NCBI GenBank assembly: GCA_020073215.1
Contig: JAIQFO010000012.1
Location: 1 to 64,000 of the forward strand
Reading direction: 5' to 3'
DNA from: Terriglobia bacterium
GTDB taxonomy: Bacteria; Acidobacteriota; Terriglobia; Terriglobales; Acidobacteriaceae
Length of the DNA stretch: 64,000 bases
Part shown: piece by piece, positions 1-64,000 of the stretch
Layout: each line of letters begins with the position of its first letter
Position numbering within the stretch: the first letter of the stretch is position 1
Translations under genes and position numbers: made by a program
The notes under the pieces: generated by a model
Database searches by the model: none
Seen by the model: the letters and a program-made list of their open reading frames with translations, nothing else
What the model was told of the DNA's origin: nothing

Positions 1-210
1 AATCAGGTACGCCGCGGTGAAGGTGCGGTCGCGGTCGCGTGTGGCGCGCACCTTTTGGATGGGCTGGATGTAGTCGTCCTTATAGCTCCACAGGTCGACC
101 ACCGCCTTGTCGTCAGTCGAGGCGTCGGCGGCGGCATCGTCCTTCTTTTCGGGAGGGCTGTCGGTATTGGCGTTTGCGCGAGCGCCGGTAGCCGACGAAA
201 TCCTTGCCAA
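1..210 (-). pseudogene. S9 family (prolyl oligopeptidase-like) peptidase, internal fragment without a start
   Basis: Reading the minus strand from about position 183 to the window edge gives an Asp/Lys-rich linker followed by VDLWSYKDDYIQPIQKVRA and then RDRDRTFTAAYLI. I recognise this as the conserved segment that lies a few hundred residues into S9 (DPP-IV/prolyl-oligopeptidase-type) secreted peptidases of Acidobacteria. The frame is closed by a TGA at 211-213 with no plausible start, and everything upstream is antisense to the multicopper oxidase. The N-terminal few hundred residues are therefore missing. The frame runs open off the left edge of the window. Either the gene was cut by a rearrangement around 150-210 or the contig is chimeric there. 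The family assignment rests on one short motif, but that motif is distinctive. Confidence 0.6.
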
Positions 211-2029
211 TCAGAACCGGGTCCCCGCTGGGGAACTGGAGAATGGTGTGCTCAAAGTCCAACTCGAATTGCGCCGCGGCGCATGGCGTCCTGAGGCGGA
301 CGACGGCCCGCAGCTTTTCGTGCAGGCCTTCGGTGAAGCGGGACGCGCGGCACAGATTCCCGGGCCGCTGCTGCGCATGCCGGCAGGCACAACCGTCCAC
401 GCGATCGTCACCAACAAGCTGCAGATGAAAGCGACGGTATACGGGCTGAATACGCGTCCCGCCAACGACGAGGCCGGTATTGAGATTCCCGCCGGTGGAA
501 GCCGCGAATTCACTTTTGCCGCGGGCGCACCCGGAACTTATTACTACTGGGCGCGGACGACCCAACCTTTCCAGCGCGGCCCACTGACGATCGCGCGGCC
601 CGCGCAGGCTGACACCCATCTCAACGGCGCCTTTATCGTGGACCCCGCCGGTCCCGTTGCTCCCGACCGCGTATTCGTGATCAACGCAATGTTCGCGCTG
701 GCGGACGTCGTTCACCCCACCTTCGAAGTTGTCACCATCAACGGCAAGTCCTACCCGTACACCGAACCCCTGGAATATACGGCAGGCGATACCATCCGCT
801 GGCGCGTCATTAACCCAAGCTTCGCGGAGCATCCAATGCACCTGCACGGTGCGTTTTACCGGGTGCTGAGTCTGGGGACTTCTGAGACGGACACGGCCTA
901 CGCGGACGCCGACCGGCAGTCGGTCGTGACCCAGGACCTCCAGCCCGGGACCACGATGATGATGGATTGGACGCCCGAACATGCTGGACGCTGGCTGTTC
1001 CACTGCCACTTCCAATTTCACTTCTCTACCGATGAACGTGTGCCGGTGTTCAGCCAGGCGGCAGCGAAACCGAACGGCGACTCTGAACCCTCATGTACAC
1101 AGCACCCGCACCACGATGCGATGCACCACGATGCAATGGGCATCATGAATGACATGGCGGGACTGGTACTCACGATCAACGTGAAAGCATCGTCGTTAGT
1201 AACGCAGCGCGCCTCGGCGGAGACGCCGCGGAAAATCGATCTTGTGATCGAGCCGAACGCGGCGGGCGGGAAGTCGCCCACTTTCTCGTGCTCAGTTCGC
1301 GATGGAAAGAAGATCGTGGCCTCGGAGGACAAAGCTGTGGGCCCGCCCATCGTAGTGACGCGAGGAGAACCAACCGAGATTACGGTGGTGAACCACCTCG
1401 ATGCACCGACCACGATCCACTGGCATGGCTTGGAACTCGACAGCTACTACGATGGCGTGGTGGGAGGCGGCGTGGGCGATCAGGTCACACCCGCCATTCA
1501 GCCGGGCGCGAGCTTTGTGGCCCGCTTCACGCCCAGTCGCGCCGGGACGTTCATTTATCACACGCACGCCGCCGATCCGAACCAACTCTCGGGCGGAGTG
1601 TATGGCGGGTTGATCGTGCTGGAGCCGGGCCAGACGTTTGACGCCGAACACGACAAGTTGCTGGTGATCGGCTCGCGTGACGACTCGTTTCTCACCACGC
1701 GCATCACGGTAAACGGTTCGGAAGAGCTCCGCCCGATGGTGTTCAGCCGGGGCGCAAGGTATCGCCTGCGGCTGATCAACATGGCGCCCAATCTCCCGGC
1801 GAACGTTCAACTCGGCCCCAAGGAGCACCCGGCGACGTGGCTTTACCTTGCCAAGGACGGGGCCAACGTCCCGTCGCGGCTGGCGAAGCCGGAGGATGCT
1901 GTGCTGCATATCGCCTCCGGCGAAACCTATGATTTCGAATTCCAACCGGCGGCGCCGGGCGAGATCCCGTTGCAGATCGAGAACGGCGTCAATCAATCGA
2001 AGCTAATCGGCAAGATCGTCGTGCAGTGA
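107..2029 (+). CDS. Multicopper oxidase with cupredoxin domains in permuted order (N-terminus probably lost)
   Basis: Predicted copper-dependent oxidase of the laccase/bilirubin-oxidase superfamily. Copper-ligand motifs are clear: HPMHLHG at about residue 241, HCHFQFHF at about 298, HWHG at about 437 and HTH at about 484, so all the His sites plus the type-1 Cys are present. In an ordinary three-domain oxidase HWHG/HTH come first and HPMHLHG/HCH last; here the order is reversed. An N-terminal cupredoxin domain (about 60-170) has lost its ligands, and a fourth domain (about 540-640) closes the protein. The frame opens at TTG 107 just after an in-frame TAG at 83. The first 20 or so residues are antisense to a peptidase fragment and lack a convincing signal peptide, so the native start has probably been lost. 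It converges on the cytochrome operon with 30 bp between stops. Confidence 0.8.
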   Translation: MSSVEASAAASSFFSGGLSVLAFARAPVADEILANQNRVPAGELENGVLKVQLELRRGAWRPEADDGPQLFVQAFGEAGRAAQIPGPLLRMPAGTTVHAIVTNKLQMKATVYGLNTRPANDEAGIEIPAGGSREFTFAAGAPGTYYYWARTTQPFQRGPLTIARPAQADTHLNGAFIVDPAGPVAPDRVFVINAMFALADVVHPTFEVVTINGKSYPYTEPLEYTAGDTIRWRVINPSFAEHPMHLHGAFYRVLSLGTSETDTAYADADRQSVVTQDLQPGTTMMMDWTPEHAGRWLFHCHFQFHFSTDERVPVFSQAAAKPNGDSEPSCTQHPHHDAMHHDAMGIMNDMAGLVLTINVKASSLVTQRASAETPRKIDLVIEPNAAGGKSPTFSCSVRDGKKIVASEDKAVGPPIVVTRGEPTEITVVNHLDAPTTIHWHGLELDSYYDGVVGGGVGDQVTPAIQPGASFVARFTPSRAGTFIYHTHAADPNQLSGGVYGGLIVLEPGQTFDAEHDKLLVIGSRDDSFLTTRITVNGSEELRPMVFSRGARYRLRLINMAPNLPANVQLGPKEHPATWLYLAKDGANVPSRLAKPEDAVLHIASGETYDFEFQPAAPGEIPLQIENGVNQSKLIGKIVVQ

Positions 2030-2059
2030 AGCGAACCCATCCGCGCAGCCAGCGCACGT

Positions 2060-4183
2060 TTAAGGTGCCGGGCGCGGCGGGTCGGCTGGAGCGTTGGCAT
2101 TTCCACCCTCATCCTTGTAGTCGGCAGGATCGCTGGGCAGTTCCACCAGCCCGGCCCGCCTCAGCGTGCGGAAATATTCCGGCCGCGAATGGCGGTAATG
2201 GTCGGCCGGAATCTTGCCGTCGAGCCAAGCCGTATCCATGGGATAGACCATGGGATCGAAGATCACCAGATAGAAGTGCCAGATGAGGATAGCGAGGGTC
2301 GCCAGCAGCGCCTCATACCAATGCACGGCGGTGGCCGCGTCGGTCACCCACTTCGGAAAATGCCGCAGCGTGAAATTATTAAACCACAGCAGAAAACCCG
2401 AGACTCCCATGACCACCGTGCCCCACAGAAATGCCCAGTATTCCATCTTCTCCGCATAGTTGAATTTCGCGAACTTCGGCTCCTCTTTCGTAAGGCCAAG
2501 GTTGTAGCGGAAGACGTGCAGCATATCCGTAGCGTCCTTGACGGTCGGGATCATGGCCCACAGGAATGAGCGATCGCGTTTCTTCAGCGCCAGATGCACG
2601 AAGTGGTACAAGGTCGCCAGGATCATGACAACGGCCGCGGCCCGGTGCAACCCGCCGCGCACGCCCACACCCGACTCCCACAGCAGCAGCGGCGTCGACC
2701 ACCAGCTCTTGTACTTCAATGCAAATCCCGTGAACACCAGCGTGGGAAAGCTGGCCATGATGCCCCAGTGCGCAATGCGGAACCACAAGTTCATCCGCAG
2801 TACCATGTCGCCAGATTCCCTCCGCGGCTGCCGCCGAATGAGCTTCGCGAGGAAGTCCACCAGATTGTGCAGCAGCATGAAGGCCAGCGTCGCCGGGATC
2901 AGCACCAGGTACGTCCACCGAATCCATTTCACCACCGGGTGACTCTGCCCGCCGTCGGTCGCCACGTGTACTCGCCCGATGGTGAATTTGGCCTCGACTA
3001 CGCCTTTATGACAATGCCCGCAGGTTGTCCGGAGGTTGGCGGCATTGACGGTCGAGCGTGGGTCACTGGAACGAAGAATCGAGTGCACTCCATGACAAGA
3101 AGCGCAGTTCGCCGCCGTCACTTTCCCTTCCTTGAGGGCCAGCCCGTGATAACTCTGGGCGTAAGAAGGCAGCCGGTCCGCCGGCAGATCGTTGCGCAGG
3201 GCCAAGCGCGGGTCGGCATGGCAACGCCCGCAGGTTTGGGCGGAGACATTCACGGCATTCAACAGCGAGCCCGCACTTTTCGGGTCCGTAATCAGGTGCT
3301 CGCCGTGGCAGTCGACGCAAATCGGCACGTCCCCATTCCCCGCCTTGACCGCTTCCCCGTGGACACTCTCGTTGAACTCCCGGGCAATTTCCTGGTGGCA
3401 TTGCGCGCACGTCTCCGGCACTCTCCAGTGATTGACCTTGGACCGAGAGTCGGTGGCGGGATAAATGTCATGACTGCCGTGGCAACTGGAACAGGTTGCC
3501 GCGTCTTTGCCGAGCGCGACCGCCCGCCCATGCACGCTCTGCTTGTAGGAATCCACTGGGTGCACCACTGGAATTTTGTGGCGCGACAAGAACCCGGGAT
3601 CGCTATGGCATTTGGCGCAAGTATCCGGCAGGTTCCTGCGAAAGACGGTCGAGTCCGCTTGCACGGAGGGTTTCACGGTGTGGATGGGGCCGTGGCAGGA
3701 TGCACATTTGGGCGCGTCGGGATCGCCGTTTTTCGCAGCCTGCCCGTGAATACTGGACTTGAGCTGCTTCACTTCCTGCGCATGACAGTCCGTGCACTTT
3801 CCGGGAATCAGATTTTCCGACGTGGTGAGTTCGTGCACGTTTCCGTGACACGCACCGCACGCTGGTTCGCCGAGCATGGAATGGACGCTGGCGGGGGCTG
3901 ATTTGGCTTCCTCCTCGTGGCAGGTAGAGCACTGCACCTTGGTGATTTTGGCGGGATGCGGAAACTCTTTGATGGCGGTGTGGCAGTCCTTGCAACTGAG
4001 AACCGCATGGGCGCTGGCCGCATGTTTTGCTGGATCGACTGCGATGCTCTTGCCGGCGTCGGATTTCGCTCCCGCCTCGCCATGGCACGCCAGACATTCC
4101 TGGTCGGCGGGAGGCAACGACGAAGCCGACGTCCAGCTCAAAGACAAAGCCAGAAAAACCAAAGCAACCCGAGTCGCGAACAC
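2060..4183 (-). CDS. 13-haem cytochrome c fused to a C-terminal cytochrome b561-like membrane domain
   Basis: Electron-transfer protein with a signal peptide (hydrophobic run ALVFLALSLSW), then 13 CXXCH haem-c motifs over roughly 410 residues, then a membrane domain with about five hydrophobic helices carrying conserved His residues. The latter resembles the cytochrome b subunit of formate dehydrogenases and Ni-Fe hydrogenases. The expected role is quinol-linked electron exchange between the membrane and periplasmic haems. The frame stays open to GTG 4252, but GTG 4183 follows an AGAAGG box by 9 bases and gives a standard signal peptide without overlapping the upstream gene, so I prefer it; GTG 4192 is another choice. 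Last gene of the minus-strand operon. The substrate cannot be read from sequence. Confidence 0.87.
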   Translation of the reverse strand: MFATRVALVFLALSLSWTSASSLPPADQECLACHGEAGAKSDAGKSIAVDPAKHAASAHAVLSCKDCHTAIKEFPHPAKITKVQCSTCHEEEAKSAPASVHSMLGEPACGACHGNVHELTTSENLIPGKCTDCHAQEVKQLKSSIHGQAAKNGDPDAPKCASCHGPIHTVKPSVQADSTVFRRNLPDTCAKCHSDPGFLSRHKIPVVHPVDSYKQSVHGRAVALGKDAATCSSCHGSHDIYPATDSRSKVNHWRVPETCAQCHQEIAREFNESVHGEAVKAGNGDVPICVDCHGEHLITDPKSAGSLLNAVNVSAQTCGRCHADPRLALRNDLPADRLPSYAQSYHGLALKEGKVTAANCASCHGVHSILRSSDPRSTVNAANLRTTCGHCHKGVVEAKFTIGRVHVATDGGQSHPVVKWIRWTYLVLIPATLAFMLLHNLVDFLAKLIRRQPRRESGDMVLRMNLWFRIAHWGIMASFPTLVFTGFALKYKSWWSTPLLLWESGVGVRGGLHRAAAVVMILATLYHFVHLALKKRDRSFLWAMIPTVKDATDMLHVFRYNLGLTKEEPKFAKFNYAEKMEYWAFLWGTVVMGVSGFLLWFNNFTLRHFPKWVTDAATAVHWYEALLATLAILIWHFYLVIFDPMVYPMDTAWLDGKIPADHYRHSRPEYFRTLRRAGLVELPSDPADYKDEGGNANAPADPPRPAP

Positions 4184-4215
4184 TTTCAACACCCTTCTTC
4201 CCAATTCAACCGGCT

Positions 4216-5109
4216 CTACCGGTACGCGAACAACATCGCGTAGATAATCCACAGCACAATGCTGAATCCCACCGCCAGCGCTGCCCAGGCGAAGGCTCGG
4301 ATCGTCTGCGTGACGATCGGCTGATAAGCCTCCTCCATCTTCTCCTCCAGCTTTCCGCTGGCGACCAACTCTTCATATTCTCTGGGCTTGTCCCGTTCCA
4401 ATTCTTCCAGCGGCATGCGCCCGGTGAAGACCGTGATGTCCATGGGAAACTTCTCCGGACGCAAATGGGTATTGAAGAAATGCACGGTAAAGATGAAGCC
4501 TGTGGCCAGCAGCGCCTCGTCGCTGTGAATGATGGTGGCGACGTTGAGGAACCATCCCGGCAAGAACCGCGTGAAGAACACCGGAAACCACAGCGTAAGC
4601 CCGGTGGAACCGATCACCGCGATTCCCCAGAACACCGCGAAATAGTCGAATTTCTCCCAGTAGGTCCAGCGCCCGTAGGCGGGCCGCTCGCCCCGGCCCA
4701 CAAACCACTTCAGCGTGCCCACGAACTCCTTCAGGTCCGTTCGGTTCAGCATCATGCTGCCCGGTCCTAGCAACAGCGAACGCCACGTACCGTGCTCTCT
4801 CTTTTTCAACTTGTAGAGGTCCACCAGGTGGGTGACAAAAACTCCGAACATCACCACGGCCGCGGTGCGGTGAATGTAGCCCGCGTTCTCGAATCCCCCG
4901 AGCAGATGAGAAAGCACCGCCGCCCATTTTGTGTAAGAGAACTTCAGCGTCAACCCAGTCAGCGCCAGGCTCATGAAGCTCACGATCATGCAGATGTGCA
5001 GGATCCGCTGCAGACGGGAGAACCGGACAAACTGACGTTTGGCAAGTGCGCTATTAGGCAAAGGCGGCCTTCCTGCTGGCGGATTCTCCAAAACCTGGCC
5101 GCTAGGCAT
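4216..5109 (-). CDS. Cytochrome b561 / formate dehydrogenase gamma-like membrane subunit
   Basis: About 297 residues with at least four strong hydrophobic segments and helix-borne histidines ([43 protein letters not shown]). This is the pattern of di-haem cytochrome b membrane anchors that oxidise or reduce quinones. It resembles the C-terminal domain of the downstream 13-haem protein, suggesting duplication. Start ATG 5109 is supported by AAGGGGG seven bases upstream and by an 8-base overlap with the stop of the 19-haem gene; a longer open frame to 5169 lacks such a signal. The tight spacing argues for co-translation with its multihaem neighbours. Specificity unknown. Confidence 0.85.
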
Positions 5110-7141
5110 TCGTGTCCCCCTTGTCTGCGGGTTTTTCAAGCTCCGCCGCAAATTTCGCTTCCGCGGCACGCAATTCCTGGCGCATCTGGAAAGATCGGGG
5201 CAGCCAAAGCAGCGTGTGCATCCCGCCCACTACAAAGGTCACCACCAGCAGCGCGGTCATGCCCCAGAAGGTATAAAACAGGAACGGGTACCTTCGCGGG
5301 TCGTGGTGCGTGGCGTGTGTCAGGTATCCGGCGAAGCGCCGGGTCGCGCCTGCATGGCACTTTCCGCAGGTGGCCGCCACGTTGACCCGACTCAGGTGCG
5401 AGCGCGGATCGGTCACCGCCAGCACGTCGTGCGCGCCATGGCAGTCGTAGCACTTCGCCGCTTTGGTGGACCCAAGCTTCGAGACCTTCCCGTGGTAGGT
5501 ATCAAAATAGGTCTTGGCGATTTCGGCGTGGCAGCGCCCGCACGTGTTCATCACGTTCAGCCGGAAGCTGTCCTGGTCCGTGCGGTGGATGGCGTGAGCG
5601 GTGTGGCAATCGTTACAAACCGGCAGTGGCTTGCTGTATCCGCTCACCCGCTTGGCATGGATGCTGTTCTCGAACCGCTCCTCGATGCCGTGGTGGCACC
5701 GGCCGCACGTGTCTGGCACGTTGTTGGCGTTGACGCTCGACGCCGGATCGCTCCGGGGAAGGATCTGGTGAGCGGTGTGGCAACTGGTGCAGGTCGCCGT
5801 CACCGTCAGGCCGTTCTTCAGCAGCCTTCCGTGAATGCTCTCGGTGTAGTTGCTGATGATCTCGTGCTGCAACCCGGTGTAGCGCACTGCAGCCTTCTGC
5901 CCCTCGCGGTGACAGCGCGCGCAAAGCCCGGGAATATTGGTCGCAAAGGTCGACGACTGCGGATCCTGTTTGCCAAGGACGGCATGCGTGCCGTGGCATT
6001 CCTTGCAGGTCGGGGCGTTCGGATCATTCTTGCCGTTAAGTTGTCCGTGGATGCTGGTCGCGTACATCTTGCCAATTTCATCGTGGCAGGAGGTGCAGTC
6101 CACCCCGTGGGAGATCGTCTCGCAAGGCCGCACCCGGGAAGCGTTGACTTCCGAGTGGCACTGGCTGCAGGCAATCTTGTTGTGGCGCGAATGGCTGACT
6201 TCGCCCACGCTCACGTACATGGATTTTCCGTCGCGCGCGCGCTGCAGTTTTTCGTCCGCGTGGCAATGCATGCAGTCGGCATTGGCCATGCCCAGCGAAT
6301 AGAAGACGTTCCGGATCTTATGCGGCTGATGGCAGTCCACGCAGGCCGGCAGCACGTTGGCCTGCTTTTCCCAAAGATCTCCGCGAATGATCTTCTGGTG
6401 GACGGTTTCGATTTGCGAGTGGCATTTTGTGCAGGTGGCGGCGATGTTGCGGCGATTGATCGAGGAACCGGGATCCGTATGCGGCAAGATCAAGTGCGGC
6501 GTGTGGCAGGTGGCGCAGTTCGGGGCCACCGACAGTCCCTTTTTCAGCAACGCTTCGCCATGGATGCTCTCGGAGTAATTCTCCAGAATATTGGCCTGGG
6601 GGATGGGGCGATTGCGCGATACCGGAGTTCCTTCGCGATGGCACCCGCCGCAAACGAAGGGTACTTTCAGCGGCGCCACCGCCGACCGGGGGTCCTTCAC
6701 CGGAACGATGTCGTGGTTGCCGTGACAATTTACACAGTGGGGCGCCAGCGGATCCCCGTGCGCAATCGCCTTCCCGTGCAGCGACCGCGCATGTTGCTCC
6801 TTCTCGGTCGAGTGGCACGTGCCGCAATCCACTCGCGCCAGCGGCGTGTCGTGCGGCAAATCTTTCCCTTGCAGGTCGGCATGGCAGCCCGTGCACCCGA
6901 AGCTGGCATGTACGGAACCCGCAAACTTTTTCCCGTCCACATACAGCGAAACCGTTTTGCCGGCTCGCGTCGTGCTCATGCTCTTGTCGCCGTGGCAGGC
7001 GAGACATTCCGCTCCCGGCGGTTCGGCGGCGCGCGCGGGGCGCTCCGAAAACCGAAGTGAGAACGTCGTGGCGAGGAGTATCGCAACGACTACGCCCAGA
7101 CCGGCACGCCACTTCCTCCGCGCATCCATTGTTTCCGCCAT
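5102..7141 (-). CDS. 19-haem c-type cytochrome, membrane anchored
   Basis: A 679-residue protein with an N-terminal signal/anchor (VVVAILLATTFSL), 19 CXXCH motifs by my count from about residue 46 to 610, and one C-terminal hydrophobic helix (FWGMTALLVVTFVVGGM). Repeated modules read SIHG-x(n)-CXXCHxxH followed by DPxSSxN and CGRCH, the architecture of cytochromes with NrfA/DmsE/doxX-like repeated haem-binding domains. It should sit in the periplasm tethered to the inner membrane and act as a haem wire between the cytochrome b subunit and downstream acceptors. Third gene of the operon, between the NapC-like gene and the cytochrome b gene. Whether it is extracellularly exposed cannot be told; no porin partner gene is seen in the window. 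Confidence 0.87.
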   Translation of the reverse strand: MAETMDARRKWRAGLGVVVAILLATTFSLRFSERPARAAEPPGAECLACHGDKSMSTTRAGKTVSLYVDGKKFAGSVHASFGCTGCHADLQGKDLPHDTPLARVDCGTCHSTEKEQHARSLHGKAIAHGDPLAPHCVNCHGNHDIVPVKDPRSAVAPLKVPFVCGGCHREGTPVSRNRPIPQANILENYSESIHGEALLKKGLSVAPNCATCHTPHLILPHTDPGSSINRRNIAATCTKCHSQIETVHQKIIRGDLWEKQANVLPACVDCHQPHKIRNVFYSLGMANADCMHCHADEKLQRARDGKSMYVSVGEVSHSRHNKIACSQCHSEVNASRVRPCETISHGVDCTSCHDEIGKMYATSIHGQLNGKNDPNAPTCKECHGTHAVLGKQDPQSSTFATNIPGLCARCHREGQKAAVRYTGLQHEIISNYTESIHGRLLKNGLTVTATCTSCHTAHQILPRSDPASSVNANNVPDTCGRCHHGIEERFENSIHAKRVSGYSKPLPVCNDCHTAHAIHRTDQDSFRLNVMNTCGRCHAEIAKTYFDTYHGKVSKLGSTKAAKCYDCHGAHDVLAVTDPRSHLSRVNVAATCGKCHAGATRRFAGYLTHATHHDPRRYPFLFYTFWGMTALLVVTFVVGGMHTLLWLPRSFQMRQELRAAEAKFAAELEKPADKGDTNA

Positions 7142-7160
7142 ATCAAACTTTCGGCCCTGC

Positions 7161-8609
7161 TTACTTCATGCCCACATCGCTAAGCACTTTCGGGTTCGCC
7201 TCCTGCACCGCCAGCAAGCTGTGGCATGCCGAACAATCATTGGTAATGGTCTGGCCATCGGCGCTGGTATGACTGCCATCATGGCAGCGGAAGCAGCCCG
7301 GCGAATCGTTGTGCCCAAGATTGTTCGGGTGCGCGCCCCAGGTCACGCGCATGTCCGGGAAGACATTGCGCAGGTAGATCCTCGCCACCTCATCCCCCGC
7401 TTGTTCCACCACCGTGCGCCGCGTCTCGTAGATCTGCGGGTAACTGGCCCGATAGAAATTGTTGAGCTCTTCCTTGATGCGATGTTCCGCCACATCGCGG
7501 GCGGGATAGTCCACCTTTAGAACCTCCACCGCCTTTTTCCTGATGTAGGGAAGCTCCGGGCTGATCCGCCCGAGCGACATGGCCTTGTCGACCGCGTTGT
7601 CCGGCAGATCGAAGGCGTGTGTGGGCCGGTTGTGGCAATCCACGCAATCCATCACCCGATGCTCTCCCTTATCCAATTGTTCTTTGGTGGGCTTGGCATC
7701 GCTGGAAAGGTATTCGGTGGTCTTCCCCTTATCGTCGGTGTAATACACGGCCGGGATCGTCTGCCGCTCAGCGTCGGTCGAAATGTAGCGGATGCGCGCC
7801 ATGTCGGCGAGGTGCCGCCCGTGGATGCCGACCGACCCCTGCCAGGTGCGTCCGCCAACCTTCAGCAGCAAAACGTCGGTCTGGGGCGTGTTCTTTTCGT
7901 CGTCCTTATAGCTGGTATTCACCAGGAACTTGTCCCCGGTAAAACGCTGCGGCCAGTGGCACTGCTCACAGGTCTCGCGCGCCGGGCGCAGGTACTTGAC
8001 CGGCGAAGGAACCGGACGCGAATAGGTGTGAAACGTCACCGCAAACACCTGTCGCAGGCCGGAAAGCTTCGATCGCACAAACCAATCCGCTCCCGGTCCG
8101 ATATGGCAGGCGACACAGTCGACCCGCGAGTGCGGGGAATTTTGATAGGCGGAGTACTCCGGATCCATCACGGTGTGACAAGTCTTCCCGCAGAAGGTCG
8201 TCGAATCCATGTACTCAACGCCACGGTACGACGCGGTAGCAACAATGAGAAGATTGAGCACGCTCGCCGCGGCCACGTACTCCAAGGTATGCCGCACCAC
8301 GGGCAGCGCCAGGTCGATGGCGGGGAAAACCGCCGGCAGTTCTCCGCGGGCGCGCAAACTCCGCCGCCGGAGCCAGATGCCCAGCGGAATCAGCAGTAAT
8401 CCCAGGACAAAAATGCCGGGCAGGATCAGAAAAACCAGCAGGCCAATATAAGGATGCGGCGGCCCTGGCAAGAAGATGTCATAGAACCAGAAGGCGATAG
8501 TGGTCAGCGCCGTGCTTGTTGTTACTACGGCGCCCGTAAGTGTGATCGGATTCTGCCCGAGAAAATAAATGGGTTGCGCCCGTTCCCGGATGCGTTCTCG
8601 CAGATTCAT
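7161..8609 (-). CDS. NapC/NirT-family hexahaem membrane cytochrome c
   Basis: Predicted quinol dehydrogenase of the NapC/NirT type, passing electrons from the membrane quinol pool to periplasmic cytochromes. Two or three hydrophobic segments near the N-terminus precede a first haem site of CX3CH form (FCGKTCHTVMDPEY), typical of this clade in metal-reducing bacteria as I remember it, then CVACHIGPG, CEQCH, CVDCH, CFRCH and CSACH: six haem sites, more than the four of classical NapC. ATG 8609 (MNLRERIRERAQ) is chosen over a GTG at 8651; GGGGAG lies about 12 bases upstream. Nineteen bases separate it from the 19-haem gene. It is the likely quinol entry point of the module. Confidence 0.87.
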   Translation of the reverse strand: MNLRERIRERAQPIYFLGQNPITLTGAVVTTSTALTTIAFWFYDIFLPGPPHPYIGLLVFLILPGIFVLGLLLIPLGIWLRRRSLRARGELPAVFPAIDLALPVVRHTLEYVAAASVLNLLIVATASYRGVEYMDSTTFCGKTCHTVMDPEYSAYQNSPHSRVDCVACHIGPGADWFVRSKLSGLRQVFAVTFHTYSRPVPSPVKYLRPARETCEQCHWPQRFTGDKFLVNTSYKDDEKNTPQTDVLLLKVGGRTWQGSVGIHGRHLADMARIRYISTDAERQTIPAVYYTDDKGKTTEYLSSDAKPTKEQLDKGEHRVMDCVDCHNRPTHAFDLPDNAVDKAMSLGRISPELPYIRKKAVEVLKVDYPARDVAEHRIKEELNNFYRASYPQIYETRRTVVEQAGDEVARIYLRNVFPDMRVTWGAHPNNLGHNDSPGCFRCHDGSHTSADGQTITNDCSACHSLLAVQEANPKVLSDVGMK

Positions 8610-8737
8610 TGGCAACCGCTGCTCCCCTTTCTTCTTCCTTCTATGCGCCACTCACCCAGACACACTTCACACTTGGCCGCGCTCCCTTCCGCAGCGTTGG
8701 ACAATCCCCTAGTCTCGATGGCAAAAAGTGGCCAGAA

Positions 8738-9061
8738 CTATTTCTTCAGGGTGCGGATGTAAGCCACCAGTCCCTTAATCTCTTCTGGCTTCAGCTTATC
8801 CGCATACTTGGGCATCTTGTTCTTGCCGTTCGTGATGATCCCGGTGAGATCGGCGTCCGACATCTTCTGCACTTCGGCAGTCGTAAAATCGTGCGCGCCC
8901 ATCTTCTTCCCCACTGCCGAACCGGTGCCGTCGGCACCGTGGCACATGGCGCATTTTGATTTGAACAGGTCGGCGCTTTGCGCATTCGCCGACAGGGAGA
9001 GGGTGAGAACAACCGCCAATGCGGTTGCAACGGTCAACACTGCGACGCTAACTTTCTTCAT
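8738..9061 (-). CDS. Small secreted monohaem cytochrome c
   Basis: 107 residues: signal peptide MKKVSVAVLTV...ANA, a single CAMCHGADGTG haem site, and the distal Met region (NKMPKYADKL) of class I cytochromes c, ending in the usual C-terminal helix EEIKGLVAYIRTLKK. A soluble periplasmic electron shuttle. ATG 9061 has GGAG seven bases upstream; an open frame to 9145 would add a non-signal leader and is rejected. First gene of the minus-strand electron-transfer operon, directly downstream of a CRP-type site. Probable partners are the NapC-like and 19-haem proteins, or the convergent multicopper oxidase as electron sink (inference). Confidence 0.88.
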   Translation of the reverse strand: MKKVSVAVLTVATALAVVLTLSLSANAQSADLFKSKCAMCHGADGTGSAVGKKMGAHDFTTAEVQKMSDADLTGIITNGKNKMPKYADKLKPEEIKGLVAYIRTLKK

Positions 9062-9103
9062 CTGCAAGCTCCATTCGAGTTTTGGTTGCCCAACACTGTT
9101 GCA

Positions 9104-9146
9104 ATTTTGAACTCTGCTCGGGCACAGGTCCGTGATCCAAGTCACA
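9104..9146 (-). promoter_or_regulatory. CRP-type palindrome with class II promoter geometry upstream of the cytochrome operon
   Basis: CGTGATCCAAGTCACA at 9131-9146 matches the CRP/FNR-superfamily consensus TGTGA-N6-TCACA at 9 of 10 positions. On the minus strand a -10-like CAAAAT lies at 9109-9104. A start near 9097 would put the palindrome centre at about -41.5, the classical class II activator position. The first gene starts at 9061. The regulator itself is not in the window. Confidence 0.5.
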
Positions 9147-9317
9147 CCTGATTGGTAATCGCAGGACCTCGCAAAACTATAAGCGCAGAGCCGGTTAGGC
9201 GTCGACCAGGTTCTTCTGGATGGCCCTGATTGTGGCTCGTAGAGCTCAAAGCCGAGCGAGTCTAAGCCGGCATCCCCTCTTCGGGGACGAAAATGGGTGA
9301 TTGTTTTCGCAGCACCC

Positions 9318-9333
9318 CGTGACGTCGATCACA
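9318..9333. promoter_or_regulatory. Second CRP-type palindrome
   Basis: CGTGACGTCGATCACA again fits TGTGA-N6-TCACA at 9 of 10 positions. It lies about 187 bp from the first site, in the roughly 460-bp gap between the cytochrome operon (minus) and the membrane-protein gene at 9523 (plus), so it could serve either. The rest of this gap shows no convincing gene, only a short CCCC-TCTT-GGGG-like hairpin near 9270-9285. Confidence 0.45.
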
Positions 9334-9522
9334 GTTGGGGGTTGGTACTCCGAGCCCTCCGCGTCGGGAGCAGACCTTACATGCCGACCTCCGGCACCAA
9401 GATGTGCGCCGGGAACGGCGGGCTGCCACATCGAGCTTGCAGCGGCCCGAGGTGGGAGATGCAGCCGTTCAAGTTGCACCCCGCACGCCGTAGCATTACA
9501 AGCTATAGAATCGTACTCGCTC

Positions 9523-10683
9523 ATGACAAAGCGGAATGAAGGGGCGAGCCAACCACGCCCGCATGCGCCTCACTCTGGCTCCAAGCGCCCGCGATCCTGG
9601 CTCGCGAGGCACTGCGATCTGCTGCTCTTAGTGCTGTTCGTGCTCGCTTCCATAGACCCGGTGTGGTTCTCACCGCGAGTGCCATTCGTCGTCCACGACA
9701 CCTTCCTGACTGACGACAGTTGGCATGTTGACGAAGTTTTCAAACTCTCGCGCGGCATCTGGGTTGGCCGCGACGTTGCATTTACCCACGGTCCAATCTA
9801 CCAGTGGCTCTCTAGCGTGCCGGCCCGGCTCCTAGTCGTTTCCATGGGAGCCATCTACGCGACCTGGGACATCGTGCCGGTCTGGTGCACCTTCGTCATT
9901 TTGTACCTGACGCTACGGTTGTTTCTTAGCGAACAGCCTGCGTGGAAGCGTGCGTTAGTGCTGTTCCTGATGATCGTGTTCTGGCTCGTGTACTGGGAGT
10001 TTTCGTTGCAGAACGCGTTTCCAGTTCTTCTCTTCGCTATCTTCCTGCGTGGCTGGTATGCCGTCATCGAGGGGCACGTCAAAAGCTACGCGCTGGGTAC
10101 GCTGGCTGCCTTGCTCTCGGTCGTCGCATTCCTGATTGCATCCGATGCGGGCGCGTATTCGGCGGCTGCATGGGTGATTGCGACTGCGGCAGTTTGTTTC
10201 GAGGAGGGGCGGAATGGACGAGTCGCCGGGAGGTACATCGTCGCTTGGATGGCGTACGCGGTGTCGGGTCTCATCTTCGCGCTGGCGGTGAACGCCGCGA
10301 TGGGCAGGACCTTCGATTTTCGATTCTGGAAAGAGAACGCGCAAATCGTAAGCGTATATCGCTGGGCCACTCCGACGGCAATGACGCATGCCGGCACGGT
10401 CCGTCTGTTCGGAACGCTTTTCGCTGGCGCAACGGTGTTCCTCTTCCGCGCCGGTACCAGGAGCAAGGGGAATCGCGCAATCACCGAGCGCACTGGTTTT
10501 CTGCTGGGCGGCTTTGCCTTGGCGGCGGTCATGCTGCAAAGCGCCCTGGTGCGCTCCGATATCGGGCACGTTCAGAGCGCATCTCTGGCTATGGTGCTTC
10601 TGACCGGGACGGTCCTTTTCTCGTTCCAATCTGCCAGAATCTCGTGGGCTGCCGTTCCGTCGGCGATTCTATGCTCCGCATAG
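9523..10683 (+). CDS. Polytopic membrane protein, possibly a glycosyltransferase-like EPS protein
   Basis: About 386 residues with roughly eight or nine hydrophobic segments and the motif VAFTHGPIYQWLSS. That motif resembles the 'YGP' loop of bacterial polytopic sugar-transferase-like proteins; I do not recognise a firm family. ATG 9523 is preferred because the upstream in-frame extension to 9301 is low-hydrophobicity, Cys-rich and lacks gene-like composition. The protein stops abruptly after a hydrophobic segment (PSAILCSA), so it may have lost its C-terminus. It points towards the exopolysaccharide genes that start 380 bp downstream, but no shared operon is proven. Confidence 0.55.
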   Translation: MTKRNEGASQPRPHAPHSGSKRPRSWLARHCDLLLLVLFVLASIDPVWFSPRVPFVVHDTFLTDDSWHVDEVFKLSRGIWVGRDVAFTHGPIYQWLSSVPARLLVVSMGAIYATWDIVPVWCTFVILYLTLRLFLSEQPAWKRALVLFLMIVFWLVYWEFSLQNAFPVLLFAIFLRGWYAVIEGHVKSYALGTLAALLSVVAFLIASDAGAYSAAAWVIATAAVCFEEGRNGRVAGRYIVAWMAYAVSGLIFALAVNAAMGRTFDFRFWKENAQIVSVYRWATPTAMTHAGTVRLFGTLFAGATVFLFRAGTRSKGNRAITERTGFLLGGFALAAVMLQSALVRSDIGHVQSASLAMVLLTGTVLFSFQSARISWAAVPSAILCSA

Positions 10684-11066
10684 TCGCGACGCCATCGGAT
10701 TGGGTCTCTGTAGCGCCCGAAGCGATTGTGCTGGAGGCGGCCGAGTCGGTGCAGATTAGCATGCATCCGTGAACATCTGCGGCGGGCAATTATAGCGCCT
10801 GGCGCCGCCACGTTTCTCGGTTTTCGAAACGTGGGTCTCCGAACGTCCGCCCTTGCCCAGCAGAACCGCAGAGCCGAAAGACAATAACCGCCCTTCGCAA
10901 GTTTTGCCGCTGTTTCTCGCTACCATGATGCTAAAATCAGGCAAATTCCCGCTAACAGCCCGCCTTGGTTCGCCCGGCTTGCTGCGTGGAAGCCCGACGG
11001 GAGCGGAGTCTGCGCGCCGGGTGAGGCGCGCTGTCGCATCCAACTGGTAGCGGCGAAGGAGTAACG
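10684..11066. other. Intergenic stretch with a hairpin
   Basis: No gene is supported here. A 9-bp perfect stem CCACGTTTC / GAAACGTGG (10808-10816 with 10826-10834) could end transcription of the membrane-protein gene, but no T-run follows. An AAGGAG box six bases before ATG 11067 belongs to the next gene. Confidence 0.4.
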
Positions 11067-13421
11067 ATGTCATCGGGGCCCCTGGTTCCAAGAGGTAACG
11101 ACCCAAGAAGTAACGACCCACGCAGCAACGGTCCACGCCCCGGCGACGGGTTGCGCGAGATCCCCTCTGGCGAACCCGCGGAATTTCTCCGGCCCATCAG
11201 CTCCGCACGCTATAACGTGTTGCCGTCGCAGGAATCCACCCTGCGCGAATACATGCGCGTTCTGATCAAGCGCAAATGGATGGTGATTGGGGTGGTGGCG
11301 GGGATTTTCATGGTGGTCGCCGTCGCCAGCCTGCGCCAGACTCCCATCTACGAAGCAACAGGCCAAATCGTCGTCAACAAGGCCGATTCGAACCTCATTA
11401 CCTTCAAAGACTCTGGGCCGGTGATGGACTACTACGACCCCTCCGATCTCGATACCGAGGTACTCGTCCTGCAGAGCGACCTGCTGGCGCTGCAGGTAAT
11501 CCGGCAACTCAATTTGGACAAACGTCCTGAGTTCGGCGGCCATTCCGATCCGAAACAACCCAACCTGGTCGCCGATCCGCTGCAGATCGATTCCAGCCAC
11601 CTCTCGGCTCTGCTCGGTGGCTTTCGCGGAAACCTCCGCGTCGCTCTGGTTCCCAACACGCGGATCATCGAGATTCATTACACCAGCCCCGATCCTCAGC
11701 TTGCCGCCAGCGCCGTGAATACCCTGGCCGCCACCTATGTCGAGCAGAACTACAAGACCAAGTTCGAATCCACCATGCAAGCCTCCGACTGGCTTTCCAA
11801 ACAGCTGGTGGACTTGCAGATGAAAGTGGAAACTTCACAGGAAAAGCTCGTGCGCTACCAGAAGGAGCACGAGATTCTTGGGACGGACGAAAAGCAAAAC
11901 ATCATCACTGAGAAACTCGGCGAACTCAACCGAGAAATGACGATGGCCGAATCCGACCGCATGCAGAAAGAAGCGGTCTATCGCCAGACCCAGTCCAACG
12001 ACCCGGAAGCAGTAGCGGCGGCCATCGATGCGGGAAGCGGAGGCGTGACTCTTCTGGACAGATTGCGGGATCAGGAAGCCAGCCTTAAGATCCAGGTTGC
12101 CGACCTCAGCACCCGGTTCGGGCCCTCCTACCCGAAGATCACGCAGATCAATAATCAATTGAAAGAGATCGAACACCAGCTTCAGTCGGAAACCAACAAG
12201 GGAGTCGACCATCTCAAGGGGCAGTACCTGGCCGCTTTGCAGCGCGAAGAAATGTTGCGCGGATCCTTTGAGAAGCAAAAACAGGAGGCGAACAAGCTCA
12301 ACGAGAGCGCCATCGAGTACAGCATCCTGAAGCGTGACTTGGACAGCAACCGGACACTCTACGAAGGACTGCTGGAAAAACTGAAAGAAGCGGGAGTCAC
12401 CGCGGGCTTGCGTTCCAATAACTTCCGCATCATTAATGCGGCGCGTGTTCCCACCTCGCCCAGCCAACCCGACATTCCACGCAACCTGACTTTCGCGCTG
12501 GTGCTGGGCGTCATCTCCGGCATCAGCTTGGCTTTCCTGCTCGAGAGCATGGACAACACCGTCCGCACCCCCGAGCAGGCGCAGGCTCTCTCTTGTCTTC
12601 CGTCTCTTGGTATGATCCCGCTCGGTTCGAAGTCCGCGAGCTACGGAGCCACGGGCAAGCGACTGGCTCTCACTGCCTCCCTGGAAGTGGTGGAAACGGT
12701 GACCCAGGCCCGCCCCCAGTCGCAGATGGCCGAGTCGTATCGCGCCCTGCGAACTTCGCTACTGCTCTCGAATCTCGGGGCGCCCCCGAAAGTCATCATG
12801 GTCACCAGCGCCCGTCCGCAGGAAGGCAAAACCACCACCAGCATCAACACCGCCATCGTGCTGGCGCAGAAGGGGGTCCGCGTTCTTTTGATCGATGCCG
12901 ACTTGCGCCGACCCAGCATTCACAAGACTCTGGGCATGGGCCCGCGCAGCGGTCTCAGCAACGTGCTCACCGGAAGCGCCACCCTCCAGCAGACCGTGGC
13001 CACGACTCCCATCCTGCCCAATCTTTTCATTATGCCCGCGGGTACGCCCCCTCCGAATCCGGCCGAGTTGCTGGCTTCCTCCAACATGAGGGACCTGCTC
13101 GAGGAATTGCGCGAACAGTTCGACCACATCGTGATCGATACTCCCCCCACTCTTTCCGTCACCGACGCCGTGGTGCTCTCGCCCCGTGCCGACGCCACCA
13201 TCCTGGTGATTCGTTCCGGCCAGACCACGAAACAGGCGCTGCGCCGCGCCCGCGATATCCTGATGCAAGTCAATGCTCACGTCGCCGGCGTGCTGCTCAA
13301 TGCCGTCGACTTAACCTCTCCCGATTATTACTACTACTACGAGTATCAGGGGAAATACGGCTCCTACTATGAGGATGAGGCTCCTGACGGGGGGAACGAA
13401 GTGGAACCGAAAGCGGTTTGA
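11067..13421 (+). CDS. Polysaccharide co-polymerase / bacterial tyrosine autokinase (Wzc-like)
   Basis: Inner-membrane protein controlling chain length and export of capsular or exopolysaccharide. In order: a short Asn/Pro/Arg-rich repeat (NDPRSN units, residues about 10-25), TM1 near 75-95, a Wzz domain, a long coiled-coil region (about 230-430), the GNVR-type region and TM2 near 470-490. A BY-kinase domain follows: Walker A ARPQEGKTTTS at about 575, Walker A' LLIDADLRRP, Walker B IVIDTPP. The Tyr-rich C-terminal tail (YYYYYEYQGKYGSYYED) is the autophosphorylation cluster. At 784 residues it is the usual length for a fused Wzz-kinase. AGGAG precedes ATG 11067. The downstream TPR and O-antigen-ligase-like genes form the same polysaccharide block. 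Confidence 0.93.
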   Translation: MSSGPLVPRGNDPRSNDPRSNGPRPGDGLREIPSGEPAEFLRPISSARYNVLPSQESTLREYMRVLIKRKWMVIGVVAGIFMVVAVASLRQTPIYEATGQIVVNKADSNLITFKDSGPVMDYYDPSDLDTEVLVLQSDLLALQVIRQLNLDKRPEFGGHSDPKQPNLVADPLQIDSSHLSALLGGFRGNLRVALVPNTRIIEIHYTSPDPQLAASAVNTLAATYVEQNYKTKFESTMQASDWLSKQLVDLQMKVETSQEKLVRYQKEHEILGTDEKQNIITEKLGELNREMTMAESDRMQKEAVYRQTQSNDPEAVAAAIDAGSGGVTLLDRLRDQEASLKIQVADLSTRFGPSYPKITQINNQLKEIEHQLQSETNKGVDHLKGQYLAALQREEMLRGSFEKQKQEANKLNESAIEYSILKRDLDSNRTLYEGLLEKLKEAGVTAGLRSNNFRIINAARVPTSPSQPDIPRNLTFALVLGVISGISLAFLLESMDNTVRTPEQAQALSCLPSLGMIPLGSKSASYGATGKRLALTASLEVVETVTQARPQSQMAESYRALRTSLLLSNLGAPPKVIMVTSARPQEGKTTTSINTAIVLAQKGVRVLLIDADLRRPSIHKTLGMGPRSGLSNVLTGSATLQQTVATTPILPNLFIMPAGTPPPNPAELLASSNMRDLLEELREQFDHIVIDTPPTLSVTDAVVLSPRADATILVIRSGQTTKQALRRARDILMQVNAHVAGVLLNAVDLTSPDYYYYYEYQGKYGSYYEDEAPDGGNEVEPKAV

Positions 13422-13466
13422 GGCAGATGATCGCGTGATCTGACCACCCGATGACCCGATTGTTTT

Positions 13467-14771
13467 ATGGCTATTCCTCTTTCAAAGCGGCGGCGTTGGC
13501 AATTCGCGGCGGGTCTGGTCCTTCTCGCCGGTGTCTATCTCCTGCTTGCGTGCACGGAGTTTGCCGCCAGTGTTTGCGCTTCCCGTGCGGAGTTGTCCTC
13601 GCTGCAACGTGCGGTGCGGCTCTCGCCGGGAAATGCCGACTATCGCCATCGCCTGGGACGCTACTTCGCATTTGTCGCCGGCGATCCTCAGTCCGCTATC
13701 GACGGCCTTCGATCCGCCGTCGCCCTTAACCCCCACGATGCCCGCTATTGGTTCGATCTCGCGGCCGCCTATCAGGTCACCGGCGATCTCGCGGGCCAGC
13801 GATCGGCACTGGATCGCGCCTTGCAGGCCGAGCCCACCGCTCCCGACGTGGCGTGGGAAGCGGCAAACTTCTTCCTCATCGATGGCGATATCGATCGCGC
13901 CCTGCGCGAATTCCACGTGGTCGTCGAGAACGACAATGCGCTGAAGGATGCCGCCCTGCGTGCCTGCTGGCGCGTGCGTCCCGACACCGACGCTCTCCTC
14001 CGCGACGTCGTTCCCCCTCGCGCCGATTCCCTGATTGACTTTCTCGGTTTCTTGAGGGGCAAACAGGAAACCGAGGGCGTCATCAAAACCTGGGACCGTC
14101 TCGCCCAGTTGCACGAGAAATTCCCCAACCGCGATTTGTACGAACAAGTGCGCTATCTCATCGAAATGCGCCGTCCCGACGCCGCCATGTCGGCCTGGAC
14201 CGAAACCGCCGACACTCTTGGCCTCTCCGCTTATCTGCCCACCGACGACAACCTGGTGGTCAACGGCGATTTCAGCCTCGACATCCTGAACGGAGGCTTC
14301 GACTGGAACTACGTCAATCGCACCGGAGTCCGGCCCTTGCTCGATCCCAGCGACTTCCACCAGGGTCGTCGCTCTCTTTCCCTCACCTTCGAAGGTCCCG
14401 GGATCCACGACGCCGGAATTCAACAGCTCATTCCGGTCCGCGGCGCGACCACGTATGACTTTTCCGTCTACTACAAGTCGGCGGACTTTGAGGGCGCAGG
14501 CGGGCCCGAAATCGTCCTGCGCGATGCCTACACCGGCACACCGCTCTATACCAGCGACGCGCTCACCGACGCCGACTTTTGGAAAGAGGTTCATTCCAAG
14601 GTGACGACCCCCGATTCCACCACCCTGCTCCGCCTGGCCATCGAGCGCTTCCCGTCCGGCGCCGCTATCCGCGGCAAGCTTTGGCTCGACAATTTCCAAC
14701 TTTCTCCCGCTGAGCTTCACGACAACGATTCTTCCGGCAATTCTCCAACCGAATCCAAGGACAAACCGTGA
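13467..14771 (+). CDS. TPR protein with a C-terminal carbohydrate-binding-like domain
   Basis: 434 residues: an N-terminal membrane anchor (AAGLVLLAGVYLLLA), TPR-like helices (LSPGNADYRHRLGRYF, LNPHDARYWFDLAAAY, AEPTAPDVAWEAANFF) to about residue 250, then a beta-rich domain opening LVVNGDFSLDILNGGFDWNY that resembles the CBM4/9-type fold often found at the end of exopolysaccharide-locus TPR proteins. It probably scaffolds the export machinery on the periplasmic side. The stop overlaps the next GTG start by 4 bases, so it is translationally coupled to the O-antigen-ligase-like gene. No strong ribosome-binding site is visible before ATG 13467. Confidence 0.75.
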   Translation: MAIPLSKRRRWQFAAGLVLLAGVYLLLACTEFAASVCASRAELSSLQRAVRLSPGNADYRHRLGRYFAFVAGDPQSAIDGLRSAVALNPHDARYWFDLAAAYQVTGDLAGQRSALDRALQAEPTAPDVAWEAANFFLIDGDIDRALREFHVVVENDNALKDAALRACWRVRPDTDALLRDVVPPRADSLIDFLGFLRGKQETEGVIKTWDRLAQLHEKFPNRDLYEQVRYLIEMRRPDAAMSAWTETADTLGLSAYLPTDDNLVVNGDFSLDILNGGFDWNYVNRTGVRPLLDPSDFHQGRRSLSLTFEGPGIHDAGIQQLIPVRGATTYDFSVYYKSADFEGAGGPEIVLRDAYTGTPLYTSDALTDADFWKEVHSKVTTPDSTTLLRLAIERFPSGAAIRGKLWLDNFQLSPAELHDNDSSGNSPTESKDKP

Positions 14772-16141
14772 GCTCCGCCCTGGCAGCGCCAATTGAACCC
14801 GCGCCGCTCGCGAACCTTTCGCGATCGAAGCTAACCCGCAACACGCTGCTGGCCGGCGTGTGCGCCGTGCTCCTGCTCGGGCCCCTGGCTTTTGGAGCGG
14901 TCGAACCCTGGTCCATTTTTGCCTTGGAGGCCTGCGCCACATTGCTGTTGGCGGTTTGGGCGTACCGCCAGTGGATCCGCGGCGAACTCGACCTTCGCGG
15001 CAACCCGCTCTACCTTCCCATGGCAGCCTTCTTTGCCCTCGGGCTCGTGCAGTGGGCGGCTGGAACCACGGCCTACCGGCACGTCACCTATTCTCACTTG
15101 CTGCTCTACGCTGCCTACGGCATGCTGGCGTTCGTCATGACCCAGACCCTGCGCCACTCATCTCAGTTTGGCATCATGGCCAAGGGATTCACGGTGTACG
15201 GGGCGGTCGTCGCCTTGTTCGCGGTGGTGCAGGGGATGGCGCCGAACGGAAAGATTTACTGGATGCGGACCCTCGAGCAGGGTGGCAACATTTATGGACC
15301 CTACGTCAATCACAATCATTACGCCGGCCTGATGGAGATGCTCACCCCTTTCCCGCTGGTGCTGGCCGCAACCCGCCTTACCAGTGGCAACCGCAAGCTT
15401 GCCGTGGCGGGTATCGCCGCCCTGATGGCGGCCAGTATTTTTCTTTCCGGCTCGCGCGGAGGCATGGCCGCGTTCGTGGCGCAGATGGTGGTGCTCAGCG
15501 TCATTTTGGTTCGCAAGCGCGACGGAAGTTGGAAACAGCCCCTCATGCTCGGCGCGTTCCTGGCGATGGTCATCGTCTTTCTCTTCTGGATGGGCAACAA
15601 CGAACTTACCCGCCGCCTCGCCAGCATTCACTCCGAAGCCCGCGAAGAGATCAGCGGAGGAGTTCGCCTCACCATTGATCGCGACTGCTTGCGCATGTTG
15701 ATCAAGCGCCCCTTGCTCGGTTGGGGACTGGGCGCCTTTCCCATCGTCTATCCGGAATTTCGCAGTTTCTACACCACCTTCTTCGTGAACCAGGCCCACA
15801 ATGATTATCTGCAGTTGCTGGTCGAGACCGGCTTGGCTGGATTCTCCATCGCGGCCTGGTTTCTGGTGCTGGTATTCCGCCAGGCAGCGGCCAAGCTTAG
15901 GAATGATGACTGGACCGAGAACGCCAGCGGCGCGCTGACCGTGGCCGCGCTGCTCGGCTGCGTGGGAATCCTGGTGCACAGCTTCGTCGATTTCAATCTT
16001 CAGATCCCGGCAAACGCGGCGCTATTTTACGTGCTGTGCGCCCTGGCCGCCTCCTCACCCCTCCAGGAATCTCAGCGCCGCCGCGTCCTTCGCCGCCGCA
16101 GTTCGATCGCGGAGTCTCACCCGGAAACCGCGGCGTCCTGA
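14768..16141 (+). CDS. O-antigen ligase / polymerase-like membrane protein (Wzy_C)
   Basis: 457 residues with about 11 hydrophobic segments and the Wzy_C hallmark loop: FLSGSRGGM, then LLGWGLGAFPIVYPEFRSFY and NQAHNDYLQLLVETGLAG. These match the periplasmic loop and H-N-D-Y-L motif of WaaL/Wzy-type enzymes that join or polymerise glycan repeat units. The start is the GTG that overlaps the previous stop (GTGA). The basic tail RRRVLRRRSS is cytoplasmic. With the autokinase it suggests a Wzy-dependent exopolysaccharide system, although the Wza exporter and Wzx flippase are not in the window. Confidence 0.88.
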   Translation: MSSALAAPIEPAPLANLSRSKLTRNTLLAGVCAVLLLGPLAFGAVEPWSIFALEACATLLLAVWAYRQWIRGELDLRGNPLYLPMAAFFALGLVQWAAGTTAYRHVTYSHLLLYAAYGMLAFVMTQTLRHSSQFGIMAKGFTVYGAVVALFAVVQGMAPNGKIYWMRTLEQGGNIYGPYVNHNHYAGLMEMLTPFPLVLAATRLTSGNRKLAVAGIAALMAASIFLSGSRGGMAAFVAQMVVLSVILVRKRDGSWKQPLMLGAFLAMVIVFLFWMGNNELTRRLASIHSEAREEISGGVRLTIDRDCLRMLIKRPLLGWGLGAFPIVYPEFRSFYTTFFVNQAHNDYLQLLVETGLAGFSIAAWFLVLVFRQAAAKLRNDDWTENASGALTVAALLGCVGILVHSFVDFNLQIPANAALFYVLCALAASSPLQESQRRRVLRRRSSIAESHPETAAS

Positions 16142-16199
16142 ATTCCAAACGGCTCGTCGATACGAAGACAGAGCCACCAGCCCACCGCCCGATCCTTCC

Positions 16200-16229
16200 T
16201 TGACAGTTGCGGTCCAGCGGTATTAAAAT
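16200..16229 (+). promoter_or_regulatory. Sigma-70-like promoter for the TonB-receptor remnant
   Basis: TTGACA at 16200-16205 and TAAAAT at 16224-16229 are separated by 18 bases, 60 bases before the ATG at 16290, which has AGAGGA just upstream. The promoter looks intact although the gene it serves is not. Confidence 0.5.
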
Positions 16230-16289
16230 TATTGCCCTCCAAATCAGTACCGTTTTCGGGGTAATTTCAAACTGCCGCTGAGAGGACCT

Positions 16290-17781
16290 ATGTCGACTGC
16301 CCGAAGGTTCGCTGTGCTGCTGCCGTTGTACTTCGCTTCCCTCGCCGGTTTGGGAGCCACGCATCGGCTTTGCCTATGACCTGGGCGGCCGCCACACTAC
16401 ATCGATTCGAGCTGGTTATGGCATTTACAGCGTCCGCGAGGACTTGGGAGCGGTGGACAATCTCGCCATCGTTCCTCCGACCTTTCCATTTCTCGTTGGC
16501 TTCTTTCCCGGACCCAACAGCCTGACCAACCTGTTTGCGCATAGCGCCGCGTTTCCGAACGGCATTCCGCCACTCGGCGCGGCGCCGACCCAGACTTACG
16601 TACCCACGGCCGCGATCCTGCAAGGCTTCGCCTCCTGCTCCTTTCCAACTCCACAAGCGTGCTCTCCATCTTTCAGTGGCAATGTGAATAGCTTGATCCA
16701 ACTCACCGTTCCGCTCCATTGGGTTGCCGGCACGACGCAGCAATGGAACCTTACGATTCAGCGCGAACTGGGACGAGACTGGTTCATGGAACTCGGATAC
16801 GTCGGCACAAAAGGCACGCGTCTGCGCTCGACCTTCGACCCCGATCAGGCCACGCTGGCGACGCCGCAGAACCCGGTCACCATTACGGGGGCCGGTTGCG
16901 CCAATCTGCAAGCCCAGGGTCTGTCGTGTCAGATCGTGGATTCAACCGTGGAGAACGCCAGCGCGCGTGCGCCTTACCTCGGCATAGCGCCTCCGGATTT
17001 CGAGGACTTCGCTCCCAACTCCGATTCGCACTACAGCGCGCTGCAGGCCACCTTGGCCCATCACTTCAGCAAGGGGCTGTATTTCCAAAGTGCCTACACC
17101 TACTCCAAATCCATTGACGACGTCTCCACCGCTTCCGTCGCATTCCTGACGCGGGTCAACAATCAAACCGACGCGCGCGCCTCTCGCGGCCTCTCCGATT
17201 TCGACCGGCGGCACCGCTTCGTCACCAGCGCCGTGTATCAACTGCCTTTCTTCTCCAGCGCCAGCGGCTTTACCAAGAGCGCACTGGGTGGATGGGAGGC
17301 TAGCGGCGTGATGATCCTGCAATCTGGCGCACCCTTTACCATTTTCGATCCAGCTGGAGGAACTGCCTATTCTCTGGCCAGCCCGTCGACGACCGCCACC
17401 TTCAGCTCGGGGTTCGGTTGCGCCAATGCTCCCAGCACCGGCAGCATCCGATCGCGGTTGGCCAACTGGGTCAATCCTTTGGCTTACGAATCCAACCCGC
17501 ACGCGACGCTTTCCGACGGCAGCATGAGCGATGCGACAGTCTACGGCAACACGCCGCGCAACTGCATCATTGGGCCGCCGCAGAAAAACGTAGACCTTAC
17601 TCTCGACAAGACGTTCAAGCTGGGCGAACGGCAGAATCTGCGGTTCCGGACGGACTTTTTCAACTTGTTCAATCATCCGTCATTCGCCAACCCGGCCGCG
17701 ACGTCGGTGGGGCTCGCGCAAATAACCTCCACCGTAGGCACGCCAAGGCTGATTCAGTTCTCGCTGAAGTATTCGTTCTGA
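16290..17781 (+). pseudogene. TonB-dependent receptor (Oar/CarboxypepD_reg type), internally deleted and frame-shifted
   Basis: The 5' end (ATG 16290, RBS AGAGGA) encodes a normal signal peptide, MSTARRFAVLLPLYFASLAGL, but the frame stops at 16377 (TGA). From about 16354 a different frame carries EPRIGFAYDLGG and TSIRAGYGIY and runs to 17781. It contains the C-terminal half of an Acidobacteria-type TonB receptor (RELGRDWFMELGYVGTKG, TYSKSIDD, SDFDRRHRFV, NLRFRTDFFNLFNHPSF, final Phe). Full-length relatives have around 1,000-1,200 residues, so roughly 600 residues including the plug are gone, joined near 16345-16365 with a frame change. The remaining ORF would start at GTG 16444 but would lack any export signal. 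A sequence-confirmed deletion pseudogene is the simplest reading. Confidence 0.8.
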
Positions 17782-17803
17782 CATCGGTCTGCTTGTATGG
17801 TGT

Positions 17804-17852
17804 GGGGACGGGGCTTTGCCCCGTCCAAGCCGAGCAAAGCTCGGCAGCTGCC
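17804..17852. repeat. Two-hairpin palindromic element
   Basis: GGACGGGGC-ttt-GCCCCGTCC (17806-17826) is followed by CCGAGC-aaa-GCTCGG (17830-17844). This REP-like pair sits between the TonB-receptor remnant and the amidase gene. No U-tract follows, so an ordinary terminator is less likely than a dispersed palindrome. Confidence 0.5.
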
Positions 17853-17902
17853 GGTGGTCACCGTAACTCTTGATTTGCGACAACGGGAATGAGGCAAACC
17901 GC

Positions 17903-18922
17903 ATGAAGCTGAAAAGCGGCGTTCTGACCCTGCTGGGCATGCTGCTGGCGGCACCGGCCCTTCTTCACGGGCAGACCGCAAACGTCGTCCACTACACCAC
18001 CACCATCGACAACGTGAAGTATCTCTTCGCCACGGCCGAACCGGTGGCGCGTCTGAAGTCGGGCGACATCCTGGATACCAACACGCTCGACTGCTTCGGG
18101 AACGCGCTCAAGAAGCCCGGCGACCCGCTCAGCATGGTCAAAGGCGACAATCCGCTGGCCGGTCCTTTTTTCGTCGAGGGGGCAGAGCCCGGGGACACGC
18201 TCGCCGTCAAGATTCTCGATCTCGAAGTCGACGGCGACACGGGCATAGGCGCCTTCGCTCCCGGATTTGGCGCCATCAACGAGACCAACTACACGCCCAT
18301 GCTGCATCCGCCGCTGCCCGAGCGCGTCTGGTTCTATCCCATCGATCACGCCACCAACACGGCCGTATTCAAGGCGCTCGATTCCGATTTCGCCGTCAAG
18401 ATTCCCCTGCATCCTTTCTTCGGCTGCATCGGAGTAGCCCCGGCCAATGGCGAGGCGCGCAGTTCCGTGGTCCCCGCGGAATTCGGCGGCAACATGGACT
18501 CGCCCGAAGCCAGAGTGGGCAACACCGTCTATTTTCCCGTGAATGTTAAGGGAGGTCTGTTCTATATCGGCGACGGCCACGCCGCCATGGGCGATGGAGA
18601 AGTCGCCGGCACCGCCATCGAGGTCCCGCTGAAGGCGCGTGTGCAGTTAAGCGTAATTAAGGGCCGCACCATCGCCTGGCCCCGGTTCGAGAACGACCAC
18701 GCCATTATGACGGTGGGCGCCTATCGTCCTCTGGATGACGCGCTGCGCATCGCCTTCACCGAACTGGTGCACTGGATCCACCAGGACTACGGTCTGTCGG
18801 AACTCGACGCGTATGAATTGCTCTCGCAAGTCGCGAGGATTCACCTTAACGAAATGGTGGATCCGAACTACGTGGTAGTTGCCTCAATAGAGAAGAAATA
18901 CTTGCCCGCGAAAAAGAAGTAA
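17903..18922 (+). CDS. Acetamidase/formamidase family protein, secreted
   Basis: Family of zinc-dependent amidases that release ammonia from formamide or acetamide (FmdA_AmdA). Visible hallmarks: PLAGPFFVEGAEPGDTLAVKI, the HPFFGCIGVAP segment, and GDGHAAMGDGEVAGTAIE, the family's signature metal-site loop. Unlike the cytosolic enzymes it begins with a clear signal peptide (MKLKSGVLTLLGMLLAAPALLHGQ), so it is probably periplasmic. ATG 17903 has a GAGG box about nine bases upstream; an upstream in-frame ATG at 17870 would bury the signal. It stands alone, with palindromic elements before it and divergently unrelated regulators after it. The actual substrate is uncertain. Confidence 0.85.
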   Translation: MKLKSGVLTLLGMLLAAPALLHGQTANVVHYTTTIDNVKYLFATAEPVARLKSGDILDTNTLDCFGNALKKPGDPLSMVKGDNPLAGPFFVEGAEPGDTLAVKILDLEVDGDTGIGAFAPGFGAINETNYTPMLHPPLPERVWFYPIDHATNTAVFKALDSDFAVKIPLHPFFGCIGVAPANGEARSSVVPAEFGGNMDSPEARVGNTVYFPVNVKGGLFYIGDGHAAMGDGEVAGTAIEVPLKARVQLSVIKGRTIAWPRFENDHAIMTVGAYRPLDDALRIAFTELVHWIHQDYGLSELDAYELLSQVARIHLNEMVDPNYVVVASIEKKYLPAKKK

Positions 18923-18938
18923 AGGTTTCCCGCCGAAC

Positions 18939-19169
18939 TCAGGCGTTATACACCTGCTCGTGCTGCCGCGCCTCATACCACAGCGCCAGCTCGACCCGGT
19001 TCCACAATCCCAGCTTGTCGTAGATCAACCGCAGATAATTCTTTACCACGTGCTCGCTGGTTCCCAGAGAATCGGCGATCTCCCGGTTCTTGCAGCCCTC
19101 GGCTACGCGTTGAATGATGAACTGTTCCCGTTCGCTGGGTCCCCGCCGGGCTGCTGTCTCTCCAACCAT
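18939..19169 (-). CDS. Solo LuxR-type helix-turn-helix protein (76 aa)
   Basis: Almost the whole protein is a LuxR/GerE DNA-binding domain: SEREQFIIQRVAEGCKNREIADSLGTSEHVVKNYLRLIYDKLG. There is no receiver, PAS or ligand-binding domain. It begins inside the 3' end of a second, similar gene (67-base overlap in another frame), so the two are probably made from one transcript. A helix-turn-helix this small would need a partner for signal input. Target unknown. Confidence 0.72.
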   Translation of the reverse strand: MVGETAARRGPSEREQFIIQRVAEGCKNREIADSLGTSEHVVKNYLRLIYDKLGLWNRVELALWYEARQHEQVYNA

Positions 19170-19378
19170 AATTGCCTCCGATAAAATAAAGTCGCGAGCT
19201 TAACCCGCTTGATGCCCCCCTTGATTCCGAAACGCAGAAACAGGCGGTTTAAATGCGCCTTCACCGTTCTCTCGGCGATGTTCAGATCTTTGGCGATTTC
19301 CGAGTTATCACACCCCTGCAGAAGCAACTCCACAATCTGCTGTTCCCGGGGTCCTACGCGGCCGAACTTCTCTTCCAT
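19103..19378 (-). CDS. Solo LuxR-type helix-turn-helix protein (91 aa)
   Basis: Small DNA-binding protein: VGPREQQIVELLLQGCDNSEIAKDLNIAERTVKAHLNRLF is a textbook LuxR/GerE HTH, followed by a basic tail. The start MEEKFGRVGPRE at 19378 is preferred over an in-frame extension to 19408. It has no sensory domain. Its last 67 bases overlap the start of the second HTH gene downstream. The two HTHs are homologous but diverged, suggesting an old tandem duplication. Confidence 0.72.
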   Translation of the reverse strand: MEEKFGRVGPREQQIVELLLQGCDNSEIAKDLNIAERTVKAHLNRLFLRFGIKGGIKRVKLATLFYRRQLWLERQQPGGDPANGNSSSFNA

Positions 19379-19700
19379 AAGCACCACACCTTGCCGATGC
19401 CAACCCACCGCGCTTGAGGCTGCGCCGTGGGGTCCTCGGCACTATCTGGATTCGGTCTTTGCCTGTGATTTTGCATTCACACGGCCAAATCGGGCTCGCG
19501 GCTTGAACTAAATGTGAAAGCTTCTGCGATGCGTGTTTTGCTTGGGAAACAGCGGTTACTATAGTCATTGCAGGCACATACGCGCAGCAGTTTTGCTCAG
19601 CGTCTAGGGTGAATCACTTAGTACAAACTTCCCAGATGAAACCTTCCAAAGAGCATATTTACACAGAAGTTCATCCGCACCGGGTCCGTTGCCCTCCCCT

Positions 19701-19706
19701 TATAAT
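19701..19706 (+). promoter_or_regulatory. TATAAT -10 box just before the uvrB start (leaderless-type)
   Basis: A perfect TATAAT ends five bases before the GTG at 19712, so transcription should begin at or next to the start codon. No Shine-Dalgarno sequence is present. No good -35 is seen (positions near 19678 read CACCGG). Confidence 0.5.
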
Positions 19707-19711
19707 GGCCT

Positions 19712-21703
19712 GTGGACTTTAAGCTCGTAAGCAACTACAAGCCCCAGGGCGACCAGGCTCAAGCCATCCAGACCCTCACCCGCGGCGTCTTCGATCGCGA
19801 GCAGCATCAGGTTCTGCTCGGCGTCACCGGATCGGGCAAGACCTTCACCGCCGCCAAAGTCATCGAAGCCGCCAACCGCCCCGCCCTCGTCATGGCCCAC
19901 AACAAAACCCTGGCCGCCCAGCTCTACCACGAGTTCAAAACCTTCTTCCCCCACAACGCCGTCGAGTACTTCGTCTCCTACTATGACTATTACCAGCCCG
20001 AGGCCTACGTGCCGGCGGCCGACCTTTACATTGAGAAGGAAGCGACCATCAACGACGAACTCGACAAGCTCCGGCTCTCGGCTACCCGGTCGTTGTTCGA
20101 GCGGCGCGATTGTCTGATCGTGGCATCGGTGAGTTGCATCTACGGCCTTGGATCGCCCGAAGCTTACTACGGCATGATGCTGTTCCTGGAAAAGGGACAG
20201 AAGATCAAGCGCTCCGATATCACTCACAAGCTGGTCGATATTCTCTATGAGCGGACGGAAGGCGATTTTCGGCGCGGCACGTTTCGGGTGCGCGGCGACG
20301 TCATCGAAATCTATCCCACCTACGACGACAATGCGTATCGCGTGGAAATGTTTGGCGACGAGGTCGAATCGCTTTCCCAGATCGATCCTTTATTTGGGAC
20401 CGTCAAGCAGCGCTACATGCGGCTGCCGATTTATCCGAAGACGCACTATGTAATGAAGGAAGAGACCCGCGCCGCGGCCGTAGCTTCTATAAAGACCGAA
20501 CTGGCGTGGTGGGAAGCGGAACTGGAAAAGCAAGGACGGCTGGTCGAATCGCAGCGCATCCATCAGCGCGTGATGTACGACCTCGAAATGATCAAGGCCA
20601 TGGGCTACTGCCACGGCATCGAAAACTACTCCCGTCATTTTACCGGACGCCTGCCCGGCGAGCCGCCGCCCACGCTGCTCGACTATTTCCCCCGCGACTT
20701 TCTGATGTTCATCGACGAATCGCATCAGACCGTGCCCCAACTCCACGGCATGTATCACGGCGACCGCTCGCGCAAACAGACGCTGGTGGAATACGGATTT
20801 CGCATGCCCTCGGCGCTCGACAATCGTCCCCTTACCTTCGAGGAGTTCGAGCATCGCACCAACCAGCTCATCTATGTTTCCGCCACACCGGGACCGTACG
20901 AACTGACGAAGTCCGCCGGGGTGGTGGTCGAGCAGATCATCCGCCCCACCGGCCTGATTGACCCGCCGGTTGAGATACGTCCGGTGAAAGGACAGATCGA
21001 CGATCTGCTGCACATGATCCGCGACCGCGTCGCCCGCAACGAGCGCGTGCTGGTGACCACGCTAACCAAGCGCATGTCCGAGGACCTGGCCGAGTATTAC
21101 AGCGAAGTCGGCGTGAAGTGCCGCTACATGCACTCAGAAATCGAAACCCTCGAGCGGGTAAAGATTCTGCGCGACCTGCGCAAAGGCGAGTTCGATGTAT
21201 TGATCGGCATCAATCTTCTGCGCGAAGGCCTCGACCTCCCGGAAGTATCGCTGGTGGCGATTCTCGACGCCGACAAAGAAGGCTTTCTGCGCTCTTCCGG
21301 TTCGCTGATCCAGACCATAGGACGCTGCGCTCGCAATCTGAACGGGCGGGCCATTCTCTACGCCGATTGCATGACCGACTCCATGAAACATGCGCTCGAC
21401 GAGACCAACCGCCGCCGCGCCATCCAGCAGGCCTACAACGAAGAAAATGGCATCACGCCGGAATCCATCATCCGCCCGCTCGATATGACGTTAGTTGCCA
21501 TCGTGGCCTCCGACTACACCGACCTGACCGGCCCCGAAGCCGAAGGCATCCCGGATCTCAAGTCGCAGGAGGAATTGGACGCCTACATCGGAAAGTTGGA
21601 AAGTGATATGCGCGAAGCGGCGAAGCGGTTTGAATTCGAGAAGGCGGCCAAGCTGCGGGATACCATCAAAGAGCTGCGGACGAAAGAATTTTTATTCGCG
21701 TAA
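19712..21703 (+). CDS. uvrB: UvrABC system protein B (excinuclease subunit)
   Basis: DNA-damage recognition helicase of nucleotide excision repair: it loads with UvrA and recruits UvrC. 663 residues, normal length. Walker [14 protein letters not shown] at about residue 36, beta-hairpin region [23 protein letters not shown], helicase motif [19 protein letters not shown], motif [11 protein letters not shown] and a C-terminal UVR/UvrC-binding motif ([29 protein letters not shown]). It begins at GTG 19712 directly after a TATAAT box, suggesting leaderless translation. Single gene; the next gene downstream is convergent. Confidence 0.98.
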
Positions 21704-21765
21704 ATTTCCTCTCCAGTCCATTCACCTGTTACGATTTCCTCTCCAGATACACTTTCTCAGCCGAA

Positions 21766-21798
21766 AAATAACGGGCCGGGAATAACCCGGCCCGTTTC
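21766..21798 (-). terminator. Rho-independent terminator between convergent genes
   Basis: Perfect 10-bp stem ACGGGCCGGG / CCCGGCCCGT (21771-21780 with 21786-21795) with a 5-base loop. Read on the minus strand it is followed by TATTTTT, so it fits the end of the secreted-protein gene best; on the plus strand only a short TTT follows, after uvrB. Confidence 0.75.
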
Positions 21799-21828
21799 CG
21801 ACGAGACCCCTTTTTCCACTGCCCAATA

Positions 21829-23796
21829 TCAGGGCGTAACTTCGGTGATGCGAGTGGCCCAGTTGCCCAGAGAGGCGCGCGTACCACCGCAACTGCCGAA
21901 CGAAGGACCGAATCCGGCTTCATACGTCGCCAGATCGCAGCTCTGATTGATGTACTCAGTGGCAAACCAGATGGAATTGCCAACCACCACCGCTGCGCCG
22001 TAGTCTCCCCAGCGCGGACGGCTGCCAAAAATATTTCCGTACTCGGTGAATCCATCCTGCAAGCCTGCTCCCGTCTGCGCGATGTGGATATCGCCCGCGC
22101 CAACGATAGCGTCGAGGCTGACATAGCCCACACTAGGATTGGTGTTCGGACCGACCACGGTAAACGAAATCACACCGCGGCCGCTCGGGGTTGCCGCCGT
22201 GGTGGGATAGGTGAGGCTGGCGTCATTCAAGGCCACATAGCCCTGCTTGACGATCTTGCCCTTGAGTGACGAACTGGTCACCTGCGGCGTAATCACGAAA
22301 AAGGCAACGCCGGCATGGGAGGTGGCGCCACCGTCGGTGCTGATGCCCGTACCCAGCGCACCCCACAGTTTGCCGTTGGCCAACATCACCTGCTGCAGCC
22401 GCGAGTCGTTGCTGTTCAGTTGCCCAATTACCTCTGGAACGCCGAAGGGGATACCGTTGAGGAAGAGGTCACAAGTGGCATTCTCAATGCACTGCCCCAC
22501 CGGCCAGTTCATGGTGGCATCGCTAGTCAGCGAGCCGGGCTGATTCGATCGCGGTGGGTTGGTGTAGAAGACAGTAGTCACGATCGAATTGGCAAGCGCA
22601 GGCGCGCTGCCGCTGTTCAGAGCCTGGGTATTGGTGAGCGCCCAAAGCGCCAGACGGTTATCGAGCCCGGTGAACACCGCAAAGGAGCTCAGGAAATACT
22701 CGGTGCCTCCAGCTTGGGATGCATAGTCCGCCACCGATGGCGACTGCCCCGGCCATACTGTGAAGCCGGGCAAGCCGCCCGCAGGCGTGTCATTGGTATC
22801 GTACTGGAAAACGGTGATCGAAGAGAGATTGTTGGCCAGGTCCGACTTGGAAATGGCATAAATCTGGGAGGCATTAAAGCCCGGCCCGAACAAGGAGAAT
22901 TCGTTCGTGGTGATGTAAAACCCGTTCGCGTCGGCTCCAATGTGTGGGTAGTCACCGAGGCACGCATTCGGATTCGTGCGGCCCGCCGGGGTGCCGTTGG
23001 GATTGCAATGATGGTCAGGCGTACCTTGCGTACCGTCGTCCTGCACCGGAATCCGGTAAATCGTCCAGCTCCCGAGTGGGCTCGAAGTGTCGCTCACCGC
23101 GAGATCCAAATGGTTCAGCCCGGAGAGCGATTGCGATGTGGACTGTCCGTTGGCATCCACGTTGATGCGGTCGAGGGTAAGCACGACGTGGAACCAGCGC
23201 TGCGAGGCCACGTCGAACATGCAGCTCGGGTCGGTGACCGAGGCGCCGAATTTGTTTGGCGCACCACGAACGATGGCGGGCGCGTAGCCATAGAAGCTGT
23301 TCAGATCGGTGACGCCGAGCAGTTGATTGCCCGAGGCGTCAAACACGTTGAGCACGTCGTTGGCGGATTCCAGTATGAAGCCGTTACCGGCGCACAGACC
23401 CTGGTCCGGGGGCTCGACGGAGAATTGATTTCCGTGGTTGGCCGTGCGCTGCTGGCGGAAGTTCAGGCCGTCGAAGGCAAAATTCAGTTCCGGGTTAGAC
23501 TTCGCCTTCTTGCCCGCATGCACCGAGTTCCCATTGCCCGGTTGGGCCGTGGGCAGCGTGCGATTCACAAAACCATTTGGGTCATCGTTGTTGTCGGCAT
23601 CTTGGCCGAGGTCATCGATTTCTGGGGCCTGAACACCGTCTCCCCCAGGTGGCTGTGGCTGAAATACCCCTTGTCCACCGGAAGAGATCTGTCTCGCCAG
23701 CGCGCCTTGGGCGGCGGCACTCGGTGCAAGCAGCACCACGACGAGAAAAGCAAATGTCACGAGCAGGCAAAACTTCACCGCTGCAGAAACGTTCAT
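21829..23796 (-). CDS. Large secreted protein of unknown function, propeller-like
   Basis: About 655 residues with a signal peptide (VKFCLLVTFAFLVVVLLAPSAAAQ). An acidic, low-complexity segment follows (IDDLGQDADNNDDPNG), then a long Gly/Asn/Ser-rich beta region containing FSVEPPDQGLCAGNGFILE, DPSCMFDVASQRWF and CLGDYPHIGADANGFYITTNEF. The GxxYPHIGADxxGFYxTxNEF-type segments recur in a secreted family common in Acidobacteria, probably with a beta-propeller fold, but I can assign no activity. Eight or more Cys suggest disulphides. ATG 23796 (MNVSAAV) is preferred to 23811 because it leads straight into the signal peptide. It ends at a strong terminator. Confidence 0.75.
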   Translation of the reverse strand: MNVSAAVKFCLLVTFAFLVVVLLAPSAAAQGALARQISSGGQGVFQPQPPGGDGVQAPEIDDLGQDADNNDDPNGFVNRTLPTAQPGNGNSVHAGKKAKSNPELNFAFDGLNFRQQRTANHGNQFSVEPPDQGLCAGNGFILESANDVLNVFDASGNQLLGVTDLNSFYGYAPAIVRGAPNKFGASVTDPSCMFDVASQRWFHVVLTLDRINVDANGQSTSQSLSGLNHLDLAVSDTSSPLGSWTIYRIPVQDDGTQGTPDHHCNPNGTPAGRTNPNACLGDYPHIGADANGFYITTNEFSLFGPGFNASQIYAISKSDLANNLSSITVFQYDTNDTPAGGLPGFTVWPGQSPSVADYASQAGGTEYFLSSFAVFTGLDNRLALWALTNTQALNSGSAPALANSIVTTVFYTNPPRSNQPGSLTSDATMNWPVGQCIENATCDLFLNGIPFGVPEVIGQLNSNDSRLQQVMLANGKLWGALGTGISTDGGATSHAGVAFFVITPQVTSSSLKGKIVKQGYVALNDASLTYPTTAATPSGRGVISFTVVGPNTNPSVGYVSLDAIVGAGDIHIAQTGAGLQDGFTEYGNIFGSRPRWGDYGAAVVVGNSIWFATEYINQSCDLATYEAGFGPSFGSCGGTRASLGNWATRITEVTP

Positions 23797-23944
23797 GATT
23801 GGATCCTCCACAGAACAAATTAAGAACAGCTGAACGCAGGCTCACGTACCATACGCCGGGCAGCCGGGCTCTGTATACGGGAAGGGGAAAGATTTGACAT
23901 TTTATATACAAACTGCCTGATGTGGTGATACGAGATCTGAGTTT

Positions 23945-24667
23945 TCAGGCGTGGGCAGCTTTTCCCGCTTCGCGGGCGGCGACGTTGAGTTCTTTTTCCA
24001 GGGAAGAGAAACGCTGAAAGACTTCGTGCAGCCGCAGCGCCATGTTGCGGATGGTGTCGGCTTGCGCGAGAACGTTGGCGGGCAGTCCCGGCTCAAGCAC
24101 CATCAGTTCCGCGTTGCCGAGCACCGTGGTAAGAACGTTGTTGACGTTGGTGCGCATCTCGACCATGTAGCGTCCCAGAGTGGCCTCGGCTTGGGCGGCG
24201 GCTGAAACCGTCCCGGCTTCGCGGGCCCGAAATTCGGCCTGGACGCGGCGCAGAATTTCCCGTCCAACCAGACCCGCGATCGCCGGCCAGAGTAAGGGCT
24301 CGCGACGCAATTCCAGAACCGCTCCGTGGATCTGGTAGAAATCGAGCGAGCGATCCGAGTGAATGATGATCGCGGGCTTGCGGGCGGCGGCAAGCGACTG
24401 CCGCAGAGTCTGCTGCTGGTCTCTGTACAGGGCCTGGTTGTCTTTCTGGTACCTATTCTTTTCATCGAAAGAACTGTCGGCAATCGCGAGGTCGTAGTGG
24501 CTGCCTTCGAGTTCGCGCGCCAAGCCTTGGTCGAGCACGACGAACTCCGGCCGAACCGAATGCGCAGCGGAACGCGGCGCCGATTCCTGGGGCCAGGCCG
24601 CGCTGATCTCCCGCGCGAAGGCGCGGTCGCTGGCAAGAATCAGGACGGTCGGGCGTCTTGTGCTCAT
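23945..24667 (-). CDS. Receiver-like plus DHp-like signalling protein lacking the phospho-acceptor His
   Basis: 240 residues. The first about 130 look like a degenerate receiver fold (PTVLILASDRAFAREISAAW; SHYDLAIADSSF at the phospho-Asp position; AIIIHSDRS). The second half contains MRTNVNNVLTTVLGNAELMVLEPGL, which aligns with the H-box of HisKA domains (HEINNPLTxILGNAEL) except that the catalytic His is replaced by Thr; the N and the LT...LGxAEL frame are kept. No HATPase domain follows. It may act as a docking or dimerisation module, or as a Spo0B-like relic. It lies downstream of two unknown genes and close to the kinase/NtrC operon on the same strand. Confidence 0.6.
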   Translation of the reverse strand: MSTRRPTVLILASDRAFAREISAAWPQESAPRSAAHSVRPEFVVLDQGLARELEGSHYDLAIADSSFDEKNRYQKDNQALYRDQQQTLRQSLAAARKPAIIIHSDRSLDFYQIHGAVLELRREPLLWPAIAGLVGREILRRVQAEFRAREAGTVSAAAQAEATLGRYMVEMRTNVNNVLTTVLGNAELMVLEPGLPANVLAQADTIRNMALRLHEVFQRFSSLEKELNVAAREAGKAAHA

Positions 24668-24707
24668 GGTTGCTTTCTGACTCGGCCAACGGGGACGTCT
24701 GATTTCT

Positions 24708-24770
24708 GGTAGAGACGCGGCTTGCCGCGTCTCCTCCGGCGGCGGAGACGGGGCAAGGCCCGTCTCTACC
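24708..24770. repeat. REPIN-like element of two inverted palindromes (GTAGAGACG family)
   Basis: Outer inverted repeat GGTAGAGACG (24708-24717) / CGTCTCTACC (24761-24770). Each arm contains its own hairpin: GAGACGCGG-cttg-CCGCGTCTC and GAGACGGGG-caag-GCCCGTCTC. Single-hairpin copies of the same family occur at 43177 and 44153. It sits between the two unknown genes of this region. Confidence 0.75.
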
Positions 24771-24775
24771 CGGAA

Positions 24776-25723
24776 CTACTCTTTCGTCCCGGCTCCAGAT
24801 CTTCCGGGAGCAGCGGCGGCGCGCGCCGCCAGCGGATTCTTGCGCGCCCCGTTCTGTAGCGCGTCGTCGACCGCCGCTCGCAGATCCACCAGCATGCGCA
24901 GCGGTTGGCCCGAGGAGTATTCGGCATGGAACATGACTTTCCAGGACTGGCAGATCATGCGCAACCGCCCGACGGGTTCTTCGGCGGAGAATTGGGCGCG
25001 GCGGCAATCGATGGTCGAGATGCCGCGGCGCTCCAGTTCGCGCAAGCCGTCCTGGATGGCGTTGAGATCATCGTGCATGAGACGGAAAAAGATCCGCCGC
25101 AGCATGAAGCTGAAACGCGCAAACCCCACCATGGCCGAGGGCTCGAAGTAGCCGGCCGCATTCTGTGTCTTGAGCTTCCGCCCCTGTTCGAGCACCCCGC
25201 TGTGCAGCAAGTCACTGAGCCGCCGGCTGCGCGCCGCCGACTGCAGCAGCGTCTCCAGAGAGCTCAACCACGCGGGAAGCTTCGGCTGTAGCGGCCCGAG
25301 CACCGGCTCCAGCACTTGCGCTACGTATTCGAGGTCCACGTCCGCGTCTTCCATGCCCGAGGGCGCGCACAGAGAAAAATACTGCACCAGCAGGAAATCG
25401 GTCTTGTCCCGGTCGCTCCCGGACTTCGAAGCCTTCTGCAGGTGATGGGCGAGAAGCTGCCGCAGCACCGCTTCATTTGCCAGCGGCGTGGTCTGCAGAA
25501 ACTGGCGCAACTGGTGCACCTGGATTTGCGCGTCGACCTGCTGGAACCAGGCCTCGGCCTGCTCCATCGACTCCGACGTTGGCGAGGATCCCTCCGCATG
25601 ATCATCGATCGGACAGGCGGGAACCTCTACCACAAATTCGCGGGCCAGCGCAGTATAGACAGGACGTAAGGCGGAGAGAGCGATTCCTTGCTCTTCCAAC
25701 GAAGGTTGGGCGGATGCAGTCAT
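24776..25723 (-). CDS. Uncharacterised protein, all-alpha, signalling neighbourhood
   Basis: About 315 residues, hydrophilic and apparently mostly helical (EAWFQQVDAQIQVHQLRQFLQTT, LLHSGVLEQGRKLK, FMLRRIFFRLMHDDLNAIQDGLRELERRGI), without signal peptide, membrane segment or a motif I recognise. The C-terminus is Ala/Arg-rich. The start ATG 25723 overlaps the stop of the upstream gene (ATGA), so the two are co-translated. Position next to a PilZ-like protein and a kinase-like protein suggests a signalling adaptor, which is only inference. Confidence 0.6.
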   Translation of the reverse strand: MTASAQPSLEEQGIALSALRPVYTALAREFVVEVPACPIDDHAEGSSPTSESMEQAEAWFQQVDAQIQVHQLRQFLQTTPLANEAVLRQLLAHHLQKASKSGSDRDKTDFLLVQYFSLCAPSGMEDADVDLEYVAQVLEPVLGPLQPKLPAWLSSLETLLQSAARSRRLSDLLHSGVLEQGRKLKTQNAAGYFEPSAMVGFARFSFMLRRIFFRLMHDDLNAIQDGLRELERRGISTIDCRRAQFSAEEPVGRLRMICQSWKVMFHAEYSSGQPLRMLVDLRAAVDDALQNGARKNPLAARAAAAPGRSGAGTKE

Positions 25724-26130
25724 GATTTCACAATCCAATTGGGAACCGGTTTGAGGAAGCGGACGGCAACCACGGTCCGTTCCGGATGATATTGAACCGC
25801 GACCACCGACGCCTCGGCATGAAGCGAGCGGTCGCGGCTTTCGACCAGCACATGATCGCCAAACTCCAGCGGACGGTCGATGGCGAACAAGACTTCCTGC
25901 GAAGTGCCATACTCGATTACCGTCTCTTGAAACAAAACCCAGTCGCTTTCCCCAGCCGCCCCATCGCCAGTCCCTCTACTATTCCCCAGAATACGGCTGA
26001 GCTTGATGGGCATCCGCAAGGGACTGGCTTCGGGAAAGAACTTGGCCAAGCGGCTTACCATCTCCGATTCGAGAGCACGCGCGACTGCCTGGCTGGGCAC
26101 TGTGGAACCTCGATTCCGTGGGGAGTGCAT
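25720..26130 (-). CDS. Small protein with a PilZ-like beta domain (tentative)
   Basis: About 136 residues from ATG 26130. The second half (LFQETVIEYGTSQEVLFAIDRPLEFGDHVLVESRDR, ASVVAVQYHPERTVVAVRFLKPV) has the length and strand pattern of a PilZ-type barrel, but the c-di-GMP-binding RxxxR and D/NxSxxG motifs are not convincing. A longer start at ATG 26232 is possible. Couples to the next gene by a 4-base overlap. Confidence 0.5.
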   Translation of the reverse strand: MHSPRNRGSTVPSQAVARALESEMVSRLAKFFPEASPLRMPIKLSRILGNSRGTGDGAAGESDWVLFQETVIEYGTSQEVLFAIDRPLEFGDHVLVESRDRSLHAEASVVAVQYHPERTVVAVRFLKPVPNWIVKS

Positions 26131-26232
26131 TAGCCAAGTCTCGCCTCCCCCTGGTTCGGAATGAGGAGAGACCCGCTCTGCTTTATCGGCATTTCTACGG
26201 TGCACGCTCACCGCCAAGAACGGGAAGGTCAT

Positions 26233-26512
26233 GCACCGAAGAGCAACTGAAAGAAAGATAAGAGGTTATCGACGCGCGGCGAAGTCAGGGCACGCTGCTT
26301 CGCCGGGACACCCCGGCAACTTCGTCTCAGAATGGAACAACTGTCTCAAGCCGCGAAGCGGCGGAACACGAAAGTCCGGCACGGCAGTGTCGTAGGCGGA
26401 AGCGAAACCAATCAAGTCACGCCAGGGACGGCGTCTGGGTGCCCTCCCCAGGACGGGATTCTTCTCCACCTCGTGGCTGCCAACTTGCGCTCGGCTCCGA
26501 CTGCGAGCCCGT
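26233..26512. other. Non-coding stretch with degenerate palindromes
   Basis: About 280 bases downstream of the sigma-54 regulator gene with no supported gene. It contains short hairpins such as AGCCGC-gaa-GCGGC near 26348-26362 and an imperfect CCGGCAC-GGCAGTGTCG near 26379-26394, reminiscent of dispersed palindromic repeats. Confidence 0.35.
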
Positions 26513-27945
<1,433 letters not shown>

Positions 27946-27946
<1 letters not shown>

Positions 27947-28371
27947 CAGGCGGCCTTGCCCATGGTCTGCTCGACCACGGAAATAAATTCCTGCACCCGA
28001 AACGGCTTTTCCACGCAGGGCGCGCCGGTGCGGCGCAGCGTAGCAGCGGTTTCCTCGTTGGCCATATCTCCGGTGATGAACACCAGGCGCGAGGCCAGTT
28101 CGGGACGATGGGCGGCGATCCAGGCATAGACCTGGGCGCCATCGACGCCGCCCGGGGTGCGCATGTCGGAGACGACGCCGTGAAAAGTGCCTTCCGCCAG
28201 CAGGCGCAAGGCTTCGGCCCCGGATTCGGTCGGAACCACGGAATATCCGTGGCCCTCGAGTACGGCCCGTACCAAAGCCATGACCGCCGGTTCATCTTCA
28301 ATCAAAAGCACAGGCGCAGTAGCGGACTTCGTTCCAGTCATAGTTCCTGTCTTGGTTGCTGGCTGGGTCAT
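27946..28371 (-). CDS. Single-domain response regulator receiver
   Basis: 141 residues: a low-complexity Thr/Lys leader, then a full receiver: VLLIEDEPAV acidic pocket, VVSDMRTPGGVDG phospho-Asp, FITGD and CVEKPF with the conserved Lys. There is no output domain, so it works as a phosphate carrier or competitor between the giant kinase and the NtrC-type regulator. The start overlaps the kinase stop (ATGA) and its stop overlaps the NtrC gene start; the three are translationally coupled. Confidence 0.92.
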
Positions 28372-31300
28372 TGTGGATGGTCTCCTGCAACGGCTCCAAA
28401 GGTTGCCGCCTCGGATACGACCGGCAGGCGGACGATAAAAGTCGCTCCTCTAGAGTCCGAGTTGTTGTGACACAAGATTTCGCCGCCATGTTCGCGCACA
28501 ATGCCATAGCAAATACTCAGGCCTAAACCCGTGCCATGGCCGACGTCTTTGGTGGTAAAGAAAGGATCAAAAATCCGTTCGGGATCGGCGATGCCGACGC
28601 CGTTGTCGCTGAAAGAAATCTCCACGAATCCCCCGTCCTGCTTGCTCCTGATCTCAATGCGCGCCGGGTGGGGAGGGTGCTCGCCTTCGCGGACGGCGTC
28701 GTAGGCGTTGTTCAGGATGTTGAGAAACACCTGTTGCAGTTGGTGCGAATCTCCCATGACGTCGGGCAGCGACGGGTCGAGGTGTTCGACAACGTCGATG
28801 CCGTGGCTGATGAAGTCGTATGAACGCAGGTGCACCGTGCGCTGCAGAATGGAGTTGAGCTGCACCAGTTGCCGCTGCGGCGGCATCTGGCGCGCAAAGC
28901 TCAGCAGGTTTTGCACGATCTGTTTGGTGCGCTGCGCTTCCTGCAGAATCACCCGCAGATCGCGCCGCGCGCTTTCCGGGATCTCCGAATTTTCCATCAA
29001 CAGGTCGGTAAATCCCAGGATGGCCGTGAGGGGATTGTTGACTTCGTGGGCGACGCCGGAAACCAACTGTCCGACCGCCGCCATTTTCTCGGCGTGCACC
29101 AGCTTGGCGCGCAGCACCGCCGAATCGGTGACGTCGGTCATGACCACGACGATGCTGCTCACTCGCCCGTCTTCGCCCAGGATCGGGCTCAGATTCACCG
29201 AGAACTGGCCGCTGGCGCCGTCGCCGCGCACCAGCGGCAGATCGAAGTTATCTACCTGTTGTCCGCCCGCTACCTTGGCCAGCGCTTCCCGCAGCGCCGC
29301 CCGCCGCGGCGGGACGCATAGCTCGGCAAAGGGATGCCCCAGGATCTGGTTCTGCTGAAATCCGAAACCGCTCCAGCGCCGGTTCGCATAACTGATCACC
29401 CCGTCGGTGTCGGTCACCAGAATCAGGCTCTGGGTGTGACTGAGAATCTTGCCCGAGAAATCGCGCTCCTTCTGCAGTTCGGTTTGCGACTGGCGCAGCC
29501 CCGTGATATCGAGCATCAGCCCGCGGTACTGCAGCACGTTGCCCCCCGGATCCCTCACCGCGAAACAGTTGATGAAGACGTGAACCGGCGATCCGTCCTT
29601 GCGGCGCAGGATTTCTTCCTGATTGTGCAGTCCGCCCTCGCGCTCAAACAGTTCCGCCAGTTCTTCGCGCCGCTTCGGTGAAAAATAAACCTCCGTCGGG
29701 ATGTCCAGCTGGATGACCTCTTCCCGGCTGCTATACCCAAGAATGCGCACCAGCGCGTCGTTGACTTCCACAAAGCGTCCCTGGGGTGTGGAAAAGAAAA
29801 TCCCTTCCTGTATGTTGTCAAACAGTTCGCGGTAGCGGAGTTCGGCTTCCCGCCGGTCGGTGATGTCCTTGAGCACATGCACCGTCTGCAACTGGGCGCT
29901 GCTGGCGGCATGGATTCGAGACGTCGAAATCAGGTAGGTGCGCTCGAGGACGGGGTGCACGTATTCGTCCAGACCCTCGCCGCTGCGGCAAAAAGGACAG
30001 GAGTGCATCGCCGCACCGGCGGAAAGCGCTTCCAGCGCCCGCATGTTAACCCCGATCAACTGCTCCGGGGCGATCCCGACGAAATCCGCCAGCGAACGAT
30101 TCACTCGCAGTACGTTGCACTGTTCGTCGTGCACCACGATGAAGTCGCTGATGGCGTCGAAGACTTCCAGCCAGTGGCGGTTGGCATGCTGCATGCGCGT
30201 AAACAGACAGGCGTTCTCCAGCGCAATACTGGCGTGGCCGGCCACGGCGCGCAGCAACTGCCGATCCTCGCTGTCGGGCGGGGCGCCGCGGTCGGCCAGA
30301 CACAGCACGCCGACAATTTCTCCCGTGGAGCCGACCAGCCGCACCAAAGTGCAATCGGTCCATTCCAGCGTCGAGGCCAAAGCGGTTCCCAGCATATCGT
30401 CGGCCGGAGCGAAGGCGACTTCGCTCGAGTATTTTGGCAGGGCCGCGCCGATTGCCTGACTGAAACGCCGCAGCAGCGCGGGGTCGTTGACTTCGGAACC
30501 GTTGCCTTCCCTACCACCGTCTCCGGAACCGCCGGCTTCTGGGATGCCCCGGATCAGCACCGTATCCATCTCCGAGTTCTGGAAAAGGCTGAGGGCAACC
30601 GACCGGCCTCCGAGCAGTCCGGCGGCGCGCACCGCGAAGTTGCGCATGAATTCGGGCAGATGCAGGACGGTGTTCAGTTCGAGCACGATCGTGACCAGCG
30701 CCTCGGCGCGGCGGCCGTGCTCCTCGGATTTGTGCAAGTTCCGCGTCAGTTCGAGCGCGATCGCAACTTGCGCGGCCAGAGCCCTTGCCCGCCGCACGTC
30801 GTCCTCGTTGATCGGCCCCGCCTCCACCCGGTCCAGCACTCCGAACATCCCCAGCACATCGCCGCTGGACCCGATCAGGGGCACCGCCAGGAGTTGCCGG
30901 ATGTGAAAAGCGGCTACGAAATCCAGATTCGCGCCCGGCGTGGCGGCAGCATCCTCGGTGACGAACACATTCTTTTGCCGCAGCGCCCGCGTCGCCACTC
31001 CCTCAGAGAGTGGGATATCGACAGGACGGGCCACCCCGTTCTCCACTCCCCATCGAATGTGGAAAGCGGCCTCTTCGAGCAATCCGATGAAGCACCGATG
31101 GAACCCGAGGAAACTGCTGGCACGGACCACCGAAGCCTGCATGAACTCGTCGAGTTTTCCGGCGGAACCCAGTTCGAACGAGATCTCGAGAATTTCGTGC
31201 AGTTCGTGGGCCTGGGCTCGCGCCATGCCACATAACTCCGCGTTGGCGATCGCGACCGCCCCAAAGCCGGCCAGGGCTGAAACCAGAGTTTTGTCTTCCT

Positions 31301-32240
31301 CGGTGAACGCGTTGCCGGGACGGGGGTAGACCAGAATGGCGCCGTGCGAGCGCGAGGTCCGAAAGGGCGCTGCGATCAGCACTCCCGGCGCCGAATCTTC
31401 TCCCAGATGTGACGCGCCAATGCTCACCGCAATGCGTTCGCCGGCGGCGGCGGCGCGGGTGGCGATCTCCAGCGCCGAACGCAGTTGGTTCTGTTGGAAG
31501 CGTGAACGGATGGAGAGCCCGAGCCTCGGCGTCGCGGTTGACACCGCCTGTAATTCGAACTGTTTTTCTTGTTGGACGAAAACCAGCACCGCGGGCGAAT
31601 GCAGTAGTACGCGGAGACGGTCGGCGATGTTCTCCACCACGGCCGCCGTGTCCGGCAAGCCATGCATCGCCGAGGCCACTTCCACCAGAATGCTGGCCCT
31701 CCGGTGCTCTTCGCGGGCAAGCTGCTTGAGCCGAAGAGCTTCGAGTGCCGTGCCCAGTTGCGCCGCCAGGATCGTGATTTGGGCTACGTCGCCGTCGTCA
31801 AAATCGGCTCCCGCTGCGGTCTGCACAAATGCGATCGCACCCACGACTTTCCCGGAAACCAGCAGCGGCGCGGCCATGGCCGCATGCGCCCGTGCTTGCG
31901 CCAGCCACGGATAACGGGCAGCTTCGAGACGGTTGACCGAGAACCCGCGACGCCGGTGAACCGCGTCCATCGCGATCGAGGGCTCGCCGGGGCTCTGCCG
32001 CATCCCCCGAAAGGATTGGGCCTGTTCACCGTCGGCTTCGGCTCCAACCAGTTCCCCCTCCGGGGACCAGTTCCAATAATAGGCGCCGCCCGCATGGAAG
32101 AAGGCGCGTGTGCGGGCGCAGAACGACACAATCAGCTGGCTGGTCTCCCGGCACTGGAAAGCGGCGCGTGAAAGCTCCAGCAGCAGCTTCTGGAAATCCT
32201 CCTCAGACTGAGACACGTCCCCCAGTCCCGAATTTCTCAT
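28368..32240 (-). CDS. Giant cytoplasmic sensor histidine kinase (multiple GAF, three PAS, HisKA, HATPase)
   Basis: 1,290 residues with no clear membrane segment. In order: about four GAF domains (20-170, 190-345, 350-505, 520-690), PAS near 700-810, PAS near 820-940, PAS near 945-1050, HisKA with GVAHEVNNPLTAILGFTDLL (about 1075), and HATPase_c with N box LQQVFLNILNNAYDAV, G1 FSDNGVGI and G2 GTGLGLSICYGIV. The first PAS carries a CPFC pair that could bind metal or sense redox. Such kinases integrate soluble or gaseous cues. It feeds the receiver and the NtrC-type activator downstream in the same operon. Confidence 0.93.
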   Translation of the reverse strand: MRNSGLGDVSQSEEDFQKLLLELSRAAFQCRETSQLIVSFCARTRAFFHAGGAYYWNWSPEGELVGAEADGEQAQSFRGMRQSPGEPSIAMDAVHRRRGFSVNRLEAARYPWLAQARAHAAMAAPLLVSGKVVGAIAFVQTAAGADFDDGDVAQITILAAQLGTALEALRLKQLAREEHRRASILVEVASAMHGLPDTAAVVENIADRLRVLLHSPAVLVFVQQEKQFELQAVSTATPRLGLSIRSRFQQNQLRSALEIATRAAAAGERIAVSIGASHLGEDSAPGVLIAAPFRTSRSHGAILVYPRPGNAFTEEDKTLVSALAGFGAVAIANAELCGMARAQAHELHEILEISFELGSAGKLDEFMQASVVRASSFLGFHRCFIGLLEEAAFHIRWGVENGVARPVDIPLSEGVATRALRQKNVFVTEDAAATPGANLDFVAAFHIRQLLAVPLIGSSGDVLGMFGVLDRVEAGPINEDDVRRARALAAQVAIALELTRNLHKSEEHGRRAEALVTIVLELNTVLHLPEFMRNFAVRAAGLLGGRSVALSLFQNSEMDTVLIRGIPEAGGSGDGGREGNGSEVNDPALLRRFSQAIGAALPKYSSEVAFAPADDMLGTALASTLEWTDCTLVRLVGSTGEIVGVLCLADRGAPPDSEDRQLLRAVAGHASIALENACLFTRMQHANRHWLEVFDAISDFIVVHDEQCNVLRVNRSLADFVGIAPEQLIGVNMRALEALSAGAAMHSCPFCRSGEGLDEYVHPVLERTYLISTSRIHAASSAQLQTVHVLKDITDRREAELRYRELFDNIQEGIFFSTPQGRFVEVNDALVRILGYSSREEVIQLDIPTEVYFSPKRREELAELFEREGGLHNQEEILRRKDGSPVHVFINCFAVRDPGGNVLQYRGLMLDITGLRQSQTELQKERDFSGKILSHTQSLILVTDTDGVISYANRRWSGFGFQQNQILGHPFAELCVPPRRAALREALAKVAGGQQVDNFDLPLVRGDGASGQFSVNLSPILGEDGRVSSIVVVMTDVTDSAVLRAKLVHAEKMAAVGQLVSGVAHEVNNPLTAILGFTDLLMENSEIPESARRDLRVILQEAQRTKQIVQNLLSFARQMPPQRQLVQLNSILQRTVHLRSYDFISHGIDVVEHLDPSLPDVMGDSHQLQQVFLNILNNAYDAVREGEHPPHPARIEIRSKQDGGFVEISFSDNGVGIADPERIFDPFFTTKDVGHGTGLGLSICYGIVREHGGEILCHNNSDSRGATFIVRLPVVSEAATFGAVAGDHPQ

Positions 32241-32292
32241 GAGTCTCGTCAGTGCACACCACTCTGTTTGCTAAACAACTGAAAACAATTGG

Positions 32293-32298
32293 ATTATA
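32293..32298 (-). promoter_or_regulatory. TATAAT -10 for the kinase operon
   Basis: A perfect TATAAT on the minus strand in a locally AT-rich stretch about 55 bases upstream of the kinase start. The -35 is weak. The remaining 32241-32656 gap between the divergent kinase and TonB-domain genes shows no supported gene. Confidence 0.45.
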
Positions 32299-32656
32299 TA
32301 TCGAACTTACGCGTAATTCTCAAATTGAGTCAAGGGAATAGGTGACGATGGTGCCAACTTTGGAAACGGTGCAAAGGTGATACCGGCGTCTCATTCTGTG
32401 ATCAAGGATCATCGACTGCAGAAGACCGGCTATCACGTGATCGGGACCTCGGGCGAATCAGGTCATCGCAGTTCACAAGTTCGGGCTTTTCCGGATCACC
32501 CGCCGGCCCGATCACTCGATTCTCCTGTTCGCCTAACGGTTGATTCTTCATCGCCTTGCAGAGATCACTAAAGTAATGGACACAAGGAACTTTTGATATC
32601 CGCCAGGGCTCTCCGTGCACGAAGATTAAATGAAATTGAGCGACGAGGAAGGTACT

Positions 32657-33016
32657 GTGACTTTTCAAGGATTGAATCGTGCAATCGCGGTGGGTCTGCT
32701 GCTGCTTGGCGGATGGGCCGCGACATGCGCTCCCTGGACATGGGGGCAGGAAGTCAAAGGACAGGAAACCAATCGCAAAGTAAAGAACAGGGTGCCTCCG
32801 GTGTATCCAGAACTGGCAAGGCGGATGAACATCACGGGCGTGGTGAAGGTGCGGGTGACGATCGCTCCCAACGGGTCGGTCAAGGACGCAACCCTGGTGG
32901 GCGGGCACCCGGTGCTGGCTGGCGCGGCGATGGAAGCGGTCAAAAAGTGGCGCTTCGAGGCGCGGCCCGACGAAACTTCCGAGACGGTGGAATTCCGTTT
33001 TGACTCCACCCAGTAG
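32657..33016 (+). CDS. Secreted TonB C-terminal-domain protein
   Basis: Small protein with a signal peptide/anchor ([19 protein letters not shown]) and a TonB_C domain: [53 protein letters not shown]. The GTG at 32657 preceded by GAGGAAGG is preferred; ATG 32630 in frame is the alternative. It lacks the long Pro-rich spanning region of true TonB, as do two similar proteins at 55668 and 56282. It is the gene immediately before the methyl-accepting receptor (53 bp gap); a link to chemosensing is only positional. Confidence 0.8.
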
Positions 33017-33069
33017 CGGTGACGGCGCATGGTCCAGAGTCCAAAGCGCGGCATGAGGAAGGTTGGAGC

Positions 33070-35061
33070 ATGAATATCAAGAAAAAACTGTACATCAGTT
33101 TCGGCATTATTCTGGGAACGGTTCTGGCGCTGCTCGCGATCAACCTCTACGGGGTGCATCGCGAACACGAAACCAAGGCGGCGGCCCAGAGTTCGATCGA
33201 TATGGCCGAAGCCACCTCGCGCGTCCGCTCCCAGATGATGCAAAACCGCCTTCATCTGCAGAACTACCTGCTCAGCGGCGACACGCGCGACGTGGACAAA
33301 ATGAATGACGGCGAACATCTGCTCAGCGACGCCCTGCGCCACGCCGAGGAACTCGCCAATTCCGCGCAGCAACGCACCAGTCTGGAAAAAGTGCAGGGAC
33401 TCGAACAGGGATGGACCAGCGATTTCGCCAGCCCGTTGGTCGAGAAGCGCCGCGCCGTCGACGGCGGCAATGCCACGGTCGCTGAATTGCAGATTTTCTA
33501 TCTGCAAAAAGACCCGAACTCCTGGGTCTCGCGTTCGAGCGAGATTCTGGATGATGTCGACCGGCAGAACCAAACGCTGTTGGACGAACGGCGCCGCTCC
33601 GATGACCAGGCAGCGCAATACTCGATTTGGTTTTCCGTGTTCAGTTCGATGATCGCTCTGGCCGTGGGTATCGTCATTGCCTACCGGACCGCAACCGGGA
33701 TCACGGGACCGCTGGGCCGCCTGATTCATGTGGCCGATCAAATCGGCCAGTCCGGCGATCTGGAACACAATATCGACGTTCGCGGCCAGGATGAGGTTGG
33801 GCAACTGGCCCGCACGTTCGATTCCATGGTGAAGTACCTCAAGGAAATGGCCGCGGTGTCCGAAGCCATCGCCGGGGGCAACCTGGCGGTCGAAGTCCAT
33901 CCCCGCTCCGCCAACGACACCCTGGCCAACGCCTTCACGCGCATGGTGGAAGGCTTGCGCGGGATGGTGCGCAACGTCCGCGATGCCGCTTCCCAGGTAG
34001 CCAGCGCTTCCACTCAAGTGGCCAGCGCCTCCGACGAGTCGGCCCGCAACAGCCTGCAGACTTCCTCCGCCATCGATGAAGTAACCAGCACCATGCACGA
34101 AATGAGCGTGAACGTGCAGAACATGGTGAAGAGCACACAGACGCAGGCCTCCAGCGTCAGCGAAACCTCGGCCTCCATCGACGAGATGGTGACCTCGATT
34201 CAGCGGGTGGCGGATACAGCCAAGGTGCTGCTCGATATCTCCAACCGCTCGCGGGAAGAGGTGCACAGCGGCATCGGCACCATGGAAAAGGCGACCGACG
34301 GCCTCAACAAGATCAACACCACCATCCGCTCTTCGGGCGAGATCATCGACGCCCTCGGCACCCGGGCCGACGACATCGGCAAGATCATCGAAGTCATCGA
34401 CGATTTGGCGGAGCAGACCAACTTGCTGGCCTTGAATGCCGCCATCGAAGCGGCGCGGGCGGGCGAGCACGGCCTCGGCTTCGCGGTGGTGGCGGACGAA
34501 GTCCGCAAGCTGGCGGAAAAATCCGCGCAGTCCACCAAGGAAATTTCCGAACTCATCGGGAGCATCCAGAAAGAAGCCCGCAAAGCCGTCGAGAACATGG
34601 AGAAGAGCACGACCATCGTCAACGAAGGGCTGAATCTGGGGCAGGACCTGAACGCCGCCCTGCGAAAAATCTCCAACGTGGTCACCGAGGTCTACAAGTT
34701 CGCGCAGGAAATCGGCGCCGCCACCAATGAACAGTCTCACGGCTCGTCGCAGATCGCACGCGCCACCACGCGCTTAAACGAAATCACCCACGAGATCAAC
34801 TCGGCGGTCGAAGAACAGGCTTCCGGGGCGCAAGCCGTGGTCCAGGCCATGGAGCGCATGCGCGAACTGCTGCAGTCGTCCACGTCCGGTTCCACGGAAC
34901 TCGCCGCTTCCTCCGATCAGATGTCCAAGATGTCGCGGGGTCTGCTGGAATCGATGGACCGCTTTGCCTTGAACTCGAACGAGCGCACCAACGACAGGAC
35001 GAACAACAGCGCGCCGGGACTCGGGAACGCAGCCCGGAGCGCGGCGGCGGGATCGCGTTGA
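33070..35061 (+). CDS. Methyl-accepting chemotaxis protein
   Basis: 663 residues. TM1 ([20 protein letters not shown]), a periplasmic helical sensor (about 30-190) of the four-helix type, TM2 ([18 protein letters not shown] at about 200), HAMP (about 220-270), then the signalling domain with the hairpin tip [38 protein letters not shown]. There is no C-terminal CheR/CheB-docking pentapeptide; it ends in a Ser/Ala/Arg-rich tail. ATG 33070 with GGAG four bases upstream. First gene of a complete chemosensory operon. The ligand cannot be predicted. Confidence 0.94.
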
Positions 35062-35074
35062 GGGGATTCCAATC

Positions 35075-35596
35075 ATGAGCCGGGAAACACACGTTGTGGG
35101 CTTCCAGGTGGGCCGCGAGACCTACGGCCTGCCCATCACCTCGCTGCATGAGATCGTCCGCGTCCCCGAGATCACCGCCGTACCCGACGCGCCCGATTAT
35201 CTCGAAGGCGTCATCAACCTCCGCGGCAAGATTGTCTCGGTCGTCGATCTGCGCAAGCGCTTCGGCAAGCCCTCCACCGCGCTGGACCGCCGCAGCCGCA
35301 TTCTGGTCGTGGAACACCGCGGCCGCCTGGCGGGCATGATTGTCGATTCGGCGTCGGAGGTGCTGAAGATTCCTGAAAGTGAAATCGAAGCCGCACCCGC
35401 CATGATGCAGGCCGGCGGATTGGATTGTGTGACCGGCCTCGGCAAGTACAACGGAAGGCTGATCATTCTGCTCGACATCAGCAAGGTATTGGCCGCGCCC
35501 GACCTTGGCAACGAGCTGGCGGCGGCCGGCAGTGGCAAGGTGGGGGCCGGAACGGGAACTGCAACCGGGAGAAAGACCGCCTCGGCCGGAAAGTAG
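35075..35596 (+). CDS. cheW: Chemotaxis coupling protein CheW
   Basis: 173 residues: the SH3-like CheW fold with VVGFQVGRETYGLPITSLHEIVRVPEITAVPDAPDYLEGVINLRGKIVSVVDLRKRFG, including the EGVINLRG signature, then a 25-residue Gly/Ala/Thr-rich tail. It links the receptor to CheA. Thirteen bases downstream of the receptor gene. Confidence 0.95.
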   Translation: MSRETHVVGFQVGRETYGLPITSLHEIVRVPEITAVPDAPDYLEGVINLRGKIVSVVDLRKRFGKPSTALDRRSRILVVEHRGRLAGMIVDSASEVLKIPESEIEAAPAMMQAGGLDCVTGLGKYNGRLIILLDISKVLAAPDLGNELAAAGSGKVGAGTGTATGRKTASAGK

Positions 35597-35615
35597 CCGG
35601 AACCATCGAATCCAC

Positions 35616-36518
35616 ATGAACACGAGCGAAATTCCCGCACTCACCGAAGCGGAATTGAAACTCCTGCAGGCCCTCGTCTACCAGGAGTGCGGCATGCATT
35701 TCGACGACCGCCGTACTTCCTTCCTTCAGGACCGTTTGCAGCGCCGCTTGAAGGAGTGTCAGCTCGATTCGTTCTACAGCTACTATCGCCTGCTCATCAG
35801 CCAGCCCGGAAAACAAGAACTCACGCGCCTGGTCGAAAACCTCACCGTCAATGAAACCAGCTTCTTCCGCAACAAGGCCCAGTTGGACCTGTTTCAGCAC
35901 GACGTGATCGACGATATGGTGCGGCGCAAGCAGGAGCGCGAGGACTACAGCTTGAGAATCTGGAGCGCGGGTTGCTCCACCGGACAAGAGCCCTACACCC
36001 TCGCCATGCTGGTGGCCGATGCCCTGTCCTACCACCATCTGCGCACACCTCAGGCGTTCGAATCGCCCTTTCCCAAGCCCCTGGTACCCCCGCCCTGGCG
36101 GGTCGAGATCCTGGCCAGCGACATCAACTATTCGGTGCTGAGCGCAGCGCAAGAGGGCTCCTACCTTGAGCACCGTATGGCCGGTGTCGACTATGGCTAC
36201 CGCCTGCGCTACTTCGACAAGGTGGGCGATCGCTATGCCGTCAAGCCCAGCGTCAAAGAACTTGTCCACTTCGACTTTCACAACCTCAAGACCGAATATC
36301 TGCCCCAGCGCAACGACATTATTTTCTGCCGCAACGTGATGATGTATTTCGACGAAGCCGAACAGAAGCGCCTGGTCGAGAAGTTTTATCGTTGCTTGAA
36401 TCCCCACGGATTCCTGTTTGTCGGCCATGCCGAGAGCTTGCTGGGGCTGACGAACAAATTTCGTATGGTGCATCGCAACAGCGGCACGGCGTACCAGCGC
36501 GTGGAGGTGAACGCGTGA
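35616..36518 (+). CDS. cheR: Chemotaxis protein methyltransferase CheR
   Basis: 300 residues: N-terminal helical domain (LKLLQALVYQECGMHFDDRR) and a SAM-dependent methyltransferase domain with WSAGCSTGQEPYTLAML, ASDINYSVLSAAQEG and IIFCRNVMMYFDEAEQ. It methylates glutamates of the receptor's signalling domain. ATG 35616 is chosen over an upstream open frame that overlaps cheW. The stop overlaps the GTG start of cheA by 4 bases. Confidence 0.95.
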   Translation: MNTSEIPALTEAELKLLQALVYQECGMHFDDRRTSFLQDRLQRRLKECQLDSFYSYYRLLISQPGKQELTRLVENLTVNETSFFRNKAQLDLFQHDVIDDMVRRKQEREDYSLRIWSAGCSTGQEPYTLAMLVADALSYHHLRTPQAFESPFPKPLVPPPWRVEILASDINYSVLSAAQEGSYLEHRMAGVDYGYRLRYFDKVGDRYAVKPSVKELVHFDFHNLKTEYLPQRNDIIFCRNVMMYFDEAEQKRLVEKFYRCLNPHGFLFVGHAESLLGLTNKFRMVHRNSGTAYQRVEVNA

Positions 36519-38743
36519 CCTCTCCCCCCGAAGATCGCATGACCGAACTCCGCCAGCTGTTCTTCGAGACCGCGGCCGAACTCGTCCAGAAGCTGAACGA
36601 CGAGGCCATGCAACTGGAGAAAACGCCCGGCGACGCCGAAACCACGCGCAGCCTGCGCCGCACCGTCCATACCCTGAAGGGCGATTCGGCCGCCTGCGGC
36701 TTCCGCGAGCTCAGCGAACTCTCCCACGAGTTCGAGGACGTGCTGACGATCGAGAACACCTCCGCTGCGCCTCTGGTTCCCGCGATCGCCTTGCGCGCCG
36801 CTGATGTGTTTGCCGCCTTGCTGGAGGCGTATCGCAAGGGTACGAAACTTCCGGGCATCCAGTCTTTGCGCGCCGACATTGCCCGTCTGGCACACCCTGC
36901 CCTGGGGGGCGCAGTCCCAGCGAAGAAGAAGAGGAAGGCGGCCCCGAAACCCAGCCGCTGGTCGGAATACGAACAACTGGCGATCGCCCGGGCCACCGCC
37001 GAGGGCAAGCATGTTCATCACGTGGTGGTGCAGATTGACCCCCAGTGCCCCATGCCCATCGCCGGACGGCAGATGATCCAGTTGGCCCTGGCCGGACTGG
37101 GCGAGGTGCTGGCTCTCTATCCGCTCGACGCCAGTGTCGAGCCGGTGAGCCGCGTCGAAGCTGCTCTGGTGTCGCAGAAATCGGCCGACCAGATCCGGAC
37201 CAAATGCAGCATCCCAACCATTGCGCTGAAAGTCAAAGTCGCGCCCTTGCGCGTCCCAGCGCCACTGCGCCCGCTCTCGCCAACCGTCGCAGCCGATACC
37301 GAAGGCAAGAACAAAGACAAGGACAGGAAAGGCGATAGCGACGAGGTCGCGTCGCTGGAGCGCGCCGAGGCGCCCGCCGCTTCCATCGAGTCGCCCTTAT
37401 CCGCGGAACTGGCGGCGCCCGCCGCGTCCGCCGGTCCGGACAACGTCTTGCGCGTGGATGCGGAAAGAATCGACAGCGTTCTCAATCTTGTCGGGGAACT
37501 CATCCTGGCGAAATCGATGTTCCAGCAGGCGCTGCTGGAATTTGGACAGCGCTTCCCGAAAGATGTCTTGCGCGGAAAGTTCGCCGATGCCATGGCCTTC
37601 CAGGCGCGGGTTTTGAATGACCTGCAGCACTCGGTCATGAAGATTCGCATGGTGCCGGTCGATCAGCTGTTCCGCCGCTTCCCGCGCATTGTGCGCGACG
37701 TCGGGCTACAGTGCGGCAAAGAAGTCGAACTCGCCATCCGCGGCGGGCAAACCGATCTCGACAAAAGCATTCTGGATGCGATTGCCGAGCCCCTGACCCA
37801 CATGGTGCGCAATGCCGTCGGCCATGGGATCGAGACCGCCGAAGAGCGCACTCGCGCCGGCAAGCGGCCGCAGGGAACCTTGCGGCTGGCCGCTTATCAC
37901 CAAGGCAACCAGGTCGTCATCGAGGTCACCGACGACGGGCGCGGCGTCGATCCGGAAAAAGTCCGGCAGCGCGCCCTGTCTCAGGGCTTGCTCAAAGCCG
38001 ACCAGGCCGCCCGCCTGACTGAGAGCGAAACTCTCGATCTGATCCTGAAGCCCGGATTTTCCACCGCCGAAGAGATCACCGAACTGTCGGGCCGCGGCGT
38101 CGGATTGGACGTAGTGCAGAGCGTGCTGGCGCGCCTGAAGGGAACAGTGCAGATCGAAACCGCGCTCGGACAGGGCACCACCTTCCGTCTCCGGCTGCCC
38201 CTGACCCTCGCCATTATCCGGGCGTTGCTGTTCCGCGTCGAACAGCGCCTCTACGCCTTGCCGCTCAACGCGGTGGCGGAAATCGCCCGTACGGTCGAGG
38301 AAAATATCCATCAGGTGGAGCACTACGACGTGCTGCAACTGCGCAACGACGTGCTGCCGCTGCTCCGCCTGGGCGCGAAACCCCCAGACGGACCGGAAAC
38401 GGCGCCGCGCAAGGTCTTCGTGCTGGTGATGAACAGCGGAGACCGCAAGTTCGGCCTCGTCGTCGACGAACTGGAAGGCGAGGAAGAACTGGTCATCAAG
38501 GCGCTCGACGATCAGTCGATTACCACCGACCTGGTGAGCGGGGCTTCGATTCTCGGCGATGGCCGGGTCGTTCTCATCCTGAACATGATCGCCCTCATGG
38601 ATCGCTTCACCCACGGGCGGGCGGATGCCGCCGGCCCCGCCATGACGGGGTTGCTGTCAAAGCTGGACTCGCCAGCGGCCAGCGACGGCGGGATCCAGGC
38701 CGGTAAGCCGCGCGCACGCGGGACGGCAGGGGGCCAGGCATGA
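36515..38743 (+). CDS. cheA: Chemotaxis histidine kinase CheA
   Basis: 742 residues. P1/Hpt (1-120) with phospho-acceptor in RRTVHTLKGDSAACGF; a P2-like response-regulator-binding domain (about 140-235); an Ala/Lys-rich linker; P3 dimerisation (about 310-380, SVLNLVGELILAKS and MVPVDQLFRRFPRIVRD); P4 ATPase (HMVRNAVGHGIE N box, DDGRGVD, GRGVGLDVV); P5 CheW-like domain. It starts at the GTG overlapping cheR; ATG 36539 is the alternative. Autophosphorylates in response to receptor state and donates to CheB and CheY encoded next. Confidence 0.95.
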   Translation: MTSPPEDRMTELRQLFFETAAELVQKLNDEAMQLEKTPGDAETTRSLRRTVHTLKGDSAACGFRELSELSHEFEDVLTIENTSAAPLVPAIALRAADVFAALLEAYRKGTKLPGIQSLRADIARLAHPALGGAVPAKKKRKAAPKPSRWSEYEQLAIARATAEGKHVHHVVVQIDPQCPMPIAGRQMIQLALAGLGEVLALYPLDASVEPVSRVEAALVSQKSADQIRTKCSIPTIALKVKVAPLRVPAPLRPLSPTVAADTEGKNKDKDRKGDSDEVASLERAEAPAASIESPLSAELAAPAASAGPDNVLRVDAERIDSVLNLVGELILAKSMFQQALLEFGQRFPKDVLRGKFADAMAFQARVLNDLQHSVMKIRMVPVDQLFRRFPRIVRDVGLQCGKEVELAIRGGQTDLDKSILDAIAEPLTHMVRNAVGHGIETAEERTRAGKRPQGTLRLAAYHQGNQVVIEVTDDGRGVDPEKVRQRALSQGLLKADQAARLTESETLDLILKPGFSTAEEITELSGRGVGLDVVQSVLARLKGTVQIETALGQGTTFRLRLPLTLAIIRALLFRVEQRLYALPLNAVAEIARTVEENIHQVEHYDVLQLRNDVLPLLRLGAKPPDGPETAPRKVFVLVMNSGDRKFGLVVDELEGEEELVIKALDDQSITTDLVSGASILGDGRVVLILNMIALMDRFTHGRADAAGPAMTGLLSKLDSPAASDGGIQAGKPRARGTAGGQA

Positions 38744-39855
38744 TCAAACCCGTACGCGTCCTGGTGGTGGATGACTCGGCCCTGATGCGCAAGCTGATTC
38801 CCAAAATCCTGGAACGGGATGCCTCCATCGAGGTCGTCGGCACGGCGATGGACGGCAACTTTGGCTTGAAGAAAATCGAGGACCTGAAGCCGCATGTGGT
38901 CACCCTCGACCTGGAAATGCCCGGACTGAATGGCATCGATACTCTAAAACAGATCATGCGCCAGTGGCGGTTGCCAGTCATCGTCGTCAGTTCGCATTCG
39001 ACCGCCGGGGCATCGATCACGCTCAGGGCGCTGGCGCTGGGCGCATTCGATTTCGTCGCCAAACCGAAGGATGTGGCGGAGCGCATGCCCGAAATTGCCG
39101 ACGAGTTGATCCGGAAGATCCAGGCCGCGGCGCAGAGCGCAGGGCCGCAGACGCAGTTCTTGTTGGGCGACACGCCGGCGGGGCGGATCCGCAAGCTCCA
39201 ACCCCTGGCCCCGACGCACATCGTCGCCATCGGCGTTTCGACAGGCGGTCCAAGCGCGTTGCAGTACCTGTTTTCGCAGTTGCCGGTGAATTTCTTGGGC
39301 AGCATCCTGGTCGTGCAACATATGCCCGATGGCTTCACGGAATTGTTTGCCAAGAGGCTGGATGAGTGCTGCCCCATCCGGGTGAAAGAGGCGCGCCCCG
39401 GCGATTTGCTGGTCGCCGGCCGGGCCCTCATCTGTCCCGGGAACCGGCACATGAAAGTGCAGAAATTGCCCCTCGGCAACGTGGCGGTGTTGTCTGACGA
39501 CGCCCCGGTGAACGGGCATCGCCCGTCGGTGGACGTGCTCTTCCACAGCGTAGCCGAAAAGTTTGGCCCGCAAGCCGTGGCCGTGTTGATGACCGGCATG
39601 GGAGAAGACGGAGCCACCGGCCTGGGCGAGATCATGGCCGCCGGAGGATTCACGGTGGCGCAGAGTCAGGAAACCTGCGTGGTTTTCGGCATGCCCAAGG
39701 CGGCCATTGAGCGCGGCAACGCCATGCGCATCGCGGACCTGCAGGAACTGCCCAAAATTTTGCTCGAACAATGCGCGTCCGACCGTGGCCGGGCAGACAA
39801 CGCCCGGACCGACAGCAGCGACGGCAAGCGGGCAACCAGTGCCGGAAGTAACTAG
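38740..39855 (+). CDS. cheB: Protein-glutamate methylesterase CheB
   Basis: 371 residues: receiver (VLVVDDSALMRK, phospho-Asp VTLDLEMPG, FVAKPKD) and methylesterase domain with the catalytic triad visible as GVSTGGPSAL (Ser), VVQHMPDGFT (His) and MTGMGEDGATGL (Asp). It removes methyl groups from the receptor and opposes CheR. ATGA overlap with the cheA stop. A charged 30-residue tail follows the enzyme domain. Confidence 0.95.
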   Translation: MIKPVRVLVVDDSALMRKLIPKILERDASIEVVGTAMDGNFGLKKIEDLKPHVVTLDLEMPGLNGIDTLKQIMRQWRLPVIVVSSHSTAGASITLRALALGAFDFVAKPKDVAERMPEIADELIRKIQAAAQSAGPQTQFLLGDTPAGRIRKLQPLAPTHIVAIGVSTGGPSALQYLFSQLPVNFLGSILVVQHMPDGFTELFAKRLDECCPIRVKEARPGDLLVAGRALICPGNRHMKVQKLPLGNVAVLSDDAPVNGHRPSVDVLFHSVAEKFGPQAVAVLMTGMGEDGATGLGEIMAAGGFTVAQSQETCVVFGMPKAAIERGNAMRIADLQELPKILLEQCASDRGRADNARTDSSDGKRATSAGSN

Positions 39856-39912
39856 AGTTACCTATCGAACGTATGTAGATTTGTGGTTAAGTGCTAGTGG
39901 GGGAGGAGTGTC

Positions 39913-40353
39913 ATGGAAAAATTTGCGCCCGTAAAACGGAGCGAGGACGGACAGCCGGTGCGCTATCTGATCGTGGATGACTCCGTGTTTGCCCGCAAGA
40001 ACCTGGCCCGCATGGTAGAAACCTTCGGCGGACAGGTCATCGGCGAGGCTGGCGACGGAGTTACGGCCATCAGCGAGTACGACCGGCTCACGCCCGACAT
40101 CGTTCTGATGGATATCACCATGCCGCAGATGGAAGGCATCGAGGCCGCGGAGAAGATCGTCCGCGACCATCCGAGCGCCCGCATCGTCATGGTGTCGTCG
40201 GTCGGCTACCAGGAAAACATCGTCGCCGCCTTGCAGCGCGGCGCCCGCCACTTCGTGCAGAAGCCGGTGAAGCCCGAAGTTCTCTATGAGGTCATCAAGT
40301 ACGTGATGCGGGACGATGGCGTCACGACGCTGGGTGCTGGAGCGGGAGCCTAG
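39913..40353 (+). CDS. cheY: Chemotaxis response regulator CheY
   Basis: 146 residues, one receiver domain: YLIVDDSVFARKNL acidic pocket, phospho-Asp in IVLMDITMPQMEG, MVSSVG (Thr/Ser switch) and FVQKPVKPE Lys. GGAGGAG precedes ATG 39913. Likely output of the CheA pathway; since no flagellar gene is in the window its target could be a flagellar switch, type IV pili or another process. Confidence 0.92.
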   Translation: MEKFAPVKRSEDGQPVRYLIVDDSVFARKNLARMVETFGGQVIGEAGDGVTAISEYDRLTPDIVLMDITMPQMEGIEAAEKIVRDHPSARIVMVSSVGYQENIVAALQRGARHFVQKPVKPEVLYEVIKYVMRDDGVTTLGAGAGA

Positions 40354-40355
40354 TC

Positions 40356-40853
40356 ATGCGGATGGAGTTGATTCAGCCCTTCATTAACGCGACCGATGCC
40401 GTGCTGGCACAGGGGCTGGACTCGCCCGTTTCCATCGAGAACCTGAGCATGGATGAAGAGGCGTACCGGCGAAGGGGGATCGCCGCCGAAGTTTGCCTCA
40501 TCGGCGAGATCGAAGGCCGCATCATTTTTGATGTCGACCTCCCGACCGCCGTGCAGCTGGCCACGCGTCTGGCCGGCATGGAAGTTTCCGAAACCGACGA
40601 TCTGGTGCGCGAGGCGGTCTGCGAACTGGCGAACCAGGTCATTGGCAACGCCGTCACCTCGCTCAACGATCAGGGATTTCACTTTCACGTTCATCCTCCC
40701 ACCCTCCACACCTCCGAGCAGGGAAGCAAAAGCAGTGAAGACACCGAAGCCCTGGTAATGTGCTTCAACACTTCCAGCGGAAACGTCTTCATGAATGTGG
40801 CCTTGCGCCACCACTCCCGCCAGGCAGCGGAAAGCACCGCCATCGCAGGATAG
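40356..40853 (+). CDS. cheX: CheX-like CheY-P phosphatase
   Basis: 165 residues. The CheX signature E-x2-N is present in VREAVCELANQVIGNAVTSLNDQG, in a fold with the N-terminal FINATDAVLAQGL helix typical of the family. CheX removes phosphate from CheY; it starts two bases after the cheY stop, as expected for a functional pair. Last gene of the operon. Confidence 0.88.
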   Translation: MRMELIQPFINATDAVLAQGLDSPVSIENLSMDEEAYRRRGIAAEVCLIGEIEGRIIFDVDLPTAVQLATRLAGMEVSETDDLVREAVCELANQVIGNAVTSLNDQGFHFHVHPPTLHTSEQGSKSSEDTEALVMCFNTSSGNVFMNVALRHHSRQAAESTAIAG

Positions 40854-40860
40854 GAGAAGC

Positions 40861-40919
40861 AGCACCTAGCACTTATCACCTAGCACCTAGCACTTGGCAC
40901 GTAGCACTCAGCGTTTAGC
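40861..40919. repeat. Heptamer tandem array, left arm
   Basis: Successive 7-base units CTAGCAC TTATCAC CTAGCAC CTAGCAC TTGGCAC GTAGCAC, then degenerate units. It is the reverse complement of the array at 41312-41361, and the two bracket the four-helix-bundle gene, whose TAA stop lies inside this arm. Confidence 0.8.
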
Positions 40920-41279
40920 TCTTCCTCTCGACGTTAACTTTTCGCAGCAAAGAGCTCAACATCTTCCGGATCTGCGAAAGTTCATCTGCCATTCTTGAGT
41001 AGTCGGGTGCGGTGAGGTACCCCAAGTCCTTGGCGAGCAGTAGCTCGTAATCCAGCTCACTTGCCGATCCGGCGGCAATCTGAAGAAATCGTTGAAACTC
41101 GTTGTTTCCGATCTTTCCACAGCCCTCGGCAATATTCGCGCCGATGGAAACCGCACATCGCCGAATCTGACTCGTCAGCCATAAAGTTCTTCCCGAGGAA
41201 ATTTCGCAGTCGCGGCATAAATCGTCAAAGTGAGTCTGTGAGATCGTTCCCAAACGTGCAAGTCATGAAAATCCTTCAT
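40915..41279 (-). pseudogene. Four-helix-bundle protein (23S rRNA intervening-sequence family), single-base frameshift
   Basis: ATG 41279 (preceded by GGAGG) encodes MKDFHDLHVWERSHRLTLTI and FPREELYG, the canonical N-terminus of this family. The frame then hits TGA because one base is missing in TATGGCTGACG (near 41179-41182). In the next frame the protein continues LTSQIRRCAVSIGANIAEGCG, FLQIAAGSASELDYELLLAKDLGYL to the TAA at 40915. Read through, it is a normal 120-residue protein; as it stands only a 112-residue ORF starting at 41253 with a scrambled N-terminus is open. The family folds as a pentameric four-helix bundle and its cellular role is unsettled. A real pseudogene or a sequencing error are both possible. 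Inverted heptamer arrays flank it. Confidence 0.85.
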
Positions 41280-41311
41280 GCGTGCCTCCGGAAACGCGGA
41301 CGGTGAGACCG

Positions 41312-41361
41312 AAGTGCTAAATGCTAAGTGCTAAATGCTAAATGCTAAGTGCTAACTGCTG
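41312..41361. repeat. Heptamer tandem array, right arm
   Basis: Units GTGCTAA ATGCTAA GTGCTAA ATGCTAA ATGCTAA GTGCTAA CTGCTG in perfect 7-base register, inverted relative to the left arm at 40861. Confidence 0.85.
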
Positions 41362-41365
41362 CCCC

Positions 41366-43018
41366 TCACGGCCCGGCAAACAGATACACCGGATTCTGCG
41401 GCGGGTTGTTCAGACGCGAACTGGCGGGAGCCGTAAGATTTTCAATATAGGTATTGGTCGAGGTATCGATGATGTCGACATTCCCTCCATCGCAACTGGA
41501 GAGGTAGGCGCGGGAACTATCACCGCCGGCCGCCATCATGAAGCGGAAGCGGGTGCTGGCGCACACCGGAACGTAATACGCGGTATTCGGATTGGTGGCG
41601 TCCGGAAACCCGGGAACGCCAATGGTTTTCGTGACAAAGTTCGAGGCCACGTTCAGCACGCTGACCTGCGGGAAAAGGTTGTCGACCGTGCTCGATGCCA
41701 CACCGGTCACAGCCGTTTGAGAAACCGTCGTCGCATTGGCCGTCTGGAATGTGCACGCCGCCGTAGGCTGATCACACGTTGTGCCCGGAACGGAGTTGGA
41801 AACGGACTCGACCACGAACGTTCCGTTGAAGCCGTCGTTGGGTGGGGCTATGCCAGACACAACCACCGCTAATCCCGGAGTAAGATCGTGCCCACCCGTG
41901 AGCGTATAGGTATAAGTCGCGGTTGTGCCATCTCCCAGAATCCCGGAAATGCCTGCTTGGCTGCTCTCGGCGGCACTCGGAACCGACGCCACGTAAGCAC
42001 TGCTTCCATCCGGCAAAGCCGTCACTGCAACCGCGTTCGCAGGCACTGCGGGGACACCCGGGACGCTTGGGATCGCTATCGTTGCCAGAACTTGCGCTGG
42101 AGTCTGCGAGATATCGATGACCTTCATCACCGGTCCGCCGGGAATATAGAGCCGATTCTTATTGCTGTCGTAGACCATCGTGGTGGCGCCGGGTACGCTG
42201 TACGAACTGGGGTACTCAGTCAGCAAGTCCGGCCCTGCCGTGGCCGTGATGTCGAGCTCAGCTAAGACGCCGGTACTCTCCTCCAGGGCATACACACGCT
42301 GATTGTCGGTACGCGCCACCAGCCAGATGGGTGGCGAACTGGTGTGCACGGGCGAACCGCTCCGCTCCGACGGGCCAATCGTGTTAAAACCGCTGATCGT
42401 GCCGTCGCCCTCGTTTGCCACGTAGAGCTTGCTGTTGTTGGGCGTGATGGCGAGGATAACCGGATTGGCGCTTGGGTTACTGCTAAGCGGAATCGTGGTC
42501 TCCAAGTTGTTGCTGAGCGTGCTGACCACGCCGACGGAGGGGACAACGACGTTGGGAAAGTGGATGGGGTCCGGTACGTAGTTTGGTAACGTCACATAAG
42601 CCGTGGTTTGATTCGGAGCCACGGCCACGAAGGTTGGCCCCGAACCCGGCGGCAGACCGATGGTGGTGGTGCTGGACATGTCGATCCCGCTGAAGCTCAC
42701 CTTGCTGATCGAATCGGAGTGGTTTACGACCAACACCTGGCTGGCGGTTTGCTGGACGGCGTGCACGGGAGCAATGCCGAGGCACAGAGGCGTGCTGCAA
42801 TCGGCGACGCTCGCAGTCGAATCGCCGGAGACATCGATCACCATCGCGCTCCCGGCAACGGCGGTCCCGTTATCGTTGATCGCCACCACCGTGTGCGCCG
42901 CCGCCGGGTTGGGAAACGTCGGCGGATTCGGGATGATAATCGGGCGGAAAGTATCGCCGCACCCGGTACAAATCAGATCAAGAAACAGTACAAACCCCAG
43001 CCAGAGAAACCGCTTCAT
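41366..43018 (-). CDS. Putative lipoprotein with a beta-propeller (YVTN-like) fold
   Basis: 550 residues beginning with a lipoprotein-type signal (FLWLGFVLFLDLICTGCGD; probable lipidated Cys 20). The rest shows repeats of the surface-layer propeller type, for example ILAITPNNSKLYVANEGDGTISGFN, MVYDSNKNRLYIPGGPVMKVIDIS, VTALPDGSSAYVAS and DSSRAYLSSCDGGNVDIIDTSTNTY. It includes an insert of about 60 residues (ATYTYTLTGGHDLTPGLAVVVSG). Probably outer-membrane anchored; no catalytic motif is recognisable. A single gene with no obvious partners. Confidence 0.75.
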   Translation of the reverse strand: MKRFLWLGFVLFLDLICTGCGDTFRPIIIPNPPTFPNPAAAHTVVAINDNGTAVAGSAMVIDVSGDSTASVADCSTPLCLGIAPVHAVQQTASQVLVVNHSDSISKVSFSGIDMSSTTTIGLPPGSGPTFVAVAPNQTTAYVTLPNYVPDPIHFPNVVVPSVGVVSTLSNNLETTIPLSSNPSANPVILAITPNNSKLYVANEGDGTISGFNTIGPSERSGSPVHTSSPPIWLVARTDNQRVYALEESTGVLAELDITATAGPDLLTEYPSSYSVPGATTMVYDSNKNRLYIPGGPVMKVIDISQTPAQVLATIAIPSVPGVPAVPANAVAVTALPDGSSAYVASVPSAAESSQAGISGILGDGTTATYTYTLTGGHDLTPGLAVVVSGIAPPNDGFNGTFVVESVSNSVPGTTCDQPTAACTFQTANATTVSQTAVTGVASSTVDNLFPQVSVLNVASNFVTKTIGVPGFPDATNPNTAYYVPVCASTRFRFMMAAGGDSSRAYLSSCDGGNVDIIDTSTNTYIENLTAPASSRLNNPPQNPVYLFAGP

Positions 43019-43176
43019 TCAAACTCCATGAAAAGTTAGTCTTACGCGGAATCCGTTATTGTATCGGGAACCGGGTCGCGAGGGGAAATCAGGCAGCCCT
43101 AGGCACACCGTTCTTGGTGAGAAGCGCGGAGAGGCATGATTGGTTGCCGGGGCTTCCTAATCATACAAACGTTGCT

Positions 43177-43201
43177 GTAGAGACGCGGCTTGCCGCGTCT
43201 C
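43177..43201. repeat. REP of the GTAGAGACG family
   Basis: GTAGAGACGCGG-cttg-CCGCGTCTC hairpin, identical over 25 bases to the left arm of the REPIN at 24708. Lies between the lipoprotein and Ku genes; a partial second arm (CGCGTCTCCTGCAG) appears near 43264. Confidence 0.75.
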
Positions 43202-43283
43202 CTGCGCCCATCGTCCGAAATGTCGCCACCCGGAGTTTCCCCGTTGGGGTCCAAGGCGGCAACCCGCGTCTCCTGCAGCGCAC

Positions 43284-44123
43284 TCACCCGCGCCCGCGCC
43301 GTGCCTTCTGCTGGCGCTCGCTTGGCATTTCCGTAACCTTTTCCGATGCCGCCGGCTTCTTCGTCTGCGCCAGGCTTTCCTTCAGCGCGGCCATCAGATC
43401 CACCACCGGGGCCAGCTTCTTCGGCTGTTCGACGGCCTCGACTTCGCCGCCCTCCAGCTTCGCCTCAATCAGCTTCTTCAGATTCTCCTGAAAGCTGTCG
43501 TGATATTTCTCCGGATCCCACTCCCCCGCCAGCGCCTCAATCAGCTGATGCGCAACTTTAATCTCGGCGTCCTTGATCTCCACCTCGGGAGCACCGAACG
43601 ACTCGACCTCGCGCACTTCCTCGGCGTAGTACATGGTGTGCAGCATCAGCCCGCCTTTATGCGGACGCAGGAAAACCGTGTACTCGCGGTTGTGCATCGT
43701 CAGTTTGGCGATGGCGACGAAATCACTCTCCTCCAGTGCCTTGGTCAGCAGCGCGTACGGACGGCGCCCCGCTTCTTCCGGAACCATGTAGTACGACGAC
43801 TCGAAATACACCGGATCGACTTCGTCCGTCTTCACGAATTCGAGAATCTCCATCGTCTTCGCCGTCTTCGGCTCAATCTTCTTGATCTCTTCCGGATCGA
43901 TGATGACGTACTCGTCTTTGCGGTACTCGTAGCCCTTCACGATATCGCTGCGCTCCAGCACCTGGTTGTCCGCCGGGCAAATCAGTTGCTGCTTCACCCG
44001 ATGGTGGTCAGTGCGGTGCAACTGGTTGAAGGAAATACCGCTGCTGCGCGCGCCCGAGAACAGCCGCACCGGCATCGAGATCAATCCGAACGTAAGATAT
44101 CCAGACCAGACAGAAGCCGCCAT
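43284..44123 (-). CDS. ku: Non-homologous end-joining protein Ku
   Basis: 279 residues, homodimeric DNA-end-binding protein. Hallmarks: SVWSGYLTFGLISMPVRLFSGAR, FNQLHRTDHHRVKQQLICP, GYEYRKDEYVIIDPEEIKKIEP, RREYTVFLRP-like NREYTVFLRPHKGGLMLHTMYY. The Lys-rich C-terminal tail (QQKARRGRG) is typical of bacterial Ku. MAASVWSG at 44123 is preferred over 44132. Its usual partner LigD is not in this window. Confidence 0.96.
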   Translation of the reverse strand: MAASVWSGYLTFGLISMPVRLFSGARSSGISFNQLHRTDHHRVKQQLICPADNQVLERSDIVKGYEYRKDEYVIIDPEEIKKIEPKTAKTMEILEFVKTDEVDPVYFESSYYMVPEEAGRRPYALLTKALEESDFVAIAKLTMHNREYTVFLRPHKGGLMLHTMYYAEEVREVESFGAPEVEIKDAEIKVAHQLIEALAGEWDPEKYHDSFQENLKKLIEAKLEGGEVEAVEQPKKLAPVVDLMAALKESLAQTKKPAASEKVTEMPSERQQKARRGRG

Positions 44124-44152
44124 AGATTTCACCCTAGGTGGGTTTCACCCTT

Positions 44153-44179
44153 GTAGAGACGAGACTTGCCTCGTCTCGG
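44153..44179. repeat. REP of the GTAGAGACG family, variant stem
   Basis: GTAGAGACGAGA-cttg-CCTCGTCTCGG: same frame as the other copies with a GAGACGAG/CTCGTCTC stem. Confidence 0.65.
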
Positions 44180-44260
44180 ATGCTGAAAATAATCGCTGAA
44201 AACCTGTGTTGCCGCCGCTCTTCCCCTCAACCTCTAACAGCCTGCGAAAACCCAAGTTCC

Positions 44261-44323
44261 GTATCAGGGTATCGCTTCAGCGATACCACCAGTCTTTCGA
44301 AATCAACCGCCCCTTTAGGGGCT
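44261..44323. repeat. Bipartite double-hairpin element, copy 1
   Basis: Starts GTATCAG, then hairpin GGTATCGC-ttca-GCGATACC (44268-44287), 21 bases, then hairpin GCCCC-ttta-GGGGC (44309-44322). A second copy with different but still paired stems is at 56082. The rest of 44180-44580 shows no supported gene. Confidence 0.7.
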
Positions 44324-44580
44324 GTGCGCGAACGTCGACTTCTTCCGCAACCCCAAAAGGGGGTCTCTGGTTCCGAAGACTTTCTGCCCCGGCGACCTGC
44401 TCCTCAACACCATCTTCAGACGCCCGCACCCCGGCGAGCGTACAGAAGTGTAGCCTAAACGGGGCTGGGTTGAGGAGCCCAGATTACGGACGAATCCAAA
44501 GGTCAAGCACTACATGGCGCGTCCGCTCCCCGCCAGACCCAGAATATAGTGTTATCGACAGTGGATCATGCAGACCAGCC

Positions 44581-44661
44581 GTCAGCTCCCAGTTATCAGC
44601 TATCAGTTGTCAGCAAGCGAGATTCTACTGAGAACTGATAACTGATAACTGATAACTGAAA
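44581..44661. repeat. Inverted heptamer arrays without a gene between them
   Basis: Left arm units GTCAGCT CCCAGTT ATCAGCT ATCAGTT GTCAGCA (44581-44615); right arm ACTGAGA ACTGATA ACTGATA ACTGATA ACTGAAA (44628-44662), the reverse complement in 7-base register, with about 13 bases between. Same architecture as the arms around the four-helix-bundle gene but with a TCAGTTA-type unit and no insert. Confidence 0.8.
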
Positions 44662-44673
44662 GCCGCTCTAGCA

Positions 44674-45417
44674 ATGCTGAACCCATTTCTCGCGCACGGC
44701 TGGGCATCTTCCCCGGAACGGCTGGCCATCGCCGCCGGAGTCACGCTGGGTTTCGCGGTCCTGGCCCGCGCCCTGCGCGGCGTCAATCGATCCGGAGCTC
44801 TAACTGGCGGCCTCGCCTGTTTTCTGCTCTTTGCCGGCGGCGGCCCGGCCGCCTTCGCCACTCTGACCGCGCTGTTTCTGATGACCTGGCTATCCACCCG
44901 CCTGGGATACCGCCGTAAGCTGGCACTCGGACTCGCCGAGCACCGGGACGGCCGGAATGCCTGGCAAGTCACGTCCAATCTCGCCGTGGCCGCCCTAGGC
45001 TCGGTGCTCTTCATTGCCACCGGCAATCCGTCTTGGCTGGTCGCGGCGCTGGCCGCCCTGACCGAAGCCGCCACCGACACCGTAGCCAGCGAAATCGGAG
45101 AATGCCGCGGCTCAGACGCGCGACTGATCACGACCGGGCGCCGCGTCCCCGCAGGCACCGACGGCGGCGTCACCGTCCCCGGAAGCATCGCCGGTTTGGC
45201 GGCTGGCCTGGTGATTACCATCATTGGAGCAATGGGCGGGATGGTTCTTCCGACCCAACTCTGGGTGCCAGTGGCTGCCGGATTCGCTGGAATGCTGATC
45301 GACAGCCTTCTCGGCGCCACCCTGCAACGCCGCGGCTGGATCAGCAATCAGGCGGTGAACCTGTTCTCCACCTTGGCCGCGGCCGCGTTGGCGTACACCG
45401 TCCCGATCCTTGCATAA
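44674..45417 (+). CDS. DUF92 family membrane protein
   Basis: 247 residues with about six hydrophobic helices. Family hallmarks: RSGALTGGLACFLLF, ATDTVASEIGE, and GTDGGVTVPGSIAGL. DUF92 includes the plant/cyanobacterial phytyl-phosphate kinase VTE6, so a polyprenyl/phytyl-phosphate kinase role is possible but unproven for heterotrophs. It starts 12 bases after the heptamer array. Confidence 0.85.
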   Translation: MLNPFLAHGWASSPERLAIAAGVTLGFAVLARALRGVNRSGALTGGLACFLLFAGGGPAAFATLTALFLMTWLSTRLGYRRKLALGLAEHRDGRNAWQVTSNLAVAALGSVLFIATGNPSWLVAALAALTEAATDTVASEIGECRGSDARLITTGRRVPAGTDGGVTVPGSIAGLAAGLVITIIGAMGGMVLPTQLWVPVAAGFAGMLIDSLLGATLQRRGWISNQAVNLFSTLAAAALAYTVPILA

Positions 45418-45523
45418 AGTTAGCGGGTTCTAATTTCTTTGTTCCTAACCTCCCGCGCGGCATCGCCGATAGAGGAAAAAGGGACGCCTTGGCAGGTCCC
45501 GCGGACTCTGGCACGGGAGTGCA

Positions 45524-45916
45524 ATGTACAGGATCGAGAGGAGAGTCGGAGGGTTCAACCTGACGTTCGGCGGCACCGTCACCACGGAAGAGCTCGACCA
45601 CTGGCTCAAAGAGAGTGAAGAAGCACTGGCATCCGGCGACGGACCATTCGGCGTGATTGTTGACCTGAGAACTCTGAAACCCGTGCCGCCCGATGCTCAG
45701 GCCCTGTTAATCCAAGGCCAAGGTTTATACAAGAGGGCCGGGATGCAGCGTTCCGCCGTCATTCTCGACAGTCCTCTGATGACGATGCAGGCGAAGCGGC
45801 TTTCTAAAGGGTCGGGTATCTATGCATTTGAGCGCTACATCGACGCTTCAAACGATGCGAACTGGGAAAAACACGCCGTGGCTTGGGTAAAGTCAGGAAT
45901 CGACCCTGACCAATAA
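45524..45916 (+). CDS. Small STAS/SpoIIAA-like protein of unknown function
   Basis: 130 residues with alternating beta/alpha pattern (YRIERRVGGFNLTFGGTVTTEELDHWLKESEEAL, FGVIVDLRTLKPVPPDAQALLIQGQGLYKRAGMQRSAVIL). This resembles STAS-like or SpoIIAA-like folds, but no phosphorylatable DS motif is clear. GGGAG lies five bases before ATG 45524. Convergent with mreD, 33 bases between stops. Confidence 0.6.
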   Translation: MYRIERRVGGFNLTFGGTVTTEELDHWLKESEEALASGDGPFGVIVDLRTLKPVPPDAQALLIQGQGLYKRAGMQRSAVILDSPLMTMQAKRLSKGSGIYAFERYIDASNDANWEKHAVAWVKSGIDPDQ

Positions 45917-45948
45917 ACTGGCCGTGAGCTTCTCCGCCGCCTCCCCGA

Positions 45949-46470
45949 TCACGTCCTCTGCTTGACGTGGTCGAGCAGCAGAAAGACAAAAACCCCCAGC
46001 ACCGCATTCGCCAGGCCCGACAGGAATTCGTGCGGCCAACTCCATGTCATGTGCAATCCGACCAGGCCCCGCGCAATCAGGAAGTACACCACTTCGTGCA
46101 CCACGTAGAAGAAAATCGTAAGCAGGAATCGTGAGCCGGCATTTTCCACGTCCAGCTTGATCCCCAGCGAAGACGCGCCGAATCCCACCACCGTTTTCGA
46201 AATCCCGTAGAGCCCGATGGGATGGTGGGTCAGCGCGTCTTGCAGAATCCCGATCAAGCCACCCGTGACCAGCCCTGCCAGCGGACTGCGCCGCGCCGTC
46301 GCGAATCCGATCACCACCAGCAGGGGAAGATCGAAGACCGAGAAAAAGTGTAGGCGCAGCGGCGCCCACGCCTGCAGAAAGATGGCCGCCAACGGAATTA
46401 GAATCGTCGCCGGAATACTGAACCGGTAAACCTCGACCTGCTCTCCCGATGTGTAAGTAGTGATGGCCAC
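45949..46470 (-). CDS. mreD: Rod-shape-determining protein MreD
   Basis: 173 residues with five or six hydrophobic helices, including DLPLLVVIGFATARRSPLAGLVTGGLIGILQDALTH, the MreD signature region. Inner-membrane scaffold of the elongasome, linking MreC to the peptidoglycan synthesis machinery. It starts one base after the mreC stop. The usual downstream PBP2 and RodA genes are absent here; the cluster ends at a convergent gene. Confidence 0.9.
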   Translation of the reverse strand: MAITTYTSGEQVEVYRFSIPATILIPLAAIFLQAWAPLRLHFFSVFDLPLLVVIGFATARRSPLAGLVTGGLIGILQDALTHHPIGLYGISKTVVGFGASSLGIKLDVENAGSRFLLTIFFYVVHEVVYFLIARGLVGLHMTWSWPHEFLSGLANAVLGVFVFLLLDHVKQRT

Positions 46471-46471
46471 T

Positions 46472-47698
46472 TTATTGCGGACTATCCTGCACGGGAGATG
46501 GCGCCTTGGGTGCGGCCGCTGGCGCCACAGGTCCCGGGGAAACTTTCTTGGGAGAAACTTTCACACCTTCCGCTCCGCTCCCATTTGCCTTCGCTACAGG
46601 AGGTTTCCCTGAGGGAGGCATCGGCGCGGTTCCGGCGGCAGGTGCGGGTTTCGTTGGCTTCACGGCAGTCGGCGATGCGCTGCCGGCAGAGGCTGCTGGC
46701 GGCGCCGCCTTCGCCTTGGCGTCGGATCCTGGCGTGGTTGGCGCGACGCTCTCCGGCGTAGCGCCTTTTTCAGCATTTTCCGGCGGCTTGGGTGGAACGC
46801 TCGGCAGGCGCTCGGCCAGGATATCGACCGCGCGCGCGGTGCCGGTCTTGTCGGGCACAGCCTGCCTCTCATCAATCTTCGTCACCACCAGCACTTCTTC
46901 CAGCCGGCCGAGATCGGCCGCCGGGCGCACCCGAATGTTCCAAAACAGATCGCTGCCCTTGCCCACCTTCGTCACACGCCCCGCCGTCAGGCCCTTAGGA
47001 AAGATGCCGTCTCCGCCGCTGGTAAGAACCAGTTCTCCGACGGGAACGGTTTCGTCGCTCATCACTTTTTCCAGCGTCACTTCCCCCGCCGACGTTCCCT
47101 TAAGAATGCCCTGCAGCCGCGATTTCTCAAGGATCGCCCCCACCCCGCTGCTTTGATCGTTAATCAGGAGCACCTGCGACACGTGGGGATTTGCGGGGTC
47201 TGCGCGTAACACCTTGCCCACGATGCCATCCGCGGTAATGACCGCCATGTCGGGCTTGATCCCGTCGCTGTATCCCTTGTCGATGAACAGCGCGCGCGAC
47301 TGCTCGCTGCCGCTCGATCCGATGATCTGCGCCGCCATGGTCTGCGAAATGAATTGTTCCTTGAAGGCCAGCAACGCCTGCAGACGCCGCGCCTGATCGG
47401 CGTCCTGGCTCATCCGCACCTGCTCCAGACTCATCCGTTCAATTTGTGCTTTGAGGCTGCGATTCTCGGCGCGCACGCCCCGCAGGTAGAAGTAGTTGTG
47501 CCAGACGTTTCCAGTGGAGGTCTGCACCCACACCAGCACTCTTTCGAGAGGCGTGACCGCCCCCACCGCCCAGATCCGGATCAGGCGCGTAGGTTCGCTG
47601 TCGGTCGTCCGCTTCACCTGCACGGCCAAGCCGAGCACTTGGGCGAATAACACTCCCACCAGCACGATCAGATTGCGGTAGCGTCCGAGGACGTCCAT
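46472..47698 (-). CDS. mreC: Rod-shape-determining protein MreC with a long Pro/Ala tail
   Basis: 408 residues: one N-terminal TM (LIVLVGVLFAQVLGLAV), a coiled coil (about 75-110, ENRSLKAQIERMSLEQ) and the MreC beta domains (AQIIGSSGSEQSRALFIDKGYSDGIKPDMAVI, VGELVLTSGGDGIFPKGLTAGRV). After residue about 290 comes a roughly 120-residue Pro/Ala/Lys-rich disordered tail, longer than in classical MreC. Periplasmic part of the cell-elongation complex. Separated from mreB by a 220-bp gap filled with repeats. Confidence 0.95.
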   Translation of the reverse strand: MDVLGRYRNLIVLVGVLFAQVLGLAVQVKRTTDSEPTRLIRIWAVGAVTPLERVLVWVQTSTGNVWHNYFYLRGVRAENRSLKAQIERMSLEQVRMSQDADQARRLQALLAFKEQFISQTMAAQIIGSSGSEQSRALFIDKGYSDGIKPDMAVITADGIVGKVLRADPANPHVSQVLLINDQSSGVGAILEKSRLQGILKGTSAGEVTLEKVMSDETVPVGELVLTSGGDGIFPKGLTAGRVTKVGKGSDLFWNIRVRPAADLGRLEEVLVVTKIDERQAVPDKTGTARAVDILAERLPSVPPKPPENAEKGATPESVAPTTPGSDAKAKAAPPAASAGSASPTAVKPTKPAPAAGTAPMPPSGKPPVAKANGSGAEGVKVSPKKVSPGPVAPAAAPKAPSPVQDSPQ

Positions 47699-47703
47699 AA
47701 CAC

Positions 47704-47921
47704 CAGTTCTCAGTTGTCAGTTGTCAGTTCTCAGTGATCCGCCGTCGCTGAGCCCGGTCGCCCGCCAGAACTAGTCATCCCGCCAGAAATCTTCATCCTG
47801 AAATGAAATTGTCATCCTGAGCGAAGCGAAGGACCTGCTTTTCGCTCGCAGTTCTAAGCTCGAAGCTCGCTAAGGTTGCCCCGCATTACCGTTCTTCGGG
47901 GTACTGGGTACTGAGTACTGA
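47704..47921. repeat. Heptamer arrays flanking a repeat-rich spacer between mreB and mreC
   Basis: Left units CAGTTCT CAGTTGT CAGTTGT CAGTTCT CAGTGAT (47704-47738); right units GTACTGG GTACTGA GTACTGA (47900-47920). Between them lie no gene but the phrase TCATCCTGAGCGAAGCGAAG (47813-47832), which I know as a widespread intergenic repeat in bacteria, and related TCATCC copies. The mre operon is interrupted by this block. Confidence 0.6.
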
Positions 47922-47922
47922 T

Positions 47923-48987
47923 CTACTCGATCGAAATCTTTCTCAGCAGCTTGAAGTCCGAGAGCATCTTGCCGGTGCCGAGCACCACGCTGCACAGCGG
48001 ATCGTCGGCGATCGAGACCGGCAATCCCGTTTCTTCGCGAATGCGCTTGTCGAGGTTTTTGATCAGCGCGCCCCCGCCCGTCAGTACGATGCCGCGGTCG
48101 CTGATATCGGCGGAGAGTTCCGGCGGCGTACGTTCGAGCGCGACGCGGATCGCATTCATGATGGTCGAAACGCATTCACTCAGCGACTCGCGGATTTCGC
48201 TGTCATCTACAGTAATGGTCTTGGGCACGCCCTCAATCAGGTTGCGGCCTTTGATCTCCATGGTCAACGGCTTGTCGAGCGGATAGGCGGAGCCGATTTC
48301 CATCTTGATCTGCTCGGCCGTGCGCTCGCCCACCAGCAGGTTATATTTCCGCTTCAGGTAATTCATGATGGCCTCGTCCATCTGATTGCCGGCCATGCGC
48401 ACGGAGCGCGAATACACGATGCCGCTGAGCGAAATGACTGCGATGTCGGTGGTGCCGCCGCCGATATCGACTACCATGTTGCCGCTCGGTTCGGTAATCG
48501 GCAGTCCCGCGCCAATCGCCGCCACCATGGCCTGCTCCACCAGAAATACTTCGCTGGCCTTGGCGCGATACGCGGAATCCATAACCGCGCGCTTTTCCAC
48601 CTGCGTGATTTCCGAAGGTACCCCGATCACGATCCGCGGATGCACCAGCATCTTCCGGTTGTGCGCCTTCTGGATGAAGTAGTTCAGCATCTTCTCGGTG
48701 ACCTTGAAGTCGGCGATGACGCCGTCTTTCATCGGCTTGATGGCCACGATGTTGCCAGGCGTGCGTCCCAGCATCTCCTTGGCCTCTTTGCCCACCGCTT
48801 CCACTTCGCCGGTGTTTTTGTTGATGGCCACGATCGAAGGCTCGTTGACCACGATGCCCTTGCCGCGCGCGTAGACCAGCGTGTTGGCCGTCCCGAGATC
48901 GATGGCGAGGTCGCTCGAAAACATGCTGAACAGCGAACGCAGATTGTGCGAACGCCCTGCGCCGTTACTGAACCCGTTGTTTGACAT
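47923..48987 (-). CDS. mreB: Rod-shape-determining actin homologue MreB
   Basis: 354 residues. Actin-fold nucleotide site: [59 protein letters not shown], all conserved. It carries an extra about 15-residue N-terminal Asn/Gly/Ser leader ([18 protein letters not shown]) before the usual [14 protein letters not shown]. Forms membrane filaments guiding lateral wall synthesis. First of mreB-mreC-mreD, preceded by a FecR-domain gene on the same strand. Confidence 0.97.
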
Positions 48988-49179
48988 AGCTATACTTCTC
49001 TTTCCCGGGAATTCGTCTCGCCTTTGGAACCTGAGACTCCGCCGGTTTCCGTGTGAGTCGCTCTCCGCTCGCTTCTTCTTCTGCTCGACCTTTCTTCTAT
49101 TCTACTTCGATGTTCCCCAGCCCTGGGCTGTCATTTCAGTACCGGCACTTCCGGACAACTCCCGGCGCCTCGAATCTCG

Positions 49180-50469
49180 CTACTGAATCACCACTTTTTC
49201 CTGATGCGTGTTCACCCCGCCTTTCGAATTCTGCGCCGTCACCGTGACCAGGTTCTCCCCGTTCGCCAGCGGCGGCGTGAAATAGTGGAACGTCCCGTCG
49301 TCCCCGACGATCGGCACTTCCCTGCCGTTCACCATCACACGCGCTCCCGCCTCCGTCTTTCCCGTCACCTCGATCACGTGTCCGTGCTGTACCAGAGGAT
49401 CGATGTCGAGCGCCAGTACTACTTTTTCCTTCGTCTTGACAATCAGCGTAAAACGGTTCTTTTCGCTCTCCACCGATGCCTTGCCCGCCGCAGTGTAAGA
49501 CTGGATCGACCAATAGTAAGCGCCCGCCGGCAGACCGGTCACGACCACGCTCGATGTCTCCACCTTGCGATCCAGCAGCAACGACGAAAAATAGGGGTTG
49601 TGCGAAATGCGCAGCCGGTATCCGGCGGCGTTCGCCATCGGCGTCCATGAAAACTCCACTTCCTTCGACTTCTCTCCCTCGTTGATGAACACCGGCATCA
49701 TGTTTCCCGGGCTAATGGGCGTCGGCGGGCCGATTTCCGTGGCCCGTTCCATGGTCTTCGATTCGCTTTGGAAACTCACCTTCTCCCAGTTCGACAGGTG
49801 CACCACTTCTCCATTGCGCTCGATTTCACTGCTTCCCTTTTTCACCAGGATTTCATGCTGGTCGTCCTTGGGATTATTGTGCACCATGGCCGCCGAATCG
49901 GGAGCCAGCGATGCCTTCGCGCCCGCCACAATCACCTGCGACTTCGACCCCTGCACATAGGTGGCCGTCGTCAGGTCCACCGTGCCCGTCGTCACCGCCA
50001 CCGCCACGCTGGTCTGTTGCTGATCGTTGGCCGAGTTTTCTTCGATCACAATCAGCGAATCCTGCTTCACGGTGTAGTTCGTGCCGTCGTTGAAAACGAT
50101 CTTCGCCATCCCCTCCGCGCCCGTCTGCACCACGTCGCCTTTTTCCAGCGGCACACTGTAGTCGGCGTTGATCCAGCTATTGCCATCGCCTTTCCTTACT
50201 CGGATCGTGCCGTCGAGCGCCGTGAAGTGCGCCTGTTGCGAAACCTTGGGCGACGGCCCCTTGAGCGGAGGCGCCAGGCCCGCTACTTTTTCCAGCAACG
50301 CCGACGTAAACCGCCCCGCCGCCTTCACCGTCGCGTCGGTGAATTTCGGAAACGCCTCGTACATGACCACAGCAAAAATCAACCCCGCGCCCAGCAGCGT
50401 CATGATCACGCTGCGATACGTCACCGTCTTCCAGGCGACATAGAGTCCCGGCTTATTCTGATTCGACAC
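49180..50469 (-). CDS. FecR-domain membrane-anchored protein with Fn3/Ig-like domains
   Basis: 429 residues. TM near 20-40, FecR-type beta domain (VRKGDGNSWINADYSVPLEKGDVVQTGAEGMAKIVFNDGTNYTVKQDSLIVI, about 90-150, and a second half to 225), a fibronectin-III-like domain (FSWTPMANAAGYRLRIS..YYWSIQSY) and a bacterial Ig-like end (ALDIDPLVQHGHVIEVTGKTEAGARVMVNGREV). Periplasmic; stand-alone FecR proteins of this type are thought to be envelope scaffolds rather than sigma regulators. No sigma factor gene is next to it. 192 bases before mreB on the same strand. Confidence 0.8.
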   Translation of the reverse strand: MSNQNKPGLYVAWKTVTYRSVIMTLLGAGLIFAVVMYEAFPKFTDATVKAAGRFTSALLEKVAGLAPPLKGPSPKVSQQAHFTALDGTIRVRKGDGNSWINADYSVPLEKGDVVQTGAEGMAKIVFNDGTNYTVKQDSLIVIEENSANDQQQTSVAVAVTTGTVDLTTATYVQGSKSQVIVAGAKASLAPDSAAMVHNNPKDDQHEILVKKGSSEIERNGEVVHLSNWEKVSFQSESKTMERATEIGPPTPISPGNMMPVFINEGEKSKEVEFSWTPMANAAGYRLRISHNPYFSSLLLDRKVETSSVVVTGLPAGAYYWSIQSYTAAGKASVESEKNRFTLIVKTKEKVVLALDIDPLVQHGHVIEVTGKTEAGARVMVNGREVPIVGDDGTFHYFTPPLANGENLVTVTAQNSKGGVNTHQEKVVIQ

Positions 50470-50758
50470 GAGCCCGCGCCAACCTCACGACAAAATTCTG
50501 ACAGTACTGTACATCTCTCAATCTGTGACCATCATATCTTTGCTGGCATGGGTATTAAACTTGGGTCAGGGGGGTGAGGGTTACGAAAGTGACCACGCCG
50601 GGGGCCCTGCCCTCGCTACCCGGACTTCTTATTTCAGGCAGAAACTCACTTCTTCTCGAGGAACGCCAGTTCACGCTCGCAAGTTGCTTCCGGATAGCCC
50701 GTGACTCGCCCGGGACCGCTCTCCTTATGCGAGGAAGCGCAATTAAGGGTGATACGCA
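50470..50758. other. Non-coding gap
   Basis: No gene supported. It holds the upstream region of the FecR-domain gene and the downstream region of the ABC permease gene. Confidence 0.3.
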
Positions 50759-51667
50759 TCAGATCGGTCCCTGGTAGCGGCGCAGCCGGACGGCTGCCGC
50801 AAGGAATGCAGCGGCGACGAACAGTCCGATCCATAGACCGGGGCTGCCCAGGAACCTACCCGGCGTGATATGTGTCATCGGACTGGTTGGGAACATGTCT
50901 CCCGCGGCAATGGTTCGCGTGTCACCGATCAAGCGCGACCCCACCAGGGCGGCGAAATGCCAAGTGCGAAACGCAATTTGTTCGACACCGGCAATCGCGA
51001 CCAGTGGTAATGCGGCCCATAGAAACGTCGCCCGCCGCGCCCATCCAGACACCAGCAGCAGCCAGCAATAGACTGGAAAGGGCCAGAGCGCATGGGCGGT
51101 CAGAAGGTGATAGAGCAGCAGCAGCCACATCCTCGGAGCGGACAGATTCGTCCACATCGCCGCCACATTTTGGCCGCTCACCAGCAGTACTGCGCTGCTC
51201 ACCAGCAACATGATCCACTGCATGGCGGCGATAATCGCAAATACCACCAAGGGCAGAACCACAAGCGGAATGCTCGCCTTCGCAAGCACCGTCGTGAGAT
51301 CGGATACCGGCAGCGACTTCCAGAACAGGATGCTGCGGTCGCGGCGCTCGCCGTGCAGCGCATCCAGACAATAGAAGACGCTTACGAGAATACAGGTGAG
51401 CATCATCAGACCTGCCGCCATGTCGTACGGCGCCTGCGGTTGTGCCGGATTGAGCCTGAGCGGTCTTTCCCAGATGCCCGCAATCGAACTGAGCGAGAAG
51501 CCGGCCAGAGCGACGCCCGCGACCGCCAGCGGCGCGATATAGATGGAGCGGTTCTCCCACAATTCGCGTCGTATCGACCAGTACAAGACTCGGGTAGCCG
51601 GGATCACTGCCGACGTGATGCTTGGCGATTGGAAGGATTCGGACATCGCGTTGGATTGAGTACTCAT
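50759..51667 (-). CDS. ABC-2-type transporter permease
   Basis: 302 residues with six hydrophobic helices (for example IAPLAVAGVALAGFSLSSIAG, MLTCILVSVFYCLDALHGERRDRSILFWKSLPVSD, ILVVLPLVVFAIIAAMQWIMLL). The motif LDALHGERRDRSILFWKSLPVS is typical of permeases paired with GntR/YtrA-regulated ATPases. ATG overlaps the ATPase stop by 4 bases. Substrate unknown; such systems often export peptides or respond to cell-wall stress. Confidence 0.82.
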   Translation of the reverse strand: MSTQSNAMSESFQSPSITSAVIPATRVLYWSIRRELWENRSIYIAPLAVAGVALAGFSLSSIAGIWERPLRLNPAQPQAPYDMAAGLMMLTCILVSVFYCLDALHGERRDRSILFWKSLPVSDLTTVLAKASIPLVVLPLVVFAIIAAMQWIMLLVSSAVLLVSGQNVAAMWTNLSAPRMWLLLLYHLLTAHALWPFPVYCWLLLVSGWARRATFLWAALPLVAIAGVEQIAFRTWHFAALVGSRLIGDTRTIAAGDMFPTSPMTHITPGRFLGSPGLWIGLFVAAAFLAAAVRLRRYQGPI

Positions 51668-52569
51668 CGACCGGCTCCTTGGTTTGCGACACTTTGGGCT
51701 GCGTCACTTTGATTGCCCATCACGGCAACGAACAAATCGGCGATGCCGGGCGTGCGCACATCGCCGAATGCGGCAAGGTGCTGACGGTCAACTTTATCTA
51801 GTGTCATCAGATCGAAAAGCAAAATGCTCCGCCCGAGCGCCTGCTGCTGGTGAATCGGCTTGAGCGCCCGGGCTGCGGCGACCTGCTCGGGATTCACCAT
51901 CACTTCCAGATAACGCGACTCGATTTCTTCCATGCTGCAAGCGAATACGATTCGACCGCGATTAATGAACATGAGGTCGGTAAGGACGTACTGGACCTCT
52001 TCCACCTGATGCGTCGTCACCAGGATGGTGCGGCTGCGATCGAAGTAGTCGTTCAGCAGGGAGTCGTAGAACTGCTTCCGATACAGGATGTCGAGGCCGA
52101 GGGTTGGCTCGTCCAGCACCAGCAATCTCGCGTCAATGGCCATCACCAGAGCGAGGTGCAGTTGGGTCACCATGCCCTTCGACAATTCCCTTACCTTGCT
52201 GGTGTGCCGAATGGTGGTCTTCGCCAGAAAACCTTCCGCCTTGGCGCGATCAAATCGCGGATGGATGCCGGCAACGTAGTCGAGCGCCTGCGAAACCCTG
52301 ATCCACCGTGGCAGCACCGCGACGTCGGCAATAAAGCAGACGTCGCGCATGAGCTGATCGCGCTCGGTCCAGGGATCGCGGCCTAGCACCTTCAGTTCTC
52401 CCTGATACGGGGTGAGACCGAGAATGGCGTTGAGCGCGGTGGTCTTGCCTGCGCCGTTGGGGCCGACAAGTCCGAGGATGCGGCCCTCTTCGACGCGCAG
52501 ATCGACGCCGTCCAGCGCGATCGTTGTTCCGAACGTTTTACGGAGACCGCGTGCTTCAATGACTGTCAT
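51664..52569 (-). CDS. ABC transporter ATP-binding protein
   Basis: 301 residues: Walker A GPNGAGKTTALN, Q-loop region, signature LSKGMVTQLHLAL (variant of LSGGQ), Walker B LLVLDEPTLGLD, H-loop TTHQ. The variant signature with KGM is shared by YtrB/CcmA-like exporters. A 100-residue C-terminal extension follows. Overlaps the GntR gene upstream and the permease downstream. Confidence 0.93.
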   Translation of the reverse strand: MTVIEARGLRKTFGTTIALDGVDLRVEEGRILGLVGPNGAGKTTALNAILGLTPYQGELKVLGRDPWTERDQLMRDVCFIADVAVLPRWIRVSQALDYVAGIHPRFDRAKAEGFLAKTTIRHTSKVRELSKGMVTQLHLALVMAIDARLLVLDEPTLGLDILYRKQFYDSLLNDYFDRSRTILVTTHQVEEVQYVLTDLMFINRGRIVFACSMEEIESRYLEVMVNPEQVAAARALKPIHQQQALGRSILLFDLMTLDKVDRQHLAAFGDVRTPGIADLFVAVMGNQSDAAQSVANQGAGR

Positions 52570-52973
52570 GGCTTCGGCTTCCCCTTTTCAGCAACGCCCG
52601 ATGACGACCGGCGGGTTCCGCCAGCGCCGCCATTCAGCAGTTCTTCCGCCTTCAGGCCCAGCCGCTGGATGGTGGCCTGGATCCTCGGCCACTCTTCGCC
52701 CAGAAACTTCTGCCGCTCGCCCTGCAGCAACAGGCTGCGCGCCCCGGCATTGATGAACATGCCGCGACCGCGCCGCGTCTCCACCAGTCCCTCGTCCACC
52801 AACTCCTGGTAGCCCTTCAGGACCGTGAGCGGATTGACCCGGTATTCGGCCGCGACCGTGCGCACGGAGGGCAGCGCATCGCCTTCCTTGAGCACTCCGT
52901 CCAGGATCATCGCCACCACACGGTCGCGCAGCTGGCGGTAGATCGGCTGATTGTCGTTCCACTCACGGTCCAT
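52566..52973 (-). CDS. GntR-family transcriptional regulator (YtrA subfamily)
   Basis: 135 residues: winged HTH (PIYRQLRDRVVAMILDGVLKEGDALPSVRTVAAEYRVNPLTVLKGYQELVDEGLVETRRGRGMFI) and a short C-terminal helical part, as in YtrA-type regulators that control the adjacent ABC exporter. First gene of the exporter operon, so autoregulation is likely. Confidence 0.93.
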   Translation of the reverse strand: MDREWNDNQPIYRQLRDRVVAMILDGVLKEGDALPSVRTVAAEYRVNPLTVLKGYQELVDEGLVETRRGRGMFINAGARSLLLQGERQKFLGEEWPRIQATIQRLGLKAEELLNGGAGGTRRSSSGVAEKGKPKP

Positions 52974-53012
52974 CGGTTTTCCACGTAAACCTTAGCAGAG
53001 ATACCACGCGCC

Positions 53013-53588
53013 TTAGTTGGTCCGGTGCAGGTCGAAGTGCGCGTGGATCGGCTTGTCCTTCATCATGAACGTCCAATCCTCGCTGTGATGGTTGGCGTCG
53101 ATCATGGTGAACACCGAATGGTGCATGTGGTACTCCGGGTTCCCGCTGATGTCCTTGAACTCGAACTCGACCGTCTTGCCGTCGGGCGACATCTTGCCGG
53201 TCATGCGCGGCCGGTTCCCCGCATCGCAATAGTGAACCAGCGTGAGCTGGTCTCCGTCCAGGTAAAGCATCGTGACCGGATGGTCGTACTTGGTCGCGTC
53301 CAACGGTGTCCCGGCTTCCTGAAGCTCGTGTACGAGCGTGTGCCCCCTCGAGGTCACCCGCATCGAGACGTGGATCGGCTTGCCGTTTGACATCTCCGGC
53401 ACCTCCGGGACGGCGACGGGGCCCTCCCACTCTCCCGCCAGGCTTTTCATGCTGTCGAAGGAAATCTGCGCGTCGGACTTCGGCGCGGCGGCTTTTGGCG
53501 CGTCCATCTTGTGCGCCTCGGACTGCGCAAAAGCCACGGTGGAGAGCGACATCAAAACAACGGATAGCACACAACGAAGCGATTTCAT
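53013..53588 (-). CDS. Secreted DUF1579-like protein
   Basis: 191 residues: signal peptide (MKSLRCVLSVVLMSLSTVAFAQ), then a lipocalin-like beta region with FDSMKSLAGEWEGPV, HTLVHELQEAG, MLYLDGDQLTLVHYCDAGNRPRM and FEFKDISGN. The LAGxWxG and LTLxHYC..GNRPRM features match small secreted proteins common in Acidobacteria, of unknown function. It has its own regulated promoter and lies just upstream, same strand, of the GntR-ABC operon. Confidence 0.75.
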   Translation of the reverse strand: MKSLRCVLSVVLMSLSTVAFAQSEAHKMDAPKAAAPKSDAQISFDSMKSLAGEWEGPVAVPEVPEMSNGKPIHVSMRVTSRGHTLVHELQEAGTPLDATKYDHPVTMLYLDGDQLTLVHYCDAGNRPRMTGKMSPDGKTVEFEFKDISGNPEYHMHHSVFTMIDANHHSEDWTFMMKDKPIHAHFDLHRTN

Positions 53589-53684
53589 GTTTCATTCTCC
53601 TCAAGAAGTTCATTCCCTTTTTGCTCTCGGGCCAGGTTTATCCTTTGGGTCGACCCGCTCAAATGAACTTTGATTACACTGTCG

Positions 53685-53715
53685 TAGTTAACTATAACAC
53701 TAGTTAACATGTCAA
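53685..53715 (-). promoter_or_regulatory. Two-box TAGTTAAC operator overlapping a promoter
   Basis: TAGTTAACTA (53685-53694, a perfect 10-bp palindrome) and TAGTTAAC (53701-53708) form an inverted pair GTTAACTA-N6-TAGTTAAC. On the minus strand TTGACA lies at 53715-53710, so the boxes occupy the -35/-10 spacer of the gene starting at 53588: typical repressor geometry. The regulator is not identified. Confidence 0.55.
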
Positions 53716-53974
53716 GCTCTTTCCTTAGTTTTTCTTGCCCGCCCCTTCCGCATAGGACAAACGCCTCTCGTGGCCCATTGGCGCAAACCTCATTTCACGT
53801 AATCGGGAGTTCGCGCCTGCCCCCCGGTGAACGGCCAAATCCTGGTTTAGTCGGCGCAAGGAAGCATCCCAACCGCGCAAGCGCACAACCCGCTCAACGT
53901 CATTGCCCCCACGCTTGCCCGTCCTCCCCCCGGTTGTTAGCATGGAGTTTCTGCACTATTCCCAGGAGGCTTCT

Positions 53975-55510
53975 ATGGCGACCGATACCCTGACCACCCC
54001 GGCGATCGCGGGCACCACCAAAACCAAGGTTTGCAAGAACTTCATTGACGGCGAATGGGTCGAATCTGTCAGCGGACGCACTTTCGAAGACCGCAATCCT
54101 GCCGACACCCGCGAAGTCGTCGCCACTTTCCAACGCTCGAACAAGGCCGACGTAGACGCAGCCGTAGATGCCGCCAAGCGCGCGTTTGCCAAGTGGCGTC
54201 TGGTACCCGCGCCCCGCCGCGCCGAAATGGTCTTCCGCGCCGCCGAGATCCTGATTGAGCGCAAGGAAGACCACGCCCGCGACATGACCCGCGAAATGGG
54301 CAAGGTTCTGAAAGAAACCCGCGGAGACGTGCAGGAAGCCATCGACGCCGCCTACTACAACGCCGGCGAAGGCCGCCGCCTCTTCGGCCCCACCGTGCCC
54401 TCCGAGTTGCCCAACAAGTTCGCCATGGCCGTCCGCCAGCCCATCGGCGTCTGCGGCATGATCACGCCCTGGAATTTCCCCATGGCCATCTCGTCGTGGA
54501 AGCTCCTGCCCGCCGTCGTCTGCGGCAACACCTGCGTGATCAAGCCCGCGCAAGACACTCCGCTTTCCACCTTCAACCTGGTGCAGGCGCTGACCGACGC
54601 CGGCATTCCGAAAGGCGTGATCAACATCGTGACCGGCTTTGGCTCCGAAGTCGGCACGCCGCTGACCGAACATCCGGTAGTCCGCGCCATCTCGCTGACC
54701 GGCTCTTCGGAAGTAGGCAGAATCGTGGGCGCCACGGCCGCCAAGACCTTCAAGCACTGTTCGCTCGAACTCGGCGGCAAAAATCCGATGATCGTGCTCG
54801 ACGACGCCAATCTAGACCTGGCCATCGAAGGCGGCCTCTGGGGCGCGTTCGGCACCACCGGACAGCGCTGTACGGCAACCAGCCGCATCATCGTGCAGAA
54901 AGGCGTCTACCGCGAATTCGTCGAACAATTCGTCGCGCGCGCCAAGAAGATCAAAGTCGGCAATGGCCTCGACGAGACCGTAGAGATGGGTCCGGCCATC
55001 AACGAGAACCAGCTCAAAACCGACCTGAACTACATCGAAATAGGAAAGTCCGAAGGCGCAAAGCTAGTCACCGGCGGCCGTCGCCTCGACCAGGGCGAAT
55101 ATCAGCATGGCTGGTTCCTGGAACCCACCGTCTTCACCGACGTCGATCCCAAGATGCGCATCGCGCAGGAAGAAATCTTCGGCCCCGTGGTTTCGATCAT
55201 CCCCTGCGACAACATGGAGAACGCCATCGAAATCGCCAACAACATCGAGTACGGCCTGTCGTCGTCTCTATACACGAAGGATGTGAACAAGGCCTTCGCC
55301 GCCGTCCGCGACCTCGAGGCCGGCATTACTTACATCAACGCTCCCACCATCGGCGCGGAAGTCCACCTGCCCTTCGGCGGCACCAAGGCCACCGGCAACG
55401 GCCACCGCGAAGGCGGCATCGGCGCGATCGATTTCTACACCGAGTGGAAAGCTGTCTACGTGGATTACTCCGACAAGCTGCAGAAGGCGCAGATCGATCG
55501 CGTGGACTAA
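53975..55510 (+). CDS. NAD(P)-dependent aldehyde dehydrogenase
   Basis: 511 residues, ALDH superfamily. [24 protein letters not shown]-terminus, substrate/cofactor motif TPWNFPMAI, catalytic Glu in [11 protein letters not shown], catalytic Cys in [13 protein letters not shown], and [10 protein letters not shown]. Oxidises an aldehyde to the acid; the closest types I would expect are semialdehyde dehydrogenases, but substrate cannot be fixed. ATG 53975 has AGGAGG five bases upstream; the longer frame from 53942 is rejected. Confidence 0.92.
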
Positions 55511-55667
55511 AGGAAACCCTTAACCGCAGAGCGCGGAGTTCTTCATTTGCTGGGCGTACTCCGCGACCTCTGCGGCTAAAGTAGTTTGCATTACGTCAGT
55601 AATCTTGTCTTCGTGCCTTCCGATACCTACCCTTGCTCCACGCCCCCCAGAATAGGACCGTGCTACT

Positions 55668-56051
55668 ATGGCAAGCCTCGTCCGCGGCGCTTGGACCGAT
55701 GGCGCACCCAAAAACGCCCTCCCTTCTCTCGGCCTAACCCTGCTGCTGGTTCTCGCGCTCACGCCCGTTTCTCCCTCTGCCGCCCAAGTGGAGCAGGTGG
55801 ATCGATCAAAACGGAAAGTCGTCCGGAGGGTCGAGCCCGAGTATCCCAGCATCATCAAACACGCTCACATTGGAGGCTCGGTTCGCCTGAACGTTACCGT
55901 GTTCGCCAACGGCGATGTGGCGACCGTGGAGACCGTGGGCGGCAACCCGATTTTGGTGGAAAGCGCCACCAAGGCAGTTCTCAAGTGGAAGTACGCCCCC
56001 GCCGCCTCGCAAACCAGACAAGAAGTTCAAATCAACTTCACCCCGGACTAG
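55668..56051 (+). CDS. Secreted TonB C-terminal-domain protein, paralogue 1
   Basis: 127 residues: signal-like hydrophobic segment (LGLTLLLVLALTPVSPSAAQ) and TonB_C core RVEPEYPSIIKHAHIGGSVRLNVTVFANGDVATVETVGGNPILVESATKAVLKWKYAPA. Close paralogue of the protein at 56282 (shared VRLxxTVxANGxVAxVxxxGGNPILxESAxKAVxxWKYAPA). Without a spanning Pro-rich segment it may not energise receptors like classical TonB. Confidence 0.78.
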   Translation: MASLVRGAWTDGAPKNALPSLGLTLLLVLALTPVSPSAAQVEQVDRSKRKVVRRVEPEYPSIIKHAHIGGSVRLNVTVFANGDVATVETVGGNPILVESATKAVLKWKYAPAASQTRQEVQINFTPD

Positions 56052-56081
56052 AGCTAGCCGCCTGTGGTGCCAGTGCGATTT

Positions 56082-56143
56082 GTATCAGGTATGCCTTTAG
56101 GCATACCGTAAGTCCTGCATTATGACTGCGCCTTTAGGCGCTG
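56082..56143. repeat. Bipartite double-hairpin element, copy 2
   Basis: GTATCAG then hairpin GGTATGCC-ttta-GGCATACC (56088-56107), 20 bases, then GCGCC-ttta-GGCGC (56128-56141). Same layout as the 44261 copy, with stem bases changed on both sides. It lies between the two TonB-domain paralogues. Confidence 0.7.
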
Positions 56144-56281
56144 GTTGTGGGCGCTGGAGTTCCACCACAGGCTTAGGTATTTGGACGTCTCTATTGGTGA
56201 TCTTGCCGCTCGGTCTTCGAAACGCATAACGTTTTCTCATCAGGGTTCTGTGTTTTTCTCGGCCCTCCTGGTGGGTAGCGA

Positions 56282-56689
56282 TTGGCCTACAATCTCGGCG
56301 GCGGCTCTTGGGCCGGAAGCAACCATCGGAAGCGGCTGGCGTTCCCAGGGCTACGCCCAGCGAGCCTCATGCTGCTGGCGTTCTGCCTGGCGCTCGGCTC
56401 AATTCCCCAAGCACAAACCCAGTCTACCCAGTCTGAGGAGCACTCCAGTCGCAAGGTCCTTTGGACCGAGGAGCCAGATTATCCCATCATCCTAAAGAGC
56501 AAAGGAATCGGCGGGGTAGTTCGCCTGAAAGCAACCGTGCTGGCGAACGGAACCGTCGCTCGCGTTGGGATACTGGGTGGCAATCCGATTCTGGCCGAGA
56601 GCGCCGTCAAGGCCGTGATGAACTGGAAATACGCCCCTGCCCCGTCATCGACCAACCAGATCGTCACCTTCAATTTCAAGGCACACTAA
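56282..56689 (+). CDS. Secreted TonB C-terminal-domain protein, paralogue 2
   Basis: About 135 residues, opening at TTG 56282 (later starts are possible, e.g. near the signal segment SLMLLAFCLALGSIPQAQ). The TonB_C core EEPDYPIILKSKGIGGVVRLKATVLANGTVARVGILGGNPILAESAVKAVMNWKYAPAPS closely matches the gene at 55668, indicating tandem duplication. No receptor gene is adjacent. Confidence 0.72.
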   Translation: MAYNLGGGSWAGSNHRKRLAFPGLRPASLMLLAFCLALGSIPQAQTQSTQSEEHSSRKVLWTEEPDYPIILKSKGIGGVVRLKATVLANGTVARVGILGGNPILAESAVKAVMNWKYAPAPSSTNQIVTFNFKAH

Positions 56690-56833
56690 ACAAGAACTCG
56701 TTGCGGGAGACGCCTTTATGGCCCGCGGGGACGGGAGCCCGATCCGTTTCAAGCGCCCATCATCCGACCCGGAAGAAGGTCGGCGAATGGATTATTTCCG
56801 CGTACTCCGCGTCTCCGCGGTTAGAATTCACTC

Positions 56834-58054
56834 ATGCCCGTATCGCAACTGCGCGAAATCGCCCCGGCCGCCCGCCTGGAAAACGTCCGCTACGCCATTC
56901 GCGATCTGGCCTGCATTGCCGATGACGTCGCCCGCCAAGGACACAAAATCCTTCCGCTCAACATCGGCGACCCGCTCAACTTTGACTTCCAAACGCCCGC
57001 CCACATGATTGAAGCCGTCTATCAAGCCATGCGCGACGGTAAGAATGGATACTCTCCATCTTCGGGCATCAAGGAAGCGCTCGAGGCGATTCGAGGCGAG
57101 GCCGCCCGGAAGGGGATCACCAACATTCAGGATGTCTTCGTAACGTCGGGCGTCAGCGAGACGGTGGATATTTGCCTGGCCGCGCTGCTCAATCCGGGCG
57201 ACAACCTGCTGACTCCGTGCCCCGACTATCCGCTCTACTCCGCGGTTCTGGCAAAGTTCGAAATCGGACTCAACACTTATTACCTGAACGAAGAAAACGG
57301 CTGGCAACCCGATCTCGACGACCTCAAGAGAAAGATCACCCCCCGGACGCGCGGCCTAGTGCTGATCAATCCCAACAATCCCACCGGCTCGCTCTGCACC
57401 CGCAAGACGCTTGAACAGATTGCCGAACTAGCGCGCCAACACAACCTGGTTGTCTTCGCGGACGAGATTTACGACAAACTGATAATCGGTGCGGTAAAAC
57501 AGGACGACCAGCACGTCGCCATGGCCGCGGTAGCGCCCGACGTGCCGGTCATCACCTTCGGCGGACTGTCCAAGAATTACCTCGCCCCCGGATGGCGCAT
57601 CGGATGGGGCATTGCCAGCGGCGAGGCTTCGGTCATCAAGCCTTATCTCGAAGGCGTAAACAAACTGTTGCGGGCGCGCCTCTGCGCCAATCATCCCGAG
57701 CAGTACGCGATCAAGGCGGCGCTCGAAGGTCCGCAGGATCACCTCGTAGAAGTCAAGCGCAAGCTGCGTAGCCGCCGCGATCTGACCATGCAGTGGTGCG
57801 CCAAAACTCCGCGCGTAAGTTGTGTCGAGCCGCGCGGTGCTTTCTACGCGTACCCGCGCATAGACATCCCCGAAGGCGACGACGTCTTCGTCAAAGAACT
57901 AATCCGCCAGAAGTACGTGACGGTCGTGCACGGCTCCGGCTTTGGACAGCGTCCCGGAACCAAACACTTCCGCATCGTGTTCCTGCCCGACGAAGAGACG
58001 CTGACCACCGCCTACTCAGCGATCGCCGATTTCCTCCAAGAACGCTACCGCTAG
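56834..58054 (+). CDS. PLP-dependent aminotransferase (AlaA-like, class I)
   Basis: 406 residues. Fold-type-I aminotransferase: IGDPLNFDFQTP, YSPSSGIKEALEAI, VTSGVSETVDICLAALLNPGD, the PLP region NPNNPTGSLC, catalytic Lys in GGLSKNYLAPGWRIGW and the C-terminal Arg in HFRIVFLP. The N-terminus and GLSKNYLAPGWRIGW fit AlaA/YfbQ-type glutamate-pyruvate aminotransferases making alanine. ATG 56834 chosen. Single gene. Confidence 0.92.
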   Translation: MPVSQLREIAPAARLENVRYAIRDLACIADDVARQGHKILPLNIGDPLNFDFQTPAHMIEAVYQAMRDGKNGYSPSSGIKEALEAIRGEAARKGITNIQDVFVTSGVSETVDICLAALLNPGDNLLTPCPDYPLYSAVLAKFEIGLNTYYLNEENGWQPDLDDLKRKITPRTRGLVLINPNNPTGSLCTRKTLEQIAELARQHNLVVFADEIYDKLIIGAVKQDDQHVAMAAVAPDVPVITFGGLSKNYLAPGWRIGWGIASGEASVIKPYLEGVNKLLRARLCANHPEQYAIKAALEGPQDHLVEVKRKLRSRRDLTMQWCAKTPRVSCVEPRGAFYAYPRIDIPEGDDVFVKELIRQKYVTVVHGSGFGQRPGTKHFRIVFLPDEETLTTAYSAIADFLQERYR

Positions 58055-58254
58055 GAAGATTCAGATTCAGATTTTGGAGAGCCGGGCGCCCCCGCCCGGC
58101 CCCCGCCGAAGCCGTTTGAGGTTTCTTGTCAACCCCCCATTTTGGCAGTTTTCGCCGTAAGCCGATGATTTGGCACGGAGAATATACTCAGGAAAGTTGT
58201 CCAACTGGCGGTGTGAATTTGCTATCCTAAAAGTAGGGAGTGAATACTAAGAAG

Positions 58255-58285
58255 AAGGTGGGGATCCCCCCACCTTTCTTGTTTT
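58255..58285 (+). terminator. Rho-independent terminator-like hairpin
   Basis: AAGGTGGGG / CCCCACCTT (58255-58263 with 58268-58276) with a 4-base loop, followed by TCTTGTTTT. It lies 200 bases after the aminotransferase gene and about 50 bases after a weak promoter-like TTGTCC...TGCTATCCT (58197-58228), so it could end a very short separate transcript. Confidence 0.55.
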
Positions 58286-58332
58286 GGAACGACGAATCAG
58301 CGACGAATAGCGAAAAGAGCAAGGAATCTAGC

Positions 58333-58425
58333 TAAGTCATTGGTTCTTAAAGACTTTACCCGCAAATCCTTTAAACTCAAAGACCTGGCAGGATACACCC
58401 CTAAGTCTTTGATTCCAAAAGACCG
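58333..58425. repeat. Three imperfect AAGTC...AAAGAC hairpin repeats
   Basis: Copies at 58333-58355, 58363-58386 and 58402-58425 share AAxTCxTTxxxxTCxxAAAGAC; the first and third can fold on themselves (GTC-TT / AAAGAC). A G-run (AAAAAGGGGGGG) follows. The 58055-58471 gap otherwise shows a GCCGGGCG-cccc-CGCCCGGC hairpin near 58081 and no gene. Confidence 0.5.
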
Positions 58426-58471
58426 AAAAAAGGGGGGGTAGGGGGTAGGTGCCCGGCCAAACCCCCGAACG

Positions 58472-59071
58472 CTAGAATCGGAAGGTTGGGCCGAAGCTCA
58501 CGCGCAGGTTGTGGCGAGCCCCGTTGTCGAAGAAGATGTCGTCACCGACTTCCAACCGCAGGCCTACCGGTCCCACAAACCCTTCCACGCCGCCACCGGG
58601 GTAGACGGCAAACTTGGCGTCCCCGTTGCCGACCGCGCCCAGAGCGCTCTTGAACCCCGCCGGCACGTTCTGAGAATTGGTGGTAAAGCTGATCACCCCT
58701 ACTTTGCCGGTGACAAAAAGGCGAAGCGGTCCCGACCCGGTCTGGAACTTCGGTCCGAACAGCCCGTGCAAAACGTGCGTCTTCGACGGGACCAGTTCAT
58801 CCGTGACTCCGTTGGTAAATATGTTGGAGTAGTTGCGGTCGAAGTCGTAGGCCATTTCCGCTTCGAGTTGCACGCTGCGCCTCACGTTGAAAGCCAGACG
58901 CCCCCCGAGGCCCGCGTAATTGAGGCTCGGATTGGTGCGGTCCACGCGGAAATAATCCGCGAATGCGCCCACTTCCACGTGGTCGCCACCTTCTTTCAGG
59001 GCTTGGGCAAATGTGAATCTCGGCGTGGTAAAACAGAAAACGAGTATTGCGGACACAACAAGACGCTTCAT
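58472..59071 (-). CDS. Outer-membrane beta-barrel protein (OmpA-barrel-like)
   Basis: 199 residues: signal peptide (MKRLVVSAILVFCFTTPRFTFAQ), then amphipathic strands (DHVEVGAFADYFRVD, YAGLGGRLAFNV, VQLEAEMAYDF, HVLHGLFGPKFQTG, LRLEVGDDIFFDNG) and a C-terminal aromatic strand ending RVSFGPTFRF, the usual BAM recognition signal. An eight-stranded barrel is expected. Function unknown. Confidence 0.78.
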   Translation of the reverse strand: MKRLVVSAILVFCFTTPRFTFAQALKEGGDHVEVGAFADYFRVDRTNPSLNYAGLGGRLAFNVRRSVQLEAEMAYDFDRNYSNIFTNGVTDELVPSKTHVLHGLFGPKFQTGSGPLRLFVTGKVGVISFTTNSQNVPAGFKSALGAVGNGDAKFAVYPGGGVEGFVGPVGLRLEVGDDIFFDNGARHNLRVSFGPTFRF

Positions 59072-59273
59072 TCTTTCCTCCGTCTTCTGCGGTCAGTGGA
59101 CGATCGTCAGCCGCACCCTTCCTGGCAGGACGGAGTGGCAGAAACAACACCAAGGCGAGGCTGATCTCCGGTTCGATGCGGTTCTACAAGGCCAGGTTGG
59201 CCTGCGGCAACTATAAACAAACAAACCACTTACAATCGTTATTGGTGACCAGCGGCGTCGGCTGCGGATGTTC

Positions 59274-59882
59274 TCAGTAGATCCCCGGGATCAACGCCGG
59301 CACGCCCCGCGCATACGCTTCGAACTCCGGGCCAAACGCCTGCCGCAGCAACCGCTCTTCGCTGCGAATCCGTATGTAGGTTCCGGGAATGAATAACACG
59401 ATCGCAATCAGCAGCGGGATCCACTGCGCCACCGCCAGCCCGGTAGCCAGGAGCATGCCAAACATGCCCGCGTAGATCGGGTTCCGAACGATGTGGTAAG
59501 GCCCGTCCTGAATGAGAGTGTGGCCCTCCACCAGTCGCGCCGCCAGAGCCCATTGCTTTCCCAAACGCCGCGCGGCGGCGTTGACCAGCCACACCGAAGT
59601 GATGGCAATGGCCACGGTCAGTGCGGCCAGTCCCCATTCCGCCACCGGCGATCCGGACACGACCGGCGAGAAGTGTTTCTGCCGCAGCGGAAAAGACCAG
59701 ACGCATGCGTACCCGGCGCTTTGCAACAACAACCCGATCAGTGAGGTCCAATCGCGTTTCGCCTCACGGGCTCGCGGCGGACGTTTCCGCAGCCAAAACG
59801 TAAGGCCAAAGATCCACCAGCAGACGACGACCGCGTAGAACGCCGCCCTCGCCGCCAGATGCGGTGTCGGTGAGACAGCCAC
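59274..59882 (-). CDS. Isoprenylcysteine carboxylmethyltransferase-family membrane protein
   Basis: 202 residues with about five hydrophobic helices and the ICMT/PEMT cofactor region: HTLIQDGPYHIVRNPIYAGMFGMLLATGL, then TYIRIRSEERLLRQAFGPEFEAYARGVPALIPGIY. The HxVRNPxY and E-x2-L-x3-F-G-x-E-x3-Y motifs define the family. Bacterial members are SAM-dependent methyltransferases of mostly unknown, probably lipid or small-molecule, substrates. Confidence 0.88.
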   Translation of the reverse strand: MAVSPTPHLAARAAFYAVVVCWWIFGLTFWLRKRPPRAREAKRDWTSLIGLLLQSAGYACVWSFPLRQKHFSPVVSGSPVAEWGLAALTVAIAITSVWLVNAAARRLGKQWALAARLVEGHTLIQDGPYHIVRNPIYAGMFGMLLATGLAVAQWIPLLIAIVLFIPGTYIRIRSEERLLRQAFGPEFEAYARGVPALIPGIY

Positions 59883-60074
59883 TTCTTCGCCCCCCGTCCC
59901 CGGTGAATTTCGAGGACTTCGTAACTCTACACTGGCCAGCGGATTCCCTATACTTGCTTAGAATATCTCCCCCGGAAAAGGCTTTGCGTGGGCTTCGCCC
60001 CGCGGACCGCCTTGGGCGGCTGTCGCTCCTCGGCTTGGCCTGCTGCCACCCTTTTTGTGGAAGCAAACGTCATC

Positions 60075-60103
60075 TTGACATGGCTCCACTTATGTAGAAT
60101 AAT
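60075..60103 (+). promoter_or_regulatory. Promoter of the Xre-RES pair, leaderless geometry
   Basis: TTGACA (60075-60080), 17 bases, AATAAT (60098-60103); transcription should start near 60110, which is the ATG itself. An imperfect inverted repeat CATGGCTCC (60079-60087) / GGAGACATG (60116-60124) spans promoter and start and could be the autoregulatory operator. Confidence 0.5.
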
Positions 60104-60109
60104 GTTGCC

Positions 60110-60580
60110 ATGTTTGGAGACATGGTTTTGGACGCATCCAACGTGATCCACCTCCACGGGGCAGCTTTGGACCAGCCTGCGGACCTCTCCAGCCGGGCCG
60201 TACAGGAGAAGCTCAGCCCAGTCGCCATCCGCGCGTTTTTTCGCATGGCAGCGCACTGGCAGCTGCGCGACGAGGACGCGCGCGGCCTGATCGGCGGTGT
60301 GTCCAATGGCTCGTTCTACCAGCTCAAACGCGGCCCCGTCAAAGCTGCAGGCGCCAAAACATTGGATCAGGACAAACTCACGCGCGTATCCCTGCTGGTG
60401 GGAATTTTCAAGGCTCTCAATATCCTTTATTCGACCAAGCTCGCCGATGCCTGGGTGCAGTTGCCCAATTCCAATCCCATCTTCGGCGGTCAGACGCCGC
60501 TGGCCTACATGTTGCGGGGCGGACTGCCCGCAATGCTCCGGGTTCGCCAGTTGCTCGACGCGCGCCGCGGCGGCCTGTAG
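60110..60580 (+). CDS. Xre/MbcA/ParS-type antitoxin
   Basis: 156 residues. N-terminal HTH-like region (SPVAIRAFFRMAAHWQLRDEDARGLIGGVSNGSFYQLK) and the C-terminal DUF2384/MbcA domain (LTRVSLLVGIFKALNILYSTKLADAWVQLPNSNPIFGGQTPLAYMLRGGLPAMLRVRQLLDARRG). It neutralises the RES toxin encoded 44 bases downstream and probably represses the operon. ATG 60110 fits the promoter; ATG 60122 is the alternative. Antitoxin-before-toxin order is standard. Confidence 0.93.
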   Translation: MFGDMVLDASNVIHLHGAALDQPADLSSRAVQEKLSPVAIRAFFRMAAHWQLRDEDARGLIGGVSNGSFYQLKRGPVKAAGAKTLDQDKLTRVSLLVGIFKALNILYSTKLADAWVQLPNSNPIFGGQTPLAYMLRGGLPAMLRVRQLLDARRGGL

Positions 60581-60624
60581 TTCAGCCAAGGAGGTAAATC
60601 CCCAGAAGGGTGAACCCACAGAAA

Positions 60625-61371
60625 ATGCTCCCCCAAACCACGCCCATCTCGCAGGACGATACGCACCGCCTCATCCCCAATCGCTTCTATGAAGAGGGAG
60701 AAAGTGTGCTGTCGCGGCTCGGATTGCCCCCGGCACAAATGGGGCATTTGTTCCAGCTCGACGACGCCACCAACGCACGGCTGGCGGGCGAGGCCAACCT
60801 GCTCCCCGGAATCACCGTGCACGAATTGGTTTTCGCCGTGCCCCACTATCACATCATCAATGCCGCCTTCACCCACGCGCGCCCTGGAGGCAGCCGCTTC
60901 AGCGGGGCCGACCGCGGCGTTTGGTATGCCGGATTTTCCCTGAAGACGGCACAAGCCGAGGTCGCCTTTCATTATGGCGAGGGATTGCGCGAGGTCAATT
61001 GGGAGGAAGAAGAAACCGTCGACTATCGTGAGTACCTGGCCGACTTTCGTGCGGACTTTCACGATCTGCGCACTGGGAACCTACCCCATGACAAGTCTCG
61101 AGATGACGAGCTTCGAGAGGGCGAGCCGCGCGGCGAAAGCGCCTACAAGAAATACCTGCAGCCCCGCAGTTATCGAGCGTCCCAGCAACTCGGCCGCCGC
61201 CTGCTCGATCGGGGATCTGCAGGAATTGTTTATCCGAGCGTTCGCCACGCCGGCGGCACCTGCATTGCTTGCTTCCGTCCCGCGCTGGTCGGCAACGTAA
61301 GAGAAGGGGCGCGAGTCACGTTTACCTTCCCCGATGCATTCCACGCGCCGAAGATAAAAGTCTCCCGCTAG
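60625..61371 (+). CDS. RES-domain toxin (NAD-degrading type)
   Basis: 248 residues. RES domain features: RLIPNRFYEEG, SRFSGADRGVWYAGFSLKTAQAEVAFHYG (the R-x-S-...-YA-x-x-x-x-TA-x-x-E core) and SAGIVYPSVRHAGGTCIACFRP. Known RES toxins deplete NAD+ by hydrolysis or phosphorolysis. ATG 60625 is preferred; GTG 60610 is also in frame and closer to an AAGGAGG box (60588-60594). At about 250 residues it is longer than the roughly 150-190 of MbcT/ParT types. Confidence 0.9.
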   Translation: MLPQTTPISQDDTHRLIPNRFYEEGESVLSRLGLPPAQMGHLFQLDDATNARLAGEANLLPGITVHELVFAVPHYHIINAAFTHARPGGSRFSGADRGVWYAGFSLKTAQAEVAFHYGEGLREVNWEEEETVDYREYLADFRADFHDLRTGNLPHDKSRDDELREGEPRGESAYKKYLQPRSYRASQQLGRRLLDRGSAGIVYPSVRHAGGTCIACFRPALVGNVREGARVTFTFPDAFHAPKIKVSR

Positions 61372-61450
61372 AACCAGATTCATAGAATGCGCTATAGAAT
61401 GCGGGTTCGCCACTCATCTCGCACTTTGCGATGAGTGGGAACTCGGCGAG

Positions 61451-62458
61451 CTACACCATCTCCGTGCCCCACAGATCGTGCAGGTGCACGATCCCCAGCA
61501 AGCGCCGCTCGCCCTCCACCACCACCAGCGAAGTAATCTTCATCTCTTCCATGCGAGCCAGCGCGGTGGCGGCGAACTCCTGCGCGCCGATGGTTTTGGG
61601 AGCCCGCGTCATGCAGTCCTCGGCCGCGAGGTCGAGCGCATCTTTGCCGCGCTGCTCCAGCAACCGCCGCAGATCGCCGTCGCTGATCACCCCCAGCAGA
61701 CGGTCGCCCTCGACCACGGCTGTCATGCCCAGCTTCTTGCGCGACATCTCGTAAATCACGTCCGGCATCTTGGTCTGTGCCGTGACCCGCGGAACCGCGT
61801 CTCCCGAGTGCATCAATGATTCGACCCGAGCCAGCCGCTTGCCCAGCTTGCCCCCAGGGTGCAGGTTGGCAAAGTCTTCTTCCTTGAACCCGCGCCTTTC
61901 CGAAAGCGCCACCGCCAAGGCATCGCCCAGGGCAAGCATGGTCGTGGTAGAAGCCGTAGGAGCAAGCCCCAGCGAGCAAGCTTCCCGGGAAATCGAGCAG
62001 TCCAGAGCAACGTCGGCAGAAGATGCGAGAGTCGAGGCGCGTGTAGCGCGGACACTCTTGTCCGCGAGGGTTTCCGCAACGTCGTCGCAAGTCATGCTGA
62101 TGAGCGGCACCTGCAGCCGCTTAATCGTAGCCAGCACCTGCAGAATTTCTTCCGTCTCACCGCTAGCCGAGAGCGCCAGAACAACATCGCCGCGCACGAC
62201 CATCCCCAGATCGCCATGCAGCGCCTCGACCGGATGCAGGTAAAGCGCCGGCGACCCGGTCGAACTCAACGTAGCCGCGATCTTGCGAGCGATCAGCCCG
62301 CTCTTCCCCATCCCGGTGACGACCACCCTGCCGCGACAGTCGCAGAGCAGATCGAGCGCCCGGTTGAAGTCCGCGGCCATCGGACCCGCCAACCGGTCGG
62401 CCAGCGCCCGCAACGCCTCGGCCTCAATGCGCACCACGTTCTCGCCCACATGCTTCAT
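61451..62458 (-). CDS. kdsD: D-arabinose 5-phosphate isomerase with a repeat-derived insertion
   Basis: 335 residues; converts ribulose 5-phosphate to arabinose 5-phosphate for Kdo and LPS. SIS domain: VVVTGMGKSGLIARKIAATLSSTGSPALYLHPVEALHGDLGM, LSASGETEEIL, REACSLGLAPTASTTTMLALGDALAVAL; then two CBS domains (about 210-335). Residues about 127-140 (AETLADKSVRATRA) are extra compared with relatives, where VPLISMTC runs almost directly into STLA..ADVALD. That insert is encoded by the palindrome at 62043-62066. The frame is kept, so the enzyme may still work. Confidence 0.93.
   Translation of the reverse strand: MKHVGENVVRIEAEALRALADRLAGPMAADFNRALDLLCDCRGRVVVTGMGKSGLIARKIAATLSSTGSPALYLHPVEALHGDLGMVVRGDVVLALSASGETEEILQVLATIKRLQVPLISMTCDDVAETLADKSVRATRASTLASSADVALDCSISREACSLGLAPTASTTTMLALGDALAVALSERRGFKEEDFANLHPGGKLGKRLARVESLMHSGDAVPRVTAQTKMPDVIYEMSRKKLGMTAVVEGDRLLGVISDGDLRRLLEQRGKDALDLAAEDCMTRAPKTIGAQEFAATALARMEEMKITSLVVVEGERRLLGIVHLHDLWGTEMV
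62043..62066. repeat. GTAGCG-family palindromic repeat inside kdsD
   Basis: GTAGCGCGGACA-ctct-TGTCCGCG: an 8-bp perfect stem (62047-62054 with 62059-62066) with the GTAGCG prefix also found at 63455. It encodes residues 131-139 of the kdsD product in frame. Confidence 0.75.
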
Positions 62459-62540
62459 GAAGGGGAAATGTTAGCAGAAGGAGCCGAGCCTCGGGTGATC
62501 GGGGCCATTGGACACAGTAGAAACTGTCCCCGTCCGGTAT

Positions 62541-63440
62541 ATGCTATGCGGACAGATGCTCGCCACACTGACTAAAGGCTACGTATATCAGCGCCCCGAA
62601 GGCCCCCTGAGCCTCCTGCTCCGTCAGTTGATCTGGCTGCTGAGCCAGCCTCTGTTTTGGGCGGCCTTGGGCGTCGTGGTAGGACCGTATCTGTTTTACC
62701 GCGGCTTCCGCCTCTTCCAGCGCAAGCGTCTCATCCTCGATATTCCGCGCTCCACGGTCAGGGCAGCTGCGATCGGACCCGTGGAAGTTTCCGGCAAAGC
62801 CGTTGGTCCTTACACGCTGGTTTCGCCGCTGAGTTCAAGAGACTGCTTGTACTACCGGGTGGTGATTCGCGTCTTCCGACACCGGAGCAGCAGCCCGATC
62901 GTCGACGAAGTCTGCGCTCCCTTGTTTGTCGACGATGGCACCGGAGAGCTGATGATCTACCCCAAAAGCGCCGAGATGCAATGGGCCGGCGTTACCGGGG
63001 ATGGCGGGGAATATCTAACCCACGTTCTCGCCCGCCACGGTTGCGAGAGGCAGGACTTAGTGGATGCGCAAGAGTTCTGCATCCTGCCCGGCGACAACAT
63101 TTTCATCCTCGGCACATTGCGCGAGAATCCATGGGCGACGAAAGACCCAGGTGCCAGTTCCTTGTCGCGAATCGGCCCTGGATTCGTCAGCCTCGATGAA
63201 GCAGACTTGCTGCGGCGAGAAGCATTCACGTGTCTGAACCCAAATCTGCCCTCCGGGGCAGCTCAGGGAAGAGAGTTCAACTTGTACCCGCCGACAATCT
63301 TGATGCAAGGCCAGAACCCATTCGTAATTTCCACCCATAGCCAGCGGGAAGTCGTATCCGAGCTCGCCTGGAAATCCTTCCTCTTTATCTGGGGAGGCCC
63401 GATCTGGACGTTGTGGGCGCTCTGGAAACTTCTCAGCTAA
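62541..63440 (+). CDS. GIDE-domain membrane protein (MULAN-like, bacterial)
   Basis: About 300 residues. TM near 25-50 (LSQPLFWAALGVVVGPYLFYRGF), a GIDE-type domain (IPRSTVRAAAIGPVEVSGKAVGPYTLVSPLSSRDCLYYRVVIRVFRH...FVDDGTGELMIYP, about 65-145 and onward to 230) and a C-terminal hydrophobic helix (SFLFIWGGPIWTLWALW). The eukaryotic relative MULAN carries a RING finger after this domain; none is present here, so ligase activity is not implied. Start ATG 62541 or 62556; an open frame to 62508 is unlikely. Faces a lemA gene convergently. Confidence 0.8.
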   Translation: MLCGQMLATLTKGYVYQRPEGPLSLLLRQLIWLLSQPLFWAALGVVVGPYLFYRGFRLFQRKRLILDIPRSTVRAAAIGPVEVSGKAVGPYTLVSPLSSRDCLYYRVVIRVFRHRSSSPIVDEVCAPLFVDDGTGELMIYPKSAEMQWAGVTGDGGEYLTHVLARHGCERQDLVDAQEFCILPGDNIFILGTLRENPWATKDPGASSLSRIGPGFVSLDEADLLRREAFTCLNPNLPSGAAQGREFNLYPPTILMQGQNPFVISTHSQREVVSELAWKSFLFIWGGPIWTLWALWKLLS

Positions 63441-63454
63441 TCGCAGATCTAACC

Positions 63455-63550
63455 GTAGCGCCGCCGTCTCGGCGGTTGTCCGGCGGGCGTCTCGCCCGCC
63501 GCGCCGACGGCGAAACACTCTGGGGCGAGCTGACAACATGCCAGCGCTAC
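63455..63550. repeat. Nested cruciform element (GTAGCGC family)
   Basis: Outer inverted repeat GTAGCGC (63455-63461) / GCGCTAC (63544-63550); next GTTGTC (63475-63480) / GACAAC (63532-63537); inner hairpins CCGCCG-tct-CGGCGG and GGCGGGCG-tct-CGCCCGCC. It fills the gap between the convergent GIDE and lemA genes. Confidence 0.75.
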
Positions 63551-63595
63551 GATATTCATCAAGCGGTCGAGGTACTGGAAGTCGAAAGTAGCTGG

Positions 63596-64000
63596 CTAAG
63601 CGTTACCTCGTTCCTTCACCAGCCCTACTTCTACCGGTTTCCGGTCCCCGTCCGACACTTTGAAAAATTCTCGCGGCTTCAGGTTCATCAGAGAGGCCAG
63701 AACAACCTCCGGCACCTGGCGGATGCGGGTGTTGTAAGTGTTGACGTCGTCGTTGAAGAATTCACGGCGATCGGCGATCCGCTCTTCCAATTCAGAAATC
63801 CGGTTCTGCAAACGGAGGAAATTTTCATTGGCTTTCAGCTGCGGATAATTCTCCGCCACGGCAAACAGTCCGCGCAGCGCGCCCGCCAGCATCCAATCGG
63901 CCTGCGCTTTCTGCCCGATGCTGCTGGCGCTGATCGAAGCGGCCCGAGCCTCGGTGACCGCCTCCAACGTCTGGCGCTCGTGCTGCATGTAACCTTTCAC
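63596..64000 (-). CDS. lemA: LemA family protein, 5' end beyond the window
   Basis: The last 134 codons of a LemA protein: VKGYMQHERQTLEAVTEARA, LFAVAENYPQLKANENFLRLQNRISELEERIADRREFFNDDVNTYNTRIRQVPEVVLASLMNLKPREFFKV. This is the conserved helical core and C-terminus; the N-terminal membrane helix lies outside. LemA proteins are membrane-anchored helical bundles of unknown molecular role. Confidence 0.93.
   Translation of the reverse strand: MKGYMQHERQTLEAVTEARAASISASSIGQKAQADWMLAGALRGLFAVAENYPQLKANENFLRLQNRISELEERIADRREFFNDDVNTYNTRIRQVPEVVLASLMNLKPREFFKVSDGDRKPVEVGLVKERGNA

What the first reader, a model, noticed from the sequence alone, without database searches (positions are those of the whole stretch)
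2060..9146. Five-gene multihaem electron-transfer operon (about 39 haem-c sites) under a CRP-type site
The operon combines a monohaem cytochrome, a six-haem NapC/NirT protein, a 19-haem cytochrome, a cytochrome b and a 13-haem cytochrome fused to a second cytochrome b. Two quinone-type membrane modules plus NapC in one operon means at least three possible contact points with the quinol pool, which is not the layout of any respiratory complex I can name. No terminal reductase or porin is encoded with it; the convergent multicopper oxidase is the only oxidase nearby.
Basis: partly seen in the sequence, partly recalled or inferred. Interest (0 to 1): 0.78.

Follow-up and report, generated by a model that had tools for sequence, protein, structure and literature searches.

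The report
Three quinol oxidases in one operon
A soil bacterium of the acidobacteria carries, in one operon, the kinds of membrane cytochrome that metal-breathing bacteria use to push respiratory electrons out of the cell, which suggests that these sulfur-cycling microbes may also breathe iron or humus.

Summary
In detail: five co-directional genes (- strand, 2060-9145) with 38 CXXCH and one CX3CH, 39 haem-c sites. The layout can be named. D meets the published marks of ImcH. A is a CbcL/MtrH/MtoC-type fusion. C+B is a second CbcL-type module split into two genes; some relatives carry it fused. So three quinol-oxidising modules of the kind used for extracellular electron transfer (EET) stand with a monohaem cytochrome. 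A and CB are old paralogues, each found in at least four phyla. A and D co-vary more than either does with C. In 19 of 151 relatives' loci a decahaem and a large haem-free gene lie nearby; this genome has a 69/71% identical pair on another contig. The Crp-type site is conserved; the multicopper oxidase is not. The genome has dsrA and a likely dsrB. A 2018 paper reported no known metal-reduction genes in such peat acidobacteria (one putative exception), yet its MAG SbA1 carries this cluster. Best reading: redox-graded EET respiration (0.72), untested; Geobacter sequences could not be compared. New variant of a known kind.

The parts
8738..9145 (-). E: monohaem cytochrome c, probably periplasmic (probable start at 9061, with a signal peptide)
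   Evidence: 1 CXXCH; Cytochrome_CBB3 1e-14, c6-like; start judged from sequence
7161..8651 (-). D: ImcH-type NapC/NirT inner-membrane quinol oxidase, 5 CX2CH + 1 CX3CH
   Evidence: Cytochrom_NNT 7.8e-10; CX3CH invariant in 17 aligned sequences; three predicted helices 35-60, 67-102, 117-148 (low confidence); profile finds NrfH 2j7a, E 1.1e-4
5102..7141 (-). C: 19-haem cytochrome c with a C-terminal membrane helix; c half of a split CbcL-type module
   Evidence: one chain with B in some relatives
4216..5169 (-). B: FdnI/HydC-type cytochrome b; b half of the split CbcL-type module
   Evidence: Ni_hydr_CYTB 5.7e-5 (below cut-off), formate-DH-gamma 1.4e-8; the conserved His set of A is kept
2060..4252 (-). 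A: CbcL/MtrH/MtoC-type fusion, 13-haem domain + cytochrome b (residues about 439-700)
   Evidence: H495/H536/H644/H659 align on H18/H57/H155/H169 of FdnI 1kqf_C; Foldseek best hit 1kqf_C, E 2e-4, on a model of low confidence
9131..9146 (-). Crp/Fnr-type site TGTGACTTGGATCACG
   Evidence: 9 of 10 consensus bases; best match at least 9/10 in 24 of 31 promoter regions (28 distinct) against 0.3% of shuffles
9318..9333 (-). second Crp/Fnr-type site TGTGATCGACGTCACG
   Evidence: 9 of 10

Best explanation
The operon encodes the inner-membrane entry to an extracellular electron transfer chain in a facultatively anaerobic acidobacterium. Three quinol oxidases, an ImcH-type (D), a fused CbcL-type (A, 13 haems) and a split CbcL-type (C+B, 19 haems), take electrons from the menaquinol pool into periplasmic haem wires. 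The small cytochrome E carries them to a DmsE/MtrA-type decahaem cytochrome in an outer-membrane protein (encoded elsewhere in this genome, near the cluster in some relatives), and so to Fe(III) or humic acceptors. Having three oxidases lets the cell match the quinol-oxidising step to the redox potential of the acceptor, as ImcH, CbcL and CbcBA do in Geobacter. A Crp/Fnr-type regulator probably controls it. Shown: families, haem counts, conserved histidines, neighbourhoods, conserved promoter site, a decahaem pair in the genome. Inferred: electron direction, menaquinol, potential grading, contacts between partners, regulation, acceptor.
For: D meets the published ImcH marks. A and CB share one set of membrane-part histidines, in 64 of 64 A rows and 42-43 of 43 CB rows chosen for the alignment; four of these align on FdnI's haem ligands in A (that they are the ligands is recalled). 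A decahaem lies near A in 20 of 151 loci, on the same strand in 17, and has a large haem-free gene beside it in 19; both decahaems tested pass the DmsE-family cut-off (267 and 270 against 192 bits); a 69/71% identical pair is in this genome. ImcH and CbcL-type matches co-occur: 138 of 191 genomes with a CbcL-type match have ImcH, against 36 of 205 without. The Crp-type site is conserved; a Crp/Fnr gene lies in 34 of 183 stretches scanned, duplicates included, and an 85% identical one is in this genome. Relatives include Geothrix loci; PMC6295460 names Geothrix fermentans as an Fe(III) reducer with an ImcH homologue.
Against: No experiment, and no direct comparison with Geobacter ImcH, CbcL or CbcBA sequences. 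The decahaem pair is on another contig, and its own promoter lacks the Crp-type site (best 7 of 10). The large protein of this genome's pair is not shown to be a barrel: PF11854 matches 2 of 11 family members at best 8.8e-4 and not this one; hhalign with the firm MtrB-type set gave probability 9%. 36 of 174 ImcH genomes have no CbcL-type match at 1e-40, and 53 of 191 CbcL-type genomes have no ImcH. 18 of 87 A loci have neither D nor CB nearby, and 74 of these 87 have no decahaem in the held stretch.
Confidence: 0.72

Rival explanations
1. Quinol:cytochrome c reductase for aerobic or micro-oxic respiration: the modules reduce the monohaem cytochrome E, which feeds a haem-copper oxidase; no electrons leave the cell.
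For: E is a cbb3/c6-type small cytochrome and is the first gene; the genome has two haem-copper oxidase genes over the cut-off; related MAGs encode oxygen respiration (PMC6018796 passages).
Against: The oxidase genes are on another contig (C31). [quoted passage not shown] Where a recurrent neighbour was seen it was a DmsE-type decahaem with a large haem-free gene; oxidases were not searched for in every neighbourhood. E-type genes also stand beside such decahaem pairs with no A, B, C or D match in the held stretch (L230, L233, L234; other quinol enzymes there were not ruled out).
Confidence: 0.12
2. The same machinery run backwards: Fe(II) or another extracellular donor reduces the quinone pool (MtoC-like).
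For: CbcL/MtrH/MtoC homologues occur in both Fe(III) reducers and Fe(II) oxidisers, and no feature tells them apart (PMC6295460 abstract and section 10).
Against: ImcH has so far been implicated in quinol oxidation only (PMC6295460 section 11), and ImcH co-varies with A (Mantel 0.84 over 36 loci). The genome carries dsrA, and related dsrAB MAGs are described as degrading carbohydrates (passages).
Confidence: 0.08
3. All five gene products form one fixed 39-haem complex.
For: One operon; 21 of 151 loci have A13 + C19 + B + D near each other, eight of them in other phyla and one unclassified (C and B fused, or D on the other strand, in some).
Against: Modules come apart: D+CB 25, D only 32, CB only 12, neither 18 of 87. 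C correlates less with A and D (0.48, 0.52) than they do with each other (0.84). E is within 6 kb of A in 25 of 87.
Confidence: 0.1

Closest known systems
ImcH (Geobacter sulfurreducens), NapC/NirT family
   Same: Three N-terminal TM helices, atypical CX3CH next to them, several CX2CH, about 500 aa (PMC6295460 section 11; D)
   Different: Geobacter ImcH has six CX2CH + CX3CH; D has five + CX3CH. In a tree of 56 of 86 D-type proteins, the five-CX2CH forms are one side of a 100/100 branch and the forms with six or more the other.
CbcL/MtrH/MtoC family
   Same: Multihaem domain fused to a di-haem b-type membrane domain (PMC6295460 section 10; PMC9129911 passages)
   Different: 13 haems in A, against nine in CbcL; encoded beside ImcH and a second, split copy
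CbcBA (Geobacter sulfurreducens)
   Same: An inner-membrane cytochrome needed near the energetic limit (PMC9129911 and PMC12307469 passages); that it is a b-type and a c-type protein from two genes is recalled. C+B is likewise two genes.
   Different: 19 haems in C; sequence kinship to CbcBA could not be tested
Mtr/porin-cytochrome conduits (MtrA/DmsE + MtrB/PioB)
   Same: A decahaem with a large haem-free protein near the cluster in relatives; in L146 the latter is MtrB_PioB, 2.5e-60
   Different: Not in the window; this genome's pair is on contig C107, and its large protein matched no Pfam family

Membership tests
ImcH | three N-terminal transmembrane helices | tested here: met
   model helices 35-60, 67-102, 117-148 (mean pLDDT 62.7, so low confidence); a crude hydropathy count gave 1-4 in relatives
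ImcH | atypical CX3CH next to the membrane domain | tested here: met
   CGKTCH at 154; C154, G155, C158, H159 invariant in 17 sequences
ImcH | 5 to 9 CX2CH motifs; 495-519 aa in the Geobacter group | tested here: met
   5 CX2CH, 496 aa as called from GTG; published range from PMC6295460
ImcH | sequence kinship to Geobacter ImcH | not testable with these tools
   no Geobacter sequence reached: record CP001090 not held; none of the 80 loci kept by the genome scan is Geobacter
ImcH | quinol oxidation | not testable with these tools
   needs biochemistry
CbcL/MtrH/MtoC (protein A) | N-terminal multihaem c domain with 3 to 23 CX2CH, 416-1034 aa | tested here: met
   13 CX2CH, 730 aa; ranges from PMC6295460
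CbcL/MtrH/MtoC (protein A) | six (in a few, four or five) TM motifs with conserved histidines | tested here: met
   five C-terminal helices plus one N-terminal (mean pLDDT 65.7, so low confidence); H429, H462, H495, H536, H550, H644, H659 in 64 of 64 chosen rows
CbcL/MtrH/MtoC (C+B) | c and b domains in one chain | tested here: not met
   two genes in the window; one chain in, among others, L081, L106, L117, L143, L172, L184, L185. Works like it; filed as a split relative.
CbcBA | sequence kinship to CbcB and CbcA | not testable with these tools
   no Geobacter sequence reached
Mtr-type outer-membrane conduit in the operon | porin and decahaem in the operon | tested here: not met
   absent in the window; a decahaem with a large haem-free gene on contig C107 in this genome

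The most novel reading that the evidence does not exclude
ImcH and the CbcL-type fusion are not independent, potential-specific routes here but one inherited functional unit, perhaps a heteromeric quinol oxidase, to which a second CbcL-type module (CB) is added or removed. Peat acidobacteria known for dsrAB sulfur metabolism would use it to respire Fe(III) or humus when sulfate and oxygen are short, an ability that the literature seen calls unclear or lacking for them.
Probability: 0.3. Interest if true: 0.8.

Novelty: new variant of a known kind. Interest (0 to 1): 0.62.

Why it matters
In Geobacter the inner-membrane quinol oxidases serve different redox potentials (passages). Having ImcH and two CbcL-type modules as one cassette, found with 13 and 19 haems in A and C in loci of Acidobacteriota, Ignavibacteriota, Bacteroidota and one Gemmatimonadota, gives a natural system for asking whether they work apart or together. 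It also makes an open question testable. PMC6018796 (passages) says that known metal-reduction genes were absent from its dsrAB peat MAGs, apart from a putative complex in SbA2, and that it is unclear whether such bacteria respire Fe(III). Its MAG SbA1 carries C19-B-A13-D6 (L082) and a related decahaem, and this window's genome has dsrA, a likely dsrB and the same set of parts. Fe(III) and humus respiration in peat competes with methane production (recalled).

Tried and rejected
Rejected: the multicopper oxidase as partner (tblastn hits only in copies of the same locus). Rejected: one fixed five-protein complex. Rejected: chance CXXCH. Considered and left open: CbcBA identity of CB. Led nowhere: plasmid search with A (no match); Foldseek of the A model beyond FdnI (model confidence low); sigma-70 and terminator scans at or below chance level; hhalign of the two sets of large proteins (probability 9%). 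Expected but not found: a Crp-type site before the stand-alone decahaem pair of this genome (best 7 of 10).

Limits of the counts: gene maps come from a simple ORF picker in my scripts, not from annotation. Loci were found through A, so adjacency rates are conditional on A; the 60 phylum regions fetched were chosen by me from the list, strong hits spread over genera. The genome scan kept the best 80 of 363 relatives. Eight near-identical loci were dropped before the count of 151. The 31 promoter regions include three pairs from the same record (L032/L064, L034/L065, L036/L070): 28 distinct, 21 with at least 9 of 10; shuffles were single-base. The Fisher test ignores kinship, and profile A1 also matches CB. 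The trees and histidine counts use chosen rows: 64 A and 43 CB, 56 of 86 D. Mantel values mix fused and split, 11- to 23-haem C proteins; within the family set of 16 loci all three pairs correlate above 0.9. Paper searches list only the best hits: 15 of 549, 12 of 530 (68), 20 of 55 (69), 12 of 40 (72), 12 of 18 (73).
Full report
What is there. The five genes run on the - strand: E (8738-9145), D (7161-8651), C (5102-7141), B (4216-5169), A (2060-4252). They hold 1, 6 (5 CX2CH + 1 CX3CH), 19, 0 and 13 haem-c sites, 39 in all; 1000 shuffles of each protein never gave more than 3 CXXCH. Family searches give a monohaem cytochrome c (E), NapC/NirT (D), multihaem c (C and A), and a formate-dehydrogenase-gamma-like cytochrome b (B and the C-terminus of A).

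The organism. The window is contig C50 of a 5.6 Mb genome. Contigs of genomes that the tool calls same genus match, by length, named records of acidobacterial MAGs: G009:C9 with PLUW01000123.1 (bog_443), G017:C84 with PLIC01000233.1 (bog_202), G020:C15 with JANXZM010000029.1, G010:C154 with JAIQFZ010000022.1. Other close hits are titled Candidatus Sulfotelmatobacter (L067, L069). The genome has dsrA at 583 bits over a cut-off of 392.85, with a second, weaker dsr-type match directly after it that I take as dsrB; 4 of 25 genomes in that search pass the cut-off. It has two haem-copper oxidase genes over the cut-off.

D is ImcH-like. PMC6295460, section 11, read in full, gives the marks: three TM motifs at the N-terminus, an atypical CX3CH next to them, 5-9 CX2CH, and 495-519 aa in the Geobacter group. 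D has CGKTCH at 154, five CX2CH and 496 aa. In 17 aligned sequences C154, G155, C158 and H159 never vary. The model, of low confidence (mean pLDDT 62.7), has three long N-terminal helices. The profile finds the quinol dehydrogenase NrfH among solved structures (E 1.1e-4).

A and C+B are CbcL-type. PMC6295460 section 10 (read in full) and PMC9129911 (passages) describe CbcL as a multihaem periplasmic domain fused to a six-helix, di-haem b membrane domain. A has this build. Its H495, H536, H644 and H659 fall on H18, H57, H155 and H169 of E. coli FdnI (that these are the haem ligands is recalled), and Foldseek ranks FdnI first (E 2e-4; model mean pLDDT 65.7). C ends in a membrane helix and B supplies the rest, so C+B looks like the same build cut between helix 1 and helix 2. 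In some relatives C and B are one chain (among others L081, L106, L117, L143, L172, L184, L185). The conserved histidines of the membrane part are present in 64 of 64 A rows and 42 or 43 of 43 CB rows chosen for the alignment. In a tree of these 107 membrane parts, A and CB are the two sides of one 100/100 branch, and each side holds Acidobacteriota, Bacteroidota, Ignavibacteriota and Gemmatimonadota. I read them as old paralogues. C+B fails the one-chain mark of the CbcL family, so I call it a split relative that works like it.

How the modules combine. From genome searches I mapped 159 loci with an A gene, 151 after dropping near-copies; 87 have at least 5 kb on both sides. Of these 87, 25 have both D and CB near, 32 D only, 12 CB only, 18 neither. 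Twenty-one of 151 loci have A13, C19, B and D near each other: twelve in Acidobacteriota (the window among them), eight in other phyla, one unclassified. In the window's genus there are four layouts: E-D-C-B-A, E-D-A, C-B-A-D and A-D. Window-type and C-B-A-D loci share C at about 70% identity but A at about 44% and D at about 40%. ImcH-type proteins with five CX2CH and those with six or more are the two sides of a 100/100 branch (56 rows), and A follows D: over 36 loci the distance correlation is 0.84 for A-D, 0.48 for A-C and 0.52 for D-C. Within the family set of 16 all three exceed 0.9, because two blocks dominate. I read this as A and D moving as a pair around CB. PMC12133095 (passages) names ImcH and CbcL homologues of D. 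acetexigens under consecutive protein accessions, which hints that they are neighbours there too (my inference). Across 396 genomes of the phylum, 138 of 191 with a CbcL-type match also have ImcH, against 36 of 205 without (Fisher p 6e-29, not corrected for kinship). Against a tight coupling: those 36, and the 53 with CbcL-type matches but no ImcH.

The way out of the cell. In 20 of 151 loci (13 of the 87) a decahaem cytochrome lies within 8 kb of A, on the same strand in 17; 19 of the 20 have a large haem-free gene next to it. So most A loci show no such pair in the held stretch. Both decahaems given to NCBIfam (L042, L068) pass the DmsE-family cut-off. In L146 the large protein is MtrB/PioB (2.5e-60); in L042 and L068, closer to the window's, it is only weakly like a known family. 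The window's genome has this pair on contig C107: the decahaem is 69% and the large protein 71% identical to L042's, where they lie directly before C-B-A-D. Whether that large protein is a barrel is not settled: 2 of 11 family members match PF11854 at best 8.8e-4, and hhalign to the firm MtrB-type set gave 9%. SbA1 has a decahaem 59% identical over residues 47-311.

Regulation. In 31 promoter regions before E (28 distinct) the best Crp-type match was perfect in 17 and 9 of 10 in 7; shuffles gave 9 in 0.3% and never 10. The window has two 9/10 sites, 9131-9146 and 9318-9333. A Crp/Fnr gene lies in 34 of 183 stretches scanned, duplicates included; the one flanking A in L031 has an 85% identical match in this genome on contig C106. 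Of 30 decahaem promoters, 6 have a perfect site and 5 a 9/10 site, but this genome's stand-alone pair has none (best 7 of 10), which counts against one shared regulon here.

Function. Most likely the operon feeds menaquinol electrons through three oxidases of different driving force into an extracellular chain. In Geobacter, ImcH serves acceptors above about -0.1 V, CbcL those below it, and CbcBA is needed from about -0.21 V downwards (PMC9129911 and PMC12307469 passages). Mapping D, A and CB on these windows is an inference; CB need not be CbcBA. The rivals are an aerobic quinol:cytochrome c reductase, reverse flow, and one fixed complex; the evidence on each is in its field.

Against the literature. 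I searched the held papers for ImcH/CbcL/CbcBA, for acidobacterial and ignavibacterial multihaem clusters, and for Sulfotelmatobacter and saw no description of this combined operon in what was listed or read; several searches list only part of their hits, and figures are not held, so Figures 5 and 7 of PMC6295460 may draw one. Table 1 of that paper lists 19 ImcH and 2 CbcL-type homologues in Acidobacteria (passage). PMC6018796 (passages) states that known metal-reduction genes were absent from its peat MAGs, apart from a putative complex in SbA2, and that it is unclear whether DsrAB acidobacteria respire Fe(III). SbA1 (L082) carries C19-B-A13-D6, and SbA5 (L124) C11-B-A11. PMC8528874 (passages) already proposes metal-oxide respiration by multihaem cytochromes and barrel proteins for marine Acidobacteriota of the sulfur cycle, PMC3669403 (passages) proposed acidobacterial Fe reduction in peat from decahaem genes, and PMC11748539 (passages) reports expressed EET genes in Holophaga and Geothrix. 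The ecological idea is therefore not new; the quinol-side cassette and its presence in the peat dsrAB lineage are what I did not find in print. In PMC10591310 the terms 'extracellular electron', 'metal reduction' and 'multiheme' do not occur in the main text; the passages of PMC10564751 that I saw do not mention EET.

Noticed in passing
window 107-2029 (+): Multicopper oxidase-like gene convergent with the operon, close to the contig end; its best Cu-oxidase_2 stretch (208-308) lies before its best Cu-oxidase_3 stretch (401-507). Found in no other locus held except copies of the window's own.
   Followed up: partly
G000:C96, L053 9973-11250 and L058: The same genome has a nonahaem cytochrome near a weak cytochrome-b match; in L228 a cytochrome-b-like ORF (judged by eye) and a nonahaem gene stand before a decahaem pair, perhaps a fourth quinol module of bc type.
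   Followed up: no
L110 17099-20385: In a Bacteroidota relative the A-C-B-D cluster is followed by a cytochrome b6/bc-type gene overlapping an 11-haem gene, and then a 4-haem gene; 11- and 4-haem genes also follow in L102, L104 and L130.
   Followed up: partly
window 11067-16141 (+): Exopolysaccharide-type genes: Wzz/tyrosine-kinase-like protein (11067-13421) and O-antigen ligase-like protein (14768-16141).
   Followed up: no
window 28368-32240 (-) and 36392-38743 (+): Large PAS/GAF histidine kinase and a CheA-like kinase.
   Followed up: no
G000:C33 30348-31607, G000:C8 1651-1911, G000:C81 13931-14188: Other Paired_CXXCH multihaem genes of the genome, possible further EET parts.
   Followed up: no
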